Below, piece by piece: positions 1 to 64,000 of a stretch of DNA of 64,000 nucleotides. The notes beneath the pieces are model-generated. The model saw only the letters and a program-made list of their open reading frames with translations. It was not told where the DNA came from and ran no database searches. The DNA comes from Myxococcota bacterium (GTDB taxonomy: Bacteria > Myxococcota_C > UBA6777), in contig JAKLKB010000012.1 of NCBI GenBank assembly GCA_023150835.1, forward strand, positions 1-64,000. Reading direction: 5' to 3'. Made by a program: the position numbers and the translations under genes. Every line of letters starts with the position of its first letter. Within the stretch, counting starts at the first letter, position 1.

Positions 1-204
1 TAATCCGCCTGTTGTGTGATCGTGTAGGGGCAGCCCCCTGTGGCTGCCCGATAATCCGCCTGTTGTGTGATCGTGTAGGGGCAGCCCCCTGTGGCTGCCT
101 GATAATCCGCCTGTTGTGTGATCGTGTAGGGGCAGCCCCCTGTGGCTGCCCGATAATCCGCCTGTTGTGTGATCGTGTAGGGGCAGCCCCCTGTGGCTGC
201 CCGA
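1..204. repeat. 51-bp tandem repeat, four copies
   Basis: Four head-to-tail copies begin at 1, 52, 103 and 154 and differ at only a few bases; a fifth decays after about 4 bases at 205. Each unit holds the inverted pair GGGGCAGCC / GGCTGCCC around a short loop, preceded by a GTGTGATCG motif. The same core recurs singly at about 2455-2490, 4796-4838, 4918-4960 and 48990-49007. The unit is 17 codons long and so stays open in frame, but nothing suggests it is translated. The array may continue left of the window. Confidence 0.95.
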
Positions 205-382
205 TAATAGGGCGTCTACGTACTGTTCTTTTTGTACACATCACCCTGTTCTCGTATCAATCTTCGGCGTCCTACAAAACCAAAACGCGGGAGATGTCGT
301 TTTTTGCGGCCCTTCCAAATCATCCATCGTGTCGGTTCTCTATATCCTCAACCACACAAACTGCTCCACAAGGAGGCGTATC
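205..382. other. spacer between repeat array and bat cluster
   Basis: About 180 bases between the repeat array and the chosen start of the first bat gene. No RNA gene or convincing ORF is seen. It should carry the promoter of the bat cluster, but no clear -35/-10 pair could be picked by eye. A perfect AGGAGG sits at 371-376. Confidence 0.5.
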
Positions 383-1417
383 TTGCGGCGATATGGGCGC
401 TGTTTCTTCTTTCTCTTCTGCGCTCTTTTTCTCCTCCCCTCCCCCCAAGGGATCGCAGAAGAGAGACGCGCCAAGATCCAAATCTTCCCGCAGCGCGTCC
501 TGCTTGGACAACCCTTTGTGTACCGCCTCACGCTGCATCTTCCGCGTGGTGCGACACCCCAAATCCCCCAAGCCTCGGTCTTTTTCCCCGCCACCCTACT
601 CAAACCTCCACGCGTCAGCCAACTGTCTGCTCGCGATATCCAATGGCGGATCTCTCTTGCGCTCTTTGACATCCGTCAGTTCGGCGATATCACACTCCCT
701 GCATGGAAGCTCTCTCTCCAACAAGCCGATGGTTCCGTCTCTTTTTTGCCCATCCCCGCTGCAACGCTACACGTCGCCCCCCAATTCAAAGAAGGCCAAC
801 GCTTCCAAGACGCGGAAGATCCTTCGTGGGCTTTTCTCCCCCAACCCACCCCCACCCTACCCTCCACCGAATGGCGCTTTGCAGGACTCGTTCTGCCCCG
901 AGAACCCACAGACAAGCGCCTCTATCTCGCGATCTTTGTTGTTCTTGCCGTCGTCTTGGCTTCGCTTTTGTTTGCGTGGCTACGTCGCCGCCCCCCTGCC
1001 CTCCCACCGCCTCCTCCATCTCCACTTGACATCGCCCTTGCCGCCTTGCGCAAACTTCCGCTGCCACCCTCCGATCAAGCCGAACCGATCGGCAGATTTT
1101 ATCAGTCCATCGCCAAACTCTTTCGCGCTTACCTCCACGAACGCACCCGCACACCCGCTCCAACTCTCACGACGCAAGAGCTTCGCGACGCCCTCGCCGA
1201 TACGTCGCCGACGTGGGCTGAACCGCTCACCACGTGGCTTTTTCACCTCGATGCGGTGCGTTTCTCTGGAGCGCTCCCCCCCACCGAAGAGATCTCACAC
1301 GCCAAAGAATACGCTCAACGCCTTTTCCTTGACATCGATCGCTGGCAACACACGCAAGAACAAGCCGCCTCCCTCCGTATGGCCCCCTCATCGGCCTCCT
1401 CCGCGCTCGCAGGATAA
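383..1417 (+). CDS. BatD-like membrane protein (DUF4381-like)
   Basis: Membrane-anchored extracytoplasmic protein that opens a Bat-type cluster. The TTG at 383 is preceded by AGGAGG six bases upstream and is followed at once by a signal-peptide-like run (RRYGRCFFFLFCALFLLP); an upstream GTG at 329 has no ribosome site. The product is about 344 residues: signal peptide (1-25), a beta-rich extracytoplasmic region, one membrane span (about 180-200, LYLAIFVVLAVVLASLLFAWL), then a cytoplasmic helical tail of about 140 residues like those in DUF4381/BatD proteins. It is shorter than full BatD proteins, which carry repeated Ig-like domains. The stop lies 5 bases before batA, so the two are co-transcribed. 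In other bacteria Bat proteins are linked to envelope stress or aerotolerance; the exact role here is unknown. Confidence 0.7.
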   Translation: MRRYGRCFFFLFCALFLLPSPQGIAEERRAKIQIFPQRVLLGQPFVYRLTLHLPRGATPQIPQASVFFPATLLKPPRVSQLSARDIQWRISLALFDIRQFGDITLPAWKLSLQQADGSVSFLPIPAATLHVAPQFKEGQRFQDAEDPSWAFLPQPTPTLPSTEWRFAGLVLPREPTDKRLYLAIFVVLAVVLASLLFAWLRRRPPALPPPPPSPLDIALAALRKLPLPPSDQAEPIGRFYQSIAKLFRAYLHERTRTPAPTLTTQELRDALADTSPTWAEPLTTWLFHLDAVRFSGALPPTEEISHAKEYAQRLFLDIDRWQHTQEQAASLRMAPSSASSALAG

Positions 1418-1422
1418 ACACC

Positions 1423-2391
1423 ATGCGTTGGCTCTATCTCCCCGTTCTGTTCGCCACTTTGCCCCTTATCGCTGCTTGGCTTTGGGCGCGCCGACGTTTT
1501 CAAAAACAACGTCCTGCTCTGGCTTATTCATCCCTCCAACTCTTTCAAGACGCCCCGATCGGGTGGCGTGCAACACTCCTCCCCTTCAAAGAGCTTTTGC
1601 CTGCCATCGCCTTGCTTTTGCTCTTGATCGCTTTGGCGCGCCCCCAACACATCCTCGCTCACTATCCGCGTTGGGACAAAGGGATCGATGTCGTCCTTGC
1701 TCTCGATGTTTCGAGCTCCATGTTGCAACGCGATCTGCTGCCCAACCGACTCGAAGTGACGCGCTCCGCCCTCTTGCGTTGGAGCAAAGAAAAACGTCAA
1801 CGCGAAGATCGCCTTGGAATGGTGCTTTTCGCTCGAAAAGCCTTTACCCTCTGCCCCTTGACTTCCGATCACAAGATGCTGCGCGAGATGATCGCCCACA
1901 TCCAGATCGGCGTCCTCGAAGACGACACCGCCATCGGCGATGCCATCGCCACTTCGCTTGCTCGCCTTCGCCACAGCCCTCTCAAACAACGCGCCATCGT
2001 CCTCCTCACCGACGGCGAAAACAACAGCGGCCAAGTTCACCCCATGGTCGCCGCCGGGGTCGCCAAACAAATGGCGATCCCCGTGTACGCTTTGTTGATC
2101 GGCAAACAGATCGGCCCGATCACTTCGGCACAACAGCAGCATACGCCATGGAGCGTCCTCCAAGAAGTCGCCCAACGCAGCGGCGGAAAAGCATGGTGGA
2201 CTCGCGACGAAAAAGCCATCCACACCGCTCTTTCCGAGATCCTCGGACGCATCGCTCCACAACGACGGCAAACTCCGACGCGCCAAACCCTCACCCAAGA
2301 ACGCTTCCATTGGCTCGCTTGGCCTGCCCTTGCGCTTTTGTTGCTCTTTGTCTTCCTTGATCTCGGCCCCCTGCGTGAACCCCTCTCCTAA
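1423..2391 (+). CDS. batA: BatA-like von Willebrand factor A membrane protein
   Basis: 322-residue inner-membrane protein with a VWA domain. Two N-terminal hydrophobic segments (about 1-23 and 48-66) precede the VWA domain, which has a full MIDAS: ALDVSSSM near residues 94-101 (DxSxS) and LTDGENN in the later strand. A C-terminal span (WLAWPALALLLLFVFLDL) closes the protein. This TM-TM-VWA-TM plan is that of BatA/BatB. It starts 5 bases after the BatD-like gene with AGGA upstream, so it is translated from the same message. A MoxR-type AAA ATPase, the usual partner of such VWA proteins, is not in the window. Confidence 0.88.
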   Translation: MRWLYLPVLFATLPLIAAWLWARRRFQKQRPALAYSSLQLFQDAPIGWRATLLPFKELLPAIALLLLLIALARPQHILAHYPRWDKGIDVVLALDVSSSMLQRDLLPNRLEVTRSALLRWSKEKRQREDRLGMVLFARKAFTLCPLTSDHKMLREMIAHIQIGVLEDDTAIGDAIATSLARLRHSPLKQRAIVLLTDGENNSGQVHPMVAAGVAKQMAIPVYALLIGKQIGPITSAQQQHTPWSVLQEVAQRSGGKAWWTRDEKAIHTALSEILGRIAPQRRQTPTRQTLTQERFHWLAWPALALLLLFVFLDLGPLREPLS

Positions 2392-2566
2392 CACGATCTC
2401 TGTGAGATGCGTACACGATGGGTCGATACGATCCGTTGTAAACGCCCTGTACTCGGGCAGCCGCAGGGGACTGCCCCTACCTTTTTTGATCACGCGATGG
2501 CCGGATTTCGTAGAACACGCCGTTCGCGCCTCCTCACCCACCCGCCTTGCGCTGTAGGTCGACGCC
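2392..2566. repeat. spacer with dispersed palindromic repeat
   Basis: Between batA and batB. It carries one inverted copy of the dispersed element (GGGCAGCCGCAGGGGACTGCCCCTAC, about 2455-2481), the same family as the array at 1-204 but on the other strand. The hairpin may affect transcript processing between the two VWA genes; no other feature is visible. Confidence 0.7.
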
Positions 2567-3523
2567 ATGCCTCCATTTGCCGATGCTTCTCTTCTTCCTT
2601 GGACTCTACTGCTGCTCTCTCTTGCTTGGCTCTATTGGCGCAAGGTCCGATGGCAAGAGGCTGTCCTTCGCCTCTGGTACAAAAGCCCCGCACGACAACC
2701 CAAACAATACCGATTCCGCCGATGGTTTCGGCTTCTTCGTAGCTTCTTTTTGATCGCCTCTGTCGCGGGGCTGTGGCTTGCTCTTGCGCGCCCTCTCCAA
2801 CCCCACGCTTCTTCGGCCTCGCCACAAGAGGCTCTCGATCTGATCGTCCTCCTCGACACTTCGGCCAGTATGCAGCGCAAAGATCTTCTCCCTTCTCGCT
2901 GGCAACAAGCCATCCTTGCTGTCGAAACCCTCCGCCAAACCCCAACCCAAGATCGTATCGCTCTCATCGGCTTTTCGGGCGAAGCAGGCATACAATGCCC
3001 TTGGACCCATGACCGCGTCGCTCTCCAAGAACTTGCTTGGCAAACCAAACCCGGCGTATTTTCCGAACAGGGCGATGGCTTCGCCGAAGCGCTGCTCTTG
3101 GCCCACCAACTGTTCTCCCGCCCACAACCTCAACTCGCCCCGCGTGTACTTTTGCTGATCAGCGATGGTTTCACACAAAGCAACTACACCTCACACCTCG
3201 CATCTCTCCAAAAGCTCGGTGTACAGGTCATTATGGTTGAAACACTTCCCGCCAACCCTTCGCAAGAAGCCGACGGATGGACGCCCTCACAACAACAACA
3301 CCTCAAGCGGCTTGCTTCTTCGCTTTCTGCCCCTGTCCTCTCGCTTTCCTCTCACAACCTCGACGAACTTGTCCCGCTTCTTCAACGCATACCGCGCACC
3401 CCCAGCCTTGCCGCTCAACCCCACCAAGCACACGAGCTTTTCATCTATCCCTTGACCGCTTCTTTCTTCTTCCTTCTCGCTTTCCTCGCCCTTTTTCTTC
3501 TCCCCGCCCGCCAGATCGCCTGA
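2567..3523 (+). CDS. batB: BatB-like von Willebrand factor A membrane protein
   Basis: 318 residues, same plan as the preceding gene: two N-terminal hydrophobic segments (LLPWTLLLLSLAWLYW; FFLIASVAGLWLALARP), a VWA domain with intact MIDAS (LLDTSASM near residue 97, LISDGFTQ later), and a C-terminal membrane span (SFFFLLAFLALFLL). BatA and BatB usually sit side by side and are thought to form a membrane complex with TPR partners. The ribosome site before ATG 2567 is weak (TAGG), so translation may depend on the upstream genes. The 3' end faces the opposed gene at 3550. Confidence 0.87.
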   Translation: MPPFADASLLPWTLLLLSLAWLYWRKVRWQEAVLRLWYKSPARQPKQYRFRRWFRLLRSFFLIASVAGLWLALARPLQPHASSASPQEALDLIVLLDTSASMQRKDLLPSRWQQAILAVETLRQTPTQDRIALIGFSGEAGIQCPWTHDRVALQELAWQTKPGVFSEQGDGFAEALLLAHQLFSRPQPQLAPRVLLLISDGFTQSNYTSHLASLQKLGVQVIMVETLPANPSQEADGWTPSQQQHLKRLASSLSAPVLSLSSHNLDELVPLLQRIPRTPSLAAQPHQAHELFIYPLTASFFFLLAFLALFLLPARQIA

Positions 3524-3549
3524 AAACAAAAACGACGCTCCCGCCGCCC

Positions 3550-4518
3550 TTATTTTTCTCGCGTCAAGAAAAACACTTGGATCCGTTTTTTCTCGTCTTG
3601 CCCGCCCACATCCCGCATCTCTGCAACCACGCGCATCGCGTTTCCAGCCCGCACCTCCAAATGAATCGTGCTTTCCGCGTGATAACGAAAGTCCTTCCGA
3701 TACGCAAACACCCCCAAGCCATGACCTCGCGCCGTCACCTTCAACTTAAACTTGTAACTCCCGGGAAGCAGCGTGCTTTGCAACACTTCGACTTCCCTTC
3801 GCAATGCTGGCATCCGATCCACCGTACTTTTCAACAACGACTTGCCATCCAAAAAGCACTCGACTTCCAACAACCGAAAGATCTGCGTGCGTTCGATCTG
3901 ATTCCGAAAAAACAGCGTAAAAGCCACAGGCTTTACAGGCGCAGCCGCCACCAACTTCACCTTCGCACGTTGCAAAGCGTCGCCGTTGGCCCCCGCTTGG
4001 GTGGCTTTGCTCAACTCCGCAGGCTTCGTTGCCTTGCCTGCTGTCTCACCAAGACCCGCCTCTTTTCCTCTCATCGGATCGCTGGCAACGGCGGCTCGCG
4101 GCTCGACACGACCATCGCTGCGCAACACCCCCATCTCTTCTTCTTTTCCATCGGCTCGCTTGATTGGTCTTTTTCTGCGCTTCTTCGAGGCCACACGACG
4201 GCGAAGGCGTTTGCGCGCCTTTTTCTTCGGACGCTCCTTGACTTCTTCGCGCTTTGCCGCTGGCGTCTGCGGGATCACCACCGCAGGCATCGCCCGCTGT
4301 GTTGTCGGTGCAACCGCAACCACAGCAGGGATCGAAACGGGCTGGCTTGTCGGCGCGGGTGCATCCGCCACTCCTGCATCCGTCGTCGACGGCGTCGGCA
4401 TCATGAGTCCGAAAAAGGTCACGATCACCAACAAGATCACCACCCCAACACCCAACCACAGCACGATCGCACTCTTTTGCTGTTGGTTCTCCTCTTGGTG
4501 CTTCTGGTATTTACTCAT
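3550..4518 (-). CDS. membrane protein with Lys/Arg-rich linker
   Basis: 322 residues from ATG 4518 (AAAGG about 9 bases upstream; a TTG at 4527 is less likely). Function not recognised. Layout: a short charged cytoplasmic N-terminus (MSKYQKHQEENQQQKS), one membrane span (AIVLWLGVGVVILLVIVTFFG), an Ala/Pro/Thr-rich stretch, then a highly basic linker (runs such as KKKARKRLRRR) near residues 95-125. The C-terminal half is beta-rich and ends with a stretch resembling an adhesin-like or PEGA-like sandwich. It lies opposite to and inside the bat cluster, converging on batB, so it is not in the same transcript. The basic linker could contact polyanionic envelope polymer; that is a guess. Confidence 0.65.
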   Translation of the reverse strand: MSKYQKHQEENQQQKSAIVLWLGVGVVILLVIVTFFGLMMPTPSTTDAGVADAPAPTSQPVSIPAVVAVAPTTQRAMPAVVIPQTPAAKREEVKERPKKKARKRLRRRVASKKRRKRPIKRADGKEEEMGVLRSDGRVEPRAAVASDPMRGKEAGLGETAGKATKPAELSKATQAGANGDALQRAKVKLVAAAPVKPVAFTLFFRNQIERTQIFRLLEVECFLDGKSLLKSTVDRMPALRREVEVLQSTLLPGSYKFKLKVTARGHGLGVFAYRKDFRYHAESTIHLEVRAGNAMRVVAEMRDVGGQDEKKRIQVFFLTREK

Positions 4519-5198
4519 CTTCAACAACCTTTCTTTCAGCTTTCTCTATCCGTTCTCGCACACAAAACTGTGTGGTCCTTCATCTACAAACGATCCAACC
4601 CAAGAATCTTTCTATTGTTGGGCGTCGCTTATTGAAAACCCCCGTGTTCGCGCCCTTCCAAGCGAGACAGCCGTTGAATTGAAAAACGATGATCTCTTCG
4701 CCAATACGGGGTCAAGGGGGCGGCGACCCCTTGCGGGGCGTGGTACCTCGCCCCACAAAAGCATCCAACAGCGTAATACGAAATCCGCAGGGTGTGTGAT
4801 CGTAAAACGTAGGGGCAGCCATGTGTGGCTGCCCAAGAACAGGGCGGTTCGCGAACCGCCCCTACATCATGCGATCATACATTACGCGGAGATCGTATAA
4901 TACGAGAGCCGCCCATTGTGTGATCGCAAAACGTAGGGGCAGCCATGTGTGGCTGCCCAAGAATCGGGCGTCTACGCACTATCGTACGATCACAGATCGC
5001 TCGGAGATCGTATAAGTCCTGTCCTAAAACAAATCCGCTCTTGTTTTGTTTTTTGGAGCCACACTTTACGCTTGCCGCTTAAAAACAGCACGATCACCAC
5101 CAAACCTAGGTACACTTCGTCGCGCTGTGTTATATTCCTATCGCTTGGTCGAAACCAAGAGGCGTCCCCCATACTCCAAACACAAGGTCGGACACAAG
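4519..5198. repeat. repeat-rich spacer
   Basis: 680 bases without a credible gene. It contains one copy of a roughly 110-bp dispersed element (4636-4756, related to 22256-22382) and two near-identical units with GTAGGGGCAGCCATGTGTGG followed by CTGCCC (4816-4838 and 4937-4959). It also holds the perfect 20-bp palindrome GGGCGGTTCGCGAACCGCCC at 4842-4861. The paired motifs CGCGGAGATCGTATAA and CTCGGAGATCGTATAA follow the two units. The rest should hold divergent promoters for the genes at 4518 and 5199. Confidence 0.8.
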
Positions 5199-5951
5199 AT
5201 GCGAACCCCTCGGCGCTTTTTCTCTTCCTCGACTCCTTCCCTTCCTCCGACGTCTCCTTCGCCTCATCCCCTCTCCTTGTTTCTTCGGTGCTTCTTTGTA
5301 CTGGCTGTGCTGCTTTTGTTCTTTCCCTCTCCCTCTTCTCACTCACAAGATCACCAAGGCTGGCTTGCCCGCACCTACCGCCTTTTTCAACAAGGCAAAC
5401 TCCCTGAAGCCCTTCAACTTCTTCAACAGGCCGAACAAGCCGTCGGTCCTCATCCCGCGTTCTTTTACTACAAGGGCCTGATCTTCCAAGCTCTCCGCCA
5501 GCCCGACCAAGCCCTTGATGCCTATCGACAAGCTGAACCCGCCATCGATCCCAAGTTTCAGCCTTGGCTGCTCAATAACCTCGGAAACCTTTTCTTTCAA
5601 AAAGGCCGCTACCGCACCGCCGCACGCTATTACGCCCGCGCACTTCAAAAAGATCCCAACTATCCCCGCGCACGCTTCAATCTCGAACTCGCCCTCCGTG
5701 CCATCCAACAACCCCCTCCCCCTCCTCCGCCCCCCAACTCCCGACAACAACCCCCTCCCCCTCAACGCCGCGATAGCAAACGCCCTCCGCCACCCCGACC
5801 TCGCAAAAAAGATCAAGTCATCGCTCCTCCCAAACAGCGCAAATGGGCCCTCCCACCCGCAAACGCCTTCCAACTCAAAGCCTTTGACCGATTCCTCCCC
5901 TACAGTCGTGTCCTCAAACATCACAAACTTCGCACACAACAAAACCCATGA
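5199..5951 (+). CDS. TPR protein, BatC/BatE-like
   Basis: About 250 residues from ATG 5199; the frame stays open upstream to 5046, but that part is low-complexity and has no signal sequence. A hydrophobic signal/anchor (FFVLAVLLLFFPSPS) is followed by two to three tetratricopeptide repeats (motifs such as GLIFQALRQPDQALDAYRQA and LGNLFFQKGRYRTAARYYAR). After these come a proline-rich region (PPPPPPPP) and a basic tail. TPR proteins of this kind accompany BatA/BatB and are presumed periplasmic scaffolds for the VWA proteins. Separated from batB only by the opposed gene and repeat spacer. The exact Bat letter is uncertain. Confidence 0.75.
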   Translation: MRTPRRFFSSSTPSLPPTSPSPHPLSLFLRCFFVLAVLLLFFPSPSSHSQDHQGWLARTYRLFQQGKLPEALQLLQQAEQAVGPHPAFFYYKGLIFQALRQPDQALDAYRQAEPAIDPKFQPWLLNNLGNLFFQKGRYRTAARYYARALQKDPNYPRARFNLELALRAIQQPPPPPPPPNSRQQPPPPQRRDSKRPPPPRPRKKDQVIAPPKQRKWALPPANAFQLKAFDRFLPYSRVLKHHKLRTQQNP

Positions 5952-6018
5952 TGCCACCCCGCGCCCCTTACCCCGTATCGGCGAAACATACAGACGTTTT
6001 TCAAACCAACCACTGCAT

Positions 6019-6048
6019 CGCTTGAAATGGCGCGAACACGGCTTTTTT
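6019..6048 (+). repeat. dispersed 30-bp element with T-tract, copy a
   Basis: CGCTTGAAA followed by GCGCGAACACGGCTTTTTT after a short gap. Related copies: minus strand 22256-22284, minus strand 4636-4664, plus strand 54895-54927. This copy contains the likely ATG of the Omp85 gene (6027), so the gene's first codons lie inside a mobile-looking element. Confidence 0.65.
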
Positions 6049-8177
6049 CTGCGCTGCACTATACCTGTCTGCATCTGTCCGTGTTTGTCGCCTTCCTCTT
6101 CTGTTTTCAACCCCTCGGATGGACTTATCCTGAAACAAATACAAACGCAAACGCCCAACCATCCGCCTCTTCTAAGCCTACTTCTTCAAACGCCCAACCA
6201 TCCGCCTCTTCTAAGCCTACTTCTTCAAACGCCCAACCATCCGCCTCTTCTAAGCCTACTTCTTCAAACGCCCAACCATCTGCCTCTTCTAAGCCCACAA
6301 CGTCCCCCACAACCCAATCCGCGAGCAAATGGAAACTGCAAGTCCGTCAAAGATACGAAGGGGCTTTGTTGGCGTGGGCTTTACAAAAAACAGGACTTGC
6401 GCTTGAGGCCGATCCCAAGGGCAAGATCATCGACAAAGTGGTGATCGCCCGAGAAGAGATCATCGCTCGCACCGATCCTTGGCCTTACTTCCTCAACATC
6501 TTCCATTACAAAACACGCGAGTCCGTTGTGCGGCAAGAACTCTTAATCCAAGAAGGCGCGGTCTGGAATCCCGCACTGATCGAAGAAACTGCACGCAATC
6601 TGCGCGGGATGTCGATACTGGCCGCTGCGATGATCGTGGCTTGTCGTAGTCCCAAAACCAACCGTGTGATCATGCTCGTGATCACAAAAGACATCTGGAG
6701 CATCCGCTTTAATTCCAGCTACAGCCTCGTCGGCAGCGCCATCCAACTTGGCGAACTCTTCCCCGCCGATATCAATCTGCTCGGCCTCAACAAGCAACTC
6801 GCCTTGCATCTGCGCATCTCTCAACTCGACCTCAGCAACTTCCGCCTCTACGACCACTTTGGCATCGGACAGCTCTTCTACGATCAACGCTTCTTTGGCT
6901 CTCGCTTTCAAGTCTACGAACGCCTCAGCTTCTACATCAACGGCGATGTTCCTTGCGCTGGCGCACAAGGCACACAGACCAACGTCTGGTGTCCCACCCA
7001 AAAATTCGGCTCTCTTCAAGGTGTCTATGGGCAATTTGCTGTGCTCTATCCGTTGTTTTCGCTTGCGAGCCAATGGGGTTTCCGATTTGAAACCACCGTC
7101 GATAGCCGACAACGCCGACTTTATCGCCAAAACCCCGACACCCAAGCCCCTCCCCTCGGCGAACAACAGGGCGTCTCGATCCGCGCTGCAACCTTCGACC
7201 AACACCCCGACGGCATCCTCCGCGCAGTCCCCCGTGTCTACGATGCTTTGCGCGTCACAGGCATCCTCAGCGTCACCCGATCTTTTGGAACTACGCTCAA
7301 ACACGACCTATCTTGGGGGCTTTCAGGATACTACGATCGCAACACACCCCCCGAGCCTTTCCCCTTCGACGATATCACCCGCACGTGGATGCGCAAAACG
7401 ATCCTCCCTCGCAACGAATCCGCGATCTACGCCTTTGTCGGATACAACACCCGAAACACCCAATTCATCCGCCTTCGCAACATCCGCGCTTTTGCACTCA
7501 GCGAAGACTACGCCCTCGGCCCCTCCCTCTGGACCGAGCTTCGCGTCGCCAAGGATCTCGATTACCTCAACCAATACTTTTTTGAAGCCTTTGCCAGCGC
7601 CTCCTATCGCTGGCATCTCCATGGTGATCTCTTGCAGATCGGAGTGTACGCCTTCACACGCTTCCAACCGCTGATCCAAGAACGCACGGATCTCGGATTT
7701 TCCGACCCTTGGATCGATCAATTCTTCCAAGCCTACCTCTACAACATCAGTCCATTGTGGGGTATCGGGCGTTTGCACTTCAAAGCTTTCGTCCAACTCC
7801 GGCGCAACGATATCGACCGCAGCGTCTCGACCCTCGGTGCAGACAACGGCTTGCGCGGTTATCTCAGCAGCGTCTTTGAAGGCCAACATCTCTTTCGCAT
7901 CAATCTCGAATACCGCAGCCTTCCACTCAATCTCTGGACTGTCCACGTCGGATTTGTCGCCTTTTACGATGCAGGAGCCGTCTTCGGTGGCGATGACCCC
8001 GCAAGACCCGGCCAATCCCTCCCCTTCTTCTACAAACAAAGCGTCGGCGTCGGCTTGCGCTTCCAATTCCCCCAATTTGACCGCGAAGCCATCCGCATCG
8101 ATATGGGCATCCCTCTTTCTGACGGCGGCGGTAGCCTCGGTTCTTGGTTCTCTCTCTCCTTTGGCCAAGCCTTCTAA
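6027..8177 (+). CDS. Omp85/surface-antigen outer-membrane protein
   Basis: 716 residues. A signal peptide (LSVFVAFLFCFQPLGW) is followed by a low-complexity Ser/Pro/Thr segment made of four 13-residue units (NAQPSASSKPTSS; DNA 6150-6300). Next comes a POTRA-like segment (about 105-235: KIIDKVVIAREEI ... RESVVRQELLIQEG ... NLRGMSILAAAMI). The rest is a long beta-barrel with the Omp85 signature GADNGLRGY and FRINLEYRSLP near residues 605-635. The family inserts or secretes proteins across the outer membrane (BamA, TamA, two-partner secretion). With a single clear POTRA it is not a canonical BamA. No clear ribosome site precedes ATG 6027, so an internal start is possible. It follows the TPR gene by 75 bases on the same strand. 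Confidence 0.82.
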   Translation: MARTRLFSALHYTCLHLSVFVAFLFCFQPLGWTYPETNTNANAQPSASSKPTSSNAQPSASSKPTSSNAQPSASSKPTSSNAQPSASSKPTTSPTTQSASKWKLQVRQRYEGALLAWALQKTGLALEADPKGKIIDKVVIAREEIIARTDPWPYFLNIFHYKTRESVVRQELLIQEGAVWNPALIEETARNLRGMSILAAAMIVACRSPKTNRVIMLVITKDIWSIRFNSSYSLVGSAIQLGELFPADINLLGLNKQLALHLRISQLDLSNFRLYDHFGIGQLFYDQRFFGSRFQVYERLSFYINGDVPCAGAQGTQTNVWCPTQKFGSLQGVYGQFAVLYPLFSLASQWGFRFETTVDSRQRRLYRQNPDTQAPPLGEQQGVSIRAATFDQHPDGILRAVPRVYDALRVTGILSVTRSFGTTLKHDLSWGLSGYYDRNTPPEPFPFDDITRTWMRKTILPRNESAIYAFVGYNTRNTQFIRLRNIRAFALSEDYALGPSLWTELRVAKDLDYLNQYFFEAFASASYRWHLHGDLLQIGVYAFTRFQPLIQERTDLGFSDPWIDQFFQAYLYNISPLWGIGRLHFKAFVQLRRNDIDRSVSTLGADNGLRGYLSSVFEGQHLFRINLEYRSLPLNLWTVHVGFVAFYDAGAVFGGDDPARPGQSLPFFYKQSVGVGLRFQFPQFDREAIRIDMGIPLSDGGGSLGSWFSLSFGQAF
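6150..6300 (+). repeat. 39-bp in-frame tandem repeat in Omp85 gene
   Basis: Four copies of a 39-bp unit (13 codons, NAQPSASSKPTSS); the first three are nearly identical and the last has diverged slightly. It forms a flexible linker between signal peptide and POTRA. Copy number can change without breaking the frame. Confidence 0.92.
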
Positions 8178-8313
8178 CCCAACGCCCCCAACGCCCTCCA
8201 ACGCCTCTTTCCTCCGATTGCATCGTGTGTCGCAATTGTGCTAGGTTGTCGTGTACTCTACCGCGCCGTAGATCGGCGATCTTTGCGCCACTCTTTCGCC
8301 ACACAGCCAACCC

Positions 8314-11300
8314 ATGAGACCACGAGAGGCGATCTTGACATCTCCCCGCTCCACCACCCCCGAACGATGCCCGCGCTGTAGTCACACCCTGACCCGCAGC
8401 CCCAACGCAGAATTGGCCTTTTGCCTCAATTGCCGCTTTCCGCTCAAACCCATCGCTGGAAAGTACCGATTGATGCGCCAACTCGGCAAAGGCGGCACGG
8501 GCACCGTTTATCTCGCCAAACACATCCACCTCCGACGACAGGCCGAGCGCGTCGTCAAGGTCGTCCCTCTCGAACCCACCCAAACCCACCAGATCGATCG
8601 CTTTGAACAAGAGATCCAAGTCACCGCCCTGCTTTCCCAACAAAATGAACATATCGTCCGCATCTACGACGACTTTGGACACGAGCCTGAACTCGGCTAC
8701 TACTACGTTATGGAATTCCTTGAGGGCCGCAGCCTCCGCGAGATCCTGATCCAACGCGAGCGACTTTCCCCCAAAGAAGCCATCCATATCACTCACCAAC
8801 TCTGTCTCGCCCTTCAACTCGCCCACTCCGAAGATATCATCCACCGCGATATCAAACCCGAAAATATCCTTGTCATCGAACGCAACGACGATCCTTTCTT
8901 CGTCAAACTGATCGACTTCGGCATCGCCCACCTTCTCGAAAATCAAAGCAACGACGGCCCCGCACAAGTCATCGTCGGAACCCCCCTCTACATGGCCCCC
9001 GAACAATGCCTCAACCGCACCATCGACGCTCGCACCGACCTTTACGCCGTTGGTATCGTGCTTTACGAGATGCTTACCGGACAACATCCCTTCGTCGATA
9101 TGCACAACCTCGACCAAAGCAACAGCCTTTCCATCATGTTCGCCCAAGTCTGGAACGCCCCTCCCAGCCCACACGAACGCTTCCCCTCCCTCCAAGCCCC
9201 CAAAAAACTCGACGACGTCCTCTCCAAGATCCTCGCCAAAGACCCCAACGAACGCTTCCAACACGCCCAAGATATGGACACCGCCCTCCAACGTGCCGCC
9301 CAAGATGCCGATTGGTCCGCCTCTTCCACTTCAACCGCTACTTCGACCTCCCACGCACGGCCTCCCCAGATCCACCACACCGTCAGCGAACAAGACCGAT
9401 CCAGCGCTCCCACCGACCCTTACCCCGGCACACAAACGCGCATCCAACACGACACTTCTGAACAACCCAACGAAGCCCCCATCCAGCTTGAAAGCGACCT
9501 CCTCCCTTCCGCCTCTGACTTCGATGAAAAAGAAAAAGCTCCCATCGTCTACCGTACCCTCCTTAGTGCGCAACTTGCGAGCTTACCGCGACCCAAGCTC
9601 CAAAAGACCAACATCCGCCCTCTCCACAAAAGCTTTGTCGGACGACACCAAGAACTCCAAGATCTCCAAGACGCCTACGCACGCGGCGAACGGCTTGTCT
9701 CCCTTCTCGGCCCGGGTGGTACAGGGAAAACCAGCCTCGCACAACACTTTGGCCTCCAACAAGTCGACCAATTCGACGGAGGGGTCTGGTTTTGCGATCT
9801 CAGCGAATGTTATTCCCTCCCCGAGATGCTCCAATCCATCGCCCAAGCCCTCCGCATCACCCTTCACCCGGGTGAAGCCGAACAACACATCCATCAGATC
9901 GGCTACGCGCTTCATTGTCGCGGCCAAGCCCTGATCATCCTCGACAACTTCGAGCAGATCACCCCCCACGCACTCCCCACCGTCGGACGCTGGTCTCAAG
10001 AAGAAACCCTCGTCCGCTTTCTTGTCACCTCTCGCGAAAAGCTCCAAATCATCGGCGAATGCGCTATCCCTCTCCCACCTCTCCCCGCAGATCAAGCCGT
10101 TCAACTCTTCCTCGATCGCGCACGCACTCTCCGCCCGCGTTGGCAACCCAACCACCAAGAACTCCGAACCATCGAACAGATCGTCAAACACCTTGATCGC
10201 CTTCCCCTTGCCATCGAACTTGCCGCCGCACGCATCGACATCCTCTCTCCACAAGCCCTGTTCGAACGCCTCCAACAACGCTTCAACCTCCTCTCTCATC
10301 CAAGCCAAGGTGTCCCCGCCCGACAAGCCACTCTGCGCGGAGCCATCGACTGGTCGTGGGATCTCCTCAGCGACGCCGAGCGCGACGCCTTCACCCAATG
10401 CGCCATCTTTCGCGGCGGCTTTACCCTCGAAGCTGCCGAGCGCATCCTTCAACTCGACCCCAACGCAATCTCCACCATCGACTTGATCCAAGCCCTCCGC
10501 AACAAGTCCCTTCTCTACATCCTCCCCAACGAACACCCCCAACAAAACCAACGCCTCGGTATGTACGAAAGCATCCGCGAATACGCCAAAGAGCACTTCC
10601 ATCAATCCCCCAAACGCGGCGATGTCGCCGCCATGCACGCCGCGTATTATCTCGAACTCGCCGAGTCTCTTCTTCACGATCTCCACACAAACAACGGACT
10701 CTCCAACCTTCGACAGCTTCTTGCCGAAACCGAAAACCTCCAAGCCATCTTCGATCGCTACGTCCCCCACGATCCCAACGTCGCTCTGCGCGCTCTTCTT
10801 GTCCTACAGCCCGCCCTCGAACGCAAACAAACCCAAGACACCATGCTCCAAATGGTCCAACTCGTCCTCAACCAACAAAACAAAGTCCAGCCCGCTCTCT
10901 ACCCCCGCGCATTCCGCCTCTATGCCCATCTCTGCCGACGCCTCGGCTTTCTCGACCAAGCCAACAAAAGCCTACACACCGCCATCACACAAGCCATCCA
11001 ACACTTCGACCCCCTCGAAGAAGCCCAAGCCCGACTCGCCCAAGGCCATCTCTTCACACAACGCCGTCTGCGCGAAGAAGCCCAAGCCGCCTTCCGTTCG
11101 GCTCTCCTGTTCTTCGAACAAAACAAACAACATCCCCATCTGCTCGCCGACACCTACAACGCTCTCGGCTCCCTATCCCGACAACATGGCTCCCTCGAAG
11201 AAGCCGAACCCTATCACCTCAAAGCCCTTTCCCTTCAACGCCAATACGCCGACAGCAACGGTGAAGCCATCACACTCGGACAACTCGGACACCTCTATCG

Positions 11301-12351
11301 CCTCCAAGGCCGATACCACGAAGCCATCCACGTCTACGATCTCGCCCTCTCTCTCCACCGCGCTTGGGAAGATCGCATCGGCGAAGGCATCACCCTCAAC
11401 AACCTCGCCAACATCCACGCCCGACAAGGCCGACTCACCGAAGCCGAAGCCAACTACCGCACTTCTCTCTCCCTTCATCGTGCAGGGGGCGACCGACGCG
11501 GCGAAGCCATCGCCCTCGGACAACTCGGTAATCTCCTCCTTCTGCTCGGAAAAACCGATGATGCCGAGCGGATGCAGATGCAGGCCCGCACTCTCCACGA
11601 AGCTCTCCACGATACCAAGGGCCTCTCCATCTCCCTCAACAACCTCGCCAACCTCTACCGCGCACAACACCGCCTCCCCGATGCCAAGGCACTTTACCAA
11701 CAAGCCCACGAACTCCAATCCCAACAACAAGACCCCCTTGGCCTCGCCTTTACCAACCTTTACACCGCCTTGCTTCTACTCGAAGAAGATCACCTACACC
11801 CCCAACTTCCACAACACCTCCAAGATGCCCTCGACTTCTTCTCCAAACGACAACAACAACAAGAGTTTCACGGCCTTGCTCTCTCCGCATGGGGCTCTTT
11901 CCATCGCGCCATGGCTCGCCCACAACAAGCCCTCTCTTTCTACCAAAAAGCCCTCCCTTGCTTCCGAAACACCGATGCCCGCCTTGATGCTTGGACTCGC
12001 GCCACCATCGGCGCTTTGCGCGCTGACCTCGGCGAGATCGTCCCCGCCGAACAAGTCCTCCTCCACGCCTCCGAAACCATCCAACGACTCGAAGATCCCC
12101 TCGGACGCAGCTTTGCCCTCCTCTGCCGCGCACACCTCGACCTCGCCTTCCAACGCGAAGCACTCCAACACAACGACCCCACCGCCGCACAACACCACCT
12201 CTCCACCGCAAAACACCGCCTCCACCAAGCCCAACAACCTCTCCCCCAACAAAACAACCCTCCCTCCGCCTTCTCCCCCGAGATCCGTCTCGCCATCCGC
12301 GCCTTCCAATCCCTCCTCCCCGCCGCTCCCCCTCCACCCAAAACCCTCTAA
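8314..12351 (+). CDS. Ser/Thr kinase – STAND-type ATPase – TPR regulator
   Basis: 1345-residue cytoplasmic multidomain signalling protein. A zinc ribbon (C19-P-R-C22 ... C37-L-N-C40) leads into a Hanks-type kinase: glycine loop GKGGTGTVY (58-66), catalytic HRDIKPEN (about 177), DFG (about 201) and APEQ, all intact. A Ser/Thr/Gln-rich linker follows. A COG3903-like predicted ATPase comes next, with Walker A GPGGTGKTS (about 466) and Walker B LIILDNFEQ (about 540) followed by LVTSREKL. The last 450 residues are TPR repeats (for example YNALGSLSRQHGSLEEAEPY, LNNLANIHARQGRLTEAEAN). Such proteins are typical of Myxococcota and actinomycetes and couple a signal sensed by the TPRs to nucleotide switching and phosphorylation. 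The output target cannot be told from the neighbours. No clear ribosome site precedes ATG 8314. Confidence 0.93.
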   Translation: MRPREAILTSPRSTTPERCPRCSHTLTRSPNAELAFCLNCRFPLKPIAGKYRLMRQLGKGGTGTVYLAKHIHLRRQAERVVKVVPLEPTQTHQIDRFEQEIQVTALLSQQNEHIVRIYDDFGHEPELGYYYVMEFLEGRSLREILIQRERLSPKEAIHITHQLCLALQLAHSEDIIHRDIKPENILVIERNDDPFFVKLIDFGIAHLLENQSNDGPAQVIVGTPLYMAPEQCLNRTIDARTDLYAVGIVLYEMLTGQHPFVDMHNLDQSNSLSIMFAQVWNAPPSPHERFPSLQAPKKLDDVLSKILAKDPNERFQHAQDMDTALQRAAQDADWSASSTSTATSTSHARPPQIHHTVSEQDRSSAPTDPYPGTQTRIQHDTSEQPNEAPIQLESDLLPSASDFDEKEKAPIVYRTLLSAQLASLPRPKLQKTNIRPLHKSFVGRHQELQDLQDAYARGERLVSLLGPGGTGKTSLAQHFGLQQVDQFDGGVWFCDLSECYSLPEMLQSIAQALRITLHPGEAEQHIHQIGYALHCRGQALIILDNFEQITPHALPTVGRWSQEETLVRFLVTSREKLQIIGECAIPLPPLPADQAVQLFLDRARTLRPRWQPNHQELRTIEQIVKHLDRLPLAIELAAARIDILSPQALFERLQQRFNLLSHPSQGVPARQATLRGAIDWSWDLLSDAERDAFTQCAIFRGGFTLEAAERILQLDPNAISTIDLIQALRNKSLLYILPNEHPQQNQRLGMYESIREYAKEHFHQSPKRGDVAAMHAAYYLELAESLLHDLHTNNGLSNLRQLLAETENLQAIFDRYVPHDPNVALRALLVLQPALERKQTQDTMLQMVQLVLNQQNKVQPALYPRAFRLYAHLCRRLGFLDQANKSLHTAITQAIQHFDPLEEAQARLAQGHLFTQRRLREEAQAAFRSALLFFEQNKQHPHLLADTYNALGSLSRQHGSLEEAEPYHLKALSLQRQYADSNGEAITLGQLGHLYRLQGRYHEAIHVYDLALSLHRAWEDRIGEGITLNNLANIHARQGRLTEAEANYRTSLSLHRAGGDRRGEAIALGQLGNLLLLLGKTDDAERMQMQARTLHEALHDTKGLSISLNNLANLYRAQHRLPDAKALYQQAHELQSQQQDPLGLAFTNLYTALLLLEEDHLHPQLPQHLQDALDFFSKRQQQQEFHGLALSAWGSFHRAMARPQQALSFYQKALPCFRNTDARLDAWTRATIGALRADLGEIVPAEQVLLHASETIQRLEDPLGRSFALLCRAHLDLAFQREALQHNDPTAAQHHLSTAKHRLHQAQQPLPQQNNPPSAFSPEIRLAIRAFQSLLPAAPPPPKTL

Positions 12352-12443
12352 TTCCCTTGGGTCGTATTTCGAAGCGTGCAACTCCCTCTGGTCGTTGTCC
12401 GTGCCTTCCGTGCCTTACGTGGACTCTTTACCCTTCCCGTGCC

Positions 12444-14732
12444 TTACTTTGCCAGTACTTTGGCGCGGGACTCCGCCCTCTCCCACATCCGAATATAGGC
12501 TTCCGCAGACCGAAAGAGCGGCTCCAAGGCTTTGTCCGTCACACCATCGCGACGGACATCTTCGATCAGTTCCGGCAACAATCCGATATGGATCATACCT
12601 TCCTGATTGAAGTCGACTTTTCGCTCGCCAAGCTCGGGCTGAGTAAAAGTCACTTCACCATCATACGACTTGAACGGATATGTGACGGGGTTTACTTGCA
12701 CAGTGCCGCATCGGGCGTTCGCTCCAAAACGTGGGCGTGGACCACCAGCAAACCCGTTCAAGTCAAAACTCAGCGCCTCGGCTGGGTAAGCCCCCTTGCT
12801 CTTCGCCAGCGCGACATCATCCGCCAGACGCTTGCCCATGACGCCCGATTTGCTTGCATCACCACAACGGCCCAAGCTCGTACCAATCAGACCACCGAGG
12901 GCATAAATACGACCATCGTTGCTGTTGCCGTGGGTCTTCGTGGCGGGGTAATTGTTTTTTTCGAGGATCGCATAAGCCTCACTCAAAGCCCGCTGAGGCA
13001 GATGAGCGATATCAATGATCATCCCTCGTTTCATAAGCTGCTCCATCAGGGTGTTGCCCAACGGCGTCAGACCGGTCTTCTGGCAGTATTTACCTTTCGC
13101 TGGCGGCGCTTGGATCTTGGACAGATGTGGCAGCAGGGTTGCGAGAGGATCCGCCACAAAGCCGGACATATCGATCGGTGCTTTGGAGTCGTAGGTATCA
13201 CGCGGCTGGTTCAGTCCCCCAAAGAAGACATCCCCTTCATCAAAGGACGTCGAGATGCCGTTACAATCTTTGACGAAGTTGGAGTAGTGTCCGCTGTTAA
13301 TGAAGTTGCCCAGCTCGATAATCCCTCGGCTGCCATCTCCAGCCGAAAAGCCGTTGTCAAACTTATGGACGGGGAAGATCACGCGCACGCCTCGCTTGTG
13401 GTACTGATCGACTTTGGCGTTGACCGCATCCTCTGTGCAAGCTGTAAAGCCCTTGGGTGGCGTCAAAAAGCAATCGAAGAGATTGGATATCTCGATGCCC
13501 AAGACAACCGCCAATTTCCCCTCGTTGATCACGTCACGTGCGGCCTTGGGACTGGTGACCACACGCAACCAACCTTTTCCCGGCCCGCCAGATTGGGCGT
13601 CGATGTATCGTTCCAAGGCATAGACCGAATCGATAGCTCGATCGACACTCACCATGTCGTTGCAAGAATACAAGGTCTTCTGGGCTTTGACGGCCAATGT
13701 GAGTTCGCACATCATCGAGTTCCCTGTGGCGTGCTGCACCAAAAGACGCAACCCTCCGAGGTAGGCACGCTCAAGCCAGCGGTAATACATAGTCTGGTGG
13801 GTCGAACGACGCCATGAGCTCGGCCACTCGGTGAACTTGGGGTATCCCGCCGTATGATGGTTGAACTCTGCGACTTGGCCCTTGGTAAAGATCGGAAGGA
13901 TCGAATCCAAATCAAATTTTAACTTATCGTTGTCGTAGAAATATCCCATGATGTCATTGCGACCCTCCTGACCGTGCGAACGCGAGCAGTCAGACAAGGC
14001 ATGTTCCACACCCAGCCGATGAAACGGCGCACCATGAAAGACGCCGCCACCACCAAAACCGACGTTGCTCAGCATGTGAGAGTGGATCTCGGCGATGCCG
14101 TAAACATCGCCATCATCCCACTTCCGAGGTTTGGCTGCGCCTGTTGCGTCGATGCTGAGTTCGGGAAAGCTGGCACAGCCCTCTGTTGGGTGCAATCGGA
14201 TCATCGCCGCCTTAGCGGTATCATCGGTGAGACCCGACATGCTCAAAAAACGGCCCGTTGCGTAGTGTTGAAGTTGATACCGCTTGGGGTCACGCGCCGA
14301 GATCTGTAAGATCCACTCCGCCGGCGACTTCTCGTTTTCATCGAGCTTATCGAGAACGGATGTCAGCTTGGACAACCGAGTGAAGCTCCACTGATCACCG
14401 CTAGAACTCGCTGCAAAGTAGCGGCGCTCCGTGTCAAAAAGCAGATAGACTCCAAGGTCTGACGGACGCAGGGAAAAGCGCGCCGCAGTCTTGGAAGAGT
14501 CCGCCGAAAAGCTAAACTGCTCTGGGGTTTGTCCCGCTCCGATGTAGCGCGCAGCGTTCGCACCATCGAAGCCCTCGATGGTATAACAGCCGTTGGCCAC
14601 AGAGTACACGCTGTCTTGCGCGAGCGGAGGCTCCGTCTTTTCACACCCCATCAACAGCGCACACAAAACGAGACCCAAAAGCCTATCACACACGAAGGAC
14701 CGGAAAAAACGCAACGAAGAAAACGTAGACAT
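12444..14732 (-). CDS. M19/amidohydrolase-like metal-dependent lipoprotein
   Basis: About 762 residues from ATG 14732 (AGGTGG about 12 bases upstream). A lipoprotein signal (LLGLVLCALLMGC) anchors it, probably to the outer membrane. An N-terminal beta region of about 200 residues is followed by a TIM-barrel-like domain with a metal-binding HSH (EIHSHML), the phrases VVLGIEISNLFD, GVRVIFPVHKFDN and IIDIAHLPQRAL, and a C-terminal glycine-rich region. The pattern resembles membrane dipeptidase (peptidase M19) and related amidohydrolases, but it is longer than a classic M19 enzyme and the substrate is unknown. An 8-bp tandem repeat ends just upstream of the ribosome site. It is oriented with the FGE-fold genes to its right. 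Confidence 0.6.
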   Translation of the reverse strand: MSTFSSLRFFRSFVCDRLLGLVLCALLMGCEKTEPPLAQDSVYSVANGCYTIEGFDGANAARYIGAGQTPEQFSFSADSSKTAARFSLRPSDLGVYLLFDTERRYFAASSSGDQWSFTRLSKLTSVLDKLDENEKSPAEWILQISARDPKRYQLQHYATGRFLSMSGLTDDTAKAAMIRLHPTEGCASFPELSIDATGAAKPRKWDDGDVYGIAEIHSHMLSNVGFGGGGVFHGAPFHRLGVEHALSDCSRSHGQEGRNDIMGYFYDNDKLKFDLDSILPIFTKGQVAEFNHHTAGYPKFTEWPSSWRRSTHQTMYYRWLERAYLGGLRLLVQHATGNSMMCELTLAVKAQKTLYSCNDMVSVDRAIDSVYALERYIDAQSGGPGKGWLRVVTSPKAARDVINEGKLAVVLGIEISNLFDCFLTPPKGFTACTEDAVNAKVDQYHKRGVRVIFPVHKFDNGFSAGDGSRGIIELGNFINSGHYSNFVKDCNGISTSFDEGDVFFGGLNQPRDTYDSKAPIDMSGFVADPLATLLPHLSKIQAPPAKGKYCQKTGLTPLGNTLMEQLMKRGMIIDIAHLPQRALSEAYAILEKNNYPATKTHGNSNDGRIYALGGLIGTSLGRCGDASKSGVMGKRLADDVALAKSKGAYPAEALSFDLNGFAGGPRPRFGANARCGTVQVNPVTYPFKSYDGEVTFTQPELGERKVDFNQEGMIHIGLLPELIEDVRRDGVTDKALEPLFRSAEAYIRMWERAESRAKVLAK

Positions 14733-14752
14733 GATTTCTGTCCACCACCTTT

Positions 14753-14808
14753 CGCCAAACCGCCAAACCGCCAAACCACCAAACCACCAAACCACCAAAC
14801 CACCAAAC
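14753..14808. repeat. 8-bp tandem repeat, seven units
   Basis: Seven units of CGCCAAAC/CACCAAAC lie 20-76 bases upstream of the lipoprotein ATG at 14732, between it and the FGE fragment. The frame is open through the repeat up to a start-like codon at 14798. The unit is not a multiple of three. Confidence 0.9.
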
Positions 14809-14816
14809 GACGCACC

Positions 14817-15050
14817 TTAAAGCCTCACAAGCCGAAAACCAATGGTGTTGTTGCGTGTCCCCGGCGTGGCGCTCTCACGAAATCCTGCACGCATTTCCCG
14901 TACGTTGTGGCTCCAACTACCGCCTCGCATCACGCGATTCGATATGCCTGCAACGTACACAGGATCCGTATCACCCAGACTCTTGTACGCATCAGCATCC
15001 CATTCTTCGGGATCCCATCCCTCGGCATCCCACGCCCCACAACGTAGCAT
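14817..15050 (-). pseudogene. C-terminal fragment of an FGE-fold gene
   Basis: About 60-77 residues corresponding only to the C-terminus of an FGE-sulfatase/C-type-lectin-like fold: TDPVYVAGISNRVMRGGSW, then REMRAGFR and the terminal IGFRLVRL. The preceding two thirds of the fold are missing. It lies 43 bases downstream of the stop of the intact paralogue (15094) and in a different frame. It has no credible ribosome site. It is either a relic or a spare 3' cassette for recombination with the neighbouring copies. Confidence 0.75.
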
Positions 15051-15093
15051 GGATGGGTGTCCGTGAGCTACGGGATCGGGGGTGGGGTACGCA

Positions 15094-16137
15094 TCACAAA
15101 CCCGACCTCACCAAACGAAAGCCGAGGTCACTACCGTTATTCGTTGGCGCATAACCACAACGGCGTGCCGCACGCAGAGACGATACATCATCGAACCATC
15201 CCCCTCCGCGAGCCACGCGCTCGGTGCCTTTTGCCGCACCAAAAGGATTTGTCGTCGTTTGCGACGGGTATGTCGCGTACAGATCATAGCACCACTCCCA
15301 CACGTTGCCCAGCGTATCGTATAACCCCCAATCATTCGCTTGTTTCTGTTTCACCGCCTTCGTAGCATATCGACTGCCCCCATCGTCATACCATGCGATC
15401 TCATCTACTTCCCCATAACGCGGCGTCGTGCTGCCTGCCCGACAAGCGTATTCCCATTCCGCCTCTGCCGGCAATCGCCAGCCCTTGCTCCCCACGTAGT
15501 CGCTTTGTTTGTTCCCCACGCCGTCTATCTCTTCGCCACTTCCCACAAAACTCTCGGAAACTCCCTCTAACACCGAGAGTTTGTTCGCAAAGATCGCTGC
15601 TTCGTGCCAACTCACGCACTCCACAGGTGCATCCAACCCCACTCTTTTGCAATGGGCTGGGTTGTCGCCGATCACAGCCATGTATTGGCCTTGTGTCACA
15701 GGCGTTTCCATCATCCAAAATCCCCGTGTCAACGTGACATCGCGCCTCGGCTTTTCATCGGCCTCGGCCTCCTCGTCATCCTCACCCGACCCCATCCAAA
15801 AAGTTCCCGCAGGAATCCAGCACATCTGCATCCCCGCCACCGACGCCACTTCTCGCACCTCCCCTGCCACACGGCCTTCTTCCCACGCATATCTCGTCCA
15901 GTCTCCCACCAGACCCTCAAACCCCGTCTTCTCGCCTCTTCGATGCTTCTCCCACCATCCATACAACGGCCTACGTATCGACTCTCCCCATCCCTTCGTA
16001 TGTTGCGCTACATACAACAAACACATCTCTCGCTCCGATGCTTCCAAACCCTCCAAGATCCGACATATCCCCAACCATCCCGCAGAGCTCTCTCCCTTCA
16101 CCAACCATCCTCGGATCTCTGACAATCCTCCGCTCAT
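15094..16137 (-). CDS. FGE-sulfatase-fold (SUMF1-like) protein
   Basis: About 347 residues from ATG 16137, preceded by GAGGAGG seven bases upstream. Residues 1 to about 100 form an N-terminal domain not recognised (MSGGLSEIRGWLVKGESS; EREMCLLYVAQHTKGW). The rest is an FGE-sulfatase domain: WIPAGTFWMGSGED, FWMMETPVTQGQYMAVIG, GWRLPAEAEWEYACRAG, LGNVWEWCYDLY, and the end GFRLVRSGL. The family includes sulfatase-activating enzymes, ergothioneine-type oxidoreductases and many ligand-binding proteins. No sulfatase is nearby and the catalytic cysteine pair of true FGE is not evident, so a binding or unrelated role is likely. A second copy (17215-18264) shares both domains. Confidence 0.82.
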   Translation of the reverse strand: MSGGLSEIRGWLVKGESSAGWLGICRILEGLEASEREMCLLYVAQHTKGWGESIRRPLYGWWEKHRRGEKTGFEGLVGDWTRYAWEEGRVAGEVREVASVAGMQMCWIPAGTFWMGSGEDDEEAEADEKPRRDVTLTRGFWMMETPVTQGQYMAVIGDNPAHCKRVGLDAPVECVSWHEAAIFANKLSVLEGVSESFVGSGEEIDGVGNKQSDYVGSKGWRLPAEAEWEYACRAGSTTPRYGEVDEIAWYDDGGSRYATKAVKQKQANDWGLYDTLGNVWEWCYDLYATYPSQTTTNPFGAAKGTERVARGGGWFDDVSSLRAARRCGYAPTNNGSDLGFRLVRSGL

Positions 16138-16317
16138 CCACACCTCCTCGTTGGATTTTGCTCCTTTTCTTTTGCCATGGTATCGGTTAGACTCTGTGTT
16201 TGAAGACAACAACACCAGCCCCGAACAACCTGTGAATCCGTCAGATCGACATCCCTACCGCTATAACCATCCGAGATGGCTTGCTTTTCGGATCAACACA
16301 AATAGGAGCGAAACCCG
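16138..16317. promoter_or_regulatory. divergent promoter region
   Basis: 180 bases between the start of the FGE-fold gene (minus) and the start of the small helical gene (plus). It must hold promoters for both; no confident boxes were picked. Ribosome sites are clear on both sides. Confidence 0.4.
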
Positions 16318-16941
16318 ATGCGAATGCTTGGAACCCAAACCCCCTTGAGCCAACACCGACTACAGATGCTTTACACCGCAGCACGCTTGAAAGCACACAA
16401 GGATCCGCAGATTCAAGCCCTTGGAGAACGACTCTTTCAAAAGATTGAAGAACTCCGAAACCTTGAGGCGATCTCCCAACGGCTAGAAGAGGAGCAAACC
16501 CTCGCGCAAGCTTTGTTGGATGCACGCGACCAAGATCGCGATACCACCATCCTCCGCCTTGGGCCTTTCCTCAAAGCCGTGGCTCCCCACCTCTACGAGC
16601 AGATCTTGCCCAAACGTCCCTCCGATATCGCCCGCGCTGCCTATGCCCAAGAAACCAAAGACTTGGAAGCCGTCACCACCCGACTCCAATCTCTTCCTCC
16701 TGATCATCTTGTTCGCCAAACCTACCTCCAAGCCTTGAAAGACGACAACGCCGCTTTTCAACAAGCCTCCGACGCCAAAGATACCATCGGGCAAGCACTT
16801 GTGGCCTTCCGTCTCCAAGCCCTCCAAGCCAAACTCGCTGCCGACGAATACCGTTTCCACACCCAAGCCGAAGCCTCCAAACTCCTCCCCAAAGCCGACA
16901 TCGACGATCTGTTTTCGACCTTCAAACGCCCCGCGCATTGA
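16318..16941 (+). CDS. hypothetical all-helical protein
   Basis: 207 residues, ATG 16318 with AGGAG about 8 bases upstream. No family recognised. The sequence is almost wholly amphipathic helix, rich in Leu, Gln, Ala and Glu (KIEELRNLEAISQRLEEEQ; FRLQALQAKLAADEYRFH), with no signal peptide or membrane span; probably a soluble coiled-coil protein. It is transcribed away from the FGE-fold copy on its left and converges on the interrupted copy on its right. Base composition and codon use look like the neighbours. Confidence 0.65.
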   Translation: MRMLGTQTPLSQHRLQMLYTAARLKAHKDPQIQALGERLFQKIEELRNLEAISQRLEEEQTLAQALLDARDQDRDTTILRLGPFLKAVAPHLYEQILPKRPSDIARAAYAQETKDLEAVTTRLQSLPPDHLVRQTYLQALKDDNAAFQQASDAKDTIGQALVAFRLQALQAKLAADEYRFHTQAEASKLLPKADIDDLFSTFKRPAH

Positions 16942-16989
16942 AAACCCAAAACCCTCTGCGTAAAACATGACCGCAACCGTTGCAAAGCC

Positions 16990-17214
16990 CCCCACAACTT
17001 TTCACAAGCGCTTGTTTTCCGTTGCGCAAGCCTCCCCCAACACTTCAACTCTGCTTTGCAACGATTGCATACGTTCAACAACCTTTTAGAAAGGCTTTGT
17101 TTTCGGTTGCAACCACGTTTTCGTCCTTGCGCACGGCTTTGTTTTGCATCGCAACCGACTTTTTCTTTGTGAGAAAGCACTTTGCAACGACTGCATTCGC
17201 AGTTTTACGATTTC
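16990..17214. repeat. degenerate ~42-bp tandem repeat
   Basis: About five diverged units of 41-43 bases, each starting near GCTTTGTTTTCGG/GCTTTGCAACG and holding a GTTGCAA-type motif (starts near 17014, 17055, 17096, 17138, 17179). Period 42 keeps a 14-residue pattern open on both strands, but with no start or ribosome site it is treated as non-coding. It fills the space between the helical gene and the 3' end of the interrupted FGE copy. Confidence 0.55.
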
Positions 17215-18264
17215 TCACGAACATCTCACAAGCCGGAAACCGATGTTTTTGTATGCGGCAATTGGCAGGTACCAGTCACGGTTTGCTACACGCAAGTCCA
17301 TCGAGAGATCGTCCAAACAGCCGCCTCGTCTCACGCGGTCCGATGTCTTTACGGCATACACAGGATCAACGGTTTGTTCAAGCGTGTACGCGTTGTACTC
17401 ATACCAGTCATAGCACCACTCCCAGACATTGCCTAACGTATCACGTAGCCCCCAAGCATTGGCTTGCTTCTGTCCCACCGAATGCGTCTTTCCGTTGCTA
17501 TTCTCGCTATACCACGCGATCTTGGTCAAGTTCTCATAGCGCTGCGTTGTTGTTCCTGCCCGCGCTGCGTATTCCCACTCTGCTTCCGTCGGTAGCCGCC
17601 AGCCCTTGCCTCCCACATAATCGCTTGCTTTGTTCCCCACCCCATCCATGTTGTCCTCACTTCTCACGAAACAAGGCGACAATTCCTCCAAGAGAGACAG
17701 CTTGTTCGCAAAGGCCGCTGCGTCATGCCAACTCACTCGTTCCACAGGCGCATCCAATCCTGCCTCTTTATAATGCGATGGATTTTCGCCGATCACAGCC
17801 GTGTATTGGCCTTGCGTGACGGGCGTTTCCATCATCCAAAATCCCCGCGTCAACGTGACCTCGCGCCTCGGCTTTTCATCGCGATCATGATAACGAGTCT
17901 TTTCGTCCTCCCCTGCTCCCATCCAAAAAGTTCCCGCAGGAATCCAACGCACCCGCATCCCTGCCACAGAAGCCACTTCTCGCGCTTCTCCCGCCACACG
18001 GCCTTCTTCCCACACGCACTTCGACCAATCTCCCACCAGCCCCTCAAATCCCGTGCTCTCGCCGCTTCGATGCTTCTCCCACCATCCATACAACGGCCTA
18101 CGTATCGAATTTCGCTATCCCTTCGTATGTTGTGCCACATACAACACACACATCTCCCGCTCTGATGCCTCCAGTTCCCCCAAGATCTGACACATCCCTA
18201 ACCATCCATCGGGGCTCTCTCCCTTCACCAACCATCCTCGGATCTCTGCCAATCCTCCGCTCAT
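17215..18264 (-). pseudogene. FGE-fold gene interrupted by in-frame TAG
   Basis: A full-length paralogue of the gene at 15094-16137. Its start at 18264 has the same GGAGG seven bases upstream, and its first residues (MSGGLAEIRGWLVKGESP) match. Codon 50 is TAG at 18115-18117, where the intact copy has TGG in the context HTKGW. The frame then continues without another stop for about 300 codons through WIPAGTFWMGAGED, WRLPTEAEWEYAARAG and GNVWEWCYDWYEY to IGFRLVRCS. A restart at the internal ATG 18093 would lack the N-terminal domain and has no ribosome site. Either a recent nonsense pseudogene or a gene read through the stop; the rest is well preserved. Confidence 0.8.
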
Positions 18265-18662
18265 CCATACCTCCTTCTCTTCGTGTTTCCACTCCCCCGC
18301 GCTTTCTGCTCCGTCTCAGCTTCCCGTGCGCTTTTTCTGCGAGGCTTCAATATGCCTCAAAAAAAACAACGCATCAACCGCAGGAGTCCTCCACCCATCC
18401 CCATCCACATTTCCATCCACATCCACATTTCCATCCCCATCCACATTTCCATCCCCATCCACATTTCCATCCCCATCCACATTTCCATCCACATCCCCAT
18501 CCCCATCCCCATCCACATTTCCATCCCCATCCCCATCCCCATCCACATTTCCATCCACATCCACATTTCCTTTCCCTTTCCCTTTCCCTTTCCCTTTTCC
18601 TTTCCCTTTCCGTGCCTTCCGTGTATTCCGTGGACTGTTTTTTCCTCCAAGTCCCTGCAAAT
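18265..18662. repeat. low-complexity satellite and spacer
   Basis: Gene-free spacer. From about 18393 to 18567 it is an array of hexamer-based units (CATCCA, CATTTC, CATCCC combined into 12-24-bp blocks). From about 18568 to 18610 come TTTCCC repeats. On the minus strand it could encode DGDGNVDVDG-type acidic repeats, but the frames start inside the neighbouring gene. At 18611-18633 it has CGTGCCTTCCGTGTATTCCG, close to 12400-12421. Confidence 0.9.
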
Positions 18663-19775
18663 CTAGCTCGACGCCTCGACAAACACCTCGAAAAATCGGC
18701 GCGGATCGTAGTCCAAGATGATCCATGTATTGGACTGGGGAGCCAGAACAGACCCCCAACCGCCGCGTTCTCGGAACAAGGAAACTTCGGCCCATGTAGC
18801 GATCGAAGGATCGATGGCGCAACAAGCAGCGAGTGGATCGTGAAACTTTTTGCCGATGGGTTCGGCATCTTCGGAGACGGACGGCGGTTTCAGCGTTGTG
18901 CGTGCAACAGGCGGAGAGGTCTCGGGTGAGACTTCGATCAGATACCCCCCACGTTGGCGACTTTGTGCGAGAGCATACGCAGTTGGGCAGATCCCTTGTG
19001 AAGCGCCCGCCTCATCGATCCAAAGGACTTCTGAAGCATCGATCTGCTCGTCGTATCGGAGGGGATGGGGTGCGCGATCGATCTTCTTTTGCAGATACAC
19101 GTCCATGCCGTCCCAGATCCAAGCGAGGCTTTTGCAGTGGGAGCGGTATGGGGCGAGGGCTGCGTGGAAGTCTACATCATAAAAGACGCGATGGCAGACG
19201 TTTTTGGACACCAAACGCCGCAAGCCGATCCCCGAATGTTCGAGGGCTGCAAGCGCGGTCTTGGGATCGCCGTTGAAATTGAATGTCGGGACGCTTCGTC
19301 GTCCTCGAAACTGCGGAAGCTGTAGGTGTTCAGGGACCACGCCTTCTCCTGCAAATCCGCCCTGCGCGACCCATCGGCCCAATCGAAATCGCGGATCGCG
19401 TACAGCTTCCCGAAGATTTTTGAGCGGTGCGCCCGTGATCAGGGTGGTCTCTTGATCGCAGATCTCGCGCAACAAGGATTGCGCAGGAACGGCATCATGC
19501 GAAGGCTCGATCATCCCGTAGGCTTTTTCGTGCCAAGAAGACACACACGACTTGGGGTGTTCAAGATCTCCCGCTCCTACGGGGATATCGACACCAAAGG
19601 CCGCGAGCGTACGCCGCACAAGACCGACTTGATAGACCGACCCGGGCGTGATCGTGACGGCTTTCAAACGCACCTTGGGATGTCCAAGCAACAGCAGCAG
19701 CGTGATGTAATCGTCGGGATCATGGGTTTCCATATCGAACACAACAGGCAGGGGATACGACAAGACTTCTTGCAT
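18663..19775 (-). CDS. inosine/uridine-preferring nucleoside hydrolase family protein
   Basis: 370 residues from ATG 19775 (GGAGG 4 bases upstream; the TTG just before it is too close). The N-terminal calcium/ribose site of the family appears as VVFDMETHDPDDYITLLLLL (family motif DxDxxxDD; the first Asp pair is slightly altered to DMETHDPDD). LKAVTITPGS follows, as in IunH proteins. Near the C-terminus KKFHDPLAACCAIDP supplies the conserved His-Asp. The family hydrolyses the N-glycosidic bond of ribonucleosides in purine/pyrimidine salvage. No signal peptide is seen, so it is cytoplasmic. Neighbours give no operon context. Substrate range cannot be told. Confidence 0.85.
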   Translation of the reverse strand: MQEVLSYPLPVVFDMETHDPDDYITLLLLLGHPKVRLKAVTITPGSVYQVGLVRRTLAAFGVDIPVGAGDLEHPKSCVSSWHEKAYGMIEPSHDAVPAQSLLREICDQETTLITGAPLKNLREAVRDPRFRLGRWVAQGGFAGEGVVPEHLQLPQFRGRRSVPTFNFNGDPKTALAALEHSGIGLRRLVSKNVCHRVFYDVDFHAALAPYRSHCKSLAWIWDGMDVYLQKKIDRAPHPLRYDEQIDASEVLWIDEAGASQGICPTAYALAQSRQRGGYLIEVSPETSPPVARTTLKPPSVSEDAEPIGKKFHDPLAACCAIDPSIATWAEVSLFRERGGWGSVLAPQSNTWIILDYDPRRFFEVFVEASS

Positions 19776-19812
19776 CAAGCCTCCAATTCAAGCCCCCAAA
19801 AAGAACACCGCG

Positions 19813-20946
19813 CTAATACAATTTGACACGGAAGTTGAGGATGCGTCCGCCCCGATCGATGCGTAAGGTGACGATTTGACCGATCTTAAAGTTTTCGAGG
19901 GTGGTCATGAGAGATTCGACGTTGGTGATACGGATCTGATTGATGGCAAGGATGATATCGCCGAGGATGATATCGCCGTCTTGGGTGGTACGCATACCTT
20001 GGATGCCGACACGACCGGCGGGGCCGTCGGCTTTGACTTGGCCGATCATGACGCCGATCTTGCCGAGGCTGCGCATCATCTCGGTATCTTGGTAAGGAAC
20101 GACGCCAAGGCGCGGATGGCGGAGCCGACCATAGCGGATGAGTTGAGGGACGATCTTGTTGACGGTATCGACGGGGACGGCAAAGCCGATACCTGCGCTT
20201 GCGCGAGAAGGGCTTTTGATAGCGGTGTTGATACCGATCAAGCGGCCTGCGCTATCGAGCAATGGGCCGCCTGAGTTGCCGGGGTTGATCGCCGCATCGG
20301 TCTGGATCACACCGAGGATGGGGCGCCCGCTCAATGAGCGGATCTGCCGATTGAGTGCGCTGACGACGCCCGTGGTAAGGGTGCGATCCAAGCCGAAGGG
20401 ATTGCCGATGGCAAGGACATTTTGGCCGACTTGGAGGTGATCGGAGCGTCCAACGGAGATCGGGAAGAGCTTGCTTGCGGGGGCATTGATGCGAAGCACA
20501 GCGATATCGCTGTTGGGAGCGCGCCCGACGACTCTTGCGATCCATGTGCTGCGATCGGGAAGACGGATGCGTACGGTGGTTGCATCGCGGATGACGTGAA
20601 AGTTGGTGATGATGTGGCCACGTCGATCCCAGACAAACCCCGAGCCTGTGCCTTGGCGGGGAGGTCCATCGCCAAAGATATCGAACGGATCGCGTTGGCT
20701 TTGGAGGGTGGTGATAAACACGACGGAGCGCGAAGCGGCCTTGAAGATGCGGATCACATTGCGCTCTCCGGGTTCAAGTTGAGAAGTCGCCTCTTTGGGG
20801 CGTTTGGCGCTTGCGGTGAAGTATTCGAGCGCAAACCAACACAACGTCGATGCGACGGCTGCGCTCACAAACATGCCGAGCCAATTTTTGATAGGGTGAT
20901 AGGTGGGTGGATTCCACAATCCATCGGAAGATTCTTGTTTTCGCAT
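19813..20946 (-). CDS. HtrA/DegP-like membrane-anchored serine protease
   Basis: 377 residues from ATG 20946 (GGAGA 7 bases upstream). The upstream open frame to 21417 is antisense to hsp20 and unlikely to be translated. One N-terminal membrane span (WLGMFVSAAVASTLCWFALEYF) anchors a trypsin-like protease domain with an intact triad: His in NFHVI (about 116), Asp in NSDIAVLRI (about 145) and Ser in PGNSGGPLL (about 221). A single C-terminal PDZ domain follows (about 275-377). This is the DegS/HtrA plan: an envelope protein-quality-control protease or stress sensor. It lies 140 bases downstream of hsp20 on the same strand, suggesting a shared stress regulon. Confidence 0.93.
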   Translation of the reverse strand: MRKQESSDGLWNPPTYHPIKNWLGMFVSAAVASTLCWFALEYFTASAKRPKEATSQLEPGERNVIRIFKAASRSVVFITTLQSQRDPFDIFGDGPPRQGTGSGFVWDRRGHIITNFHVIRDATTVRIRLPDRSTWIARVVGRAPNSDIAVLRINAPASKLFPISVGRSDHLQVGQNVLAIGNPFGLDRTLTTGVVSALNRQIRSLSGRPILGVIQTDAAINPGNSGGPLLDSAGRLIGINTAIKSPSRASAGIGFAVPVDTVNKIVPQLIRYGRLRHPRLGVVPYQDTEMMRSLGKIGVMIGQVKADGPAGRVGIQGMRTTQDGDIILGDIILAINQIRITNVESLMTTLENFKIGQIVTLRIDRGGRILNFRVKLY

Positions 20947-21085
20947 GGACGGCTCTCCGTGTTGGGAGAAAGCAAAAAAAACGGGCCACACAAAGAAGAT
21001 GTGAAGCCCGCGCAAAAGAATAAGCCGACTATGTGCGAAGATCAAGCGAAGCCCGTTGGTTGGGTCGCGCTTGATTTGGGGATCG

Positions 21086-21454
21086 TTAGGCTGGTTTGAT
21101 CTGGATGGTGCGGGCCTTGGTTTCGGGTGCTTTGGGGAGATGGATGGTCGCGACACCCTGTTCAAGTTTTGCAGCGATCTTGTCGACATCGACGCGTTGT
21201 TGGACTTGGAAAACGCGGCGATAATGTGTGGGCAAAAACTCCAAACCAAGGGCTTTTTCGCGATCAAACGGTGATTGTTCACCTTCGATGGTGAGTTGCT
21301 GATCGTGAAATTCGATGCGCAGCTTGTTGGCGGATACGCCCGGCAATTCAGCGACGACAAGGATCTCGTCGTTGTTCTCGAAGATATCGACCGAAGGTGT
21401 TGCGTAGAATCGTTCATCCGTAGCTTCTTGTGCAGTTTTGGTGGTCTGGGACAT
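21086..21454 (-). CDS. Hsp20 small heat-shock protein (second of pair)
   Basis: 122 residues from ATG 21454, with AAAGGAGG 6 bases upstream. Alpha-crystallin domain: TPSVDIFENNDEILVVAELP at the start, ANKLRIEFHDQQLTIEGEQS in the middle, and ATIHLPKAPETKARTIQIKP at the end, carrying the usual I-x-I-type tail (IQI). ATP-independent holdase in the cytoplasm. It follows the longer Hsp20 gene by a 64-base T-rich gap and precedes htrA, so the three probably form one heat-shock transcript. Confidence 0.93.
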   Translation of the reverse strand: MSQTTKTAQEATDERFYATPSVDIFENNDEILVVAELPGVSANKLRIEFHDQQLTIEGEQSPFDREKALGLEFLPTHYRRVFQVQQRVDVDKIAAKLEQGVATIHLPKAPETKARTIQIKPA

Positions 21455-21518
21455 CGCGGCCTCCTTTAGAGATATTTTTGTATTTTTGTGTTTTTTATTT
21501 TGTAAAAATCTTTTTTTC

Positions 21519-21995
21519 TTATTTGGCAGAAGTATGGATCTCGATCTTGCGGGGCAAGACTTCTTGGGCTTTGGCCATCTCGATGGACAAGATGCCGTCT
21601 TGAAGGGTTGCTGTGACGCGCTCGACATCAATACGAACGGGCAAAGCGATGCTACGAGAAAACTGGAGGCTGGCGCGTTCTTGACGATGGGCGCGATAGC
21701 CTTCGGGGGCTTGGACTTTGCGTTCGCCGCGAACGGTGAGGTTTTCGGCATTCGCTTCGATGGTCAAGTTTTCTTCTTTGAGGCCGGGGACTTGCAGCGT
21801 CAACAGCAAACGCTCGCCTTGATCGAACAAGTTGGCTTTGGGCCATGTACGGGCTTGCAAGCCTTCGCGGCGTAGCGGAGCGGGTACCCATCCACGTTCC
21901 AAGTCTTTGAAAAGATGATCCATTTGTTGACGAAGCTCATCAAATACAGGAAGAGTATGGTTCAAGCCGTAAAGATTTCCCCAACGTGTAAGCAT
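21519..21995 (-). CDS. Hsp20 small heat-shock protein (first of pair)
   Basis: 158 residues from ATG 21995 (GGAGG 7 bases upstream; an ATG 12 bases earlier overlaps that ribosome site). The N-terminal arm (MLTRWGNLYGLNHTLPVFDE, then LRQQMDHLFKDLERGW) is longer than in the sister gene. The alpha-crystallin domain follows (WPKANLFDQGERLLLTLQVP; LTIEANAENLTVRGERK; FSRSIALPVRIDVERVTATL; EVLPRKIEI). Paired class-A/B small heat-shock proteins commonly co-assemble. First gene of the hsp20-hsp20-htrA cluster. Confidence 0.94.
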   Translation of the reverse strand: MLTRWGNLYGLNHTLPVFDELRQQMDHLFKDLERGWVPAPLRREGLQARTWPKANLFDQGERLLLTLQVPGLKEENLTIEANAENLTVRGERKVQAPEGYRAHRQERASLQFSRSIALPVRIDVERVTATLQDGILSIEMAKAQEVLPRKIEIHTSAK

Positions 21996-22096
21996 GGTGT
22001 CCTCCATTTTTTGGATCGGCGCGAGAGAATCGATAGAATCAACGCGATCCAGATAATACGTTGTAATGATGATTGTTTTTTGCTTTTGGCGAGGGA

Positions 22097-22210
22097 AAGT
22101 TAATTCTTGCAAGGATCTTGTCAAGAAGATTTTTTCGCCTTTGTTTTCCCCAAGATCCATTGTTTCTCGCCGTTGCAAGAGAGATGTAATCACAGGGCGA
22201 TCGGTGTCAA
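22097..22210 (-). promoter_or_regulatory. putative tandem promoters for hsp20-hsp20-htrA
   Basis: Two TTGACA boxes on the minus strand. One at 22210-22205 has TACATC 16 bases on (22188-22183). The other at 22124-22119 has TAACTT 16 bases on (22102-22097). Both point at the hsp20 start (21995). No CIRCE element is seen. Assignment to a particular sigma factor is not possible by eye. Confidence 0.4.
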
Positions 22211-22842
22211 GAAAAAAGAATGAGAGGAAAAGAGAGGCGTGAAGCAGTTGGCCCTAAAAAGCCGTGTTCGCGCTGTTTCAAGCGACAGAGTTGTCCGTGT
22301 GGAAAACAATTGATCTGTTCGCCCCTCTCGGGGTCAAGGGGCGACAGTCTATGGTGGGGTGTGGGGCGTTGCCCCATACGCGCCTTGTTAAGGTGGAAAC
22401 ACCGGAGGGTCGAGGATGATCGCCGTTTTGGGTGTCGGCCCCCCCTCATTCCCCCCGTGAACGGGGGGAAGTTGGAGCAGGCAAAGACGATCTCTCGTGC
22501 AAACAGCGTGCGGCATGGAAACCCAAAACCTCGCTGACTCCGACGTTCACTCCCTCCCCTGTTCACGGGGGAGGGCTGGGGTGGGGGGCCGACAAGCGCT
22601 TAACCTAACGCGTATGGGGCGTCGCCCCACAAAAACAAACCCACCGGGTAAGTCCTAAAAAGATCAGCGTGGTGGGGAAGGAGGAACGGGTAGAGGACGC
22701 GCTTGACAGGGTGGGGGTGCTATGATACGACCTTGCGACGCCAAAACAGGGGGATCTGCGAAAGATGCGGATACTCCGAGAAGCCCGCGAGAAACAAACG
22801 GCGAGAAAGCATTGTGGATGCTGTTTTTTGGAGCAGAGAGGA
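22211..22842. repeat. repeat-rich spacer
   Basis: Between divergent hsp20 and barrel genes. It holds a copy of the T-tract element (minus, 22256-22284) followed by a shared block to about 22382. Two inverted GC-rich units follow: CCCCCCGTGAACGGGGGG at about 22448-22465 and CCTGTTCACGGGGGAGGG at about 22558-22575. GGGGCGTCGCCCCAC (about 22616-22630) recurs as GGGGCGTTGCCCCAT near 22366. No gene is supported. Confidence 0.8.
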
Positions 22843-24645
22843 ATGGAAGACGTGGTGGTGGAAAAACACAGAGGGCGCAAAAACGGACGGGCCGAAGCAA
22901 GCGGCAAGAGAGAGCGTTTTGGTCGGCTTGGTGTGTGGTTTGTGCTGTGGGTAGCGGGCGCATGGTTGGCGGGTGGTGGGGAAGCTTGGTCAGCGGATGA
23001 AGACGGAGTGCCGAAGACAACGAGCTTTTCGTTGAGCGGTTATTTTCGTTTCAGGGGCGATGTGCTTCATAACCCGGGGATGGGGGTTGCGCCGCGCACA
23101 GACGCCGAGATCGATCCAACAACGAACCCCCGTCGCTCACGTTTTGGACGGTTCCCGTTTTACCATCCAGCCGCAGCGTATCCGTTGTCTGAGGCGAGCC
23201 TTGGGCAGTCTTACAACAACGACAACCTGCCGCGTTGGTTGTCTTATGGGAATATGCGTTTGCGGGTGTTGGGGACGTTAAATGTTTCCGAGTACGTGCA
23301 GATCCATTCGACGTTGGACTTTTTGGACAACGTGGTCTTGGGTTCGACGCCACGAGGAAATGCGGGGTTGCTGACAGATCCGCTGATGCCGCTCCAAGGG
23401 CTAAGCGACACGCAAGTACCCCCAACCTACGGAGCCAACGGATTTACCGATGCGATCCGTGTTCGGCATATCTTTGCCTCGATCCAGTTGCCTTTTGGGA
23501 CGTTGGTGGCGGGTCGGATGCCGAACGAATGGGGATTGGGGATCATGGCCAACAGCGGGATGAAGCTCAACTCCGAGTGGGGCGATACGGTGGATCGTGT
23601 GGCCTATATACTGCCGTTGTTTGGGCATTTGATCATCCCTTCGTACGAATTCATGTCCTCAGGTCCGACGAGTGCTGCACCCAATCAATGGTGGGGACAG
23701 CCGTTTGATCTGGAGCAGGGCGATACAGTACACCAAGTGACCCTACGTGCGGGCAAGATCGATCGCGGTCAAGAGCTGCGAAAGAAGCTCGACAATGGGG
23801 ATCTGGTGGTGAATTATGGGATATATTTTTCGTATCGATGGCAGCAGTTGAGTTCGGAGTGTAGGCCGGGATCGACGTGTACAGGTGGTGCGCTGAATGG
23901 GGTGGGCCTTGCGCCGAACCAGATCGAACTTCGCACGCGGGGATTGTCGTTGTTTATCCCCGATGCTTGGTTTCGGTTGCAGCTTGGAAACCAGATGCGG
24001 ATCGAGTTTGAATGGAGCATGATGATCGGCACGATCGAACGGGGCCCCGATGGCAATCCCATCGATATCCTGCAATGGGGTGGGGCCTTTGAGTTCGAAT
24101 ACACACTGCTCAACGGCCAACTCAAGATCGGATTTGATGCGGGCATTGCTTCGGGAGATCGGGACTTTACATCGAGATGGGGCCGAGCCGCGCTAGACAC
24201 GGACGCTTCGATTAGCGCCGACAAACGCGGAAAGATCAACAACTTCCTGTTTGACCCTGACTATCAAATCGACATGATCCTTTGGCGCGAACTGTTTGGG
24301 ACGTTTACGAACGGCTTTTATCTTCGCCCTCACATTACGTACAACGTGTATGGAGATGCTTGGAAAGACGATGGCTTTGGGCTGCGCCTTGCGGGCATCT
24401 TCTCGGGTGCGTTGGTTCCCGAAGCGACGTTGGGAGCGGATCCGCTGCTTGGGGTCGAACTCAATGCGATGGCGCGTTACGCTTCAAGCGATGGCTACTC
24501 GATCGTCCTTGCGTATGGTGTGCTTTTCCCGCTCGCAGGGATGTCCTTTGCAGAAGTCGACAGCACAGGCCGCCGTCTCGAAGACAAAGTCATCGGCGCA
24601 GGGATCGCACAACGCATCCAAGTCCGCGTGAACGTGCGTTTCTAA
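22843..24645 (+). CDS. large outer-membrane beta-barrel protein
   Basis: About 600 residues from ATG 22843 (GGAG 9 bases upstream; the frame is open from 22765 but has no ribosome site there). A hydrophobic signal (LGVWFVLWVAGAWLAGGG) is followed by a mature start TTSFSLSGYFRFRGD. The body alternates aromatic and polar residues in strands separated by Gly/Asn-rich loops and ends in RIQVRVNVRF, with the terminal Phe typical of barrels. Similar large barrels of unknown role occur in Myxococcota; a match to TIGR04551 is suspected but not verified. The loops contain one Cys pair (SSECRPGSTCTGG). The role could be a porin or an adhesin. It is followed by dapA after 106 bases. Confidence 0.7.
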   Translation: MEDVVVEKHRGRKNGRAEASGKRERFGRLGVWFVLWVAGAWLAGGGEAWSADEDGVPKTTSFSLSGYFRFRGDVLHNPGMGVAPRTDAEIDPTTNPRRSRFGRFPFYHPAAAYPLSEASLGQSYNNDNLPRWLSYGNMRLRVLGTLNVSEYVQIHSTLDFLDNVVLGSTPRGNAGLLTDPLMPLQGLSDTQVPPTYGANGFTDAIRVRHIFASIQLPFGTLVAGRMPNEWGLGIMANSGMKLNSEWGDTVDRVAYILPLFGHLIIPSYEFMSSGPTSAAPNQWWGQPFDLEQGDTVHQVTLRAGKIDRGQELRKKLDNGDLVVNYGIYFSYRWQQLSSECRPGSTCTGGALNGVGLAPNQIELRTRGLSLFIPDAWFRLQLGNQMRIEFEWSMMIGTIERGPDGNPIDILQWGGAFEFEYTLLNGQLKIGFDAGIASGDRDFTSRWGRAALDTDASISADKRGKINNFLFDPDYQIDMILWRELFGTFTNGFYLRPHITYNVYGDAWKDDGFGLRLAGIFSGALVPEATLGADPLLGVELNAMARYASSDGYSIVLAYGVLFPLAGMSFAEVDSTGRRLEDKVIGAGIAQRIQVRVNVRF

Positions 24646-24751
24646 AGCAAGACCTTTGGATCTTTAGAACAATCCTTTTTGGAAAAAGTAGAATCACCGA
24701 CGTAAAACACCGAAGGCATCGGTAGTTCGGACGATCTTGGAGAAAAGAACG

Positions 24752-25642
24752 ATGGAGAAGAAAAGATTTCGGGGTTCGATGGTTGCGATCGTGACACCTT
24801 TTCAAGCGGACGGCAGCCTTGATTGGGACGCGATGGCGCGTTTGATCGCCTTGCACATCCAAGAGGGAACGCATGCGTTGATCGTTTGCGGAACGACGGG
24901 CGAAACCCCAACGCTGACCGCCGAAGAACGCCACGCTCTGCTGACCTTTTCCATCAAGGAAGCCGCAGGACGCATCCCTGTGATCGCAGGGACAGGAACC
25001 AACAACACCGTCGAAGCTGTGGCGATGAGCCGAGAAGCGGAAGACCTCGGAGCAGATGGGCTTTTGGTCGTCACTCCCGCTTACAACAAACCCACCCAAG
25101 AAGGGATGTTGCATTACTACAACGCGATCATGTCGGCGACTTCGCTGCCTGTGGTCCTGTACAATGTCCCGGGACGCACCGCCTCGAACCTTTTGCCTGA
25201 GACCGTCGCCAAACTCGCCGAACACCCGCACGTTGTGGGCATCAAAGACGCGACTGGAAATATGATGGTCGCCAGCGATATCGTCGAGCAATGCGGCGAT
25301 CGGTTGGATCTGTTGTCAGGAGATGACTTTACCGCGCTTGCGTTGATGGCGCTCGGTGGCAAGGGCTGGATCTCTGTGACAGCCAATATCGTCCCTGCCC
25401 AGATGGTCGAGATGTACAACGCCTTTGTCGCGGGTGATATCGCCAAAGCCCGCCGCCTGCATTACACGCTCCAACCCCTCAACCGTGCGATGTTCTTGCA
25501 AAGCAACCCCATCCCCGTCAAAGCGGCACTTTCGCTGATGGGATATTGCAAAAACACGCTGCGCTCGCCGCTCTTGCCGATGCAAGGGGCTTCTTTGGAA
25601 GGCTTGCGCACGATCCTTCGCAACCAAGGGCTTGTGGACTAA
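24752..25642 (+). CDS. dapA: 4-hydroxy-tetrahydrodipicolinate synthase
   Basis: 296 residues from ATG 24752 (GGAG 9 bases upstream). Condenses pyruvate with aspartate semialdehyde, the first committed step to diaminopimelate and lysine. Family landmarks are all present: GSMVAIVTPF at the N-terminus, CGTTGETPTLT (pyruvate site), YNVPGRTASN (catalytic Tyr), VVGIKDATGN with the Schiff-base Lys, and LLSGDDFTAL. Length is normal. dapB follows after a 236-base gap filled by a dispersed repeat and the tripled start module, so the pair still probably works as one unit for peptidoglycan precursor supply. Confidence 0.97.
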   Translation: MEKKRFRGSMVAIVTPFQADGSLDWDAMARLIALHIQEGTHALIVCGTTGETPTLTAEERHALLTFSIKEAAGRIPVIAGTGTNNTVEAVAMSREAEDLGADGLLVVTPAYNKPTQEGMLHYYNAIMSATSLPVVLYNVPGRTASNLLPETVAKLAEHPHVVGIKDATGNMMVASDIVEQCGDRLDLLSGDDFTALALMALGGKGWISVTANIVPAQMVEMYNAFVAGDIAKARRLHYTLQPLNRAMFLQSNPIPVKAALSLMGYCKNTLRSPLLPMQGASLEGLRTILRNQGLVD

Positions 25643-25788
25643 GACGAACTCCGCCTAGTGTGATCGACATGGGCAAGGGCCCCCCCGTGTTTGCCTAAGA
25701 ACAGGGCGATTGCAACGACTCGCACCGACAAGCAGAGCACACTTCCCTCGGATATCGCGTTATCCCAAACACAACACCACCATACGCC
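25643..25788. repeat. dispersed repeat between dapA and dapB
   Basis: Holds the CTCCGCCTAGTGTGATCG motif and a diverged hairpin (GGGCAAGGGCCCCCCCGTGT) followed by GCCTAAGAACAGGGCG, the same module as at 4830-4846. It splits two genes normally close together. Confidence 0.6.
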
Positions 25789-25885
25789 GATGCATCAGAG
25801 AAAAGAATGCCGTTCACAAACAACGGTGCATCGGAGAAAAGAATGCCGTTCACAAACAACGGTGCATTGGAGAAAAGAATGCCGA
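25789..25885 (+). repeat. dapB: 36-bp repeat tripling the dapB start
   Basis: Two full units and a partial third (25789-25824, 25825-25860, 25861-25885). Each carries a purine-rich GAGAAAAGA and an in-frame ATG followed by CCG: starts at 25807, 25843 and 25879. Units two and three have GGAG. 36 is a multiple of three, so the three starts give DapB with 0, 12 or 24 extra residues (MPFTNNGASEKR units). Confidence 0.95.
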
Positions 25886-26685
25886 CAGAAGTGATCATGT
25901 GTGGTGCAGGCGGAAGAATGGGCCGTCGGATCATGGCCCTTGCGATCGAACAGAACGCCTTTTCTTTGGTGGGAGCGATCGAGCGTGCAGAAAGCCCGTT
26001 GATCGGGGAAGATGCGGGGGTGGTCGCTGGTCTCGATCCGATCGGCGTATCCATCCAGTCGGCGCATTCTGCCCAAGCGGGCCAAGTCGTGATCGACTTT
26101 TCCAGCCTCGAAGCCTTGCCGAGCGTCGTGCGCAGCGTGCGCAGCCAAGGGGCGGCGTTGGTCTGCGGAACCACCGGCCTCAAAGAAGAACAGCAACAGC
26201 ACTTGCAAGAAGCATCCAAAGAGATCCCTGTGCTGTACAGCCCGAATATGAGCGTGGGTGTAAACCTGATGTTCTTGCTTGCGCGGCAAGTGGCGGCTTG
26301 GACAGGCGAAGAATTTGATATCGAGATCGTCGAAGCCCACCACCGTTTCAAACGAGACGCACCCTCGGGAACGGCGATGCGTTTGGCAGAGATGGTCGCA
26401 GAGGGACGCGGCGTAAAGCTCGAAGAGACGGCGCGTTATGCACGAGAAGGCATCATGCCCGAGCGCACCCGCCAAGAGATCGGCATCCAAACGCTGCGGG
26501 GGGGTGATATCGTAGGCGAGCATACGGTGTTTTTTTGCGGGATGGGCGAGCGTTTGGAACTGACGCACCGCGCCACCTCTCGCGATATCTTTGCGCGAGG
26601 CGCTTTGCGGGCCGCTGCGTGGCTGCAACACCAACCTGCTGGCCTGTATTCGATGTTTGACCTTTTGTCCTTCTCAAATCCCTGA
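25879..26685 (+). CDS. dapB: 4-hydroxy-tetrahydrodipicolinate reductase
   Basis: 268 residues when started at ATG 25879, which matches the usual DapB N-terminus; two more in-frame starts lie 36 and 72 bases upstream. Reduces the DapA product with NAD(P)H in the diaminopimelate/lysine pathway. The nucleotide site is IMCGAGGRMGRRIMALAI, and the catalytic HHRFKRDAPSGTA motif and LVCGTTGL are intact. GDIVGEHTVFF and the C-terminal GLYSMFDLL are typical. Its TGA overlaps the ATG of folK (TGATG), so the two are translationally coupled. Confidence 0.97.
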   Translation: MPTEVIMCGAGGRMGRRIMALAIEQNAFSLVGAIERAESPLIGEDAGVVAGLDPIGVSIQSAHSAQAGQVVIDFSSLEALPSVVRSVRSQGAALVCGTTGLKEEQQQHLQEASKEIPVLYSPNMSVGVNLMFLLARQVAAWTGEEFDIEIVEAHHRFKRDAPSGTAMRLAEMVAEGRGVKLEETARYAREGIMPERTRQEIGIQTLRGGDIVGEHTVFFCGMGERLELTHRATSRDIFARGALRAAAWLQHQPAGLYSMFDLLSFSNP

Positions 26686-27206
26686 TGGAACGGGCCTTTG
26701 TCGGGATCGGAACCAACCTTGGCCATCGGGAAACCTTTCTCACCTTTGCGCTCCAACATCTCGGACGCCTCGCATCGACGGGCGTATTGCGATGCTCGCC
26801 TTGGTATGAAACCGCTGCGGTGGGTGGGCCTGCTCAACCCGATTATCTCAACGCGGTGGCCTGCTTTGAGACGACGCTGTCTCCCCCTGCCCTACTTCTC
26901 CAACTTCAACGCATCGAAACGCTGGCTGGGCGCGAACGTTCGGTCTGGTGGGGGCCGCGCACTCTGGATCTGGATCTGCTTTGTCTTGGTACAGCGGTTG
27001 GGATATGGGAAGATCCGCCGTTGATCTTGCCGCATCCGCGCCTCCATCTGCGGCGCTTTGTGTTGCAACCGATGGCGGATGTCGCTCCGCACGCACAACA
27101 CCCGACACTTCATCGAGAGATACAGGAACTTTTGCGAGAGTGCGTGGACCCTTCTGCTGTGCGTCCCTACATACCGCAAGAACAGCCCAACAAGGAGGCT
27201 TTCTGA
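26685..27206 (+). CDS. folK: 2-amino-4-hydroxy-6-hydroxymethyldihydropteridine pyrophosphokinase
   Basis: 173 residues. Transfers pyrophosphate from ATP to hydroxymethyldihydropterin in folate synthesis. HPPK landmarks: FVGIGTNLGHRE at the start, CSPWYETAAVGGPAQPDYLN, WWGPRTLDLDLLCLG with the Mg-binding DLD, and PHPRLHLRRFVLQPM. The start overlaps the dapB stop (TGATG). Its own stop overlaps the start of the next gene in the same way. The C-terminal 20 residues are variable. Confidence 0.96.
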   Translation: MERAFVGIGTNLGHRETFLTFALQHLGRLASTGVLRCSPWYETAAVGGPAQPDYLNAVACFETTLSPPALLLQLQRIETLAGRERSVWWGPRTLDLDLLCLGTAVGIWEDPPLILPHPRLHLRRFVLQPMADVAPHAQHPTLHREIQELLRECVDPSAVRPYIPQEQPNKEAF

Positions 27207-27847
27207 TGAAACCGATCTCTTTTCGTCTGCCCTTCCACCAGATCGCCCTGCACTGGGGCGTCGTCACGGTTTTTCTCGCCACCGCCATCACGGTCTATCT
27301 TCTGGTCTTTGTTCTTCCCTACCAAGGACTTTCGTTGGAGCGTTGCCCCAGCACCTGCCACTACGATACAGACTGCTGGGTGCCAAACTGCACGCGAAAA
27401 GCCCGTTGCATCCGCGCTCAATGCAAACTTGCAGGTGGACACAAGCATTTTTTTAGTGCGATGTTGATCGGGCTTTTTGGCATCCTTGGCCTACTGTGGA
27501 CTGGCGTTGCGCTGTTCAAATCGCGTGCGCGTTTGACGATCGACGACCAAGGCCTGCGTCTGATCCGCCTTCACCGCGAGGTCTTCCTCGCATGGGAAGA
27601 CTTTTTGGGCATCACCTACCATGGCGTCAACACGCGCTTCGGCCACGAAGCCACCGTCTACTCTGTGACGGGCGATACGGGGATCTTCTCCTTCTTGACT
27701 TCGGGACTTCCCAAAGGCACCAGTACCCGCGATCTTGAACTCGGTGCCCTGTTCTTCTTTTCTCTCTCTCCTGACGATACCCAACAACTCCTCCAGATCA
27801 TCCAAGAAAAAACGGGGGCCACCCCTGAAACCGAACACGAGTGGTAA
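27206..27847 (+). CDS. two-span membrane protein with Cys-rich loop
   Basis: 213 residues. ATG 27206 overlaps the folK stop and has AAGGAGG upstream, so it belongs to the dapB-folK operon. Two membrane spans (WGVVTVFLATAITVYLLVFV; FFSAMLIGLFGILGLLWTGV) enclose a loop with six cysteines in about 30 residues (CPSTCHYDTDCWVPNCTRKA, then CIRAQC). The C-terminal 110 residues are beta-rich (LTIDDQGLRLIRLHREVFLA, then WEDFLGITYHG), resembling bacterial PH-like domains. Function unknown. The loop is probably extracytoplasmic and disulfide-bonded, or metal-binding. Confidence 0.75.
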   Translation: MKPISFRLPFHQIALHWGVVTVFLATAITVYLLVFVLPYQGLSLERCPSTCHYDTDCWVPNCTRKARCIRAQCKLAGGHKHFFSAMLIGLFGILGLLWTGVALFKSRARLTIDDQGLRLIRLHREVFLAWEDFLGITYHGVNTRFGHEATVYSVTGDTGIFSFLTSGLPKGTSTRDLELGALFFFSLSPDDTQQLLQIIQEKTGATPETEHEW

Positions 27848-28233
27848 CACGAAATCCGCCTATCGTGTGCTCGCAACATATCGGGCCTCGGCTCGCCCTC
27901 GTGACAAGATGTCATCCCGCCTCTTCTCTCCGCCCTTTTCGGGTAGCATCACAAAGCCCCGATGCTGTAAGATATTTGACAAGAAAATCGTTTCTTGCCA
28001 AAGGTATGCTTTTTGCTCGCAAGGCTTTTTGTACCGCATTCCCCACCAAGACGGGGGTTTGGGACTCCAAGGAAAAGAAGCCTCGACGGATACAAAGATG
28101 AGGACGCACGCGCCCGAAGAGACGAGAATTGCGAAGTAGTGTAGTGTCACTTGCGCCGAACCAGCGTTGGATGGACACTGCGCACTCTCAAAGAGACGAG
28201 CCTCACGAAGCGATGGCACAAGGAGAAAAAAAC
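27848..28233. other. spacer upstream of gspD
   Basis: 386 bases with no supported gene. It begins with a diverged dispersed module (CGAAATCCGCCTATCGTGTG, 27850-27869). At 27980-27997 is a perfect 7-bp inverted repeat, CAAGAAAATCGTTTCTTG, just after TTGA, which could be an operator. A C-rich/G-rich pair near 28040-28065 (ATTCCCCACC / GGGGGTTTGGG) is weak. The gspD promoter must lie here. Confidence 0.5.
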
Positions 28234-30402
28234 GTGACGTGCTGGAGAAACAGAAGATGGACTTGGGTGCTGCTTTGCGCCTTGTGGGTCGGTGGCATGA
28301 CCGCTTGGGATGCCCGCGCCGCTCCGCCTTGTCTCCCCCAATGGCGAAAGCTAATCCGCCTCGAACTTCGCGATCAACCGATCCTCGAAGTGGTGAAAAA
28401 GATCTCGGACTTAACGTGCTACCATTTCATTGTTGCGGATCAGGTGCGCGGTAGAAAGATAACGCTGATCGCCGAAAAAGCCGTCTCTGTTCGTGACGTA
28501 TACAGCGCCTTTTTGTCGATGTTGGAGGTCAACGAACTCACGCTCGTCAAAGAGGGCGCATATCGCCGCATCGTGTTTTCCCGCCAAGCCCTCCAGCAAC
28601 CGATCCCCTACAGCCAAGGGAAGTTTCGAGAAGCCGCCCAAGACCAACTGGTGATGTATATGCTGACCGTCAAGCACATCGACGTGTTTCAGCTCAACAA
28701 CGTCTTGCGCCAACTGGCCAGTCCTGCGGGCCGTACCATCGTCTTTCAACCCTCTTCGATCATCCTGTTGGTGGACTACGCCAACAACATCCAGCGCTTG
28801 CTCAAGATCGTCAACGAGCTTGATGTCGCCGAAGCCAACGTCCGCGAGCGCATGTATATCGTGCAGATCCTCAATGGCCAAGCCCAAGAGATCGTGCAGC
28901 GCGTCCAAGCCATCTTCCAAGTCCAACAGATCCAGCCCAACCAACGCAGATTCGGCTCCAACCAGATCGACGAAAACTACCGCCTCTCGAAGATCATCGC
29001 CGACGAGCGCACCAACCGCGTGATCATCGTCTCAGGCCCGATGGCGTTTGCGAATGTGCGGGGACTGCTCGACAAACTGGATATCTCGCTACCTGACGGA
29101 GGCCAAGTTCGCCTGACACGCCTGCGCTTTGCAAAGGCCGATGAGATCGCCCAAACCCTCTCACAACTGGCCCAAGGCCGTTCGCCCATGCGAGGGCGTG
29201 CGCCGATCCGAGCTTCTTCCACCGATCTATTCCAAGGCGAGATCCGCATCACTCCTGACAAAGCCACAAACTCCCTTGTGATCGTCGCCAACCAGCGCGA
29301 TTACGAAAGCCTGATGCGCGTAATCAAACAGCTTGATGTCCGCCGCAAGCAGATCTTCATCGAAGCCGTGATCATGGAAGTCAGCCTCGAAAAGACGCGA
29401 GAGCTTGGGGCCGCCTTTCACGGTGGTTTACCGCTTTCCACCGACACCACCAATCCCTCCTTTGCGCTCCTAGGGACCCGACTTTCGGGGCTGACCAGCC
29501 TTGTACTCGATCCCGCTTCGCTGATGGGCCTTGCGCTTGGTTTGCGCGGGCCACCCCTTGCCGGAACATCGGGCCTTTTGGGGACAGGAACCTCCATCCC
29601 TTCTTTTGGCGTTGTCTTGCGCGCTATGCAGACCAACTCCGATGTCGACTTGATCTCAACGCCCCATGTCCTCGCCACAACCAACGAAGAAGCCACGCTC
29701 CAAGTCGGCCAAAACGTCCCATTCATCGCAGGAACCAACTTTTCTTCGATCGGGATGGGCGTCGGCTTTCCCGTACAAAATATCCAACGCCAAGACGTCG
29801 CCCTCACCCTCAAACTCAAACCCCAAGTCAACGCAGGCGACCGCGTCAAGATCGAGATCGATCTCGAATTAACCGAGATCGCGTCCCAAAACCGCGAACT
29901 CGGCCCCACCACCACCAAGCGAAAGATCAAAACCACCGTCCGCGTCCGTGACAACCAAACCATCGTGATCGGTGGATTGATCCGCGATCGTCAGGCCAAG
30001 GGCGTCTCGAAAGTCCCTGTACTCGGCGATATCCCTCTTCTTGGGGCGCTGTTTCGGGTCGAACAAAACTCCACCGAAAAACGCAATCTGTTGATCTTTA
30101 TGACCCCTCACATCGTCCTGACCGCCTCGGACTTCCGCAAGATCTTTCAACAAAAGATGCGCGAGCGCCAAGAGTTCCTCGATGCCTACTACACCGAAAA
30201 ATACAAAGAGCTTCGTGATAGCGCAAAGCTCCGATCAACGGGCGTATTGGATCATGTGTTTCGAGATCATGAGTACGTCGAGTCTCGCGCAGCACGCGAG
30301 CAACAGAAAAAACGCGAAGCTCAAAAACAAAAGGAAAGCCAAAAAGAGCTCCCTCGCGCCCAACAAGTCTCCCCCTCCAAAGCCCCGTCCCCCCGCGATT
30401 AG
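28234..30402 (+). CDS. gspD: type II secretion secretin
   Basis: 722 residues from GTG 28234, which has AAGGAG 8 bases upstream and begins a clean signal peptide (WTWVLLCALWVGGMTAWDARA). In-frame ATGs at 28171 and 28213 lack ribosome sites. Outer-membrane channel subunit. N0/N1-type domains follow the signal (LIRLELRDQPILEVVKKISD; YMLTVKHIDVFQLNNVLRQL), then further N-domains (RMYIVQILNGQAQEIVQRVQ; VRLTRLRFAKADEIAQTLSQ). The C-terminal secretin domain has LISTPHVLATTNEEATLQVG and VPVLGDIPLLGALFR. A charged coiled tail (YVESRAAREQQKKREAQKQK) replaces the S-domain. No other gsp genes are in the window; it converges on the minor-pilin operon. Confidence 0.92.
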   Translation: MTCWRNRRWTWVLLCALWVGGMTAWDARAAPPCLPQWRKLIRLELRDQPILEVVKKISDLTCYHFIVADQVRGRKITLIAEKAVSVRDVYSAFLSMLEVNELTLVKEGAYRRIVFSRQALQQPIPYSQGKFREAAQDQLVMYMLTVKHIDVFQLNNVLRQLASPAGRTIVFQPSSIILLVDYANNIQRLLKIVNELDVAEANVRERMYIVQILNGQAQEIVQRVQAIFQVQQIQPNQRRFGSNQIDENYRLSKIIADERTNRVIIVSGPMAFANVRGLLDKLDISLPDGGQVRLTRLRFAKADEIAQTLSQLAQGRSPMRGRAPIRASSTDLFQGEIRITPDKATNSLVIVANQRDYESLMRVIKQLDVRRKQIFIEAVIMEVSLEKTRELGAAFHGGLPLSTDTTNPSFALLGTRLSGLTSLVLDPASLMGLALGLRGPPLAGTSGLLGTGTSIPSFGVVLRAMQTNSDVDLISTPHVLATTNEEATLQVGQNVPFIAGTNFSSIGMGVGFPVQNIQRQDVALTLKLKPQVNAGDRVKIEIDLELTEIASQNRELGPTTTKRKIKTTVRVRDNQTIVIGGLIRDRQAKGVSKVPVLGDIPLLGALFRVEQNSTEKRNLLIFMTPHIVLTASDFRKIFQQKMRERQEFLDAYYTEKYKELRDSAKLRSTGVLDHVFRDHEYVESRAAREQQKKREAQKQKESQKELPRAQQVSPSKAPSPRD

Positions 30403-30496
30403 CGCTGTCTGTTCTCTCTATCCAAAAGCAAATCCCCCTCCCGCTCCCCCTGCCTGATACAAACGATGCCCCTGCCCCAACAGCGGAGGCCCGCTC

Positions 30497-33400
30497 TCAG
30501 TTATCGAGCACAAGCACCCAGTCTGTCGCCATGATCGTCTTGTTGGAGGGTGGGGTGTTCATCATCACGGGTGCGTTTCCGCTGCCTGTGTTGTTGGTGG
30601 CGTTTTTCACCACGGAGTTGGGCGGTTGCAAGAACTGGTTGGCACCGCTCAAACGGGACAACGACACTTGGACGGCCAGCTTACCGCTCTTTTTGACTTC
30701 GACGTTCGAGCCTTTCTTGGGATCGGTCGGATCACGCGGGACGTTTTGCAGATCACCCGGCGTATAAGAAACCGTCGGTCCCATGCTCAGCGTATTTTTC
30801 CCGAACGCGTGGTAACGGTAAAATTGGTAATCATTGGGTTGAGTCACAGGTGGCTCGGTAATCAACATCGGCTGCGTGTAGTTGATATCGTTGCAACGCG
30901 CATCCGCCACAGGAGAACTCGCTTTCGGACCATCGACGTACTGCGTGCGCATCCCTTCGTTTTGGCATTCTGGAGGGTTTGAATGGGTGTTGCAGGAAGT
31001 CAAGGCATTGCACTGCTCGACGGGTGTACGGTCGTTGTTGTAACGGCTTGCATTTTTCAATGCGAGGCAAGTCGCATCGGTGCAAGGTTCCTCGTAGCGG
31101 ATGCCGTAAAGCCGCGCCTCACCGGGGAGACCACACACGGGCAGCGTATCGCTCGCCACGTCGAAGGTTGTAAAATAGGTAATACCGTTCGCTATCACGG
31201 GATCTCCCGTAAATTTCTCTCCTGTGTAGCCGCCTGCGGTGTACTGTTTCAACAGAGTTTGGCTGTTATCCCGATCGTTATACTTGTTGAGATCGCCCAT
31301 CCACGCATGAACGAGATAACGAAACTCACCGAGCGAACCGAGGATCTCGCGCAACGAGAAGGTCTTGTTGGTGGCGTCATAAGATTCCACGTTCGTCAAA
31401 TCGCCCGTTCCACCCGAAAGAACAAGCTCACCGCGTGGGTTCAAAGCAAGCGCCATCGAACTCATCACAGGTTGAGGAGAAGTGTTGTACTTGAACGGAT
31501 CATGGACAAAGTGTGTGTTTTGTACGTCCACACCGTTGCACTTGGGCATCTGGGGTTGGCCGGTCGTCGGATTGACGTTGCCCCACGCCGCAACATCTGG
31601 ACATCCAAGATCGACTCGGAAGATACGGCCATGTGCATCACCAAAGAAGAAACGTGTCATGGGTGCCGGCTCGATGGGGTATCCCACAGGCGTACCCGTC
31701 ACGCCACGCGCATCGTAAAACTCCAAAGGACGGTACGATCCCGTACACCCTGTCGCCGTTTTGCACGTGTTGTTCGCCATCAGATCGTAAGGAACGATCT
31801 CCGACAAGAACATACCTGTCTCCAAATCCACGATGTAGACGACCGCGCCGATGTGATTGTTGTTTTTGTCCATCGTGTAGGTGGGCGGGCTATTGTTGAT
31901 GTTGATATTGACCCCACCGGGCAGGATCGCAACGGCGCGCTCCATCGCGTTGGCGTTCGCACTTGGGCGGTTGGTGCTGATATCCCACCGCACAAGGACG
32001 TTGGCGATGAGCGGGCGTCCAACAGTATAACCAAGGCGATCAAACCGCGTATTGTCAGGCGACGGTGTGGTGACGATAGCCTTTGGATCTTTGTAGCTGT
32101 GGTGATTGATCTCCCACATCAAGCGGGGACGGAACGGATCCGTCACGTCGATCGCCACATAGCCGCGCCCTCCCATTCCCATACCAAACAGCAGGACCGA
32201 GCGAAACTTGGCATAGACTTCACCCGAGTTGCCGTCATAGAAACGGAACATTTGATAGTTCCCGACAACTGGACTTCCATCTGTGGTGTAGACGCGCCCG
32301 CCACCTTCGCGCATCCCACGAACGGCGTACTTCAGATTCGGCAAGACTGTTTTGGGGATAAAGCCCCACAACTCCATCCCGCTATCCGCGTGGAAGGCAT
32401 GCATGATCCCGTCGTTCGACCCCACAAACAGGACCGTTGGACGGCTCGCTCCGATGGTCGCTCCACCAATCCCCCCTGCCATCTGCGTTTTCAACCAATC
32501 GTTGTAGCGAGGATCTTCGCGATTGGACAGCGGGCGCGTCAACAACGCCGGTGTCGAATGATAGATCGCTCCCAACTTAAAGGAGCGCAGCTTGGGGCTT
32601 GTCGTATCGTATCCACGAATGAAGTTGACGAGAAACTCGAATTCTTCTTTGCACTCGTTTCCGCTTTGATCACAACCACCATAACATTCTTCTTGAGTGC
32701 AGCAATACGCCCCACGACAACCAAGCGCGCATTGATCTGTTGCTCCACCCGAATTGCAGCGCAAACGCAGATTGCGGCGAAAAGTGACGTTGATCGGATC
32801 CAATCGGTGTTCTGCTGCGGGAGCGAGCGTATTCGAAGACACCGTTCCGGGTTGAGCGTTGGCGATATCGCTGATCCCGCCGGGCTGAAGGATCGCGATC
32901 GGCGGGTTGGCGTCATCATCGTAGATATCAAATCGTTTCGTGGTGGGGTTATAGCCCGTCATGGTGGTGCTTGGGGTATGGTTGCGGGTCTCTGTTTGCA
33001 CACGATTGACCGAAAGATCCACAGAATTCGGCACGGTAAAACCGTTCGTTGTCAAATCAAGACCATCCAACCTTTCGACGTTGACAAAGATCGTGCGCGG
33101 GCTACTGAGGTTTCGCGTATCATCCAGTTGTTTGCCGAATTCCAAATAAGCCTGCGGCTCGGGTACCAACCGACCGTCATTGGGATCTTCGCAAAGCCCA
33201 GAACGCTCCAGTTTCCCTTGTGGCATCATACAGTTGAGCGCTTTGATATAATTGTTCTTACACCAATTCTTGCATCCATCCCATGCCGTTTGCGAACCGT
33301 CCGCGCCTGCGAAAAAATTCACGCGGTTGGTACCGTTGCAAGCGTGGTAGAGCGGCCACAAACAACCATTCCCTCCGAAATTGGTGCAGCGCTGGCAATA

Positions 33401-35122
33401 AATCCCCCATGCCGTCCCGGGCGGGCTGTTTGTGGTGCCTGTTCCTCCGCACTGTGCGGCTTGTTTGGCATCGTTGCGACAGATCGCGTTGTAGATCTGA
33501 TCGATGCGCTGCGAATTGGGATCGTTTGGATTGGCGAGGCAGTACGTGTTGCCGGAAGCGCTGTTGTCGTTGGTTTCGCTAAACGTACTCAAGAAGGTGT
33601 ATTGCTTGACTTTCTGGCTTCCCGAAACAGTGGTGCATTGGTTTTGCGTTAAGTTACGGTTGATATAAGACGTTGAGACGTTCTTTGTATAAGATTTAAG
33701 ACAGGTACAACCCGGGACGTTTTCGTCTGTTCGACCGTCGCAGTTGTTGTCCAAACCGTCGCAGACTTCGGCTGTTGCGTTGTCGATGATCTCTTGGAAA
33801 GCAGAGGCCAGCGAGGCCGCGTTGTTGGCAGCATAATAAAGGCAGCTTCCGCCCGTACAATTGGCGGGCTTCGTACGACCAAAATGCGCGATATCGTTTA
33901 AGCAATTTTTCCCAGCCGTTCCAAGACCATTGCCGAAGCCAACAACGTACGTTTTGTTTTGGTTACCAAAGTCGTTGAAGACTTGGTTGACCTTCCATTC
34001 GGCGCAGTTGCACTGCCCCCCGTGGGTTGTCCCTTTCACTGCGTACGTAAAAGGACTCAGGCTCGCCATCTGCGGTGTGCAAGTGCTGTTTGTGTTGCTT
34101 CCAGAGGGATCGCCGTCGGTCACAAAGAGGATCGCTGTTTTTCGGTTGGGGATGGTGTCCAGATTGCGCGCTCGTATCATCATATTTCGCGCCAAGTCCA
34201 GCCCCGCCCAATAATTCGTCCCTCCCTCAGCGGTTGCGTCGATCAAGGCTTGTTTCACGATGGTCGGTGGATCCACCGTGCCATCGTCTTGGACGATACG
34301 GTGGTAGACGCTGTTGGTTTTGTCCCAAGCGCTCCCGTACACGCTCGTGTGATAAGACCCGTTTGAGAAGAAAACAAGACCAAACCGAACTTTGCGGTCG
34401 TTGTAGGAGTTCGCAAGGGTTCCCCCATAGCTATCGACGGACTTGACAAGGGCGTTGATAGCGGTGTCCCAACGCGTATAGCGGCAAGTTTTCGCACCCG
34501 TCGGGCCTTCACAGGTCGAAGAACCCATGAAATCGAAATACTTCATGTCAGGGTTGTGCGTCGTGGTTCGGCACTGTGTGGTGGAGGAACAAGCGAATCC
34601 ACTGTCCACCAGCGAACCTCCCGTAAAATACATACTACAAGAGCGGTCGAGGACGATGATCAAGTTGGGCGGTTCGCAGTTTGAAGCGGTGGGGGGGGTG
34701 TTGCATTTTCCAGAGAGGCATTTGACTTTGTTTCCGCATCGGGCATTTTGGCAGTCTTTGTCGGTGGTGCAACTGTTTGGGCAACCCGCTGTGCTGGAAG
34801 CACAAGAGTTCGTCACGGCTCCAGAAGAATCCGTCTGTCGACAAACTTGTAGAGAGGGACAATGATGGTCTTCGATGCAGACGTCACAACGGTTGCTTTT
34901 GGGATTGCAATAGGGATAATTACTGACGCCTGAAGTACAACTTCCTCCATTGGAGCAGTACGCCGCAGAACGACAATAAGCGTCCGAGGTGCAGCTTTGG
35001 CGGAAACCTGGGTGAGTGACGGCAGTTTGGGGTGGTGCTGCGTGGGTTTGCGGCGCATCGGAAACCAGCCAGAGCAGGACGCCAAAGAGTCCAGCCCGAA
35101 GGATGATGGGGACACGTTGCAT
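30497..35122 (-). CDS. pilY1: PilY1-like type IV pilus tip adhesin with VWA and MopE-like motif
   Basis: 1541 residues, ATG 35122 with GGAGG 5 bases upstream, signal peptide 1-28. A Cys-rich N-terminus (CTSDAYCRSAAYCSNGGSC) leads to a VWA domain (about 150-450) with MIDAS VLDRSCSM (about 157-164) and LFVTDGDP. Right after it comes CDGLDNNCDGRTDENVPGC (about 453-472), like the MopE copper/metal-binding repeats of Myxococcota. A second Cys-rich region follows. The C-terminal half is the PilY1 beta-propeller: VLFVGSNDGIMHAFHADSG, MELWGFIPKTVLP, then MGGRGYVAIDVTD. PilY1 is an exported tip protein involved in adhesion, calcium-dependent pilus dynamics and surface sensing. It is the last gene of the fimT-pilV-pilW-pilX-pilY1 operon. 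Confidence 0.93.
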   Translation of the reverse strand: MQRVPIILRAGLFGVLLWLVSDAPQTHAAPPQTAVTHPGFRQSCTSDAYCRSAAYCSNGGSCTSGVSNYPYCNPKSNRCDVCIEDHHCPSLQVCRQTDSSGAVTNSCASSTAGCPNSCTTDKDCQNARCGNKVKCLSGKCNTPPTASNCEPPNLIIVLDRSCSMYFTGGSLVDSGFACSSTTQCRTTTHNPDMKYFDFMGSSTCEGPTGAKTCRYTRWDTAINALVKSVDSYGGTLANSYNDRKVRFGLVFFSNGSYHTSVYGSAWDKTNSVYHRIVQDDGTVDPPTIVKQALIDATAEGGTNYWAGLDLARNMMIRARNLDTIPNRKTAILFVTDGDPSGSNTNSTCTPQMASLSPFTYAVKGTTHGGQCNCAEWKVNQVFNDFGNQNKTYVVGFGNGLGTAGKNCLNDIAHFGRTKPANCTGGSCLYYAANNAASLASAFQEIIDNATAEVCDGLDNNCDGRTDENVPGCTCLKSYTKNVSTSYINRNLTQNQCTTVSGSQKVKQYTFLSTFSETNDNSASGNTYCLANPNDPNSQRIDQIYNAICRNDAKQAAQCGGTGTTNSPPGTAWGIYCQRCTNFGGNGCLWPLYHACNGTNRVNFFAGADGSQTAWDGCKNWCKNNYIKALNCMMPQGKLERSGLCEDPNDGRLVPEPQAYLEFGKQLDDTRNLSSPRTIFVNVERLDGLDLTTNGFTVPNSVDLSVNRVQTETRNHTPSTTMTGYNPTTKRFDIYDDDANPPIAILQPGGISDIANAQPGTVSSNTLAPAAEHRLDPINVTFRRNLRLRCNSGGATDQCALGCRGAYCCTQEECYGGCDQSGNECKEEFEFLVNFIRGYDTTSPKLRSFKLGAIYHSTPALLTRPLSNREDPRYNDWLKTQMAGGIGGATIGASRPTVLFVGSNDGIMHAFHADSGMELWGFIPKTVLPNLKYAVRGMREGGGRVYTTDGSPVVGNYQMFRFYDGNSGEVYAKFRSVLLFGMGMGGRGYVAIDVTDPFRPRLMWEINHHSYKDPKAIVTTPSPDNTRFDRLGYTVGRPLIANVLVRWDISTNRPSANANAMERAVAILPGGVNININNSPPTYTMDKNNNHIGAVVYIVDLETGMFLSEIVPYDLMANNTCKTATGCTGSYRPLEFYDARGVTGTPVGYPIEPAPMTRFFFGDAHGRIFRVDLGCPDVAAWGNVNPTTGQPQMPKCNGVDVQNTHFVHDPFKYNTSPQPVMSSMALALNPRGELVLSGGTGDLTNVESYDATNKTFSLREILGSLGEFRYLVHAWMGDLNKYNDRDNSQTLLKQYTAGGYTGEKFTGDPVIANGITYFTTFDVASDTLPVCGLPGEARLYGIRYEEPCTDATCLALKNASRYNNDRTPVEQCNALTSCNTHSNPPECQNEGMRTQYVDGPKASSPVADARCNDINYTQPMLITEPPVTQPNDYQFYRYHAFGKNTLSMGPTVSYTPGDLQNVPRDPTDPKKGSNVEVKKSGKLAVQVSLSRLSGANQFLQPPNSVVKNATNNTGSGNAPVMMNTPPSNKTIMATDWVLVLDN

Positions 35123-35188
35123 GGGGCCTCCTTGATGGAAAGGTCAGGGGATTCGGAGAAACAAGGTATGAGCAAGAAAACACAGAGA

Positions 35189-36025
35189 TCATTTACAGAA
35201 TTCGTCTCCTGTGGCGCTAAGATGGAGATAAGCGCGATAGGTGCGTTCTGCGAGAGACATCGGCTTCCACTCCTGCGTGCCGCTTAATTGGCCGTTGGCG
35301 AGGAGATCTTGTCGAAATTCCCAAGAAACCAGCCTGCCCGTAGCAACCGCTGTGACGGTGTAAGTGCAGATGTTATGTTGTTCAAGAGAATTTCCAGCAA
35401 CAGGAGCGATAAACTGGGATTTTACAGGGTTGAAGACACGTACTTCAAAGTCAGGACGAACATTTGGCAGCGCATCGCCTCCGGTGGAGGTAAAGTCGTA
35501 CAATTTATCAAACTCACGAAAAGAATCCAAAGCGAATGCCCCGGTCAGTCGCTTTTCTGTGGGATGGCTTGCACGGGGCATCAAGGTTTGTGCGTTCAAG
35601 CAAAGCGTACGAGGTTGTGTACAAGCGTCGAGTGAAGTTCCAGAAGTAAGGATACACGTTTTTGTACCCGTCGTATCGCACTTTGTAAAATCGCCACAAC
35701 GATCGGCTGGACAATCGGCATCCGAAGAACAAGACGCTGGACACGCAAGCATCCGGTTGAGTAGATCGTTTCCGTGGATTGAAAAGTGGTTAGCGGTCGC
35801 ATGGATGGCACTTTTGGCGATCTGAGAGGCTTGTTGGATGCGCATCTGCGACATGGTGACTTGGTAGTTGAAGGACGAAGTTTGGAGCATATTGGTGCCG
35901 ATCAAGGTCAACACCAAAAGCAGAGAGATCACGATGATGATGGCCGCCCCTCGTTGTGCGCGCAGGCGCTTTTTTGGAGGCTTTGGCCTCGGCATCGTGG
36001 GCAAAAGCGAAGAAGTGGTAAACAT
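35189..36025 (-). CDS. pilX: PilX-like minor pilin
   Basis: 278 residues from ATG 36025 (GGAGG 4 bases upstream). A basic leader RLRAQRG precedes the hydrophobic helix AAIIIVISLLLVLTLIGTNM. The residue at +5 is not Glu, as usual for PilX and GspK. The globular part has two Cys-rich patches (CPASCSSDADCPADRCG and about 30 residues on CTQPRTLC), unusual for PilX. Sits 66 bases upstream of pilY1. Minor pilins prime pilus assembly and carry PilY1 to the tip. Confidence 0.85.
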   Translation of the reverse strand: MFTTSSLLPTMPRPKPPKKRLRAQRGAAIIIVISLLLVLTLIGTNMLQTSSFNYQVTMSQMRIQQASQIAKSAIHATANHFSIHGNDLLNRMLACPASCSSDADCPADRCGDFTKCDTTGTKTCILTSGTSLDACTQPRTLCLNAQTLMPRASHPTEKRLTGAFALDSFREFDKLYDFTSTGGDALPNVRPDFEVRVFNPVKSQFIAPVAGNSLEQHNICTYTVTAVATGRLVSWEFRQDLLANGQLSGTQEWKPMSLAERTYRAYLHLSATGDEFCK

Positions 36026-36041
36026 CAAACCTCCAGAGGGT

Positions 36042-37502
36042 TTATCGGGTTTGCATAAAGCTGTACAGCATGATCCCGCCTGTCACCGTGCGCACACGAG
36101 CGGCGCTTTCGGCGCTCCCCGCTCCGCCTGTGGATGAACGCAGATTGAAAGTCAAAAGCGGAGCGTACGCATTGTTGCGTACGCGATGCGTCAGACCGCG
36201 TTCCTCCACATCACCACGAACGGACAGGCGATAAAACAGCATACGGATCGACTGGGTTTGGTTGTTTTGGGTAGGCCATCCCGTGGTCAAAGGGTTCACA
36301 ACAAGAGCCGATTGCGTTCCTGTGGTTGTTCCATCATACAGCGGCACAAAATTGGTTCCGCTAAAGTTGCTTGGGCCTGAAGGAAGAACGGAGACTGGCG
36401 ACCATTGGCTGAGTTGGTTGTTGTTTTGTACGGCAAATCCGAATTGAAGGTCGACGATGTTCTCGATCAAATCAATGGGCGGAAATACCCGTGTATAGGC
36501 AGTGTTTGCGCTGGTCAGATCAGGGATCGCCGTTGCTGCCCACTGGCAGCTTCCCCCCCCCGAGCAATTCGGAAAAAGAGGCGTGCGGCGCAGGTACCAA
36601 CGACCGATATCCACTTGGTTACTGGGCGCTGGCGCGTTGTTGCCTAGGCGGATACACGCAGGAGCAAGAGACACAGGGTGCGCGCAGATCTCGTAGCGCA
36701 TCCGCATAATCGGCGCGATACGCACAAGCGTTCCCCGTGCGATGCCGCATTTGATCGCGCTTGGATTGGTCTGATCTTCGTCGTAACGCAAAAACAGATC
36801 CGACGGATCGTTCGTGGGCTTGATCGGCAAACGTCGGCTAATAAAGATATTGGAGGCAGCGGTATTATCAGAAAAAGTCGAATCATTATTGACTTGAACC
36901 AATTGGAAGCGACCCGTTGAGGAACGGACGCTGATCAGTTGCCCTCGGTTAAAAAAAGCCCGACGAAAACCATCAAAGCCTCCTTCAGGCATATCGATCA
37001 GTTCGATCTCGTTGCCTCGGAGTTCTGCACGATAGTCTTGGTTTGTCGCAAAGTTTCCCATGATCTCCAGCGCGTCTGCGCGGATATGTTGATTTTGTGT
37101 ATCGCCTTCGAACGTGGGGGTGGGGATGGTGGAGCCGTTTTCAAAATAGATCGGATACGGTCCACGAGGTGCGGTGCGACTGGGGTTGTTGTTTCCCCAA
37201 AAAGTGCTGGTGCGATGGCAGAAACGGGTATCGTTCGGGCCGAGAGGAGTCATCAGACCCGCTCGTCGGAACTCTGCTTCCAAGATCAGGGAGGCGTAGC
37301 GGGTGGCGTTGTGGATGGCGTAATAAGAATCTTGGCTCGAATAGATGCGGCTGCTTTGGATGAGGATAAAAAAGATAAATCCCAAAGAAAAAGCAGAAAG
37401 AGAGATCACCGCCATCAACTCGGCCAGAGTAAAACCACGTTGCGCACGATACCTGTGTTTTGTGGTGCGGGAAGGAAAAGAAGGGCGCGCAAAAAGACTC
37501 AT
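36042..37502 (-). CDS. pilW: PilW-like minor pilin
   Basis: 486 residues from ATG 37502 (GGAGG 6 bases upstream); the upstream open frame overlaps pilV and is not used. The class III leader RYRAQRG is cleaved before FTLAELMAVISLSAFSLGFI (Glu at +5 present). The body starts with NATRYASLILEAEFRRAGL, the typical PilW region, followed by a long beta-rich domain. Larger than most PilW proteins (about 300-400 residues). It begins 13 bases after pilV ends and 16 bases before pilX starts, so the set is one transcript. Confidence 0.87.
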   Translation of the reverse strand: MSLFARPSFPSRTTKHRYRAQRGFTLAELMAVISLSAFSLGFIFFILIQSSRIYSSQDSYYAIHNATRYASLILEAEFRRAGLMTPLGPNDTRFCHRTSTFWGNNNPSRTAPRGPYPIYFENGSTIPTPTFEGDTQNQHIRADALEIMGNFATNQDYRAELRGNEIELIDMPEGGFDGFRRAFFNRGQLISVRSSTGRFQLVQVNNDSTFSDNTAASNIFISRRLPIKPTNDPSDLFLRYDEDQTNPSAIKCGIARGTLVRIAPIMRMRYEICAHPVSLAPACIRLGNNAPAPSNQVDIGRWYLRRTPLFPNCSGGGSCQWAATAIPDLTSANTAYTRVFPPIDLIENIVDLQFGFAVQNNNQLSQWSPVSVLPSGPSNFSGTNFVPLYDGTTTGTQSALVVNPLTTGWPTQNNQTQSIRMLFYRLSVRGDVEERGLTHRVRNNAYAPLLTFNLRSSTGGAGSAESAARVRTVTGGIMLYSFMQTR

Positions 37503-37515
37503 CAAAAACCTCCAA

Positions 37516-38292
37516 TCAGATCCCACCGGCAAGATCGCGGCGAACGAAAAAAGAGTGACGGACTTGTCGAAGATACGTTGACGCTCCTGATGTCGCCAAC
37601 GAGGGACCTGACGCGATGGTGTTTTCGATGGTTTGGCTGTTGAAGGCTCCACCTGTCGAGCCGCAACCATCGTGAAAAGTGCGGAGAGTCGGCGACAAAC
37701 CAAGCGGCGAATAAGGCCATGTGACGACGACCGTCACTTCTAACAATTCGCCGTCACCGAAGGCTTGTGGGGCAACAACTCCTTGACGAACCACTCCCGG
37801 GCTATCCGCACCGACCCAACGATAAGTGTAGAACACACAAAATTGAGCACGAGTGTACGTGCGCTCGGCTTCGGGAGCGGTGTTGTTCCAAGCGACAGAG
37901 GCGGGTCCGATAGCAAAATCCTCTTTGGTTGAGAATTGGAAATTCACAGGAGAAAAGGTCAAGGCCCGCCAGTTCGGGTTACCCACCGTTGCAGGAGGAT
38001 TCGCAAAGTACAACGTTTCGGTCAGATTTTGTCGCCATCGCAGCGCATCGGCTTGGAGAACTTCGCTGCTTTGGAGCGCAAGATTGTTTGCGACGATCAC
38101 ATCATCCGAAACTTTGTGGGCTTGCATACTGGTGGATTGCATACCGATAATCGCGGTGGTTGCGATCAAAAGGATACTCATCGCGGTCAGCCATTCGAGG
38201 ATGGTCACCCCTTGCTGACGTTGATCTCGTACCCGTTTGGAGTGGAAAGATGCAGGAGGCATTTTCGGTAGGAACGGATTCTGTATGAACAT
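37516..38292 (-). CDS. pilV: PilV-like minor pilin
   Basis: 258 residues from ATG 38292 with GGAGAGG upstream. Leader RDQRQQG, then VTILEWLTAMSILLIATTAI with Glu at +5. Next comes ANNLALQSSEVLQADALRWR, the PilV/GspI-like region that often records translocation-relevant sequence. The C-terminal part has VVVTWPYSPLG. Lies between fimT-like and pilW. Assignment rests on position and leader; the globular part is variable. Confidence 0.82.
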   Translation of the reverse strand: MFIQNPFLPKMPPASFHSKRVRDQRQQGVTILEWLTAMSILLIATTAIIGMQSTSMQAHKVSDDVIVANNLALQSSEVLQADALRWRQNLTETLYFANPPATVGNPNWRALTFSPVNFQFSTKEDFAIGPASVAWNNTAPEAERTYTRAQFCVFYTYRWVGADSPGVVRQGVVAPQAFGDGELLEVTVVVTWPYSPLGLSPTLRTFHDGCGSTGGAFNSQTIENTIASGPSLATSGASTYLRQVRHSFFVRRDLAGGI

Positions 38293-38321
38293 ATTAACCT
38301 CTCCGAGAAAACAAACGAAGA

Positions 38322-39077
38322 TTACGGATCCACCCCACAGCAGGGATTGTTGTTAGGGGATGCTGTGCAAGCATCTAGATCAGCGCGGCTGACGCGGCTT
38401 TGTCCGCTGCCAAGCAAGCGAATATACGTGGAATCGTGAGGCCGAACGCCCGCCGTTTGGAGGTTGTGGCGCATACAAGCTAAGTGTTCTGCAGGGTAGC
38501 AATTGACGTGTGTGATGTAGTTGGATGAGCTACTGATATCGCAGGTCGGCGGAGCGGGTGTAGGTTCACAAACACTCCCAGAAGGAGAGAAATAGATCCA
38601 AAGGCAATTGACAGACTGCGACGCAGCCACAAGGCCGTTGCGATGCAGTCGGGTAATCGCCACATCACCATAACGCCGCAAGGCAACGTCTCCAACGATC
38701 CAAAGAGGTTGGTTGTTGGGTTTGGTGGAATCAAACTGTCCGGCGATGTTGTTGGTCACGCCGAACGCATCGGCCACGCTCGCAGAGTCGCCTTCTTGGA
38801 TCACCAGCCGCCCACGTTGATCATCAAAAGGGTTGCCTGCCCATGTTTGGAGCATGACGCGATGATAGCGGCGGGTGCGGATCGCCCGAGCTCGCGCAAA
38901 ATCCAACATTCCCGCGATCTCACGCACCGCTTGTCGCCCCCGATAAGTCCGAACCAACGAAGTGCTGTTCCATGCTAAAACGCTCGCGATAATCGCGATG
39001 ATCACCAAGCCGATCATCAGCTCGCCAAGCGTAAAACCGGCTTCCAAACGAGAGGACACTTTACGTACTTTTTTCAT
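38322..39077 (-). CDS. fimT: FimT/GspH-like minor pseudopilin
   Basis: 251 residues. Leader MKKVRKVSSRLEAG, then FTLGELMIGLVIIAIIASVL with Glu at +5. The next segment VREIAGMLDFARARAIRTRR is the GspH/FimT hallmark. The C-terminal 90 residues contain several cysteines (CEPTPAPPTCDIS; CTASPNNNPCCG). First gene of the minor-pilin operon; AGGTGG lies close to the ATG. Its promoter should lie in the 233-base divergent spacer shared with the gene at 39311. Confidence 0.85.
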   Translation of the reverse strand: MKKVRKVSSRLEAGFTLGELMIGLVIIAIIASVLAWNSTSLVRTYRGRQAVREIAGMLDFARARAIRTRRYHRVMLQTWAGNPFDDQRGRLVIQEGDSASVADAFGVTNNIAGQFDSTKPNNQPLWIVGDVALRRYGDVAITRLHRNGLVAASQSVNCLWIYFSPSGSVCEPTPAPPTCDISSSSNYITHVNCYPAEHLACMRHNLQTAGVRPHDSTYIRLLGSGQSRVSRADLDACTASPNNNPCCGVDP

Positions 39078-39310
39078 CGACCACCTGCGATATCTGGAGG
39101 AAAACGGCTCAAGGCGCTTTTTGTCTCTTTTCTAAAGGCCGCAAAAATCAGGCCGCGCACAGATCATATTCCAATCTTTTGTTTTTCAAGTAATTTTTAT
39201 TTTCGGATGCCTTAAAAAATCCCACACCAGCCCGACCATCACGCAAAGATTGCATACCCTCGACTCTTTCTTGCGTGGCCAAAGAAAAGGCTGTTTGACG
39301 GAGAATCCAG
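39078..39310. promoter_or_regulatory. divergent promoter region
   Basis: A/T-rich spacer between fimT-like (minus) and the YkgJ-like gene (plus), with runs such as CTTTTGTTTTTCAAGTAATT near 39175-39195. Promoters for both are expected; no confident boxes were assigned. Confidence 0.4.
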
Positions 39311-40438
39311 ATGCCCGAGAAGCTCCAGCCGCCGAGCGCAGAGAAGACAAACCGCAAAAGCTCCAAAACAAGGGGCGAAGGCTCTCAGACAACAGGCGAA
39401 GGCTCTCAGACAACAGGCGAAGGCTCTCAGGCAACAGACCCAAAGATCCAGCCGTGGGTGTGGGGGGCTGTGACGTTGGCGGAAAGCTTTGGGAAGCTGT
39501 TGTCTCCCGCGCTGTTGTCTTTGCCTCTTCCGCCTGTGCCGAGAGTGGACTGCGGAGATTGTCGGCGTGTCCGAGAAGGCAACGCCAAGGAGACGATACG
39601 CTGTTGTGATATCGTGCCGAGGCTACCGAACTTTTTGGTGGGCGAGATCCTGCATCAGGGTGATCACCCTGTAATACTCGAATGGATCGAACAGAGACGT
39701 TGTGATCCGTATTATTTTTTGCCGCCCCCTGCGATGGAACAGCGCTATCTGTCCGCTCGATCGGACGGCCATTTTGGCCTTCCCTGCCCGTTGTTATTGC
39801 CCAACCAAGGCCGATGTTCGATTTATGCGCAGCGTCCGGCACTTTGCATCGGCTATCACTGTTATATGCCCGATTTGTTGTGGAGAGAAGCGTGGATGTG
39901 CTTGTTGAGCTTGCTGAACTTGTTGCAACACGCGGTGGCACGGGTGTTGGTGCAACGTGCAGGTTTTTCGATGAAGGCGATGGCGGAAGTTTGGGGGGAT
40001 GGAGAAGCGGAGATCGCGTTGTGGGACGGGGACAGTCAAAAAGGCTGGGTGTATCGAGCTTTTTGGCAGGAAAACGAAGGAAAAGAGGCTGATTTTTTCC
40101 GAACGTGTTTTGCGCAAGTCCGCAGCGACGGGAGGCGCGTGCGCGAGCAGGCCAGTGAGCTACAAAAAAGGCTGCTGTGGTCGCGCCTTACGACAACGAG
40201 AGCCTTGACAACCGAACGAGAAGAGCGTTGGTTGCGGCCTTTTGAGATACAAGAGATCCACCCCGAAGCACCGCCCGAGATGTTGCGAAAAGCGTTGCAA
40301 AAGGGCGCACAAGAGGCGGATACACTGGCTTTTAGCATCGAAGAGATGGAAGGTTTTATGGCTTGGTATCTGGGGGAGCTACAGTCGCCTTCTTGGTGGC
40401 GGTGGTGGAGCAAACGCGCCGAACAGCGGCTATTTTAA
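39311..40438 (+). CDS. YkgJ-family Cys-cluster protein
   Basis: 375 residues, ATG 39311 with GGAG 7 bases upstream. Three 7-residue repeats (GEGSQTT; DNA 39374-39436) precede the conserved part. The Cys signature of the YkgJ/UPF0153 family is present in diverged form: DCGDCRRVREGNAKETIRCC, then GLPCPLLLPNQGRCSIYAQR and PALCIGYHC. The family is thought to bind zinc or an iron-sulfur centre; the biochemical role is not established. The C-terminal half is helical and charged. The last codons (AEQRLF, stop) lie in the first unit of a tandem repeat that runs on past the gene. Confidence 0.78.
   Translation: MPEKLQPPSAEKTNRKSSKTRGEGSQTTGEGSQTTGEGSQATDPKIQPWVWGAVTLAESFGKLLSPALLSLPLPPVPRVDCGDCRRVREGNAKETIRCCDIVPRLPNFLVGEILHQGDHPVILEWIEQRRCDPYYFLPPPAMEQRYLSARSDGHFGLPCPLLLPNQGRCSIYAQRPALCIGYHCYMPDLLWREAWMCLLSLLNLLQHAVARVLVQRAGFSMKAMAEVWGDGEAEIALWDGDSQKGWVYRAFWQENEGKEADFFRTCFAQVRSDGRRVREQASELQKRLLWSRLTTTRALTTEREERWLRPFEIQEIHPEAPPEMLRKALQKGAQEADTLAFSIEEMEGFMAWYLGELQSPSWWRWWSKRAEQRLF
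39374..39436 (+). repeat. 21-bp in-frame repeat
   Basis: Three units of GGCGAAGGCTCTCAGACAAC plus A (7 codons, GEGSQTT) at 39374, 39395 and 39416, in the N-terminus of the YkgJ-like gene. Confidence 0.93.
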
Positions 40439-40550
40439 GCGTCGAGCCAAAGCGCCGAACAGCGGCTATTTTAAGCGTCGAGCAAAAGCCTCCGAACAGC
40501 GGCTATTTTAAGCGTCGAGCAAAAGCCTCCGAACAGCGGCTATTTTAAGC
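40417..40550. repeat. 36/37-bp repeat carrying stop codons, four copies
   Basis: Four copies start near 40417, 40453, 40490 and 40527. Each contains GAACAGCGGCTATTTTAAGC; the first supplies the last codons and TAA of the YkgJ-like gene and the others repeat the same GluGlnArgLeuPhe-stop. Each unit has a short inverted pair GCCG(aacag)CGGC or CCG/CGG followed by TATTTT. The array ends just before the stop of the convergent glycosyltransferase (40557). Confidence 0.95.
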
Positions 40551-40556
40551 GGGGCT

Positions 40557-42011
40557 CTATCGACGTTGCAAGATCGAGCTAAGGGCGACATAAAGGTAGC
40601 CGGCTTGAAACATCACAAGGAACGGGAGTGCGGAAAAGATCTGGTTGTAAAAGGTCAGCACAACGGCCACCGTAAAGTACAAGCCAAAGAGCAGTTCGAC
40701 GTAAGGCAGCCATGTTTTATGGCCACGATAGAGCTTGGCTTTCCAGTTGTCTTTTTTCGAGGTGACGTTGTACTTGGGCGTGCGGGTGAATTCGCTTTTG
40801 TGCCCAAAAAGGGCTTCAAGAACAGCTTTGCAGTTGTTGAGGCTGATGCCGATGCCGACAGCAAGGGCAAAAGGAACCAGCGCACCTCGCCGAATCCACG
40901 GGCCACCGATCTCTTTTTGAGAGCATACGTAAAAGAGCATCAAAGAGAGCGTCCCTCCGACAAGAAACGGGACATCGGCGATCAACGTATAGTGCCAGTT
41001 GTGTTGGACGCGGATCCAGATCGAAACGGGCAACAACAGCGCAAGGATCACGATCAACAGATACGAAAGGTTGCCCGTCAAGTGGTAGATCGCTTCGGAC
41101 TTGATCGAAAAAGGCAGGTCACTTTTCAAGACACGGCCAAGGAGCTTGCGTGCGGTTTCGATGGAGCCTTTGGCCCAACGATGTTGTTGGGTGCGAAAAG
41201 CGTTCATCTCGACGGGAAGTTCGGCAGGAGCAACGACGTCGGGAAGATACACGAAGCGCCATCCCGCAAGCTGCGCTCGGTAGGAGAGATCGAGATCTTC
41301 GGTGATGGTGTCATGTTGCCATCCACCGGCTTCTTGGATGCACTCACGTCTCCAGATGCCGGCAGTTCCATTGAAATTAAAGAAGCGTCCACTCAAAAAA
41401 CGCGCAGCGTGTTCGAGGACAAAATGCCCATCAAGGAACAAAGCTTGGGAGCGCGTCAAGAAAGAGTAGTCGCGGTTGATGTGTTCCCATCGGACTTGGG
41501 CCATACCGATCTTGGGATCGGTGAAGGCGTGGACGGTCTTGCGCAAGAAATCCTTGGGGGGGAGGAAGTCTGCGTCAAAGACGGCGACCAGTTGGCCTTT
41601 GGCGACATGAAGCCCTGCTTCGAGTGCTCCGGCCTTGTAGCCGGTGCGATCGACGCGGTGGATGTGAGCGATATCGAATCCTTTGGCTTGGTAGTTTTGG
41701 GCGAGTTGTCGACCGAGTTCTTGGGTGTCGTCGGTTGAATCATCAAGGATCTGGATCTCAAGGCGATCGCGGGGGTAATCGATCTCAGAGACCGCCTTGA
41801 CAAGTCGTTCAAGGACGTATTTTTCGTTGAAGACGGGGAGTTGGACAGTCACACGGGGGAGTTCGTCCTCTGAATAGAACCGCAGGGGTTCAAAGGGCTT
41901 GCGCAAGCGGTAGTACTGCATCGTAATGACGTAGCGGTGGGCACCGTAGAGCGTAAGCAAGAAAAGGACGAGAAAGTAGGTGCTCAGCAAGAGCGCTTCT
42001 GGCGTCGACAT
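40557..42011 (-). CDS. processive GT2 glycosyltransferase (cellulose-synthase-like)
   Basis: 484 residues from ATG 42011 (AGAGGA upstream); an open frame further upstream overlaps the divergent gene and is not used. One N-terminal membrane span (LLLSTYFLVLFLLTLYGAHR), then a GT-A domain: VTVQLPVFNEKYVLERLVKA, ILDDSTDDT, VAVFDADFLPP (metal-binding DxD), TEDLDLSYRAQ (catalytic base) and RTQQHRWAKG (QxxRW). C-terminal spans follow. The set of D, DxD, TED and QxxRW marks a processive beta-glycan synthase close to glucomannan/mannan synthases and to Bcs-like enzymes. Uses a nucleotide sugar at the inner membrane. The product polymer is unknown. Divergent from the lipid-kinase gene. Confidence 0.9.
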   Translation of the reverse strand: MSTPEALLLSTYFLVLFLLTLYGAHRYVITMQYYRLRKPFEPLRFYSEDELPRVTVQLPVFNEKYVLERLVKAVSEIDYPRDRLEIQILDDSTDDTQELGRQLAQNYQAKGFDIAHIHRVDRTGYKAGALEAGLHVAKGQLVAVFDADFLPPKDFLRKTVHAFTDPKIGMAQVRWEHINRDYSFLTRSQALFLDGHFVLEHAARFLSGRFFNFNGTAGIWRRECIQEAGGWQHDTITEDLDLSYRAQLAGWRFVYLPDVVAPAELPVEMNAFRTQQHRWAKGSIETARKLLGRVLKSDLPFSIKSEAIYHLTGNLSYLLIVILALLLPVSIWIRVQHNWHYTLIADVPFLVGGTLSLMLFYVCSQKEIGGPWIRRGALVPFALAVGIGISLNNCKAVLEALFGHKSEFTRTPKYNVTSKKDNWKAKLYRGHKTWLPYVELLFGLYFTVAVVLTFYNQIFSALPFLVMFQAGYLYVALSSILQRR

Positions 42012-42147
42012 CGTTCCTCTAATCCATTGAAAAAAATGATCATTCGTGTGTAACAGCACGTCGAGGTGAGGTTCCGAGAGCTTTTGGGTGGCAGAGTCTA
42101 GCGAGTTCTTGTAGAGAAGACAAGGCCACGAAACAAAAGGAGCGGCG
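42012..42147. promoter_or_regulatory. divergent promoter region
   Basis: 136 bases between the glycosyltransferase (minus) and the lipid-kinase-like gene (plus); must carry both promoters. AAAGGAG at 42137-42143 is the ribosome site of the plus gene. Confidence 0.4.
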
Positions 42148-43137
42148 ATGATCCACACAAACGATGACGAAACGCCTGTACGCCTTGGGATCTTGCTCAA
42201 CCCCAAGGCACGTAACACAGAGAACCTACAAAAACAAGTGCGCAAGATGCCGTCAGATATCGCGTTTTATGCGTCCTCGCATCTGCTCGAAGTTCCGCAT
42301 TTGTTGGAAAAGTTGTTTTGGGAGCAAGGCGTGACGGTGCTTGGGATCTGTGGGGGGGACGGGACCATCCATCACACACTACACGCGCTGCTTGATATCT
42401 GGCGGAAAAAAAATCTTCCGAACGAGCGTTTGCCGCCGATCTTGCTGTTGGGGGGCGGCACGATGAACATCTTTTCCCAAGCGATCGGCTGGAAAGGAAC
42501 GCCTTTTGCGCGGGCGATCCGATTTTGGGAGCGGTATGGCTTCGCAAAACACAAGGATCTACCGCTGCTTTCACAACCGTTGTTGTGTGTAGAAAGTACG
42601 CATTACGGCGCACGTATGGGGACGGTGTTTGGTAGTGCGCTGACAGCCCGCGCTTTACAAGTGTACGAACAACACGAGGGTGGCGGTTACAAGGGGCTTG
42701 CTCTGTTCTTGAAGGAGGCGATCTGGGGGGCGTTGTGGAAAACGCCGCTTTGGCAAGAGAATGCCGATCTGTTGGAAGGCCCCGCTGCATGGGTGCAATG
42801 GGGAGAAGAATATTATCCATATCGCGCAGTCGTCGCCTCCACCGTTGAGATCGCGATCCTCGGTGGCCTGATCAAGGGGATGTCGATGGAATCGGCCTCA
42901 GCGGGAATGATGCAAGTACGGATGCTCGGAGATGTCGATGCAATGGGACTTATACGCCGTTTACCGCACCTGATCTTTGGTTGGTCCGATCCTGCGATCT
43001 TGGATCAAACAAGTGCGCTTTGCTTGCGCTTGTACGGCGATTTTAGTTTGGATGGAGAAGTGTTTCGCCAAGATCCCGCTGCTTCGGTGATTGTGCATGG
43101 AACAACGTGGACCTTACCGATGGTCCGAGCGTTTTGA
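42148..43137 (+). CDS. diacylglycerol/sphingosine-kinase-like lipid kinase
   Basis: 329 residues. The DAGK catalytic core starts at once (VRLGILLNPKAR), with the ATP-binding GICGGDGTIHHTL (GGDGT at 69-73) and LLLGGGTMNIFSQAIGW. The C-terminal beta-domain (VVASTVEIAILGGLIKGMSM; LCLRLYGDFSLDGEVF) closes the YegS/DgkB-type fold. Phosphorylates a lipid acceptor on the cytoplasmic membrane face. Placed divergently from a polysaccharide synthase, which may mean it serves a glycolipid pathway; this is inference. GGAG precedes ATG 42148. Confidence 0.88.
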   Translation: MIHTNDDETPVRLGILLNPKARNTENLQKQVRKMPSDIAFYASSHLLEVPHLLEKLFWEQGVTVLGICGGDGTIHHTLHALLDIWRKKNLPNERLPPILLLGGGTMNIFSQAIGWKGTPFARAIRFWERYGFAKHKDLPLLSQPLLCVESTHYGARMGTVFGSALTARALQVYEQHEGGGYKGLALFLKEAIWGALWKTPLWQENADLLEGPAAWVQWGEEYYPYRAVVASTVEIAILGGLIKGMSMESASAGMMQVRMLGDVDAMGLIRRLPHLIFGWSDPAILDQTSALCLRLYGDFSLDGEVFRQDPAASVIVHGTTWTLPMVRAF

Positions 43138-43216
43138 GCGGATCAAAGAACGGCGTAAAACGACCGAAGAGAGTTTCACGCTTCGTAAGGCGACCAAACG
43201 GAGTCTCACAGAGCGT

Positions 43217-43696
43217 TTAGCGGCGCGTCCAGAGGCGAGGGATCGGCGCAAGATAAACGCGGCTGACGATGCGCTTGGGTTTGGTGCGGCTCAGCTCGAT
43301 CTTTTGGGGGTGCTGTTCGCCCACCAGTTCGCCTTTTTCGGGACGATACACAAAAAAGAACCGCGTCATCTCCGAGCCATCGAGTTCTCCAAGGACATCT
43401 TCGGAAAACCCCAAAGATGCTAGATAACCGCGTCCAAGATCACGACGGCGCAAGCGTAGGCGCGTCCCATCAAACCAGCCGCTGTAGCGTAGTTCACCGC
43501 CTGCAACTTCTGCAACTCCCCAAACGTACGGCCCCAACTGCGAGAGATGGATCTCCTGACGTGGCGCATTCGGATCTTTTTGCTCGAACCATCGGCCACT
43601 CACGCGCACAAAAAAAGTTTTGATCCGCCACAGCAAAAACAACACAGGCAGACCAAGCAGCGCCCCCCACAAAATCAGCGTTGCATTGACGGGCAT
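43217..43696 (-). CDS. small membrane protein, unknown
   Basis: 159 residues. One N-terminal membrane span (ATLILWGALLGLPVLFLLWR), then a compact beta-rich basic domain (GGELRYSGWFDGTRLRLRRR, later RIVSRVYLAPIPRLWTRR). No family recognised. GAGG lies 7 bases before ATG 43696. Converges on the lipid-kinase gene. The terminator at 43715-43742 separates it from the lipoprotein gene upstream on the same strand. Confidence 0.65.
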   Translation of the reverse strand: MPVNATLILWGALLGLPVLFLLWRIKTFFVRVSGRWFEQKDPNAPRQEIHLSQLGPYVWGVAEVAGGELRYSGWFDGTRLRLRRRDLGRGYLASLGFSEDVLGELDGSEMTRFFFVYRPEKGELVGEQHPQKIELSRTKPKRIVSRVYLAPIPRLWTRR

Positions 43697-43714
43697 GATC
43701 TAGCCTCACATACA

Positions 43715-43742
43715 AAAAAACCCCGACGATGCGGGGTTTTCA
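43715..43742 (-). terminator. Rho-independent terminator
   Basis: A perfect stem CCCCG / CGGGG around a 6-base loop, with A and T runs on either side (read on the minus strand: CCCCGCATCGTCGGGG then TTTTTTT). It lies 55 bases after the stop of the Cys-rich lipoprotein gene and before the start of the small membrane protein. The flanking runs make it potentially bidirectional. Confidence 0.88.
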
Positions 43743-43797
43743 TTGTTTCAAAAGATTTCTCTACTCAAGGGCAGAAGCGATCATCTCAACATCTCGA

Positions 43798-45030
43798 TTA
43801 TTGGGCGGTATAGCACAAACGGTTGCTCGGATCACCATTGGTATCGCTGGTGTAGAAACCATGCGATTTGTCACGGTTATCGAGGCAGATGGTGAACTTG
43901 ATCTTGCCGTCCACTTTGTTCGACGGATCGGTCGTGATGCTTGGGTTGCCAGCGATCGCTCCTTCACCTTTGTGGGTGGTGATGCTTGCGCGTTTGGTGT
44001 CGATCGATCCGGATTTGTTGTAGTAGCTAAAGCTAACTTCGACGGTGCCGTTGGCGTTATCTTTTCCACAAAGGCTTTTGTTTGCGTCAAAGGGACGACA
44101 ATCGTAGCCGTTGGGACAATCGCTCGTGGTCGTACATTCGGTGCGGCTGCTGTCAGCGCTCCAACAAGAGTTCGAGGTGATGCGGTTGATCTTCACGTCG
44201 TGGATGATGCTGCCTTTGCTGGTTTCGATGCCTGTAGCCCAACCTTCGTTGCCTGTAGCGTTTTCGTCGCAGGCTTCGTTGGGGACGGCTTGGCAACCAG
44301 CTGTTTTGTTGTCGTCGGGGCAGTAGGTTTTCTTGGCGGCTTCGTGACAGACAGCGGTGGTGGTACAAGCAGCGGGGCCTTCGCAGACGTTGGTGGTGGT
44401 GTTGCACTTTTTGCCGCTACAGTTTTGATCCGACACGCATTCCACACATTTTCCAGCGGTGCTGCAAACTTTGCCGGGCTTGCTTGCGCACTGTGGGTCT
44501 GCTGTACACTCACGAGGCGGAGGGACGCACTTTTTGGGACTTGCAGCGGTGTCGCAAGTCGTGTTGGGGGCCTTGCCTGCGCAATCTGTATCGCCCTTGC
44601 ACTCGTCGAGTTGTTGTCCGGGCTTCAAACAGAAGCTATCACGGCACTCTTCGCCACCCGTACACTGCGTATTATCCGCGCATTTGATCACACAGGTTTT
44701 TTTGAAGGGATGACAAGCGTAGGTCGCGCCTTCTTTTGCACAAGCGGTCGCATCGCAGACGCAGCGGCTCAGGGTGTCATCGCATTTGTTTCCGGGATCG
44801 CAGTCTTTGAAGCTTGCGTCTTTGCAGTTTTTGAAGCACATACCTGCCGTTGTATCGCAGACTTCATCTGTTTTGCACTGCGTGTTGGAAGTGCATCCGC
44901 TTGTCCCACCGTCGCCACCGTCGGCGTTGGTGTTTTCGGTGTTGGTTCCGCCCGGACATCCGGCCAAAGTCGTTGCAAGCATCACCGCAAAAGCAGTTCC
45001 ACACAAAAGGCTTATCCATCTTTGAATCAT
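43798..45030 (-). CDS. Cys-rich lipoprotein
   Basis: 410 residues from ATG 45030 (GGAGG 6 bases upstream). Lipobox LATTLAGC, then a Gly/Asp linker (GGTNTENTNADGGDGGTSG). About 200 residues of Cys-rich repeats follow, pattern C-x(4-5)-C-x(3-5)-C-D (CTSNTQCKTDEVCDTTAGMC; CTADPQCASKPGKVCSTAGK), over 30 cysteines in all and resembling Dickkopf/EB-type modules common in Myxococcota surface proteins. The C-terminal domain (GTVEVSFSYYNKSGSIDTKR) is beta-rich. Likely outer-surface and disulfide-locked. Its ligand is unknown. Confidence 0.75.
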   Translation of the reverse strand: MIQRWISLLCGTAFAVMLATTLAGCPGGTNTENTNADGGDGGTSGCTSNTQCKTDEVCDTTAGMCFKNCKDASFKDCDPGNKCDDTLSRCVCDATACAKEGATYACHPFKKTCVIKCADNTQCTGGEECRDSFCLKPGQQLDECKGDTDCAGKAPNTTCDTAASPKKCVPPPRECTADPQCASKPGKVCSTAGKCVECVSDQNCSGKKCNTTTNVCEGPAACTTTAVCHEAAKKTYCPDDNKTAGCQAVPNEACDENATGNEGWATGIETSKGSIIHDVKINRITSNSCWSADSSRTECTTTSDCPNGYDCRPFDANKSLCGKDNANGTVEVSFSYYNKSGSIDTKRASITTHKGEGAIAGNPSITTDPSNKVDGKIKFTICLDNRDKSHGFYTSDTNGDPSNRLCYTAQ

Positions 45031-45699
45031 CACGTTCCTCCATGAGGGGTTGAGGTGGTCAAAGCCACCTTTGGGAAAGCGTTGTCGCTTTGCTTGTTTC
45101 TTTATGTCCTCGCTTGCGCGTTTTGTCAAAGTTTCGCAAGGCCCATTCCATCTTTTTTCTGCGCCCCCTTACAACACCAGAATCGCAAAACTTTTTTTCA
45201 AACCAGTGCGATCTTGCGCGCACACTCGCCCGTTCAAAACAACGCGACCTAGACATCTGTGTCATACTTTCGGTTCACGGCAGCGACGCTCTTCTTTCAA
45301 CAAATCTCCGTGAATCGCCAGCGAGCGAAAGATCGGCTCGCCCAAACATAGAAAAAATAAGCACGTTCTCTAAATAAGACGAGATAAAACGAGGCATCTC
45401 AAAAAGAGATCACCCTCCACCCTGTTTGTCCCCGTTTGCGCACGCTAGGTTCCATCAAAACAGGCGGAAGATGCTCACACAACAACAGAAGTTTACGTAG
45501 GGGCGGTTCGCGAACCGCCCGTGTATCGGGACATCGAGCAGCGAACGGACATACTCACACAACAACACAAGTTTGTATGAGCAGCGGTTCGAGCAAGCAA
45601 CATCCGCTTGTTTGCCTTTTGACGTACAAACGTGTTGTCTTTCCGACAACACAGACGAAGTGTCCGAGTGTTCGGGGTGGGGGGCCAACCATAGCTTAA
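45031..45699. repeat. repeat-rich spacer
   Basis: About 670 bases without a gene. The 20-bp palindrome GGGCGGTTCGCGAACCGCCC recurs exactly at 45501-45520, flanked by GTAG as in the copy at 4842. ATGCTCACACAACAACAGAAG and ACTCACACAACAACACAAG (about 45470-45490 and 45552-45570) form a direct repeat around it. The rest shows no clear ORF or RNA. Confidence 0.75.
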
Positions 45700-47037
45700 T
45701 CAGCTCAGGGCTGCTTTGCGCTGCTCTTTGGCTTGAGTGATCCGCTCGACTAGCTCTTTTGGAAACTGATCGCTGATGGCGCGAAACTGGTTCCATTGTT
45801 GGCGCAAGGCATCTAGGCTGCTGGTGCGAAGGATACCATGAAGGATCTTTTTTGCGGCCTCTTCGGGGTTTGCGATTGCAACACTCTGCTCTGTCTCGAT
45901 CGGTTCGGGTGTTGTAGGGTGACCGACTTTTCTTCCGTGCGGCTCGCGTTCCGTTTCGCGTTGCGGTTTGGCTTTTTGGATCTTGGGTTCTTTTTGGTCT
46001 GAGGCATCCGAAGCAACTCGTGCGGCGTTTGTTTCAGGTTTCAAAGAAGCGGCTGCATCAGCTTGTTCAGGCTTCAAAGAAGCGGCTACATCGACTTGTT
46101 CAGGTTGTGTTTGAAGGACAGGCGCTTCTTTCGGGGATTTTTCTTCAGGGCGCGTAGATTTTTCTTCGGAGATCGTGTGATGATCTGTGCGGCTATCCGA
46201 TAATTTTCCGCTCTCGTTGCTGTGTTGAGGTTCGTGATCGGTTTGTGCAACGTCGCTGGCGATCTGGCGAGAGGCGGATACTTCGGTCGAGTCGTGCGGA
46301 GCAACGTCAGCCGTCTCTTGAGAAACGACCGAAACAGTCGAAGCATGGGGTTCTTTGGCGCGTTCACCGAGTTCTTGGATCATCTGGCTGGCTTGGCTGC
46401 GCGTCAGATCGTCGAGATGTGAAGTACCGAAACGACGGTCTAATTCTGCACCCAAGGCCACCCGCGTCCAACCGATTTGCTTGCTCAGGCCGATCACAGC
46501 GTTGCGTTGTTTTTCCGTGGCGTGCAGAGGTTCTTGATCGTTGGTGTGGCTGCGTTGCTGCACGAGCCATTGGATGCGTTGCTCGTCGTCCAGTTCTTCC
46601 ACCGCGCAAAACGGAACCGCAAAGGCCGAGCGCATCGCTCGTGCGCGAGCGCGGGTGACAGCATGGCGAAACAAGGCGTGTCCTTTGAGTTTTGACGTGG
46701 TGGGATCGGCGTCTCCGTAGTCTTCAAAGGGATGCGAGCAAGCTTTTTTCCACACACGGGCTTTGACCAGAAAAAAATCCTTGTCCCATCGGGCTTCGAT
46801 GATATCGACCTCGCAACCGTCGTATTCGGGATCGCGGAGCGCCAGTTTTTGCAAACCAGCAGCCGTCACATACACTTGCCCGTTGAGGATCATCACTTCG
46901 CGAGTCAGAGGATCGAGGCCGTATTGGATGGCAACCAATTTAAGGGTCTCTCGCTCTTTTTCGTTGCGAACATCCCAGAGATGGGCGTATTGGTCGAGTT
47001 GTTCTTGGGAGGATGTGGAGGTTTTGGTGTCTTGCAT
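45700..47037 (-). CDS. RecT/Erf-like recombination-associated protein (tentative)
   Basis: 445 residues from ATG 47037 (AAGGAG 7 bases upstream). The first 150 residues (LKLVAIQYGLDPLTREVMIL; VYVTAAGLQKLALRDPEY; KLKGHALFRHAVTRARARAM, then RSAFAVPF) resemble phage single-strand-annealing proteins of the RecT kind. The next 55 residues (HATEKQRNAVIGLSKQIGW ... LDDLTRSQASQMIQELGE) match the small helical domain often attached to phage recombination proteins. A 150-residue Ser/Glu/Lys/Gln-rich linker then leads to a short C-terminal helix (DALRQQWNQFRAI). No integrase, exonuclease or other phage genes lie nearby, so it is a stand-alone gene. Family assignment needs a profile search. Confidence 0.5.
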   Translation of the reverse strand: MQDTKTSTSSQEQLDQYAHLWDVRNEKERETLKLVAIQYGLDPLTREVMILNGQVYVTAAGLQKLALRDPEYDGCEVDIIEARWDKDFFLVKARVWKKACSHPFEDYGDADPTTSKLKGHALFRHAVTRARARAMRSAFAVPFCAVEELDDEQRIQWLVQQRSHTNDQEPLHATEKQRNAVIGLSKQIGWTRVALGAELDRRFGTSHLDDLTRSQASQMIQELGERAKEPHASTVSVVSQETADVAPHDSTEVSASRQIASDVAQTDHEPQHSNESGKLSDSRTDHHTISEEKSTRPEEKSPKEAPVLQTQPEQVDVAASLKPEQADAAASLKPETNAARVASDASDQKEPKIQKAKPQRETEREPHGRKVGHPTTPEPIETEQSVAIANPEEAAKKILHGILRTSSLDALRQQWNQFRAISDQFPKELVERITQAKEQRKAALS

Positions 47038-47256
47038 GGTCTGCTCCTTTGTGCGCGGTGTGCCGCGTGCATGACGTTTGATTTGCATTGCCCAGCCTAC
47101 GCCATACTTTCGTCATAGCGCGTCATGCAGCCTCTTGGCAAAGAAAACTTTTATGGACCAAGGGGGGGGGCAAGGGGTACAAAAAGACAGCGGGGAAACG
47201 GGCTGAAAAAGAGCGATACAAAGAGACAGCGGATCTTCTCGATAAGGCGGGCATCT

Positions 47257-47793
47257 TCACAGACCGCGAACGATCATCCACCGCCCACGGTAGCGTTCGA
47301 GTCGCATGATATGGCGGTTGACATCGCGGTCCCATCCTGCGTTGTACTGGCCGCGAGGGTATTGGTACACAGCGCGTGTCAACAAGACGACTTGCGCTTC
47401 GTTGGGGGTGGGGTAAGTGATCTTTTCGACGCGGATATAGAACGCATAGACCTTGAGCGCTTGAAATGACGGAGACAACAGCTTTTTTTTGACGTAATCA
47501 TACCCGTAATCGTCATCTGGATCAGAGGTTCCTTTGGTTTCGTGGTAGCGCGGAGAGATCAAACGCAAAAGGCTGCTCCACTTCTTTTTTTGGAATGCCT
47601 CTTGGTAGTCCATCAAGACGCTATGAACGTCTTGATTGTCTTGGGTGGCGGGGATCTCCGTACCTTTGATCATCGCGGGAGTGCAGCCCGTCAGAAACCA
47701 CAGCGTCCCCGCCGCGAAACACATCACCCAACGCCAAACAAGCACAGGAGAAAAAGCACGGTAGGGCAAAGGAGAGGAGGGAGTTCTACGCAT
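47257..47793 (-). CDS. NTF2-like lipoprotein
   Basis: 178 residues if started at 47793; the frame is open to 47880 and the true start is uncertain because no strong ribosome site is seen. Lipobox WFLTGC sets the mature N-terminus. The rest is one compact domain (VLMDYQEAFQKKKWSSLLRL, then VYAFYIRVEKITYPTPNEAQ and RLERYRGRWMIVRGL) with the helix-then-sheet order of NTF2/SnoaL-like folds. Probably a small outer-membrane lipoprotein. No partner is evident. Confidence 0.62.
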   Translation of the reverse strand: MRRTPSSPLPYRAFSPVLVWRWVMCFAAGTLWFLTGCTPAMIKGTEIPATQDNQDVHSVLMDYQEAFQKKKWSSLLRLISPRYHETKGTSDPDDDYGYDYVKKKLLSPSFQALKVYAFYIRVEKITYPTPNEAQVVLLTRAVYQYPRGQYNAGWDRDVNRHIMRLERYRGRWMIVRGL

Positions 47794-48007
47794 GTTGTCA
47801 AAATGTCCCTGTTGTTGGGGCGAGTCTGCCAAGTGTGGCACGAGATCCTGAGCGGTATCGTAAGCGCTGTACATGACCAAAAGCCTTTGTTCTTTGCCGT
47901 GTGAGTCAAGATGCCCGAAGCAAAAAGCGAGACATCTCTACGCGAGATCACGGAGCATGGCAAAAAGTAGGCCAGTACAGAACCTACAAACAACGGTTTG
48001 TTTTCGC

Positions 48008-48838
48008 TCAAAGATTCGGCAACATCGGCCAGTTCTGCGGGGTGAGATGATGCGCCATCTCTTCGCGGGTTGCAAGCGAAAGATGTCGCAGGGGTTTTAC
48101 ATAAGCAGGCGCAGGCGTCAAGCCCAAAAGCATCCGAGGCTGCAACACACGGCCTTGCGCAGCAAATACCGCAGAAAGCGCCGCAAGTACGGCGTCGAGC
48201 GCGTCTTGGCGCTCGATCATCAAAGCGCCCAACGCAGGGGGGACGTGAAGCGGCAAGACGGAGACGCAACACGACACATAGCGAGCGCGTAGAGCCGCAG
48301 AAGTCCGATACGTCGGTCGGGTGGGTGAAGAGAACGCAAACTTTTTTGCGAGTAGATGGGCTGTTCCGCTTGCATAGACCTCGATCACACGCGCCATCGG
48401 TCGACAAGGATGGGTTGCCAGTACACGAGAAAGGCGAAGCCATCGCAAGGACAGAGGCGTGATATCGATAGGCCCACCGTTGCTTAAAGCGGGCTTGGGA
48501 GACAACGGTGGCACCGTTCGACGCAACAAGATATCGCAAAGACGATAGTGATAGAAGACCTCCCAAGGCTCGCCCAACTCCGTTGCCCACGAAGGAAAAG
48601 AACAACCACATCCGAGATCGCAACAGGACGCGCATGGAGGCAAAGACAACGGTGCATCGATCCCGCAAAGAGCGTACGTCCCCTCACACAAAAAGCCCAT
48701 CAGTTCGGCATCATCGCGCAATGGAAACAGCGCAAAAAGCTCCATCTTCTTTCTGTCCTGTGCGATACATGCCGCAAACGTCCGCTCGCTCAAAGCCTGC
48801 CGCGTTGTACTCATGTCGATGCCCGCAAAATACACCAT
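48008..48838 (-). CDS. DUF429 family protein (predicted RNase H-like)
   Basis: 276 residues, ATG 48838 with AAGGAG 8 bases upstream. Family landmarks: YFAGIDMSTT at the start, YALCGIDAPLSLP, VIEVYASGTAHLL and QDALDAVLAALSAVFAA. These acidic positions form the presumed RNase H-like active site of DUF429. A cluster CASCCDLGCGC is an addition of the kind seen in some members. Activity is not established. It has no close co-directional neighbour. Confidence 0.72.
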   Translation of the reverse strand: MVYFAGIDMSTTRQALSERTFAACIAQDRKKMELFALFPLRDDAELMGFLCEGTYALCGIDAPLSLPPCASCCDLGCGCSFPSWATELGEPWEVFYHYRLCDILLRRTVPPLSPKPALSNGGPIDITPLSLRWLRLSRVLATHPCRPMARVIEVYASGTAHLLAKKFAFSSPTRPTYRTSAALRARYVSCCVSVLPLHVPPALGALMIERQDALDAVLAALSAVFAAQGRVLQPRMLLGLTPAPAYVKPLRHLSLATREEMAHHLTPQNWPMLPNL

Positions 48839-49211
48839 CCATCCGACTCCTTGCGTTTATTTTCTTCGCCGCCAATAAGATCGAGCGTGCGAGAACAACA
48901 CCGTCCTGCCGCTCCTTTTGCGGGTTCATACGATACCCGAGCGATGTGTGATCGTAAGATATTGCGTAGACGACCGATTCTTGGGCAGCACACCTGTCTG
49001 CCCCTACACCGTTAGGGTAACACTATGGGCGGATTTCGTATCACTCTCCACCGCAAAACACGGATCTAAGGATCGCAGCGCAAAAAGGAAGTCCTGTTGC
49101 GAAATTGAAAAGGCCGAAGATACGAGCGATCAGACAGGGGATATCAAAAGGAGGGTAGAGAAGGAAGAGGAAAGGATGGGGTTGGTGGAAGCGAAAGAGG
49201 CGGATGTCCGG
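48839..49211. repeat. spacer with dispersed repeat
   Basis: 373 bases without a gene. 48949-49012 holds the GTGTGATCGTAAGATATTGC module followed by GGGCAGCACACCTGTCTGCC (another stem of the family) and CCTACACC. ATGGGCGGATTTCGTATCAC follows at about 49024. It separates the DUF429 gene from the end of the multi-DsbA gene. Confidence 0.65.
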
Positions 49212-52200
49212 TCACTTGGGGATACGGAGACCTTTGAGAACACGCGGATCGATGCGGAGGAGACGCGGGGCGGGTTTGGCGTTTCCTGCTTTGGCGAGTT
49301 CTTCGTCGATGACGGACTTGAACTGTTCAAAGGGTTGAGCGCCGACAACAGAACGACCGTTGATAAAGAAGGTGGGCGTTCCGTTGGCTCCGGCTTCGCG
49401 AGCTTGTGTAAGATCAGCCTCGACGTAGGCTTTGTATTTGCCGCTATCAAGAGCTTGTTGGAAGCGCGCCGTGTCAAGACCTAGCTCTTGGGCCCATTTA
49501 ACAAAGTTTTCTTTGTTGAGGTTGCGGAAGTTGGCAAACAGCTTGTCATGGAATTCCCAGAACTTGCCTTGTTCATGCGCAGCCATCGAGGCTTGAGCGG
49601 CGAGGTGGGCATTTTGATGGAAGGGCAACGGAAGGTGCTTGAATACCACGCGCACTTTGCCACCGTAGGCTTTTTTGATCTGTTCGATGGTTGCAGCCCC
49701 ACGAGAACAGAAGGGACACTCAAAGTCCGAAAACTCCACGATGGTCACTGGAGCGTTGACAGGTCCGAAGGACGGGGCCTTTCCAGCATCGACCTTCACA
49801 ACGGGCGGAGCTTGGGGGCGTTCAGGTTGAGGTGCAGCGGGACGGCCAAGTTGCTTGCCAGCAAGCACATCGTCGATCACTTGCTTGAAGCGGGAGTACG
49901 GCTGTGCGCCGACAACGCGAAGGCCGTTAACAAAGAAGGTAGGCGTTCCGTTGGCCCCGACAGAGCTTGCATAAGAGGCGTCGGCATCGACGTACTTGGC
50001 AAGAGCGGGATCATCAAGATCTTTTTTGAAGCGCGCCGTATCAAGGCCGACTTCTTGGGCCCACTTGAGGTAGTTGTCGCGGTTCAAGTTGCGGAAGTTG
50101 GCGAACAGTTTGTCATGGAATTGCCAGAACTTGCCTTGGCGATGTGCAGCCATCGAGGCGATAGCAGCGGGCTTGGCGTTGCGATGGAAGGGCAACGGAA
50201 GGTGCTTGAACACCACGCGCACTTTGTCGCCATAATTTTTCTTGATCTCGTCCATCGTTTTTGCGCCACGAGAACAGAAAGGACATTCAAAGTCCGAAAA
50301 CTCGACGATCGTCACCTTGGCATCGGCAGGACCGAGAGTTGGTGCATCGCCAAGATTGATCTTCACGATGGGTTCGGGTTCGGGTTGACTCGGGCGTTGG
50401 GGAGCAGCAGCACCCGGTATCGGCTTTCCAGACAGTGCAGCGTCGATCATCTGCTTGAAGCGGAAGATCGGTTGCGCGCCCACAAGGACGTGGCCGTTGA
50501 TGAAGAAAGTGGGTGTTCCGTTGGCCCCGACAGAGCTTGCATAAGAAGCGTCGGCATCAACGTATCGGGCAAGAGCGGGATCATCGAGATCTTTTTTGAA
50601 GCGTTCGACATCAAGGCCAACTTCTTGGGCCCACTTGAGGTAGTTGTCACGGTTCAAGTTGCGGAAGTTGGCGAACAGTTTGTCGTGAAATTGCCAGAAC
50701 TTGCCTTGGCGATGTGCAGCCATCGAGGCCACAGCAGCGGGCTTGGCGTTGCGATGGAAAGACAACGGCAAGTGCTTGAACACCACGCGGATCTTTCCAG
50801 CATAATCCTTCTTCAGTTGCTCGACCGTGGCGGCACCACGAGAGCAGAAAGGACACTCAAAGTCCGAAAATTCGACGAGCGTCACTTTGGCGTCGGCAGG
50901 TCCCCACGCTGGGGCATCACCGATCTTGATATCGACTTTGCTCGGAGGAGCCGAGGGCGTCGGGCGTTGGGGAGCATCGCCCGGGATAGGTTTTCCGGCC
51001 AGTTCGGCGTCGATGATCTGCTTAAAGCGGAAGAAAGGCTGCGCACCACCGAGTTCAAAACCGTTGATAAAGAAGGTGGGTGTTCCGTTGGCTCCGACAG
51101 AGCTTGCATAAGAAGCGTCGGCATCGACGTGCTTGGCAAGAGAGGGATCATCGAGATCTTTTTTGAAGCGCTCGACATCAAGGCCGACTTCTTGAGCCCA
51201 CTTGAGGTAGTTGTCACGATTCAAGTTGCGGAAGTTGGCAAACAGTTTGTCATGGAATTCCCAGAACTTGCCTTGGCGATGCGCAGCCATCGAAGCCACC
51301 GCAGCAGGCTTGGCGTTGCGATGAAAAGACAACGGCAAGTGCTTGAACACCACGCGCACTTGATCGCCGTAGGCTTTTTTCACTTCGCGGATCGTCGCGG
51401 CCCCACGAGTACAGAAAGGACACTCAAAGTCCGAAAACTCCACGATCGTGATCTTGGCGTTGGCGGAACCCCATGTCGGGGCGTTTCCGATCACCATCTT
51501 CTTGCGCGCCCCTGCCGCTGCGGGAGAGGGCTGCGGAGCAGGTGTGGGGGCCGAAGGAGCGGCTTTTCCAGAAAGGATATCGTTGATCACTTGTTGGAAG
51601 CGATCGAACGGTTGGGCTCCCACCACACTTTGGCCGTTGATAAAGAAGGTGGGTGTTCCGTTGGCTCCGTATTGACGGGCAAGAGCGAGGTCTGCATCAA
51701 CAACGGCTTTGTATGTACCGCCGTCTAGCTCGCGTTGGAAGCGTTCGACGTTTAGGCCGAGTTCTTGGGCCCATTTGACAAAGTTTTCTTTGTTGAGATT
51801 GCGGAAGTTGGCGAAGAGTTTGTCGTGATAAGGCCAGAACTTGCCTTGTGCGTGGGCAGCCATCGAGGCTTGGGCAGCGAGGTGAGCGTTGCGATGGAAA
51901 GGCAACGGAAGATGCTTGAACACCACGCGCACTTGGTTGCCGTAGGCTTTTTTGATCTGCTCGATGGTTGCAGCCCCACGAGAACAGAAGGGACACTCAA
52001 AGTCCGAAAACTCCACGATCACGATCGGGGCATTGTTGGGTCCGAAGGAGGGGGAATTTCCTAGTGGGATCGTGTTCTTCGCAGCGAGGCGGTTCAAGCT
52101 CGGGATCACAACAGAGGGTTGTGAAGGTCGTACAGTACGGCCTTTTCCGCTCAGTTCTTGATCGATAATGGTTTTGAATTGATCGAAGGGTTGAGCGCCG

Positions 52201-53483
52201 ACGACGGACCGACCGTTGACAAAGAAAGTGGGCGTTCCATTGGCTCCTTCACGTCGAGCTTGTGCAAGATCGGCATCGACATAAGCTTTGTATTTGCCGC
52301 TATCAAGGGCTTGTTGGAAGCGAGCGACATCAAGGCCGAGTTCTTTGGCCCATCGGATGTAGTTGTCGCGGTTCAAGTTGCGGAAGTTGGCAAAGAGTTT
52401 GTCGTGATAAGGCCAGAACTTGCCTTGTTCGTGTGCAGCCATCGAAGCTTGCGCTGCGGAGTGTGCGTTGCGATGAAAAGGCAACGGAAGATGCTTGAAC
52501 ACCACGCGCACTTGGTTGCCGTAGGCTTTTTTCACTTCGCGGATGGTGCTTGCGCCACGAGTGCAGAAGGGACATTCAAAGTCCGAAAACTCCACAATCG
52601 TCACTTTGGCGCTGGCTGGTCCCCATGTCGGGGCATTGCCGAGGGCGATCTGTTTGCGAGGGCCGGTAGGAGCGGCTTCTGGGCGCGGTTGAGGTTTTTG
52701 AGCGAGGCCTTTGCCAACCACTGCTTGATAAACACGGCTTTTAGGCGTCCCAGACGCGATCATCTTTTGCGCGGTGCTGACTTCTTGGTCGATGATCTGC
52801 TTGAAACGTGCGAAGGGTTGGGCTCCTACAAGAATGCGACCATTGATGAAGAAGGTAGGCGTCCCGCCTGCCCCCATCTGTTGGGCATAACGATCATCGG
52901 CATCGACGTAGGCTTTGTATTTGCCGCTATCAAGGGCTTTTTGGAAGCGAGCGACATCAAGGCCGAGTTCTTGGGCCCATTTGAGGTAGTTGTCGCGGTT
53001 CAAGTTGCGAAAATTGGCGAAGAGTTTGTCGTGATAAGGCCAGAACTTACCTTGTTCGTGGGCAGCCATCGAGGCTTGTGCAGCGGAGTGAGCGTTGCGA
53101 TGAAAGCTGAGCGGGCGATGGCGAAAAGCCACACGTACTTTGTCGCCGTACACCTTTTTCACCATATCGATGGTGTTTGCGCCACGGTTGCAAAAAGGAC
53201 ATTCAAAGTCCGAAAACTCAACGATCGTCACTAACGCATCTTTGGGTCCGAAGGATGGGGCGTTTCCAACCTTCACGTTGTAGCGCTGCACATCCCGTGC
53301 AACAGCGCCTTCTTGGCCGCCACCGCGACCTGTCTTGTCAGCTTGTCCTCTGGTTGCTTTGCGCTCTTTCGTCGGCATCAAGCCCGTGAGTTTGGCGTCT
53401 TCAACACCAAACCGGCCCAGCATGAATCCGAAGAAGAGGCCAGCCACCACACCGATGATGAGACCTTGCTTCATACCGTTCAT
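49212..53483 (-). CDS. membrane-anchored protein with seven DsbA-like thioredoxin domains
   Basis: 1423 residues from ATG 53483. One N-terminal span (LIIGVVAGLFFGFMLGRF, about 8-25) and a charged linker anchor seven consecutive DsbA/BdbD-like (Thioredoxin_4-type) domains outside the cytoplasm. First active-site cysteines lie at residues 95, 304, 497, 688, 877, 1067 and 1256, each in FECPFC (C-P-F-C). Every domain keeps VEFSDFECPFC, KFW..HDKLFANFRNLN and the cis-Pro loop GTPTFF(I/V)NG. Spacing is 189-193 residues from domain three on. Domains 4-6 share AKPAA(V/I)ASMAAHRQGKFW; 1-3 and 7 have AH(S/L)AAQASMAAH(E/A)QGKFW. Pro/Ala linkers of 30-50 residues join them. Ordinary family members have one domain of about 200 residues. 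It starts 54 bases after the single-domain DsbA gene. Likely thiol oxidase, isomerase or multivalent carrier. Confidence 0.95.
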   Translation of the reverse strand: MNGMKQGLIIGVVAGLFFGFMLGRFGVEDAKLTGLMPTKERKATRGQADKTGRGGGQEGAVARDVQRYNVKVGNAPSFGPKDALVTIVEFSDFECPFCNRGANTIDMVKKVYGDKVRVAFRHRPLSFHRNAHSAAQASMAAHEQGKFWPYHDKLFANFRNLNRDNYLKWAQELGLDVARFQKALDSGKYKAYVDADDRYAQQMGAGGTPTFFINGRILVGAQPFARFKQIIDQEVSTAQKMIASGTPKSRVYQAVVGKGLAQKPQPRPEAAPTGPRKQIALGNAPTWGPASAKVTIVEFSDFECPFCTRGASTIREVKKAYGNQVRVVFKHLPLPFHRNAHSAAQASMAAHEQGKFWPYHDKLFANFRNLNRDNYIRWAKELGLDVARFQQALDSGKYKAYVDADLAQARREGANGTPTFFVNGRSVVGAQPFDQFKTIIDQELSGKGRTVRPSQPSVVIPSLNRLAAKNTIPLGNSPSFGPNNAPIVIVEFSDFECPFCSRGAATIEQIKKAYGNQVRVVFKHLPLPFHRNAHLAAQASMAAHAQGKFWPYHDKLFANFRNLNKENFVKWAQELGLNVERFQRELDGGTYKAVVDADLALARQYGANGTPTFFINGQSVVGAQPFDRFQQVINDILSGKAAPSAPTPAPQPSPAAAGARKKMVIGNAPTWGSANAKITIVEFSDFECPFCTRGAATIREVKKAYGDQVRVVFKHLPLSFHRNAKPAAVASMAAHRQGKFWEFHDKLFANFRNLNRDNYLKWAQEVGLDVERFKKDLDDPSLAKHVDADASYASSVGANGTPTFFINGFELGGAQPFFRFKQIIDAELAGKPIPGDAPQRPTPSAPPSKVDIKIGDAPAWGPADAKVTLVEFSDFECPFCSRGAATVEQLKKDYAGKIRVVFKHLPLSFHRNAKPAAVASMAAHRQGKFWQFHDKLFANFRNLNRDNYLKWAQEVGLDVERFKKDLDDPALARYVDADASYASSVGANGTPTFFINGHVLVGAQPIFRFKQMIDAALSGKPIPGAAAPQRPSQPEPEPIVKINLGDAPTLGPADAKVTIVEFSDFECPFCSRGAKTMDEIKKNYGDKVRVVFKHLPLPFHRNAKPAAIASMAAHRQGKFWQFHDKLFANFRNLNRDNYLKWAQEVGLDTARFKKDLDDPALAKYVDADASYASSVGANGTPTFFVNGLRVVGAQPYSRFKQVIDDVLAGKQLGRPAAPQPERPQAPPVVKVDAGKAPSFGPVNAPVTIVEFSDFECPFCSRGAATIEQIKKAYGGKVRVVFKHLPLPFHQNAHLAAQASMAAHEQGKFWEFHDKLFANFRNLNKENFVKWAQELGLDTARFQQALDSGKYKAYVEADLTQAREAGANGTPTFFINGRSVVGAQPFEQFKSVIDEELAKAGNAKPAPRLLRIDPRVLKGLRIPK

Positions 53484-53537
53484 CGTGGTTTTTTACCTTC
53501 TGTATAGGGGTGGGAGCAAAAAACAAAGAGAAATCGA

Positions 53538-54662
53538 TTATTTCCCTTGTTTGATCAGTTCGCTGTATACGTTTTCGGGTTTGATACCGCGCTGGAGCGC
53601 TGCGTCCGCGTCTTTGAGGGCGCGATTCGCCACGTCCAACGGGCTATCTTGCTCGCCCACAGGGTATCCGTTGATGTAAAAAGACGGAGTACCCGGGACG
53701 TTGATTTTTGTAGAAAGCTTGAGATCCTCTTGAACAGCGGTTGCGATGGCGGGATCTTTCAGGTCTTTTTGAAACTTCTCGACGTCCAGTTTGAGTTCTT
53801 TTGCGTAACGAACAAAGTCCTCCGCCTTGAGCTTTTCTTGATTTGCAAAGAGTTTGTCGTGGTACTCCCAAAACTTGCCTTGACGATGTGCAGCCATGGA
53901 GGCGATGGCAGCGGGCATTGCGTTTGGATGGAAGGACAGCGGAAGGTGGCGGTACGCCACACGGATGTTTTGCGCTCCGAACTGTTTTTGCAGCGCTTCC
54001 ACTTGTTGATGGGCTTGTGCGCAATAAGGACATTCAAAGTCCGAAAAGATGACGATCGTGATCTTGGCGTTGGCGGGGCCTTTGATCGGTGCGCCATCGA
54101 CGGGGATGGGGAGGGGCTTGTTGGCAGCGGCCTGTTTGGGAGCTTCTTGACCGACGCTGTCCAAGACTTTTTTGATCTCGTCTGCCGATTTGTTTTGTTT
54201 CACGGCATCCGCCACAAACTCCGCAACGCGCTGGATGCTTGGGCAAGTCTTGGAATCCGTTTGATAACAGCGCGCAAGGGTCTGGCCGCAACTGCAAGGA
54301 TGCTTGAGCGTGTTTAGGATCTTCAATGCGAATTCTTGCTTTTCTTTGGAAAGCTCGGCCAAAGAAACACCTTGTAGATCAGAAGCCTTGAGCGCAGGTT
54401 GAGAGGCCGGAGCAGAAAGAACAGGCGCGCATCGCGCAGGGCTGGGTTCTTTCTGTGCTTTGGCCACCACTTCTCGACGGCGTGCTGGAGGACTTGCCGT
54501 AGGAACCGCATTGACCTGATGTGTGGGGTACAAAACGGGATACGCAGGGGGAGGAATTAAGCCACCAAACCGACCGAACCACGCCCCAAACAGGAATGCC
54601 GCAAAGACCCAACCACTATAAAGAAACATTCGCTTTGAGCTCGAAAGAGCTTGCTCACTCAT
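53538..54662 (-). CDS. single-domain DsbA-family thiol oxidoreductase
   Basis: 374 residues, ATG 54662 with GGAGG 6 bases upstream. N-terminal anchor (FLYSGWVFAAFLFGAWFG), a Pro-rich linker, then about 70 residues with four cysteines (HPCSCGQTLARC ... KTCPSIQRV) of a type also found before DsbA domains in related proteins. The thioredoxin/DsbA domain has active site CPYC at 211-214 and cis-Pro loop GTPSFYINGYP. HLPLSFHPNAMPAAIASMAA closely resembles the heptad protein's domains 4-6, so the two genes share ancestry. It precedes the heptad gene by 54 bases and is surely co-transcribed. Confidence 0.92.
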   Translation of the reverse strand: MSEQALSSSKRMFLYSGWVFAAFLFGAWFGRFGGLIPPPAYPVLYPTHQVNAVPTASPPARRREVVAKAQKEPSPARCAPVLSAPASQPALKASDLQGVSLAELSKEKQEFALKILNTLKHPCSCGQTLARCYQTDSKTCPSIQRVAEFVADAVKQNKSADEIKKVLDSVGQEAPKQAAANKPLPIPVDGAPIKGPANAKITIVIFSDFECPYCAQAHQQVEALQKQFGAQNIRVAYRHLPLSFHPNAMPAAIASMAAHRQGKFWEYHDKLFANQEKLKAEDFVRYAKELKLDVEKFQKDLKDPAIATAVQEDLKLSTKINVPGTPSFYINGYPVGEQDSPLDVANRALKDADAALQRGIKPENVYSELIKQGK

Positions 54663-55183
54663 CCAACGCCTCCGTAAACAACGATATCCCCAACGATAAA
54701 GGGATGTTGCAATGAATCGTGCGCCTACACCACCACGGGTTCCACCCGCACAAAAATGAAGAGCCTGTTTGCATAACTGAATTAAAGCCCATCGTCAACC
54801 CCAAACCGCAAGCCCTCACACTCTATTCCGTTAGGTCGGTGGATTCTCGAACAGACGAAAGAAACGTTTGGCGCACCAAGCCTCACGACACCGCCGCTTG
54901 AAGTGGGGGCAAACGCGGCTTTTTTTGTCCACTACACGACCCCTATCCTATTGACATCGTGATGCGGCCCCCTATGATGCGGCACAAGAACAGAAAAACA
55001 TCTGCAAGTGTCTTTGATTTTCTTTTTCGATCAAGCAGATAGGATTCTATTGCGTTCCTTTCCTGCGTTGATGAGCCTTGCGTGTTTTGCTTGGATCTTT
55101 GATAACGTGCCAAGAGGAAAGGGTGCGTATTCTTTTTTTGTGGAACTGCGCACGAGCGCATGGTGTTTGGTGCAGGAGAAGAC
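54663..55183. other. divergent spacer
   Basis: About 520 bases between the dsbA pair (minus) and the lipoprotein gene (plus). It contains the T-tract element, copy d, at 54895-54927, where GCCGC / GCGGC around a 17-base loop followed by seven Ts could act as a terminator reading plus. The rest has no supported gene; short ORFs lack ribosome sites. Confidence 0.6.
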
Positions 55184-56506
55184 ATGGACTTCCGAAAGAT
55201 TGGGTTCGCTCTAGGAACTGCGGCGTTTGTCGTATTTGTCGCACTTGCAGGCGCTTGTGGCCCCGGCAAAGAAGGCGCACGCTGCCAAGCCACAAAAGAG
55301 TGCGACACGGGCCTTCGCTGTGTCGACTTTGTGTGTAAGGCCTCTCTTCCTCAGCCTGAAAAAACGCTCGAAGAAGCCAGCGCAGACGCCGAACCCATCG
55401 GCGAGATCGCAACAGACGCCTCTCCCGAAGAAGCTATCTCCAACCCCGAAGAAGCTATCTCCAACCCCGAAGAAGCTGTCTCCAACCCCGAAGAAGCTAT
55501 CTCCAACCCCGAAGAAGCTGTCTCCAACCCCGAAGAATCCGTCTCCAATCCTGAACCCCAACCCGAATCAAACCCCGAATCTTCGACGGGTCCGACCCTT
55601 TATGATCTCCTTGATCCGACATCTTCACAAATCGGTCAAGAAGGCGCGACGGTCGAGATCAGCCAAGTCGTGATGATGTCGCCTGCCTCCCGACTGGCCG
55701 CCACATTGGATCTGTTCTTTGTTCAAGAACCCCAAGCACGCCAAGGAAGCTACCGTTATGGCGGGATCGCAGTCGTTTTTGAACGCGACAAGATCCAGAT
55801 CGGCACCCTCTCTGTGGGTTCGCGGATCGCGATCAAAGGCCGTTTTACGCGGTACCGAACGGTAGATTGGGCGGCCAACTGTACAACGGACGCCGATTGT
55901 ACAAACGCCCAGAAGAACCGATGTTCCGATGTTTACGACAAAAAAACATCCAGCGTCGTCAAGCGATGCGCAACGGCCCAGTCCGTTCCACAGATCGAAC
56001 TGAGCCAAACCCCAAGTGTTGTCGGCGCAGGCCCCGTCCCTGCTCCCGAAGAAGTCAAAACTTCTGACATCAACAAAGATGGCACAACCGCCCAAGCCTA
56101 CCTTGGCGTTTACCTCGAAGTCAAACAAGTCCAAGTGACGAACAAAAACCCCGATGATCCCAGTGATTTCGGCGAATTTCTGGTCGCCCCCACCAACAAC
56201 CTCAACGAAACCCTTCGTATCGACGATCAGATCAACACCATCGCCTACACAGGAGCCAAGTTCTGCGGATGCGGCACAGGCAACCAACCTGACAACACCT
56301 ACTGCTTGCCGGGCGACACCTGCCAGTGCGTGGGAGCGCAAGTCTGCGGTGGAACCAAGCGCGGCTGTTGTTTTGCGCAAGGAACACAACCCTCCCAAGA
56401 CACCCGCTCACAAGGCGATACCTTTGCGTCGATCCGTGGAGTTCTTTATTTCAGTTTCAACAACTACAAGTTGCTTCCGCGCATTCCCACCGATATGCAA
56501 AAGTGA
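55184..56506 (+). CDS. lipoprotein with EEAISNP repeats and OB-like domain
   Basis: 440 residues from ATG 55184 (AGGAG 6 bases upstream; an ATG at 55160 is weaker). Lipobox VALAGAC, a small Cys cluster (CQATKECDTGLRCVDFVC), then six 7-residue repeats (EEAISNP; DNA 55424-55549). A beta-rich domain follows (VEISQVVMMSP, later IQIGTLSVGSRIAIKGRFTR), like the OB-fold domains of secreted lipoproteins. A last Cys-rich patch (FCGCGTGNQPDNTYCLPGDT, then CQCVGAQVCGG) lies near the C-terminus. Function unknown. Followed on the same strand by a second lipoprotein after 51 bases and then by a barrel. Confidence 0.7.
   Translation: MDFRKIGFALGTAAFVVFVALAGACGPGKEGARCQATKECDTGLRCVDFVCKASLPQPEKTLEEASADAEPIGEIATDASPEEAISNPEEAISNPEEAVSNPEEAISNPEEAVSNPEESVSNPEPQPESNPESSTGPTLYDLLDPTSSQIGQEGATVEISQVVMMSPASRLAATLDLFFVQEPQARQGSYRYGGIAVVFERDKIQIGTLSVGSRIAIKGRFTRYRTVDWAANCTTDADCTNAQKNRCSDVYDKKTSSVVKRCATAQSVPQIELSQTPSVVGAGPVPAPEEVKTSDINKDGTTAQAYLGVYLEVKQVQVTNKNPDDPSDFGEFLVAPTNNLNETLRIDDQINTIAYTGAKFCGCGTGNQPDNTYCLPGDTCQCVGAQVCGGTKRGCCFAQGTQPSQDTRSQGDTFASIRGVLYFSFNNYKLLPRIPTDMQK
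55424..55549 (+). repeat. 21-bp in-frame repeat, six copies
   Basis: Six copies of CCCGAAGAAGCTATCTCCAA plus C (PEEAISN) at 21-bp steps from 55424. Encodes an acidic stalk after the lipid anchor. Copy number can vary in frame. Confidence 0.96.
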
Positions 56507-56557
56507 CCAACCTTCGGCTCCAAACAGCTCACAAAAAAATGGACTAGGATCGTAACG

Positions 56558-58213
56558 ATGCGAAGATTGTTTTGTTTTTGGATGGGGGTGATGGCGATCG
56601 CGAGCGCGGCATGCTACTCACCCGTCGAACCGCCCACCATCTCGGGGGATTTTGTCATAAGCCTGTCTTTCCAACAAAATCCCGATCTTGGAAAAAGCGC
56701 CGATAAACCCCGACCTGTAGCGCGCTTGGGCGAGATCGCTCAAATCGACATCCAAGCCCGCAAGCTCGCCCCCGACGGAACCGCCTCCAACAACGACGCC
56801 TATGATGGCTATATCTGCCTGTATTCTTCGCGTGGTTTGCTCGAAGGTACGGGAAAAGCCGTCAAGTTGTCAAATGGCCGCGCCCAAGTCCCCCTGCGCA
56901 TCCGTCTGGCTTTTGGAAAGGTCACGCTGTGGGTGGGCGAAGTCAAAGATGATCCCACCAACCCCGGCCCAAACGGCGTACCGATCTGCCCTGACAATGC
57001 CAACCCACAAGACAAAACTCGCCCATCTGTCGGACAATCGGGATCTTCTGCCCCGATCTTTTACCAGCTCCTCAGCGTCGCCGATCTCCAAGAAACAGAC
57101 GCCAGTTCGGGCGATTCCCCGCTCTACAAACGCCAAGCCGTGTTGGGGAGTGGAAAGATGGTTGTCACAGCCGTCACCAACAACGGCTTTTATATCAGCG
57201 ACATGAACGCCGTCGCCACGGGCTTAAAGTATGCCTCCGCCTTTATCTTCACATTCTCCGCCCCCAACCTCGCCTTTGAAGATGGCGAAGCTCCCCGCCT
57301 GCTCGAAGTCGGCGAACTGATCCATTGCATACAAGGCGGTGTTGACGAGTTCAGCGGTCATACCCAACTCACCTTTCCCAGCTTTACACCCATCTGGAAA
57401 ACCTCCACCCCCGAATGCGGAAAACCCCCACCCCAAGGCAAAAATGAGATCCAACGTATCCCCGTCGATCAACTTCCGCCACCGATCGAGATCGCTTCGG
57501 ATATCTTGTGGACGCGATCCAAAATGGAACCCTACGAATCCGCGATCGTCGAAGTCAAAAACACCGTCGCGATCCCCTTTTCTCAAAGCCAAGACGGATG
57601 GCAAGAATTCCGCCAGTGGCCTGTCTTGATGGTCGAAGCGGATCGTCCCGAAGATCGCGCAGCATGTGAGAACTACATCCGCACCGAATTGATGCTCCAC
57701 AACGATCCAGCCAAAAACGATCTCGCCAAAAGCACCTACCGTACGGGCCTCAAAGCTTGCTTCGACGCACGAAAACCCGCCGAAGATGCTTGCACCAAAA
57801 CCCGCAGCACCTGCACCAAAGAGGCAACCGCTTGTGAAGCCGATCTCACCGCCTGTAAACAAAAAGTGGTCGACACTTGGTACACTTGCTTTTTTGATGA
57901 ACGCTTCCGAACCACCGAACCCAAGGGACTTTTCCCTCGCCTCGAAGCCTTTACCCCCCAAGGCGCTCAGGCTCCTGCCGTCTGTCGTTATGGGATCATG
58001 CTTGTGATCTCGAACGCCACCGTCCCCGAGTTGGATGTCACCACCCAAGAACACCTCACCCGTCGTTTTACACGGATTCGCGGTGTCCTCCAGCAAACCA
58101 AAGCCAGTTCCTACTACGGACTCGTCAACGATCAATATCCCGATGAACTCTCAAACAACGGCTATGTGATCTTGGTCCGAAACAGCGACGATATCGTCGT
58201 TGAGAAAAAATAG
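56558..58213 (+). CDS. lipoprotein, companion of the 55184 gene
   Basis: 551 residues. Signal and lipobox (MGVMAIASAAC). The N-terminal 120 residues form a beta domain (ARLGEIAQIDIQARKLAPDG; GRAQVPLRIRLAFGKVTLWV). A middle part (MVVTAVTNNGFYISDMNAVA; APRLLEVGELIHCIQGGVDE) looks OB-like, as in the preceding lipoprotein. Later, four short Cys-containing helices (AEDACTKTRSTCTKEATACE, then ADLTACKQKVV) form a coiled, probably disulfide-stapled hairpin. The C-terminus has FTRIRGVLQQTKASSYYGLV. Unknown function. Probably co-transcribed with its neighbours on both sides (51 and 141 bases). Confidence 0.7.
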   Translation: MRRLFCFWMGVMAIASAACYSPVEPPTISGDFVISLSFQQNPDLGKSADKPRPVARLGEIAQIDIQARKLAPDGTASNNDAYDGYICLYSSRGLLEGTGKAVKLSNGRAQVPLRIRLAFGKVTLWVGEVKDDPTNPGPNGVPICPDNANPQDKTRPSVGQSGSSAPIFYQLLSVADLQETDASSGDSPLYKRQAVLGSGKMVVTAVTNNGFYISDMNAVATGLKYASAFIFTFSAPNLAFEDGEAPRLLEVGELIHCIQGGVDEFSGHTQLTFPSFTPIWKTSTPECGKPPPQGKNEIQRIPVDQLPPPIEIASDILWTRSKMEPYESAIVEVKNTVAIPFSQSQDGWQEFRQWPVLMVEADRPEDRAACENYIRTELMLHNDPAKNDLAKSTYRTGLKACFDARKPAEDACTKTRSTCTKEATACEADLTACKQKVVDTWYTCFFDERFRTTEPKGLFPRLEAFTPQGAQAPAVCRYGIMLVISNATVPELDVTTQEHLTRRFTRIRGVLQQTKASSYYGLVNDQYPDELSNNGYVILVRNSDDIVVEKK

Positions 58214-58354
58214 AACCGTCAACGCGATCGGGCCGACCAGCGGCCTTTTTCGATGCTGTCGTTGCTCCGCAAGCCTCCCCGTGTGCAGCGTTGGTCATGC
58301 GCGCACAACACATCACTTTACAGATCAACTGAACCCCTCAAAGGACCGTAGAAG

Positions 58355-59980
58355 ATGGACCGTCGGATGCAAAAAAACTGTTGGATACTCTCGTGCCTTT
58401 TCTTGTGCTTGATCAGCTCGCTCTCTCCGATGCACGCCCAAGCTGGCGACTTTATGGATACACGTATCACCTTTGCGCTTTCGGACGACAACCTGTTGCT
58501 CGGCCCCGGCCTCAGCAACCCCTCAAGCCCCTCCACCAGCTTCGTCCCGGGCGCACGTAGCGTCCTCTTCTTCGACAACTACAACAAACGCGACTCGGGC
58601 TTTGAATCGCTCTCCCATGTCGCGTTGTACAAAGAGATGCCGTCCTTTTTCAAAGGGCTTACGACTGCGGCTGCGTTGGTTGTGCGGATGGATTATTTCC
58701 TCGAACGTCGCGAGTTTCGCTTGACTGACGCAGGAAGCTACATCCGCACCACCTACTTCTTCAACCCCGAAGACGCCACCGCCAAAGAAAAACCCAAACT
58801 GCGCCGAAACCTCGATATCGTCGCCTTCCCGCTCAGTTCGGATCGTTTTCGGATGGGTTATAGTTTTCGGATCTCTTGGGGAGGAGACTTCACCTTCCCT
58901 CGCCGCTCGATCAAAAGCCCCGTCCCGGGTGTGAAAGCTCAACTAAACTACGATTTCTCCGAATCTGCGGGACTTTCTATCTTTCTCGGCGGCAAAACTG
59001 TGTTGCTCCAACAGCTCATCACCCGCGAACAGATCGAAGAAGAAGTCGGCTACGGAATCTTGGGTGGTTTCGCCTTGCGTCTCGGCCAATTTTCATGGGA
59101 AGGCGGCGGCGCTTTTTTCAACAAAGGCACCTTCTTTAACCCCACCGTCAAAGCCGAACCCATCTACTTTTACGGCGGTTCGACACAGATATCCTACGCG
59201 ATGGGCATCCCAGTAGGCGTCTCGATGGACTTTGCGCTGTATCGAAACGATCCGCTCAAACCACAAAAATTCTTCAAACCCGAACAATACGTCCCCGGCA
59301 AGTTTAGTTTCATGGTCGCCGCCGAAGCCTCGGTGGTTGCGAACCTTTTGGAAAACCCCGACCCCGCCCAAGTCGGTGGGATCGTCCCCCAAGTCGGCAT
59401 CGCAGCCGACCTCAACTTTCGCATGAAATACGGCTATTGGCGGATGCACCTTGATGTGATGTACCGCGATCTTTCTTTCATCTTGCAAAACGTCCCCGGC
59501 TTTGTTCCCTTCCAAGCCTTCGCAAACGATCAAGTCCAAACACCCGAATTCTTCGCAGCCTTGGGTGTAGATTATCACATCGCCCCCGCTCACCTGACCT
59601 TGGGGCTGATCGTCGGTCTTCAAATCCCCTCGACCTTCCGAGGCGTCATCCCCAAAGAACTCACCGGACAAGTCCCCGTCGGCAGCACCACAGGCCAACA
59701 GATCGTCGTCGTGCGCGGTGAAGGCGACTTTGTCCTTCTCCCAACCGTCGATGCTGCCGGAAACAAAGTCGAGATCATCCCGATCGTCAGCGCAAAACTG
59801 ACCTTCAAATGGCAACTCAGCGAGTTTATGGCCATCATCGGCGACGTGTTGTTCAGCTTTGACAGCAACGAAACACGCCTCGAACGCGCCCAATACACGG
59901 GCGATGGAACGGTTGTCAGCCGCGTGTTTGTCGATCCGATCCGCCTCGGCTTCAATCTCATGGGACAAGCCCGCTTCTAA
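58355..59980 (+). CDS. outer-membrane beta-barrel protein
   Basis: 541 residues with signal peptide (LSCLFLCLISSLSPMHAQA). The mature protein begins TRITFALSDDNLLLGPG and continues as alternating hydrophobic strands with Gly-rich turns (FRMGYSFRISWGGDFTFP; VKAQLNYDFSESAGLSIFLG; LNFRMKYGYWRMHLDVMYRD). It ends LGFNLMGQARF with the C-terminal Phe of barrels. Third gene of the lipoprotein-lipoprotein-barrel set, suggesting one outer-membrane complex. AAAGGA lies about 10 bases before the ATG. Confidence 0.72.
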   Translation: MDRRMQKNCWILSCLFLCLISSLSPMHAQAGDFMDTRITFALSDDNLLLGPGLSNPSSPSTSFVPGARSVLFFDNYNKRDSGFESLSHVALYKEMPSFFKGLTTAAALVVRMDYFLERREFRLTDAGSYIRTTYFFNPEDATAKEKPKLRRNLDIVAFPLSSDRFRMGYSFRISWGGDFTFPRRSIKSPVPGVKAQLNYDFSESAGLSIFLGGKTVLLQQLITREQIEEEVGYGILGGFALRLGQFSWEGGGAFFNKGTFFNPTVKAEPIYFYGGSTQISYAMGIPVGVSMDFALYRNDPLKPQKFFKPEQYVPGKFSFMVAAEASVVANLLENPDPAQVGGIVPQVGIAADLNFRMKYGYWRMHLDVMYRDLSFILQNVPGFVPFQAFANDQVQTPEFFAALGVDYHIAPAHLTLGLIVGLQIPSTFRGVIPKELTGQVPVGSTTGQQIVVVRGEGDFVLLPTVDAAGNKVEIIPIVSAKLTFKWQLSEFMAIIGDVLFSFDSNETRLERAQYTGDGTVVSRVFVDPIRLGFNLMGQARF

Positions 59981-59993
59981 TCTCCACAACAGC

Positions 59994-60104
59994 CGCAGGG
60001 GACGCGGCCTTGATGGTTAGAGTGCTTGGTCGCAGGGGACACGGCCTTGATGGTTAGAGTGCTTGGTCGCAGGGGACGCGGCCTTGACGGTTAGAGTGCT
60101 TGGC
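59994..60104. repeat. 37-bp repeat spanning the gshB stop, three copies
   Basis: Three units start at 59994, 60031 and 60068 (core CGCAGGGGACGCGGCCTTGA, then GGTTAGAGTGCTTGG). Read on the minus strand, each holds CAAGCACTCTAA, the final Gln-Ala-Leu-stop of GshB. The first unit gshB meets supplies its real stop at 60091-60093, and two more copies lie downstream of it. Confidence 0.95.
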
Positions 60105-61026
60105 CGAGCGTGTGAAAAATGGGGTCGGTGACGGATTGGGAGGAGACTTGTTGGAGCTCAGCAAGTCCGATGGGGCAGGAGAGATTCAACTCGATCAACA
60201 AGCCATCGCTGACATCGAGGCTCGCCAAGAAGATGCCTTCTTCGCGCAGCACAGGTCCAACGGTGCGGATGATGGCTTGATCTTTTTCGGAAAGCTGGAC
60301 GGATACGGGTTTTGCGCCTCGATTGAAAGAGCCGCGTAGCTCGCCCATGCCCGGGACTTGAAGCGCCACACCAAGAAAGTTCCCATTCAACAAAAAGAGG
60401 CGCTTGTCGCCGTCTAGCTCGGTATCATTGATCATCTTCTGCACAAGGACGTATTGTTGGCCTTGTTGCGTCAAAAGCTCCGAAAGCAGCTTGGTGTTGG
60501 GGTCACCCATCCGCAGGAAAAACATATTGTGTCCTTGGGACGCATGGAGAGGGCGGATCGTGGCCTTCCCACCGACTTCGGACAAAAAGGCGCGGATCGC
60601 ATCGGGATGCTTGGTCACCAAAGAAGGCGGGCAGAACGAAGGGAAGCGCAGCGCAAACAGATGTTCGTTGAGGTTGCGCAGCGTGCGCGGGGCATTCAAC
60701 ACAGCCGTCGAGGGCGGAAGCATCTGTAACGCATCCAGAGCAAACAGCGTATCCGGCGCAAAAGGCGGAGACTTCCGCCACCACAACAGGTTCAACTGAT
60801 CGAGCGGCGCGAGAAACGACTCGCCCAGTACGACCCGCCCTCCTTCCACCGAGATCGGAGCCATATAACCAACGGGACGGCTTTGTTGGATGTGAAGATC
60901 AGACACTTCCATCCAAAAAAGTTGGTAGCCGTAATTTTGAGCGGCTTGCATCAGCAAGAGAGTAGTAGTGTCGTTTTCTTCGAGGTGTTCGAGATGATCA
61001 GTCACGAAAGCGATACGTTTGGTCAT
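60091..61026 (-). CDS. gshB: glutathione synthetase
   Basis: 311 residues from ATG 61026 (GGAG 8 bases upstream; upstream in-frame codons are unsupported). ATP-grasp ligase joining gamma-glutamylcysteine and glycine. Landmarks: LNLLWWRKSPPFAPDTLFAL, VLNAPRTLRNLNEHLFALRF, GKATIRPLHASQGHNMFFLR, ELDGDKRLFLLNGNFLG, and the GELRGSFNRGAKPV loop. The later catalytic segment LASLDVSDGLLIELNLSCPI is present. Length is that of the E. coli enzyme. Its 3' end overlaps the 37-bp repeat. A gshA is not in the window. Confidence 0.9.
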   Translation of the reverse strand: MTKRIAFVTDHLEHLEENDTTTLLLMQAAQNYGYQLFWMEVSDLHIQQSRPVGYMAPISVEGGRVVLGESFLAPLDQLNLLWWRKSPPFAPDTLFALDALQMLPPSTAVLNAPRTLRNLNEHLFALRFPSFCPPSLVTKHPDAIRAFLSEVGGKATIRPLHASQGHNMFFLRMGDPNTKLLSELLTQQGQQYVLVQKMINDTELDGDKRLFLLNGNFLGVALQVPGMGELRGSFNRGAKPVSVQLSEKDQAIIRTVGPVLREEGIFLASLDVSDGLLIELNLSCPIGLAELQQVSSQSVTDPIFHTLGQAL

Positions 61027-61143
61027 TGCGGCAACTCCGTCGCGAGGGGAAGCGGGTACAAGGGCATCTCTGTGGAGGGGTATGATGCCGATTTTCAACC
61101 TCTTGTCGAGGGGGAAACAACGATCCGCCACAAAAAGACCACA

Positions 61144-64000
61144 CTATCGAGCGGGTGGCGGCCAAGGTAGCGGCCTTTGATGTGCAGGCAAGGGCGAACT
61201 TTCAGGCTTGGGGGCGTTGAGTTGTCGGCTCAACTCATCAGGTGTGTCTTTGGTGGAAAGTACGACAGACTCGGATTGTCCGCTTTGTAGGTTGGTGGCC
61301 CGAAGCGTCAAGAGGCACTCGTTGCTGAGTTTAAATTGAAGCTCGACTTTGTGGACACCTTTGGGAGCGGGCTGTATGCCTGCAAGATGCAAGGTTCCAA
61401 GGTATTCGTTTTCTAGGGCGTTTTGGCTTTCGCCTTGGAATATCGGCAAATCGAGTACGGTCTGGTTGTCGCGGGTGGTTGCGGTGACGAAGTTCTTTTC
61501 AAACGGCAGCGGTGTGTTGGCAGCGATCACAGGAACAAAGCGCCCTCCGGGAAGGCCGATGCCGATCGGCAACGCCAGAACATCGATCAAACGAACCGCG
61601 TTCTTTTTGCCGAAGGAGTGGGCCAACAGAGCCGTCCCGATCGCTACAGCCTCGTCAGGATGGACGTTTCGGTGAGGCGGCTTGCCGAAATAAGCCGTCA
61701 GGCGCTCGTGAATCAAGGGCATCCTTGTCATCCCACCCACAAGAAGAACTTCATCGATATCTTCTTTCTTTAATTCACGCGCTTTCATCACGGCTTCACA
61801 GACGCGCAGAGTCTCTTCGACAAGGCCCTTGACAAGGGAGTTTAGAGCATCGCGTGTGATCTCTTGCTCAAGATGGATGGGCTTTCCGCCCCGCTGCAAC
61901 AGGTACGGGATGTTGATCCGTGTGCGTTTCTCCATCGACAGATCACACTTGGCTTTTTCGCAAGCATCCCGAACCCGCTGCATCTGGATCGGATCATTGC
62001 GAAGATCGATCTGGGTCTCTCGATAGAAGTCGCGGATCACGTGATCGATCAAGATGTTGTCAAAGTCGACTCCGCCCAAAAAAGTATTTCCGCCCGTCGA
62101 GATCACTTCAAACACATCTTTATCGACTTCGAGCACAGAAGCATCGAAGGTTCCGCCGCCCAGATCGTACACCAACAGGCGCTGTTGGATCCCACGCCCG
62201 AAGCCGTACGCAAGCGCCGCTGCCGTCGGCTCGTTGACGATACGCTCGACTCGCAGACCTGCCAACAAGCCCGCATCTCGGACGGCTTGGCGTTGTTGAT
62301 CGTTGTAGTGTGCTGGGACACTAATCACCGCACGATGAACGGGCTGGTGCAGGTATTCTTGTGCGATATCCCGAATCTCCGCAAGAATCAGCGCAGATAT
62401 CTGTTCGAGCGTAAAGGTCTTTTGATCGATGTATACCGCCGACCCGCCTTCGGACGTTTCGACGATGCTGTAGAGAAAACGATCTTTGATCAACTGTACA
62501 ATCCGCGAGCGATACTTTCGCCCGATCAACCGCTTGGCTCCATAGACCGTGTTGCGCGGATTCAACATCATCTGATTTTTAGCGGGGTGGCCGATCAACA
62601 GCTCGTGTTCGTCACTAAAAGCCACGATCGATGGGATCGTATTGTATCCAAAGCGCGACGGGATGACCTTGGGTCGGCCCTCTTCGACGATCGCACAACA
62701 ACTGTTTGTAGTCCCTAGATCGATGCCGATAATCGGGCCTGTCAGGGGGATATCTTCGATCTTTCCTTGGAAAAACAGCAGTTCCTCGCGGTGCGAAGAC
62801 AGCGACGCAAACTGCATCATCGTGGGATTCACCGCCTGCCCTTGGAGTGTCGGCATCGGCATCGTGCCGCTTGGAGTGTTGGTAGGAGACACGCTTGGGT
62901 TAGCGATGCTGATCGGTGCGGATGCAGCGGGAAAACCACTTCCACCGGTGGGAGGGGTCACGTCTTGAGCAGGCGACACTTTTGGATTTGCAGCGCGGGC
63001 AGCGAGCGGCCCCCCCAAAAGCGGCGTCGCTTCGGTCGGGGCATGGGGCGAGAGCGGACTCCCAAAAAGCGGTGTTGTTTCGGTCGGTGCATGGGGCAAG
63101 AGCGCCCCCGAAAGCATCGGCGTCACTTCGGTCGGATGCGAAGAAACCGTGTGCCCCGTCAAAACAGGCGTGACCTGCGTTGGTGCATCCGAAGAAGGCA
63201 GACTCCCCGCCAACGCCCCCCCCAAGGGGGCCTGAAAGGACGGTGCCCCAAGTGTTGGCCGTTGCATCGCGCCTGTTCGCGAAAAGATGCTCGGTTGTGG
63301 AGGGCGTGGCGGCTGTGGCGAAGCTTGCGGCAGCGAAGACAACGGTTGCGAGGATTGCTGCGATTGCGGAGAGGACGACAGCAACGGCGATTGCGGCGAC
63401 TGTTGCAAGGATTGTTGCGGCTGTGGTGAGGGCGACAGCAACGGCGGCTGTGGTGGTTGTGCAGATTGTGGTGGGGACGTTCGAGAGAGAGCGGGTGGTA
63501 GATGCGATGGCTGCGGAGAGTACGATGGTTGCGGAGATTGTGGCGGTGGAGTTCCTTCGCGTCCAAACGGCGGAGGCGACGAAGGAACAGGGCGTCCGAG
63601 TACTGGAGCTGGTTCCGAGGGGGGGTAGGTAGAACGAGAGATGGTCTCCGGTGGAAAGAAACTGCCTTGGATCACGGGTGGAAGATTCGCTTGCAAAGAC
63701 ACAGGAGCAGGCGTTGGGGGCATCGGGGAGGCGCTTGGCGGTGGAGCTGTACGAGGGAGGCGATTTCCGAGATCGGGATCACCGCTACCACCGAGTATCG
63801 GGGAGGCACTTGGCGGTGGAGCTGTACGCGGGGGCTGCGACCGGTGGGGAGGCGTGAACGTAGGGATGATCGCAGAGGACTCCATCGGCAAAGGAAACTC
63901 ATCGCCGATAGGTTGTTCTTCTCCTGCTGAGCGAAAAAGCGACGGATTGTGCGGGTAGGTTGCAGGAGGATTGGGGGGAGGCGTTGCAGAAAACACAGGT
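61144..64000 (-). CDS. Hsp70/DnaK-like protein with long Pro-rich N-terminus (5' end off window)
   Basis: At least 950 residues; the reading frame is still open at the window edge (a GTG at 63996 is possible), so it is partial at its N-terminus. About 400 residues of Pro/Ser/Gln-rich sequence come first, with repeats of PTE(V/T/A)TP(M/L)(L/F) ([36 protein letters not shown]). A complete Hsp70 ATPase domain follows: [74 protein letters not shown]. Only the beta part of the substrate domain is present; the helical lid is missing. Possibly a signalling or scaffold chaperone whose Thr-Pro motifs could be phosphorylated. Confidence 0.88.

Follow-up and report, generated by a model that had tools for sequence, protein, structure and literature searches.

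What might a bacterium do with a single polypeptide bearing seven active sites like that of DsbA, the enzyme that introduces disulfides into exported proteins, and how far does such a protein stand apart from its relatives? These questions are raised by a gene on the reverse strand of contig JAKLKB010000012.1 from a Myxococcota bacterium, of which we analysed a stretch of 64,000 nucleotides (hereafter the window). The gene, its parts and the gene directly upstream are as follows:

49212..53483 (-), seven-domain DsbA array protein, ATG start, 1423 aa
53406..53474 (-), N-terminal hydrophobic anchor predicted from sequence, residues 4-26, MKQGLIIGVVAGLFFGFMLGRFG
52764..53285 (-), DsbA domain 1, CPFC at residue 95
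52137..52658 (-), DsbA domain 2, CPFC at residue 304
51558..52079 (-), DsbA domain 3, CPFC at residue 497
50985..51506 (-), DsbA domain 4, CPFC at residue 688
50418..50939 (-), DsbA domain 5, CPFC at residue 877
49848..50369 (-), DsbA domain 6, CPFC at residue 1067
49281..49802 (-), DsbA domain 7, CPFC at residue 1256
53538..54662 (-), partner gene directly upstream, 374 aa, gap to array 54 bp

The initial annotation described one membrane-anchored chain with seven intact DsbA-like domains, and our analysis bears this out: the seven CPFC motifs lie at exactly the residues it gave, the Gly-Thr-cisPro loop (GTPTFF) is present in all seven domains, the open reading frame contains no internal stop codon and begins with a hydrophobic segment, and there are seven matching stretches each for the Pfam models Thioredoxin_4 (PF13462; E=4e-195) and DSBA (PF01323; E=3e-172). 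Chance is no issue as a source of this seven-site pattern. Pfam rows for zinc-finger, Lar, Mitovirus and the like were rejected, as none passes on any single stretch; these scores merely add up weak matches over many repeats. The domains (hereafter beads) are approximately 174 residues long, share 64-82% protein identity with 87 of 174 alignment columns invariant, and are separated by linkers of 15-35 residues with a proline content of 16-40%. All 14 Cys residues of the protein fall within CPFC motifs, and consequently no lipobox is present. The protein start (MNGMKQGLIIGVVAGLFFGFMLGRFG) reads as an uncleaved membrane anchor, from which we infer the topology, and this anchor is also kept in the orthologues L035, L048 and L044.

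The genome is a draft of 239 contigs, which could favour the view that the seven beads are an artefact of assembly, yet the reading frame is intact and the longest exact block common to any two repeats is only 59 bp. Given this short block and a DNA identity between beads of 66-82%, short reads can resolve them. Moreover, on a contig of a sister species (G001:C53, L031) that ends within the gene, the order of beads 5, 6 and 7 is preserved; every one of them has 89-90% DNA identity to its own counterpart and no more than 81% to other beads, so that the orthologue is co-linear across this part of the array. The genes flanking the array are likewise conserved in relatives. We therefore regard an assembly artefact as extremely unlikely.

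The suggestion that selection maintains the domains is upheld by substitution rates (NG86): the three orthologous beads give dN/dS values of 0.045, 0.092 and 0.051 against the sister species, and among repeats dN/dS is 0.16-0.31, the latter being a rough range with dS near saturation in some pairs. Both the CxxC and the cis-Pro are kept in all 24 beads visible in the orthologue group across five genomes, while the same genomes also hold DsbA-like domains without CxxC (e.g. L045). These observations bear on the possibility that the array is a tolerated expansion, generated by recombination, in which one or two beads suffice and their number has no function. Bead number does differ among orthologues (7, 8 and 4), and in a domain tree (FastTree, midpoint root) many inner beads cluster by genome, as such a process would predict, with bead 1 clustering across genera. 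However, none of the 24 beads has decayed, purifying selection is strong, and arrays occur in several paralogue families as well as in Myxococcota, and we consider tolerated expansion unlikely.

A unique or isolated protein is ruled out by the distribution of related arrays. All five genomes searched from the phylum of the source genome (G000-G004) encode several DsbA arrays each, and the source genome holds 20 such DsbA-like domains. The array under study belongs to a group (group A) with seven beads here, at least three in G001, eight in G002, at least two in G003 (a lower bound, as the contig ends there) and four in G004. Group B is a lipoprotein array that has six beads in G004 and five in each of the other four genomes, and three further groups are found in two genomes each: a coiled coil with three beads (group C), a protein of four beads (group D), and a long N-terminal part with two beads (group E). 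Outside the phylum, proteins with at least three beads occur at 39 of the best 80 genome loci, in carriers that include Corallococcus, Myxococcus, Hyalangium and Nannocystis; these 39 loci encode 31 three-bead proteins, 10 with four beads and one with five complete beads and a sixth truncated where the contig stops. CxxC is retained in 136 of the 138 beads of these proteins. Arrays of three to five domains are thus common in Myxococcota, where the initial annotation had proposed a search for the architecture. In the domain tree the arrays of the source phylum group together, apart from those of Myxococcota. Together, the relatives and the tree suggest that repetition of DsbA is a shared habit hereabouts, with lengthening having taken place separately in each lineage.

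In every genome whose contig covers the 5' end of the array, four in all (here, G002, G003 and G004), the partner gene lies next to it. Its product combines an N-terminal anchor, a helical region with a conserved motif (PC-x-CGQ-x2-A-x-C-x7-C) and one DsbA domain (CPYC), and scores under the cut-off of the family model NF041057. For its N-terminal Cys region we find no known family beyond a SapB_1 match below threshold; that the region, predicted to be helical in a low-confidence model, forms a CcmH-like thiol module is a guess.

Whether the seven domains are strung or packed was among the points raised at the outset, and structure prediction favours the former. An AlphaFold2 model of beads 5-7, built from 20 sequences, gives a pLDDT mostly above 90 within beads and below 50 in linkers, with a pTM of 0.41. 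The array is thus predicted to consist of rigid beads on disordered, proline-rich linkers with no fixed packing. Each bead adopts a thioredoxin fold with an inserted helical domain in the model, which matches DsbA and BdbD structures with Z scores of 17-24; the best structural matches are BdbD (Z 24), 3gyk, Wolbachia alpha-DsbA2, ScsC and Corynebacterium diphtheriae TsdA.

This predicted shape informs two of the functions offered by the initial annotation. Under the first, electrons would pass from bead to bead along the chain in a disulfide relay, a reading favoured by the seven sites on one polypeptide. However, the linkers are predicted to be disordered, orthologues range from four to eight beads, and CPFC and Thr-cisPro are identical at all seven sites, such that no redox gradient is expected; a relay is a poor fit and, in our judgement, very improbable. 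Under the second, the array would bind unfolded exported proteins at several points and hold them, with disulfide chemistry secondary, by analogy with the tandem thioredoxin-like sensor of UGGT. A flexible chain of DsbA folds would suit such a role, and a Foldseek search does return a low-quality UGGT match spanning several tandem domains. Against this, the rmsd of that match exceeds 20 A, the thioredoxin-like domains of UGGT are not known to have active CxxC sites, and both Cys residues and the cis-Pro persist in 24 of 24 visible domains here, making a holder decidedly unlikely.

The third function offered, a high-capacity oxidase, is the best fit. We give roughly even chances to the reading that the array is a membrane-tethered thiol-disulfide oxidase with multiple active sites, of DsbA/BdbD type and recharged by VKOR. 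Its observed basis consists of the intact active sites, the selection acting on them, the conserved pairing with a DsbA-containing partner, a single VKOR-DsbA protein and the lack of a recognised DsbB; the beads-on-a-string arrangement on which it also draws is predicted. VKOR occurs once in each of the five genomes, always in an open reading frame with one or two DsbA domains, and no match to the Pfam model of DsbB was detected in any of the five. Under this hypothesis, the N-terminal helix would anchor the chain in the inner membrane, and seven independent DsbA beads on flexible proline-rich linkers would extend into the periplasm, where each would hand its disulfide to an exported client. 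The beads would probably be re-oxidised by the VKOR fused to DsbA, the sole recognised quinone-linked oxidase of the cell. Repetition may then bring a benefit of avidity or capacity, since clients with many Cys residues would meet oxidising sites at a higher local concentration and in greater supply.

Candidate clients of this kind are suggested by the composition of exported proteins. In a rough 459 kb sample of the source genome (a non-random set of 20 kb stretches that takes in the window's own Cys-rich genes and arrays, with genes called crudely and signal peptides assigned heuristically), Cys accounts for 1.82% of residues in predicted exported proteins, 3.78% in lipoproteins and 1.22% in cytoplasmic proteins. 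The same script returns the reverse direction for Escherichia coli (0.75% exported vs 1.07% cytoplasmic), and values for Myxococcus xanthus are near level (1.06% exported vs 0.95% other). Within the window, a PilY1-like protein contains 63 Cys residues and a lipoprotein approximately 40. The myxobacterial disulfide-repeat family was considered as a universal client and rejected because, although G000 has 18 matches and G004 has 53, G001 and G002 have none.

CPFC and Thr-cisPro do not by themselves reveal the redox direction of the array, i.e. whether it acts as oxidase, reductase or isomerase; Thr-cisPro also occurs in DsbC. DsbD-type (DsbD_TM) proteins are present in all five genomes, so that a reducing role is possible, and the main rival to the oxidase reading is accordingly a multi-site disulfide reductase or isomerase that would be kept reduced by DsbD and would remove or shuffle wrong disulfides, in the manner of ERdj5. 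ScsC-like folds among the structural matches are compatible with this alternative, as is the precedent of ERdj5 itself, a chain with several active sites that acts as a reductase (PMC3906653). However, bead sequence and fold are closest to proteins of the BdbD/TsdA type, no dimerisation domain is seen in the array protein, and the DsbA domain fused to every VKOR of the phylum points to oxidation through a DsbA fold. A reductase or isomerase is consequently doubtful, though we grant it a real minority chance.

A further feature of these genomes concerns the group B lipoprotein array. In both G002 (L038:5644-8889) and G003 (L043, from 4912 to the end of the contig), its otherwise open frame is interrupted by three in-frame UGA codons. 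All six UGA codons occupy the first Cys position of a CP[FY]C motif, where orthologues have Cys, and all six are followed by a putative SECIS hairpin of -11 to -18 kcal/mol with conserved loops. SelB scores above its cut-off in all five genomes. The search for tRNA-Sec also returns many weak ordinary tRNAs, yet gives strong matches (70-72 bits) in G000, G002, G003 and G004; the sole match over threshold in G001 (48 bits) may be one such ordinary tRNA. From these sequence features, the L038/L043 lipoprotein is likely to be a DsbA array with three selenocysteines. A 2026 review assigns DsbA-like selenoproteins a count of one (taking its number column as Sec residues) and two to three Sec residues to a small subset of selenoprotein families (PMC13188914), and on the former count a three-Sec DsbA array looks new.

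Taken together, oxidase strings of four to eight beads and a three-Sec lipoprotein string, supplied by one VKOR-DsbA, may form a membrane-bound oxidising reservoir for a Cys-rich exported proteome, a proposal that we advance tentatively. If true, chains of seven or eight beads in which every site is kept would show that disulfide supply can be raised by covalent linkage of enzymes, and would offer multi-site oxidases that could be put to use directly in producing Cys-rich proteins. With 3, 4, 7 and 8 beads and both Cys and Sec forms occurring in nature, any benefit of bead number is directly testable.

To our knowledge, characterised bacterial DsbA proteins are all single domains or oligomers of single domains. 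The beads share their fold, CxxC and cis-Pro with BdbD (3eu3), TsdA (7unn), 3gyk and alpha-DsbA2 (6eez), at Z scores of 21-24, but these proteins have one domain per chain, whereas seven are joined here in one anchored chain. Each of the seven stretches also matches NF041057 (Rcas_1661 family thioredoxin-like (seleno)lipoprotein), a family whose name covers Cys and Sec forms. This is, however, a model of a single-domain lipoprotein (247 positions), unlike seven repeats behind a membrane anchor; the array's 734.6 bits are summed over seven stretches against a cut-off of 190 bits meant for a one-domain protein, and it lacks the lipoprotein signal, having no lipobox Cys.

Multi-domain DsbA proteins as such do have precedents: arrays are present in each of the phylum's five genomes and widely in Myxococcota, one relative has eight domains, and bacterial DsbA-like chains containing two or three DSBA domains were reported in 2009 (Atkinson and Babbitt, PMC2757866). 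In the parts of that report available to us, the maximum is three domains, against seven here and eight in the relative, and no function is given for the two- and three-domain proteins. Beyond it, open-licence literature on multi-domain, tandem or myxobacterial DsbA proteins contained no description of this architecture, and novelty appears confined to arrays of this length. Chains of seven or eight active-site beads exceed the known cases found, as do tri-Sec arrays. Among eukaryotic systems, ERdj5/DNAJC10 likewise has many thioredoxin domains per chain, several of them active, but it is an ER reductase with a J domain and six domains, four of which are active (PMC3906653). UGGT resembles the array in its tandem DsbA-like domains (PMC8024514), yet these are packed rather than strung and are fused to a glucosyltransferase. 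Overall, the array stands at the far end of a sparsely documented set of repeated DsbA proteins that occur both in its own lineage and among myxobacteria.

The sole VKOR of the window's own genome, and of each of four relatives from the same phylum, is fused to DsbA, with one or two such domains per protein; DsbB was not detected in any of these five genomes.

G000:C113:8976-10580 (L131:163-1977), VKOR-DsbA fusion, with equivalents in the four relatives
Window 53538-54662 (-), one-domain DsbA with a helical Cys region
Window 30500-35143, PilY1-like exported protein, 63 Cys
Window 43798-45129, lipoprotein of ~440 aa, ~40 Cys

The helical region of the one-domain partner, encoded just upstream of the seven-bead array, holds a conserved PC-x-CGQ-x2-A-x-C-x7-C motif and matched no Pfam family above cut-off; a similar region begins the eight-bead protein of relative G002 (L035). 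The PilY1-like gene lies near a secretin gene (window 28102-30399), and the Cys-rich lipoprotein had no Pfam match.

Further arrays were also observed. One with at least six beads, from an uncultured Myxococcales outside the phylum of the window's genome (L080, CAKZRU010000166.1), runs off its contig end. Two beads are fused behind an unassigned N-terminal sequence of ~700 residues at L010:2653-6306 and L033:4408-7623, an arrangement kept in both G000 and G001. A DsbA-like array at L045 (G003:C458, about 11000-13050), which has lost the majority of its active-site Cys and contains one in-frame TAG, is possibly decayed, or its fold may serve a non-redox use.

Two five-bead lipoprotein arrays contain three in-frame UGA codons apiece:

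L038:5644-8889 (G002:C31, MAG M3003)
L043:4912-8061 (G003:C139)

In both, every UGA stands in place of the first Cys of an active site (UPFC, UPYC and UPYC), and conserved hairpins follow 3'; Sec machinery is encoded in the genomes concerned. Judging by these features, both are likely tri-selenocysteine DsbA proteins.
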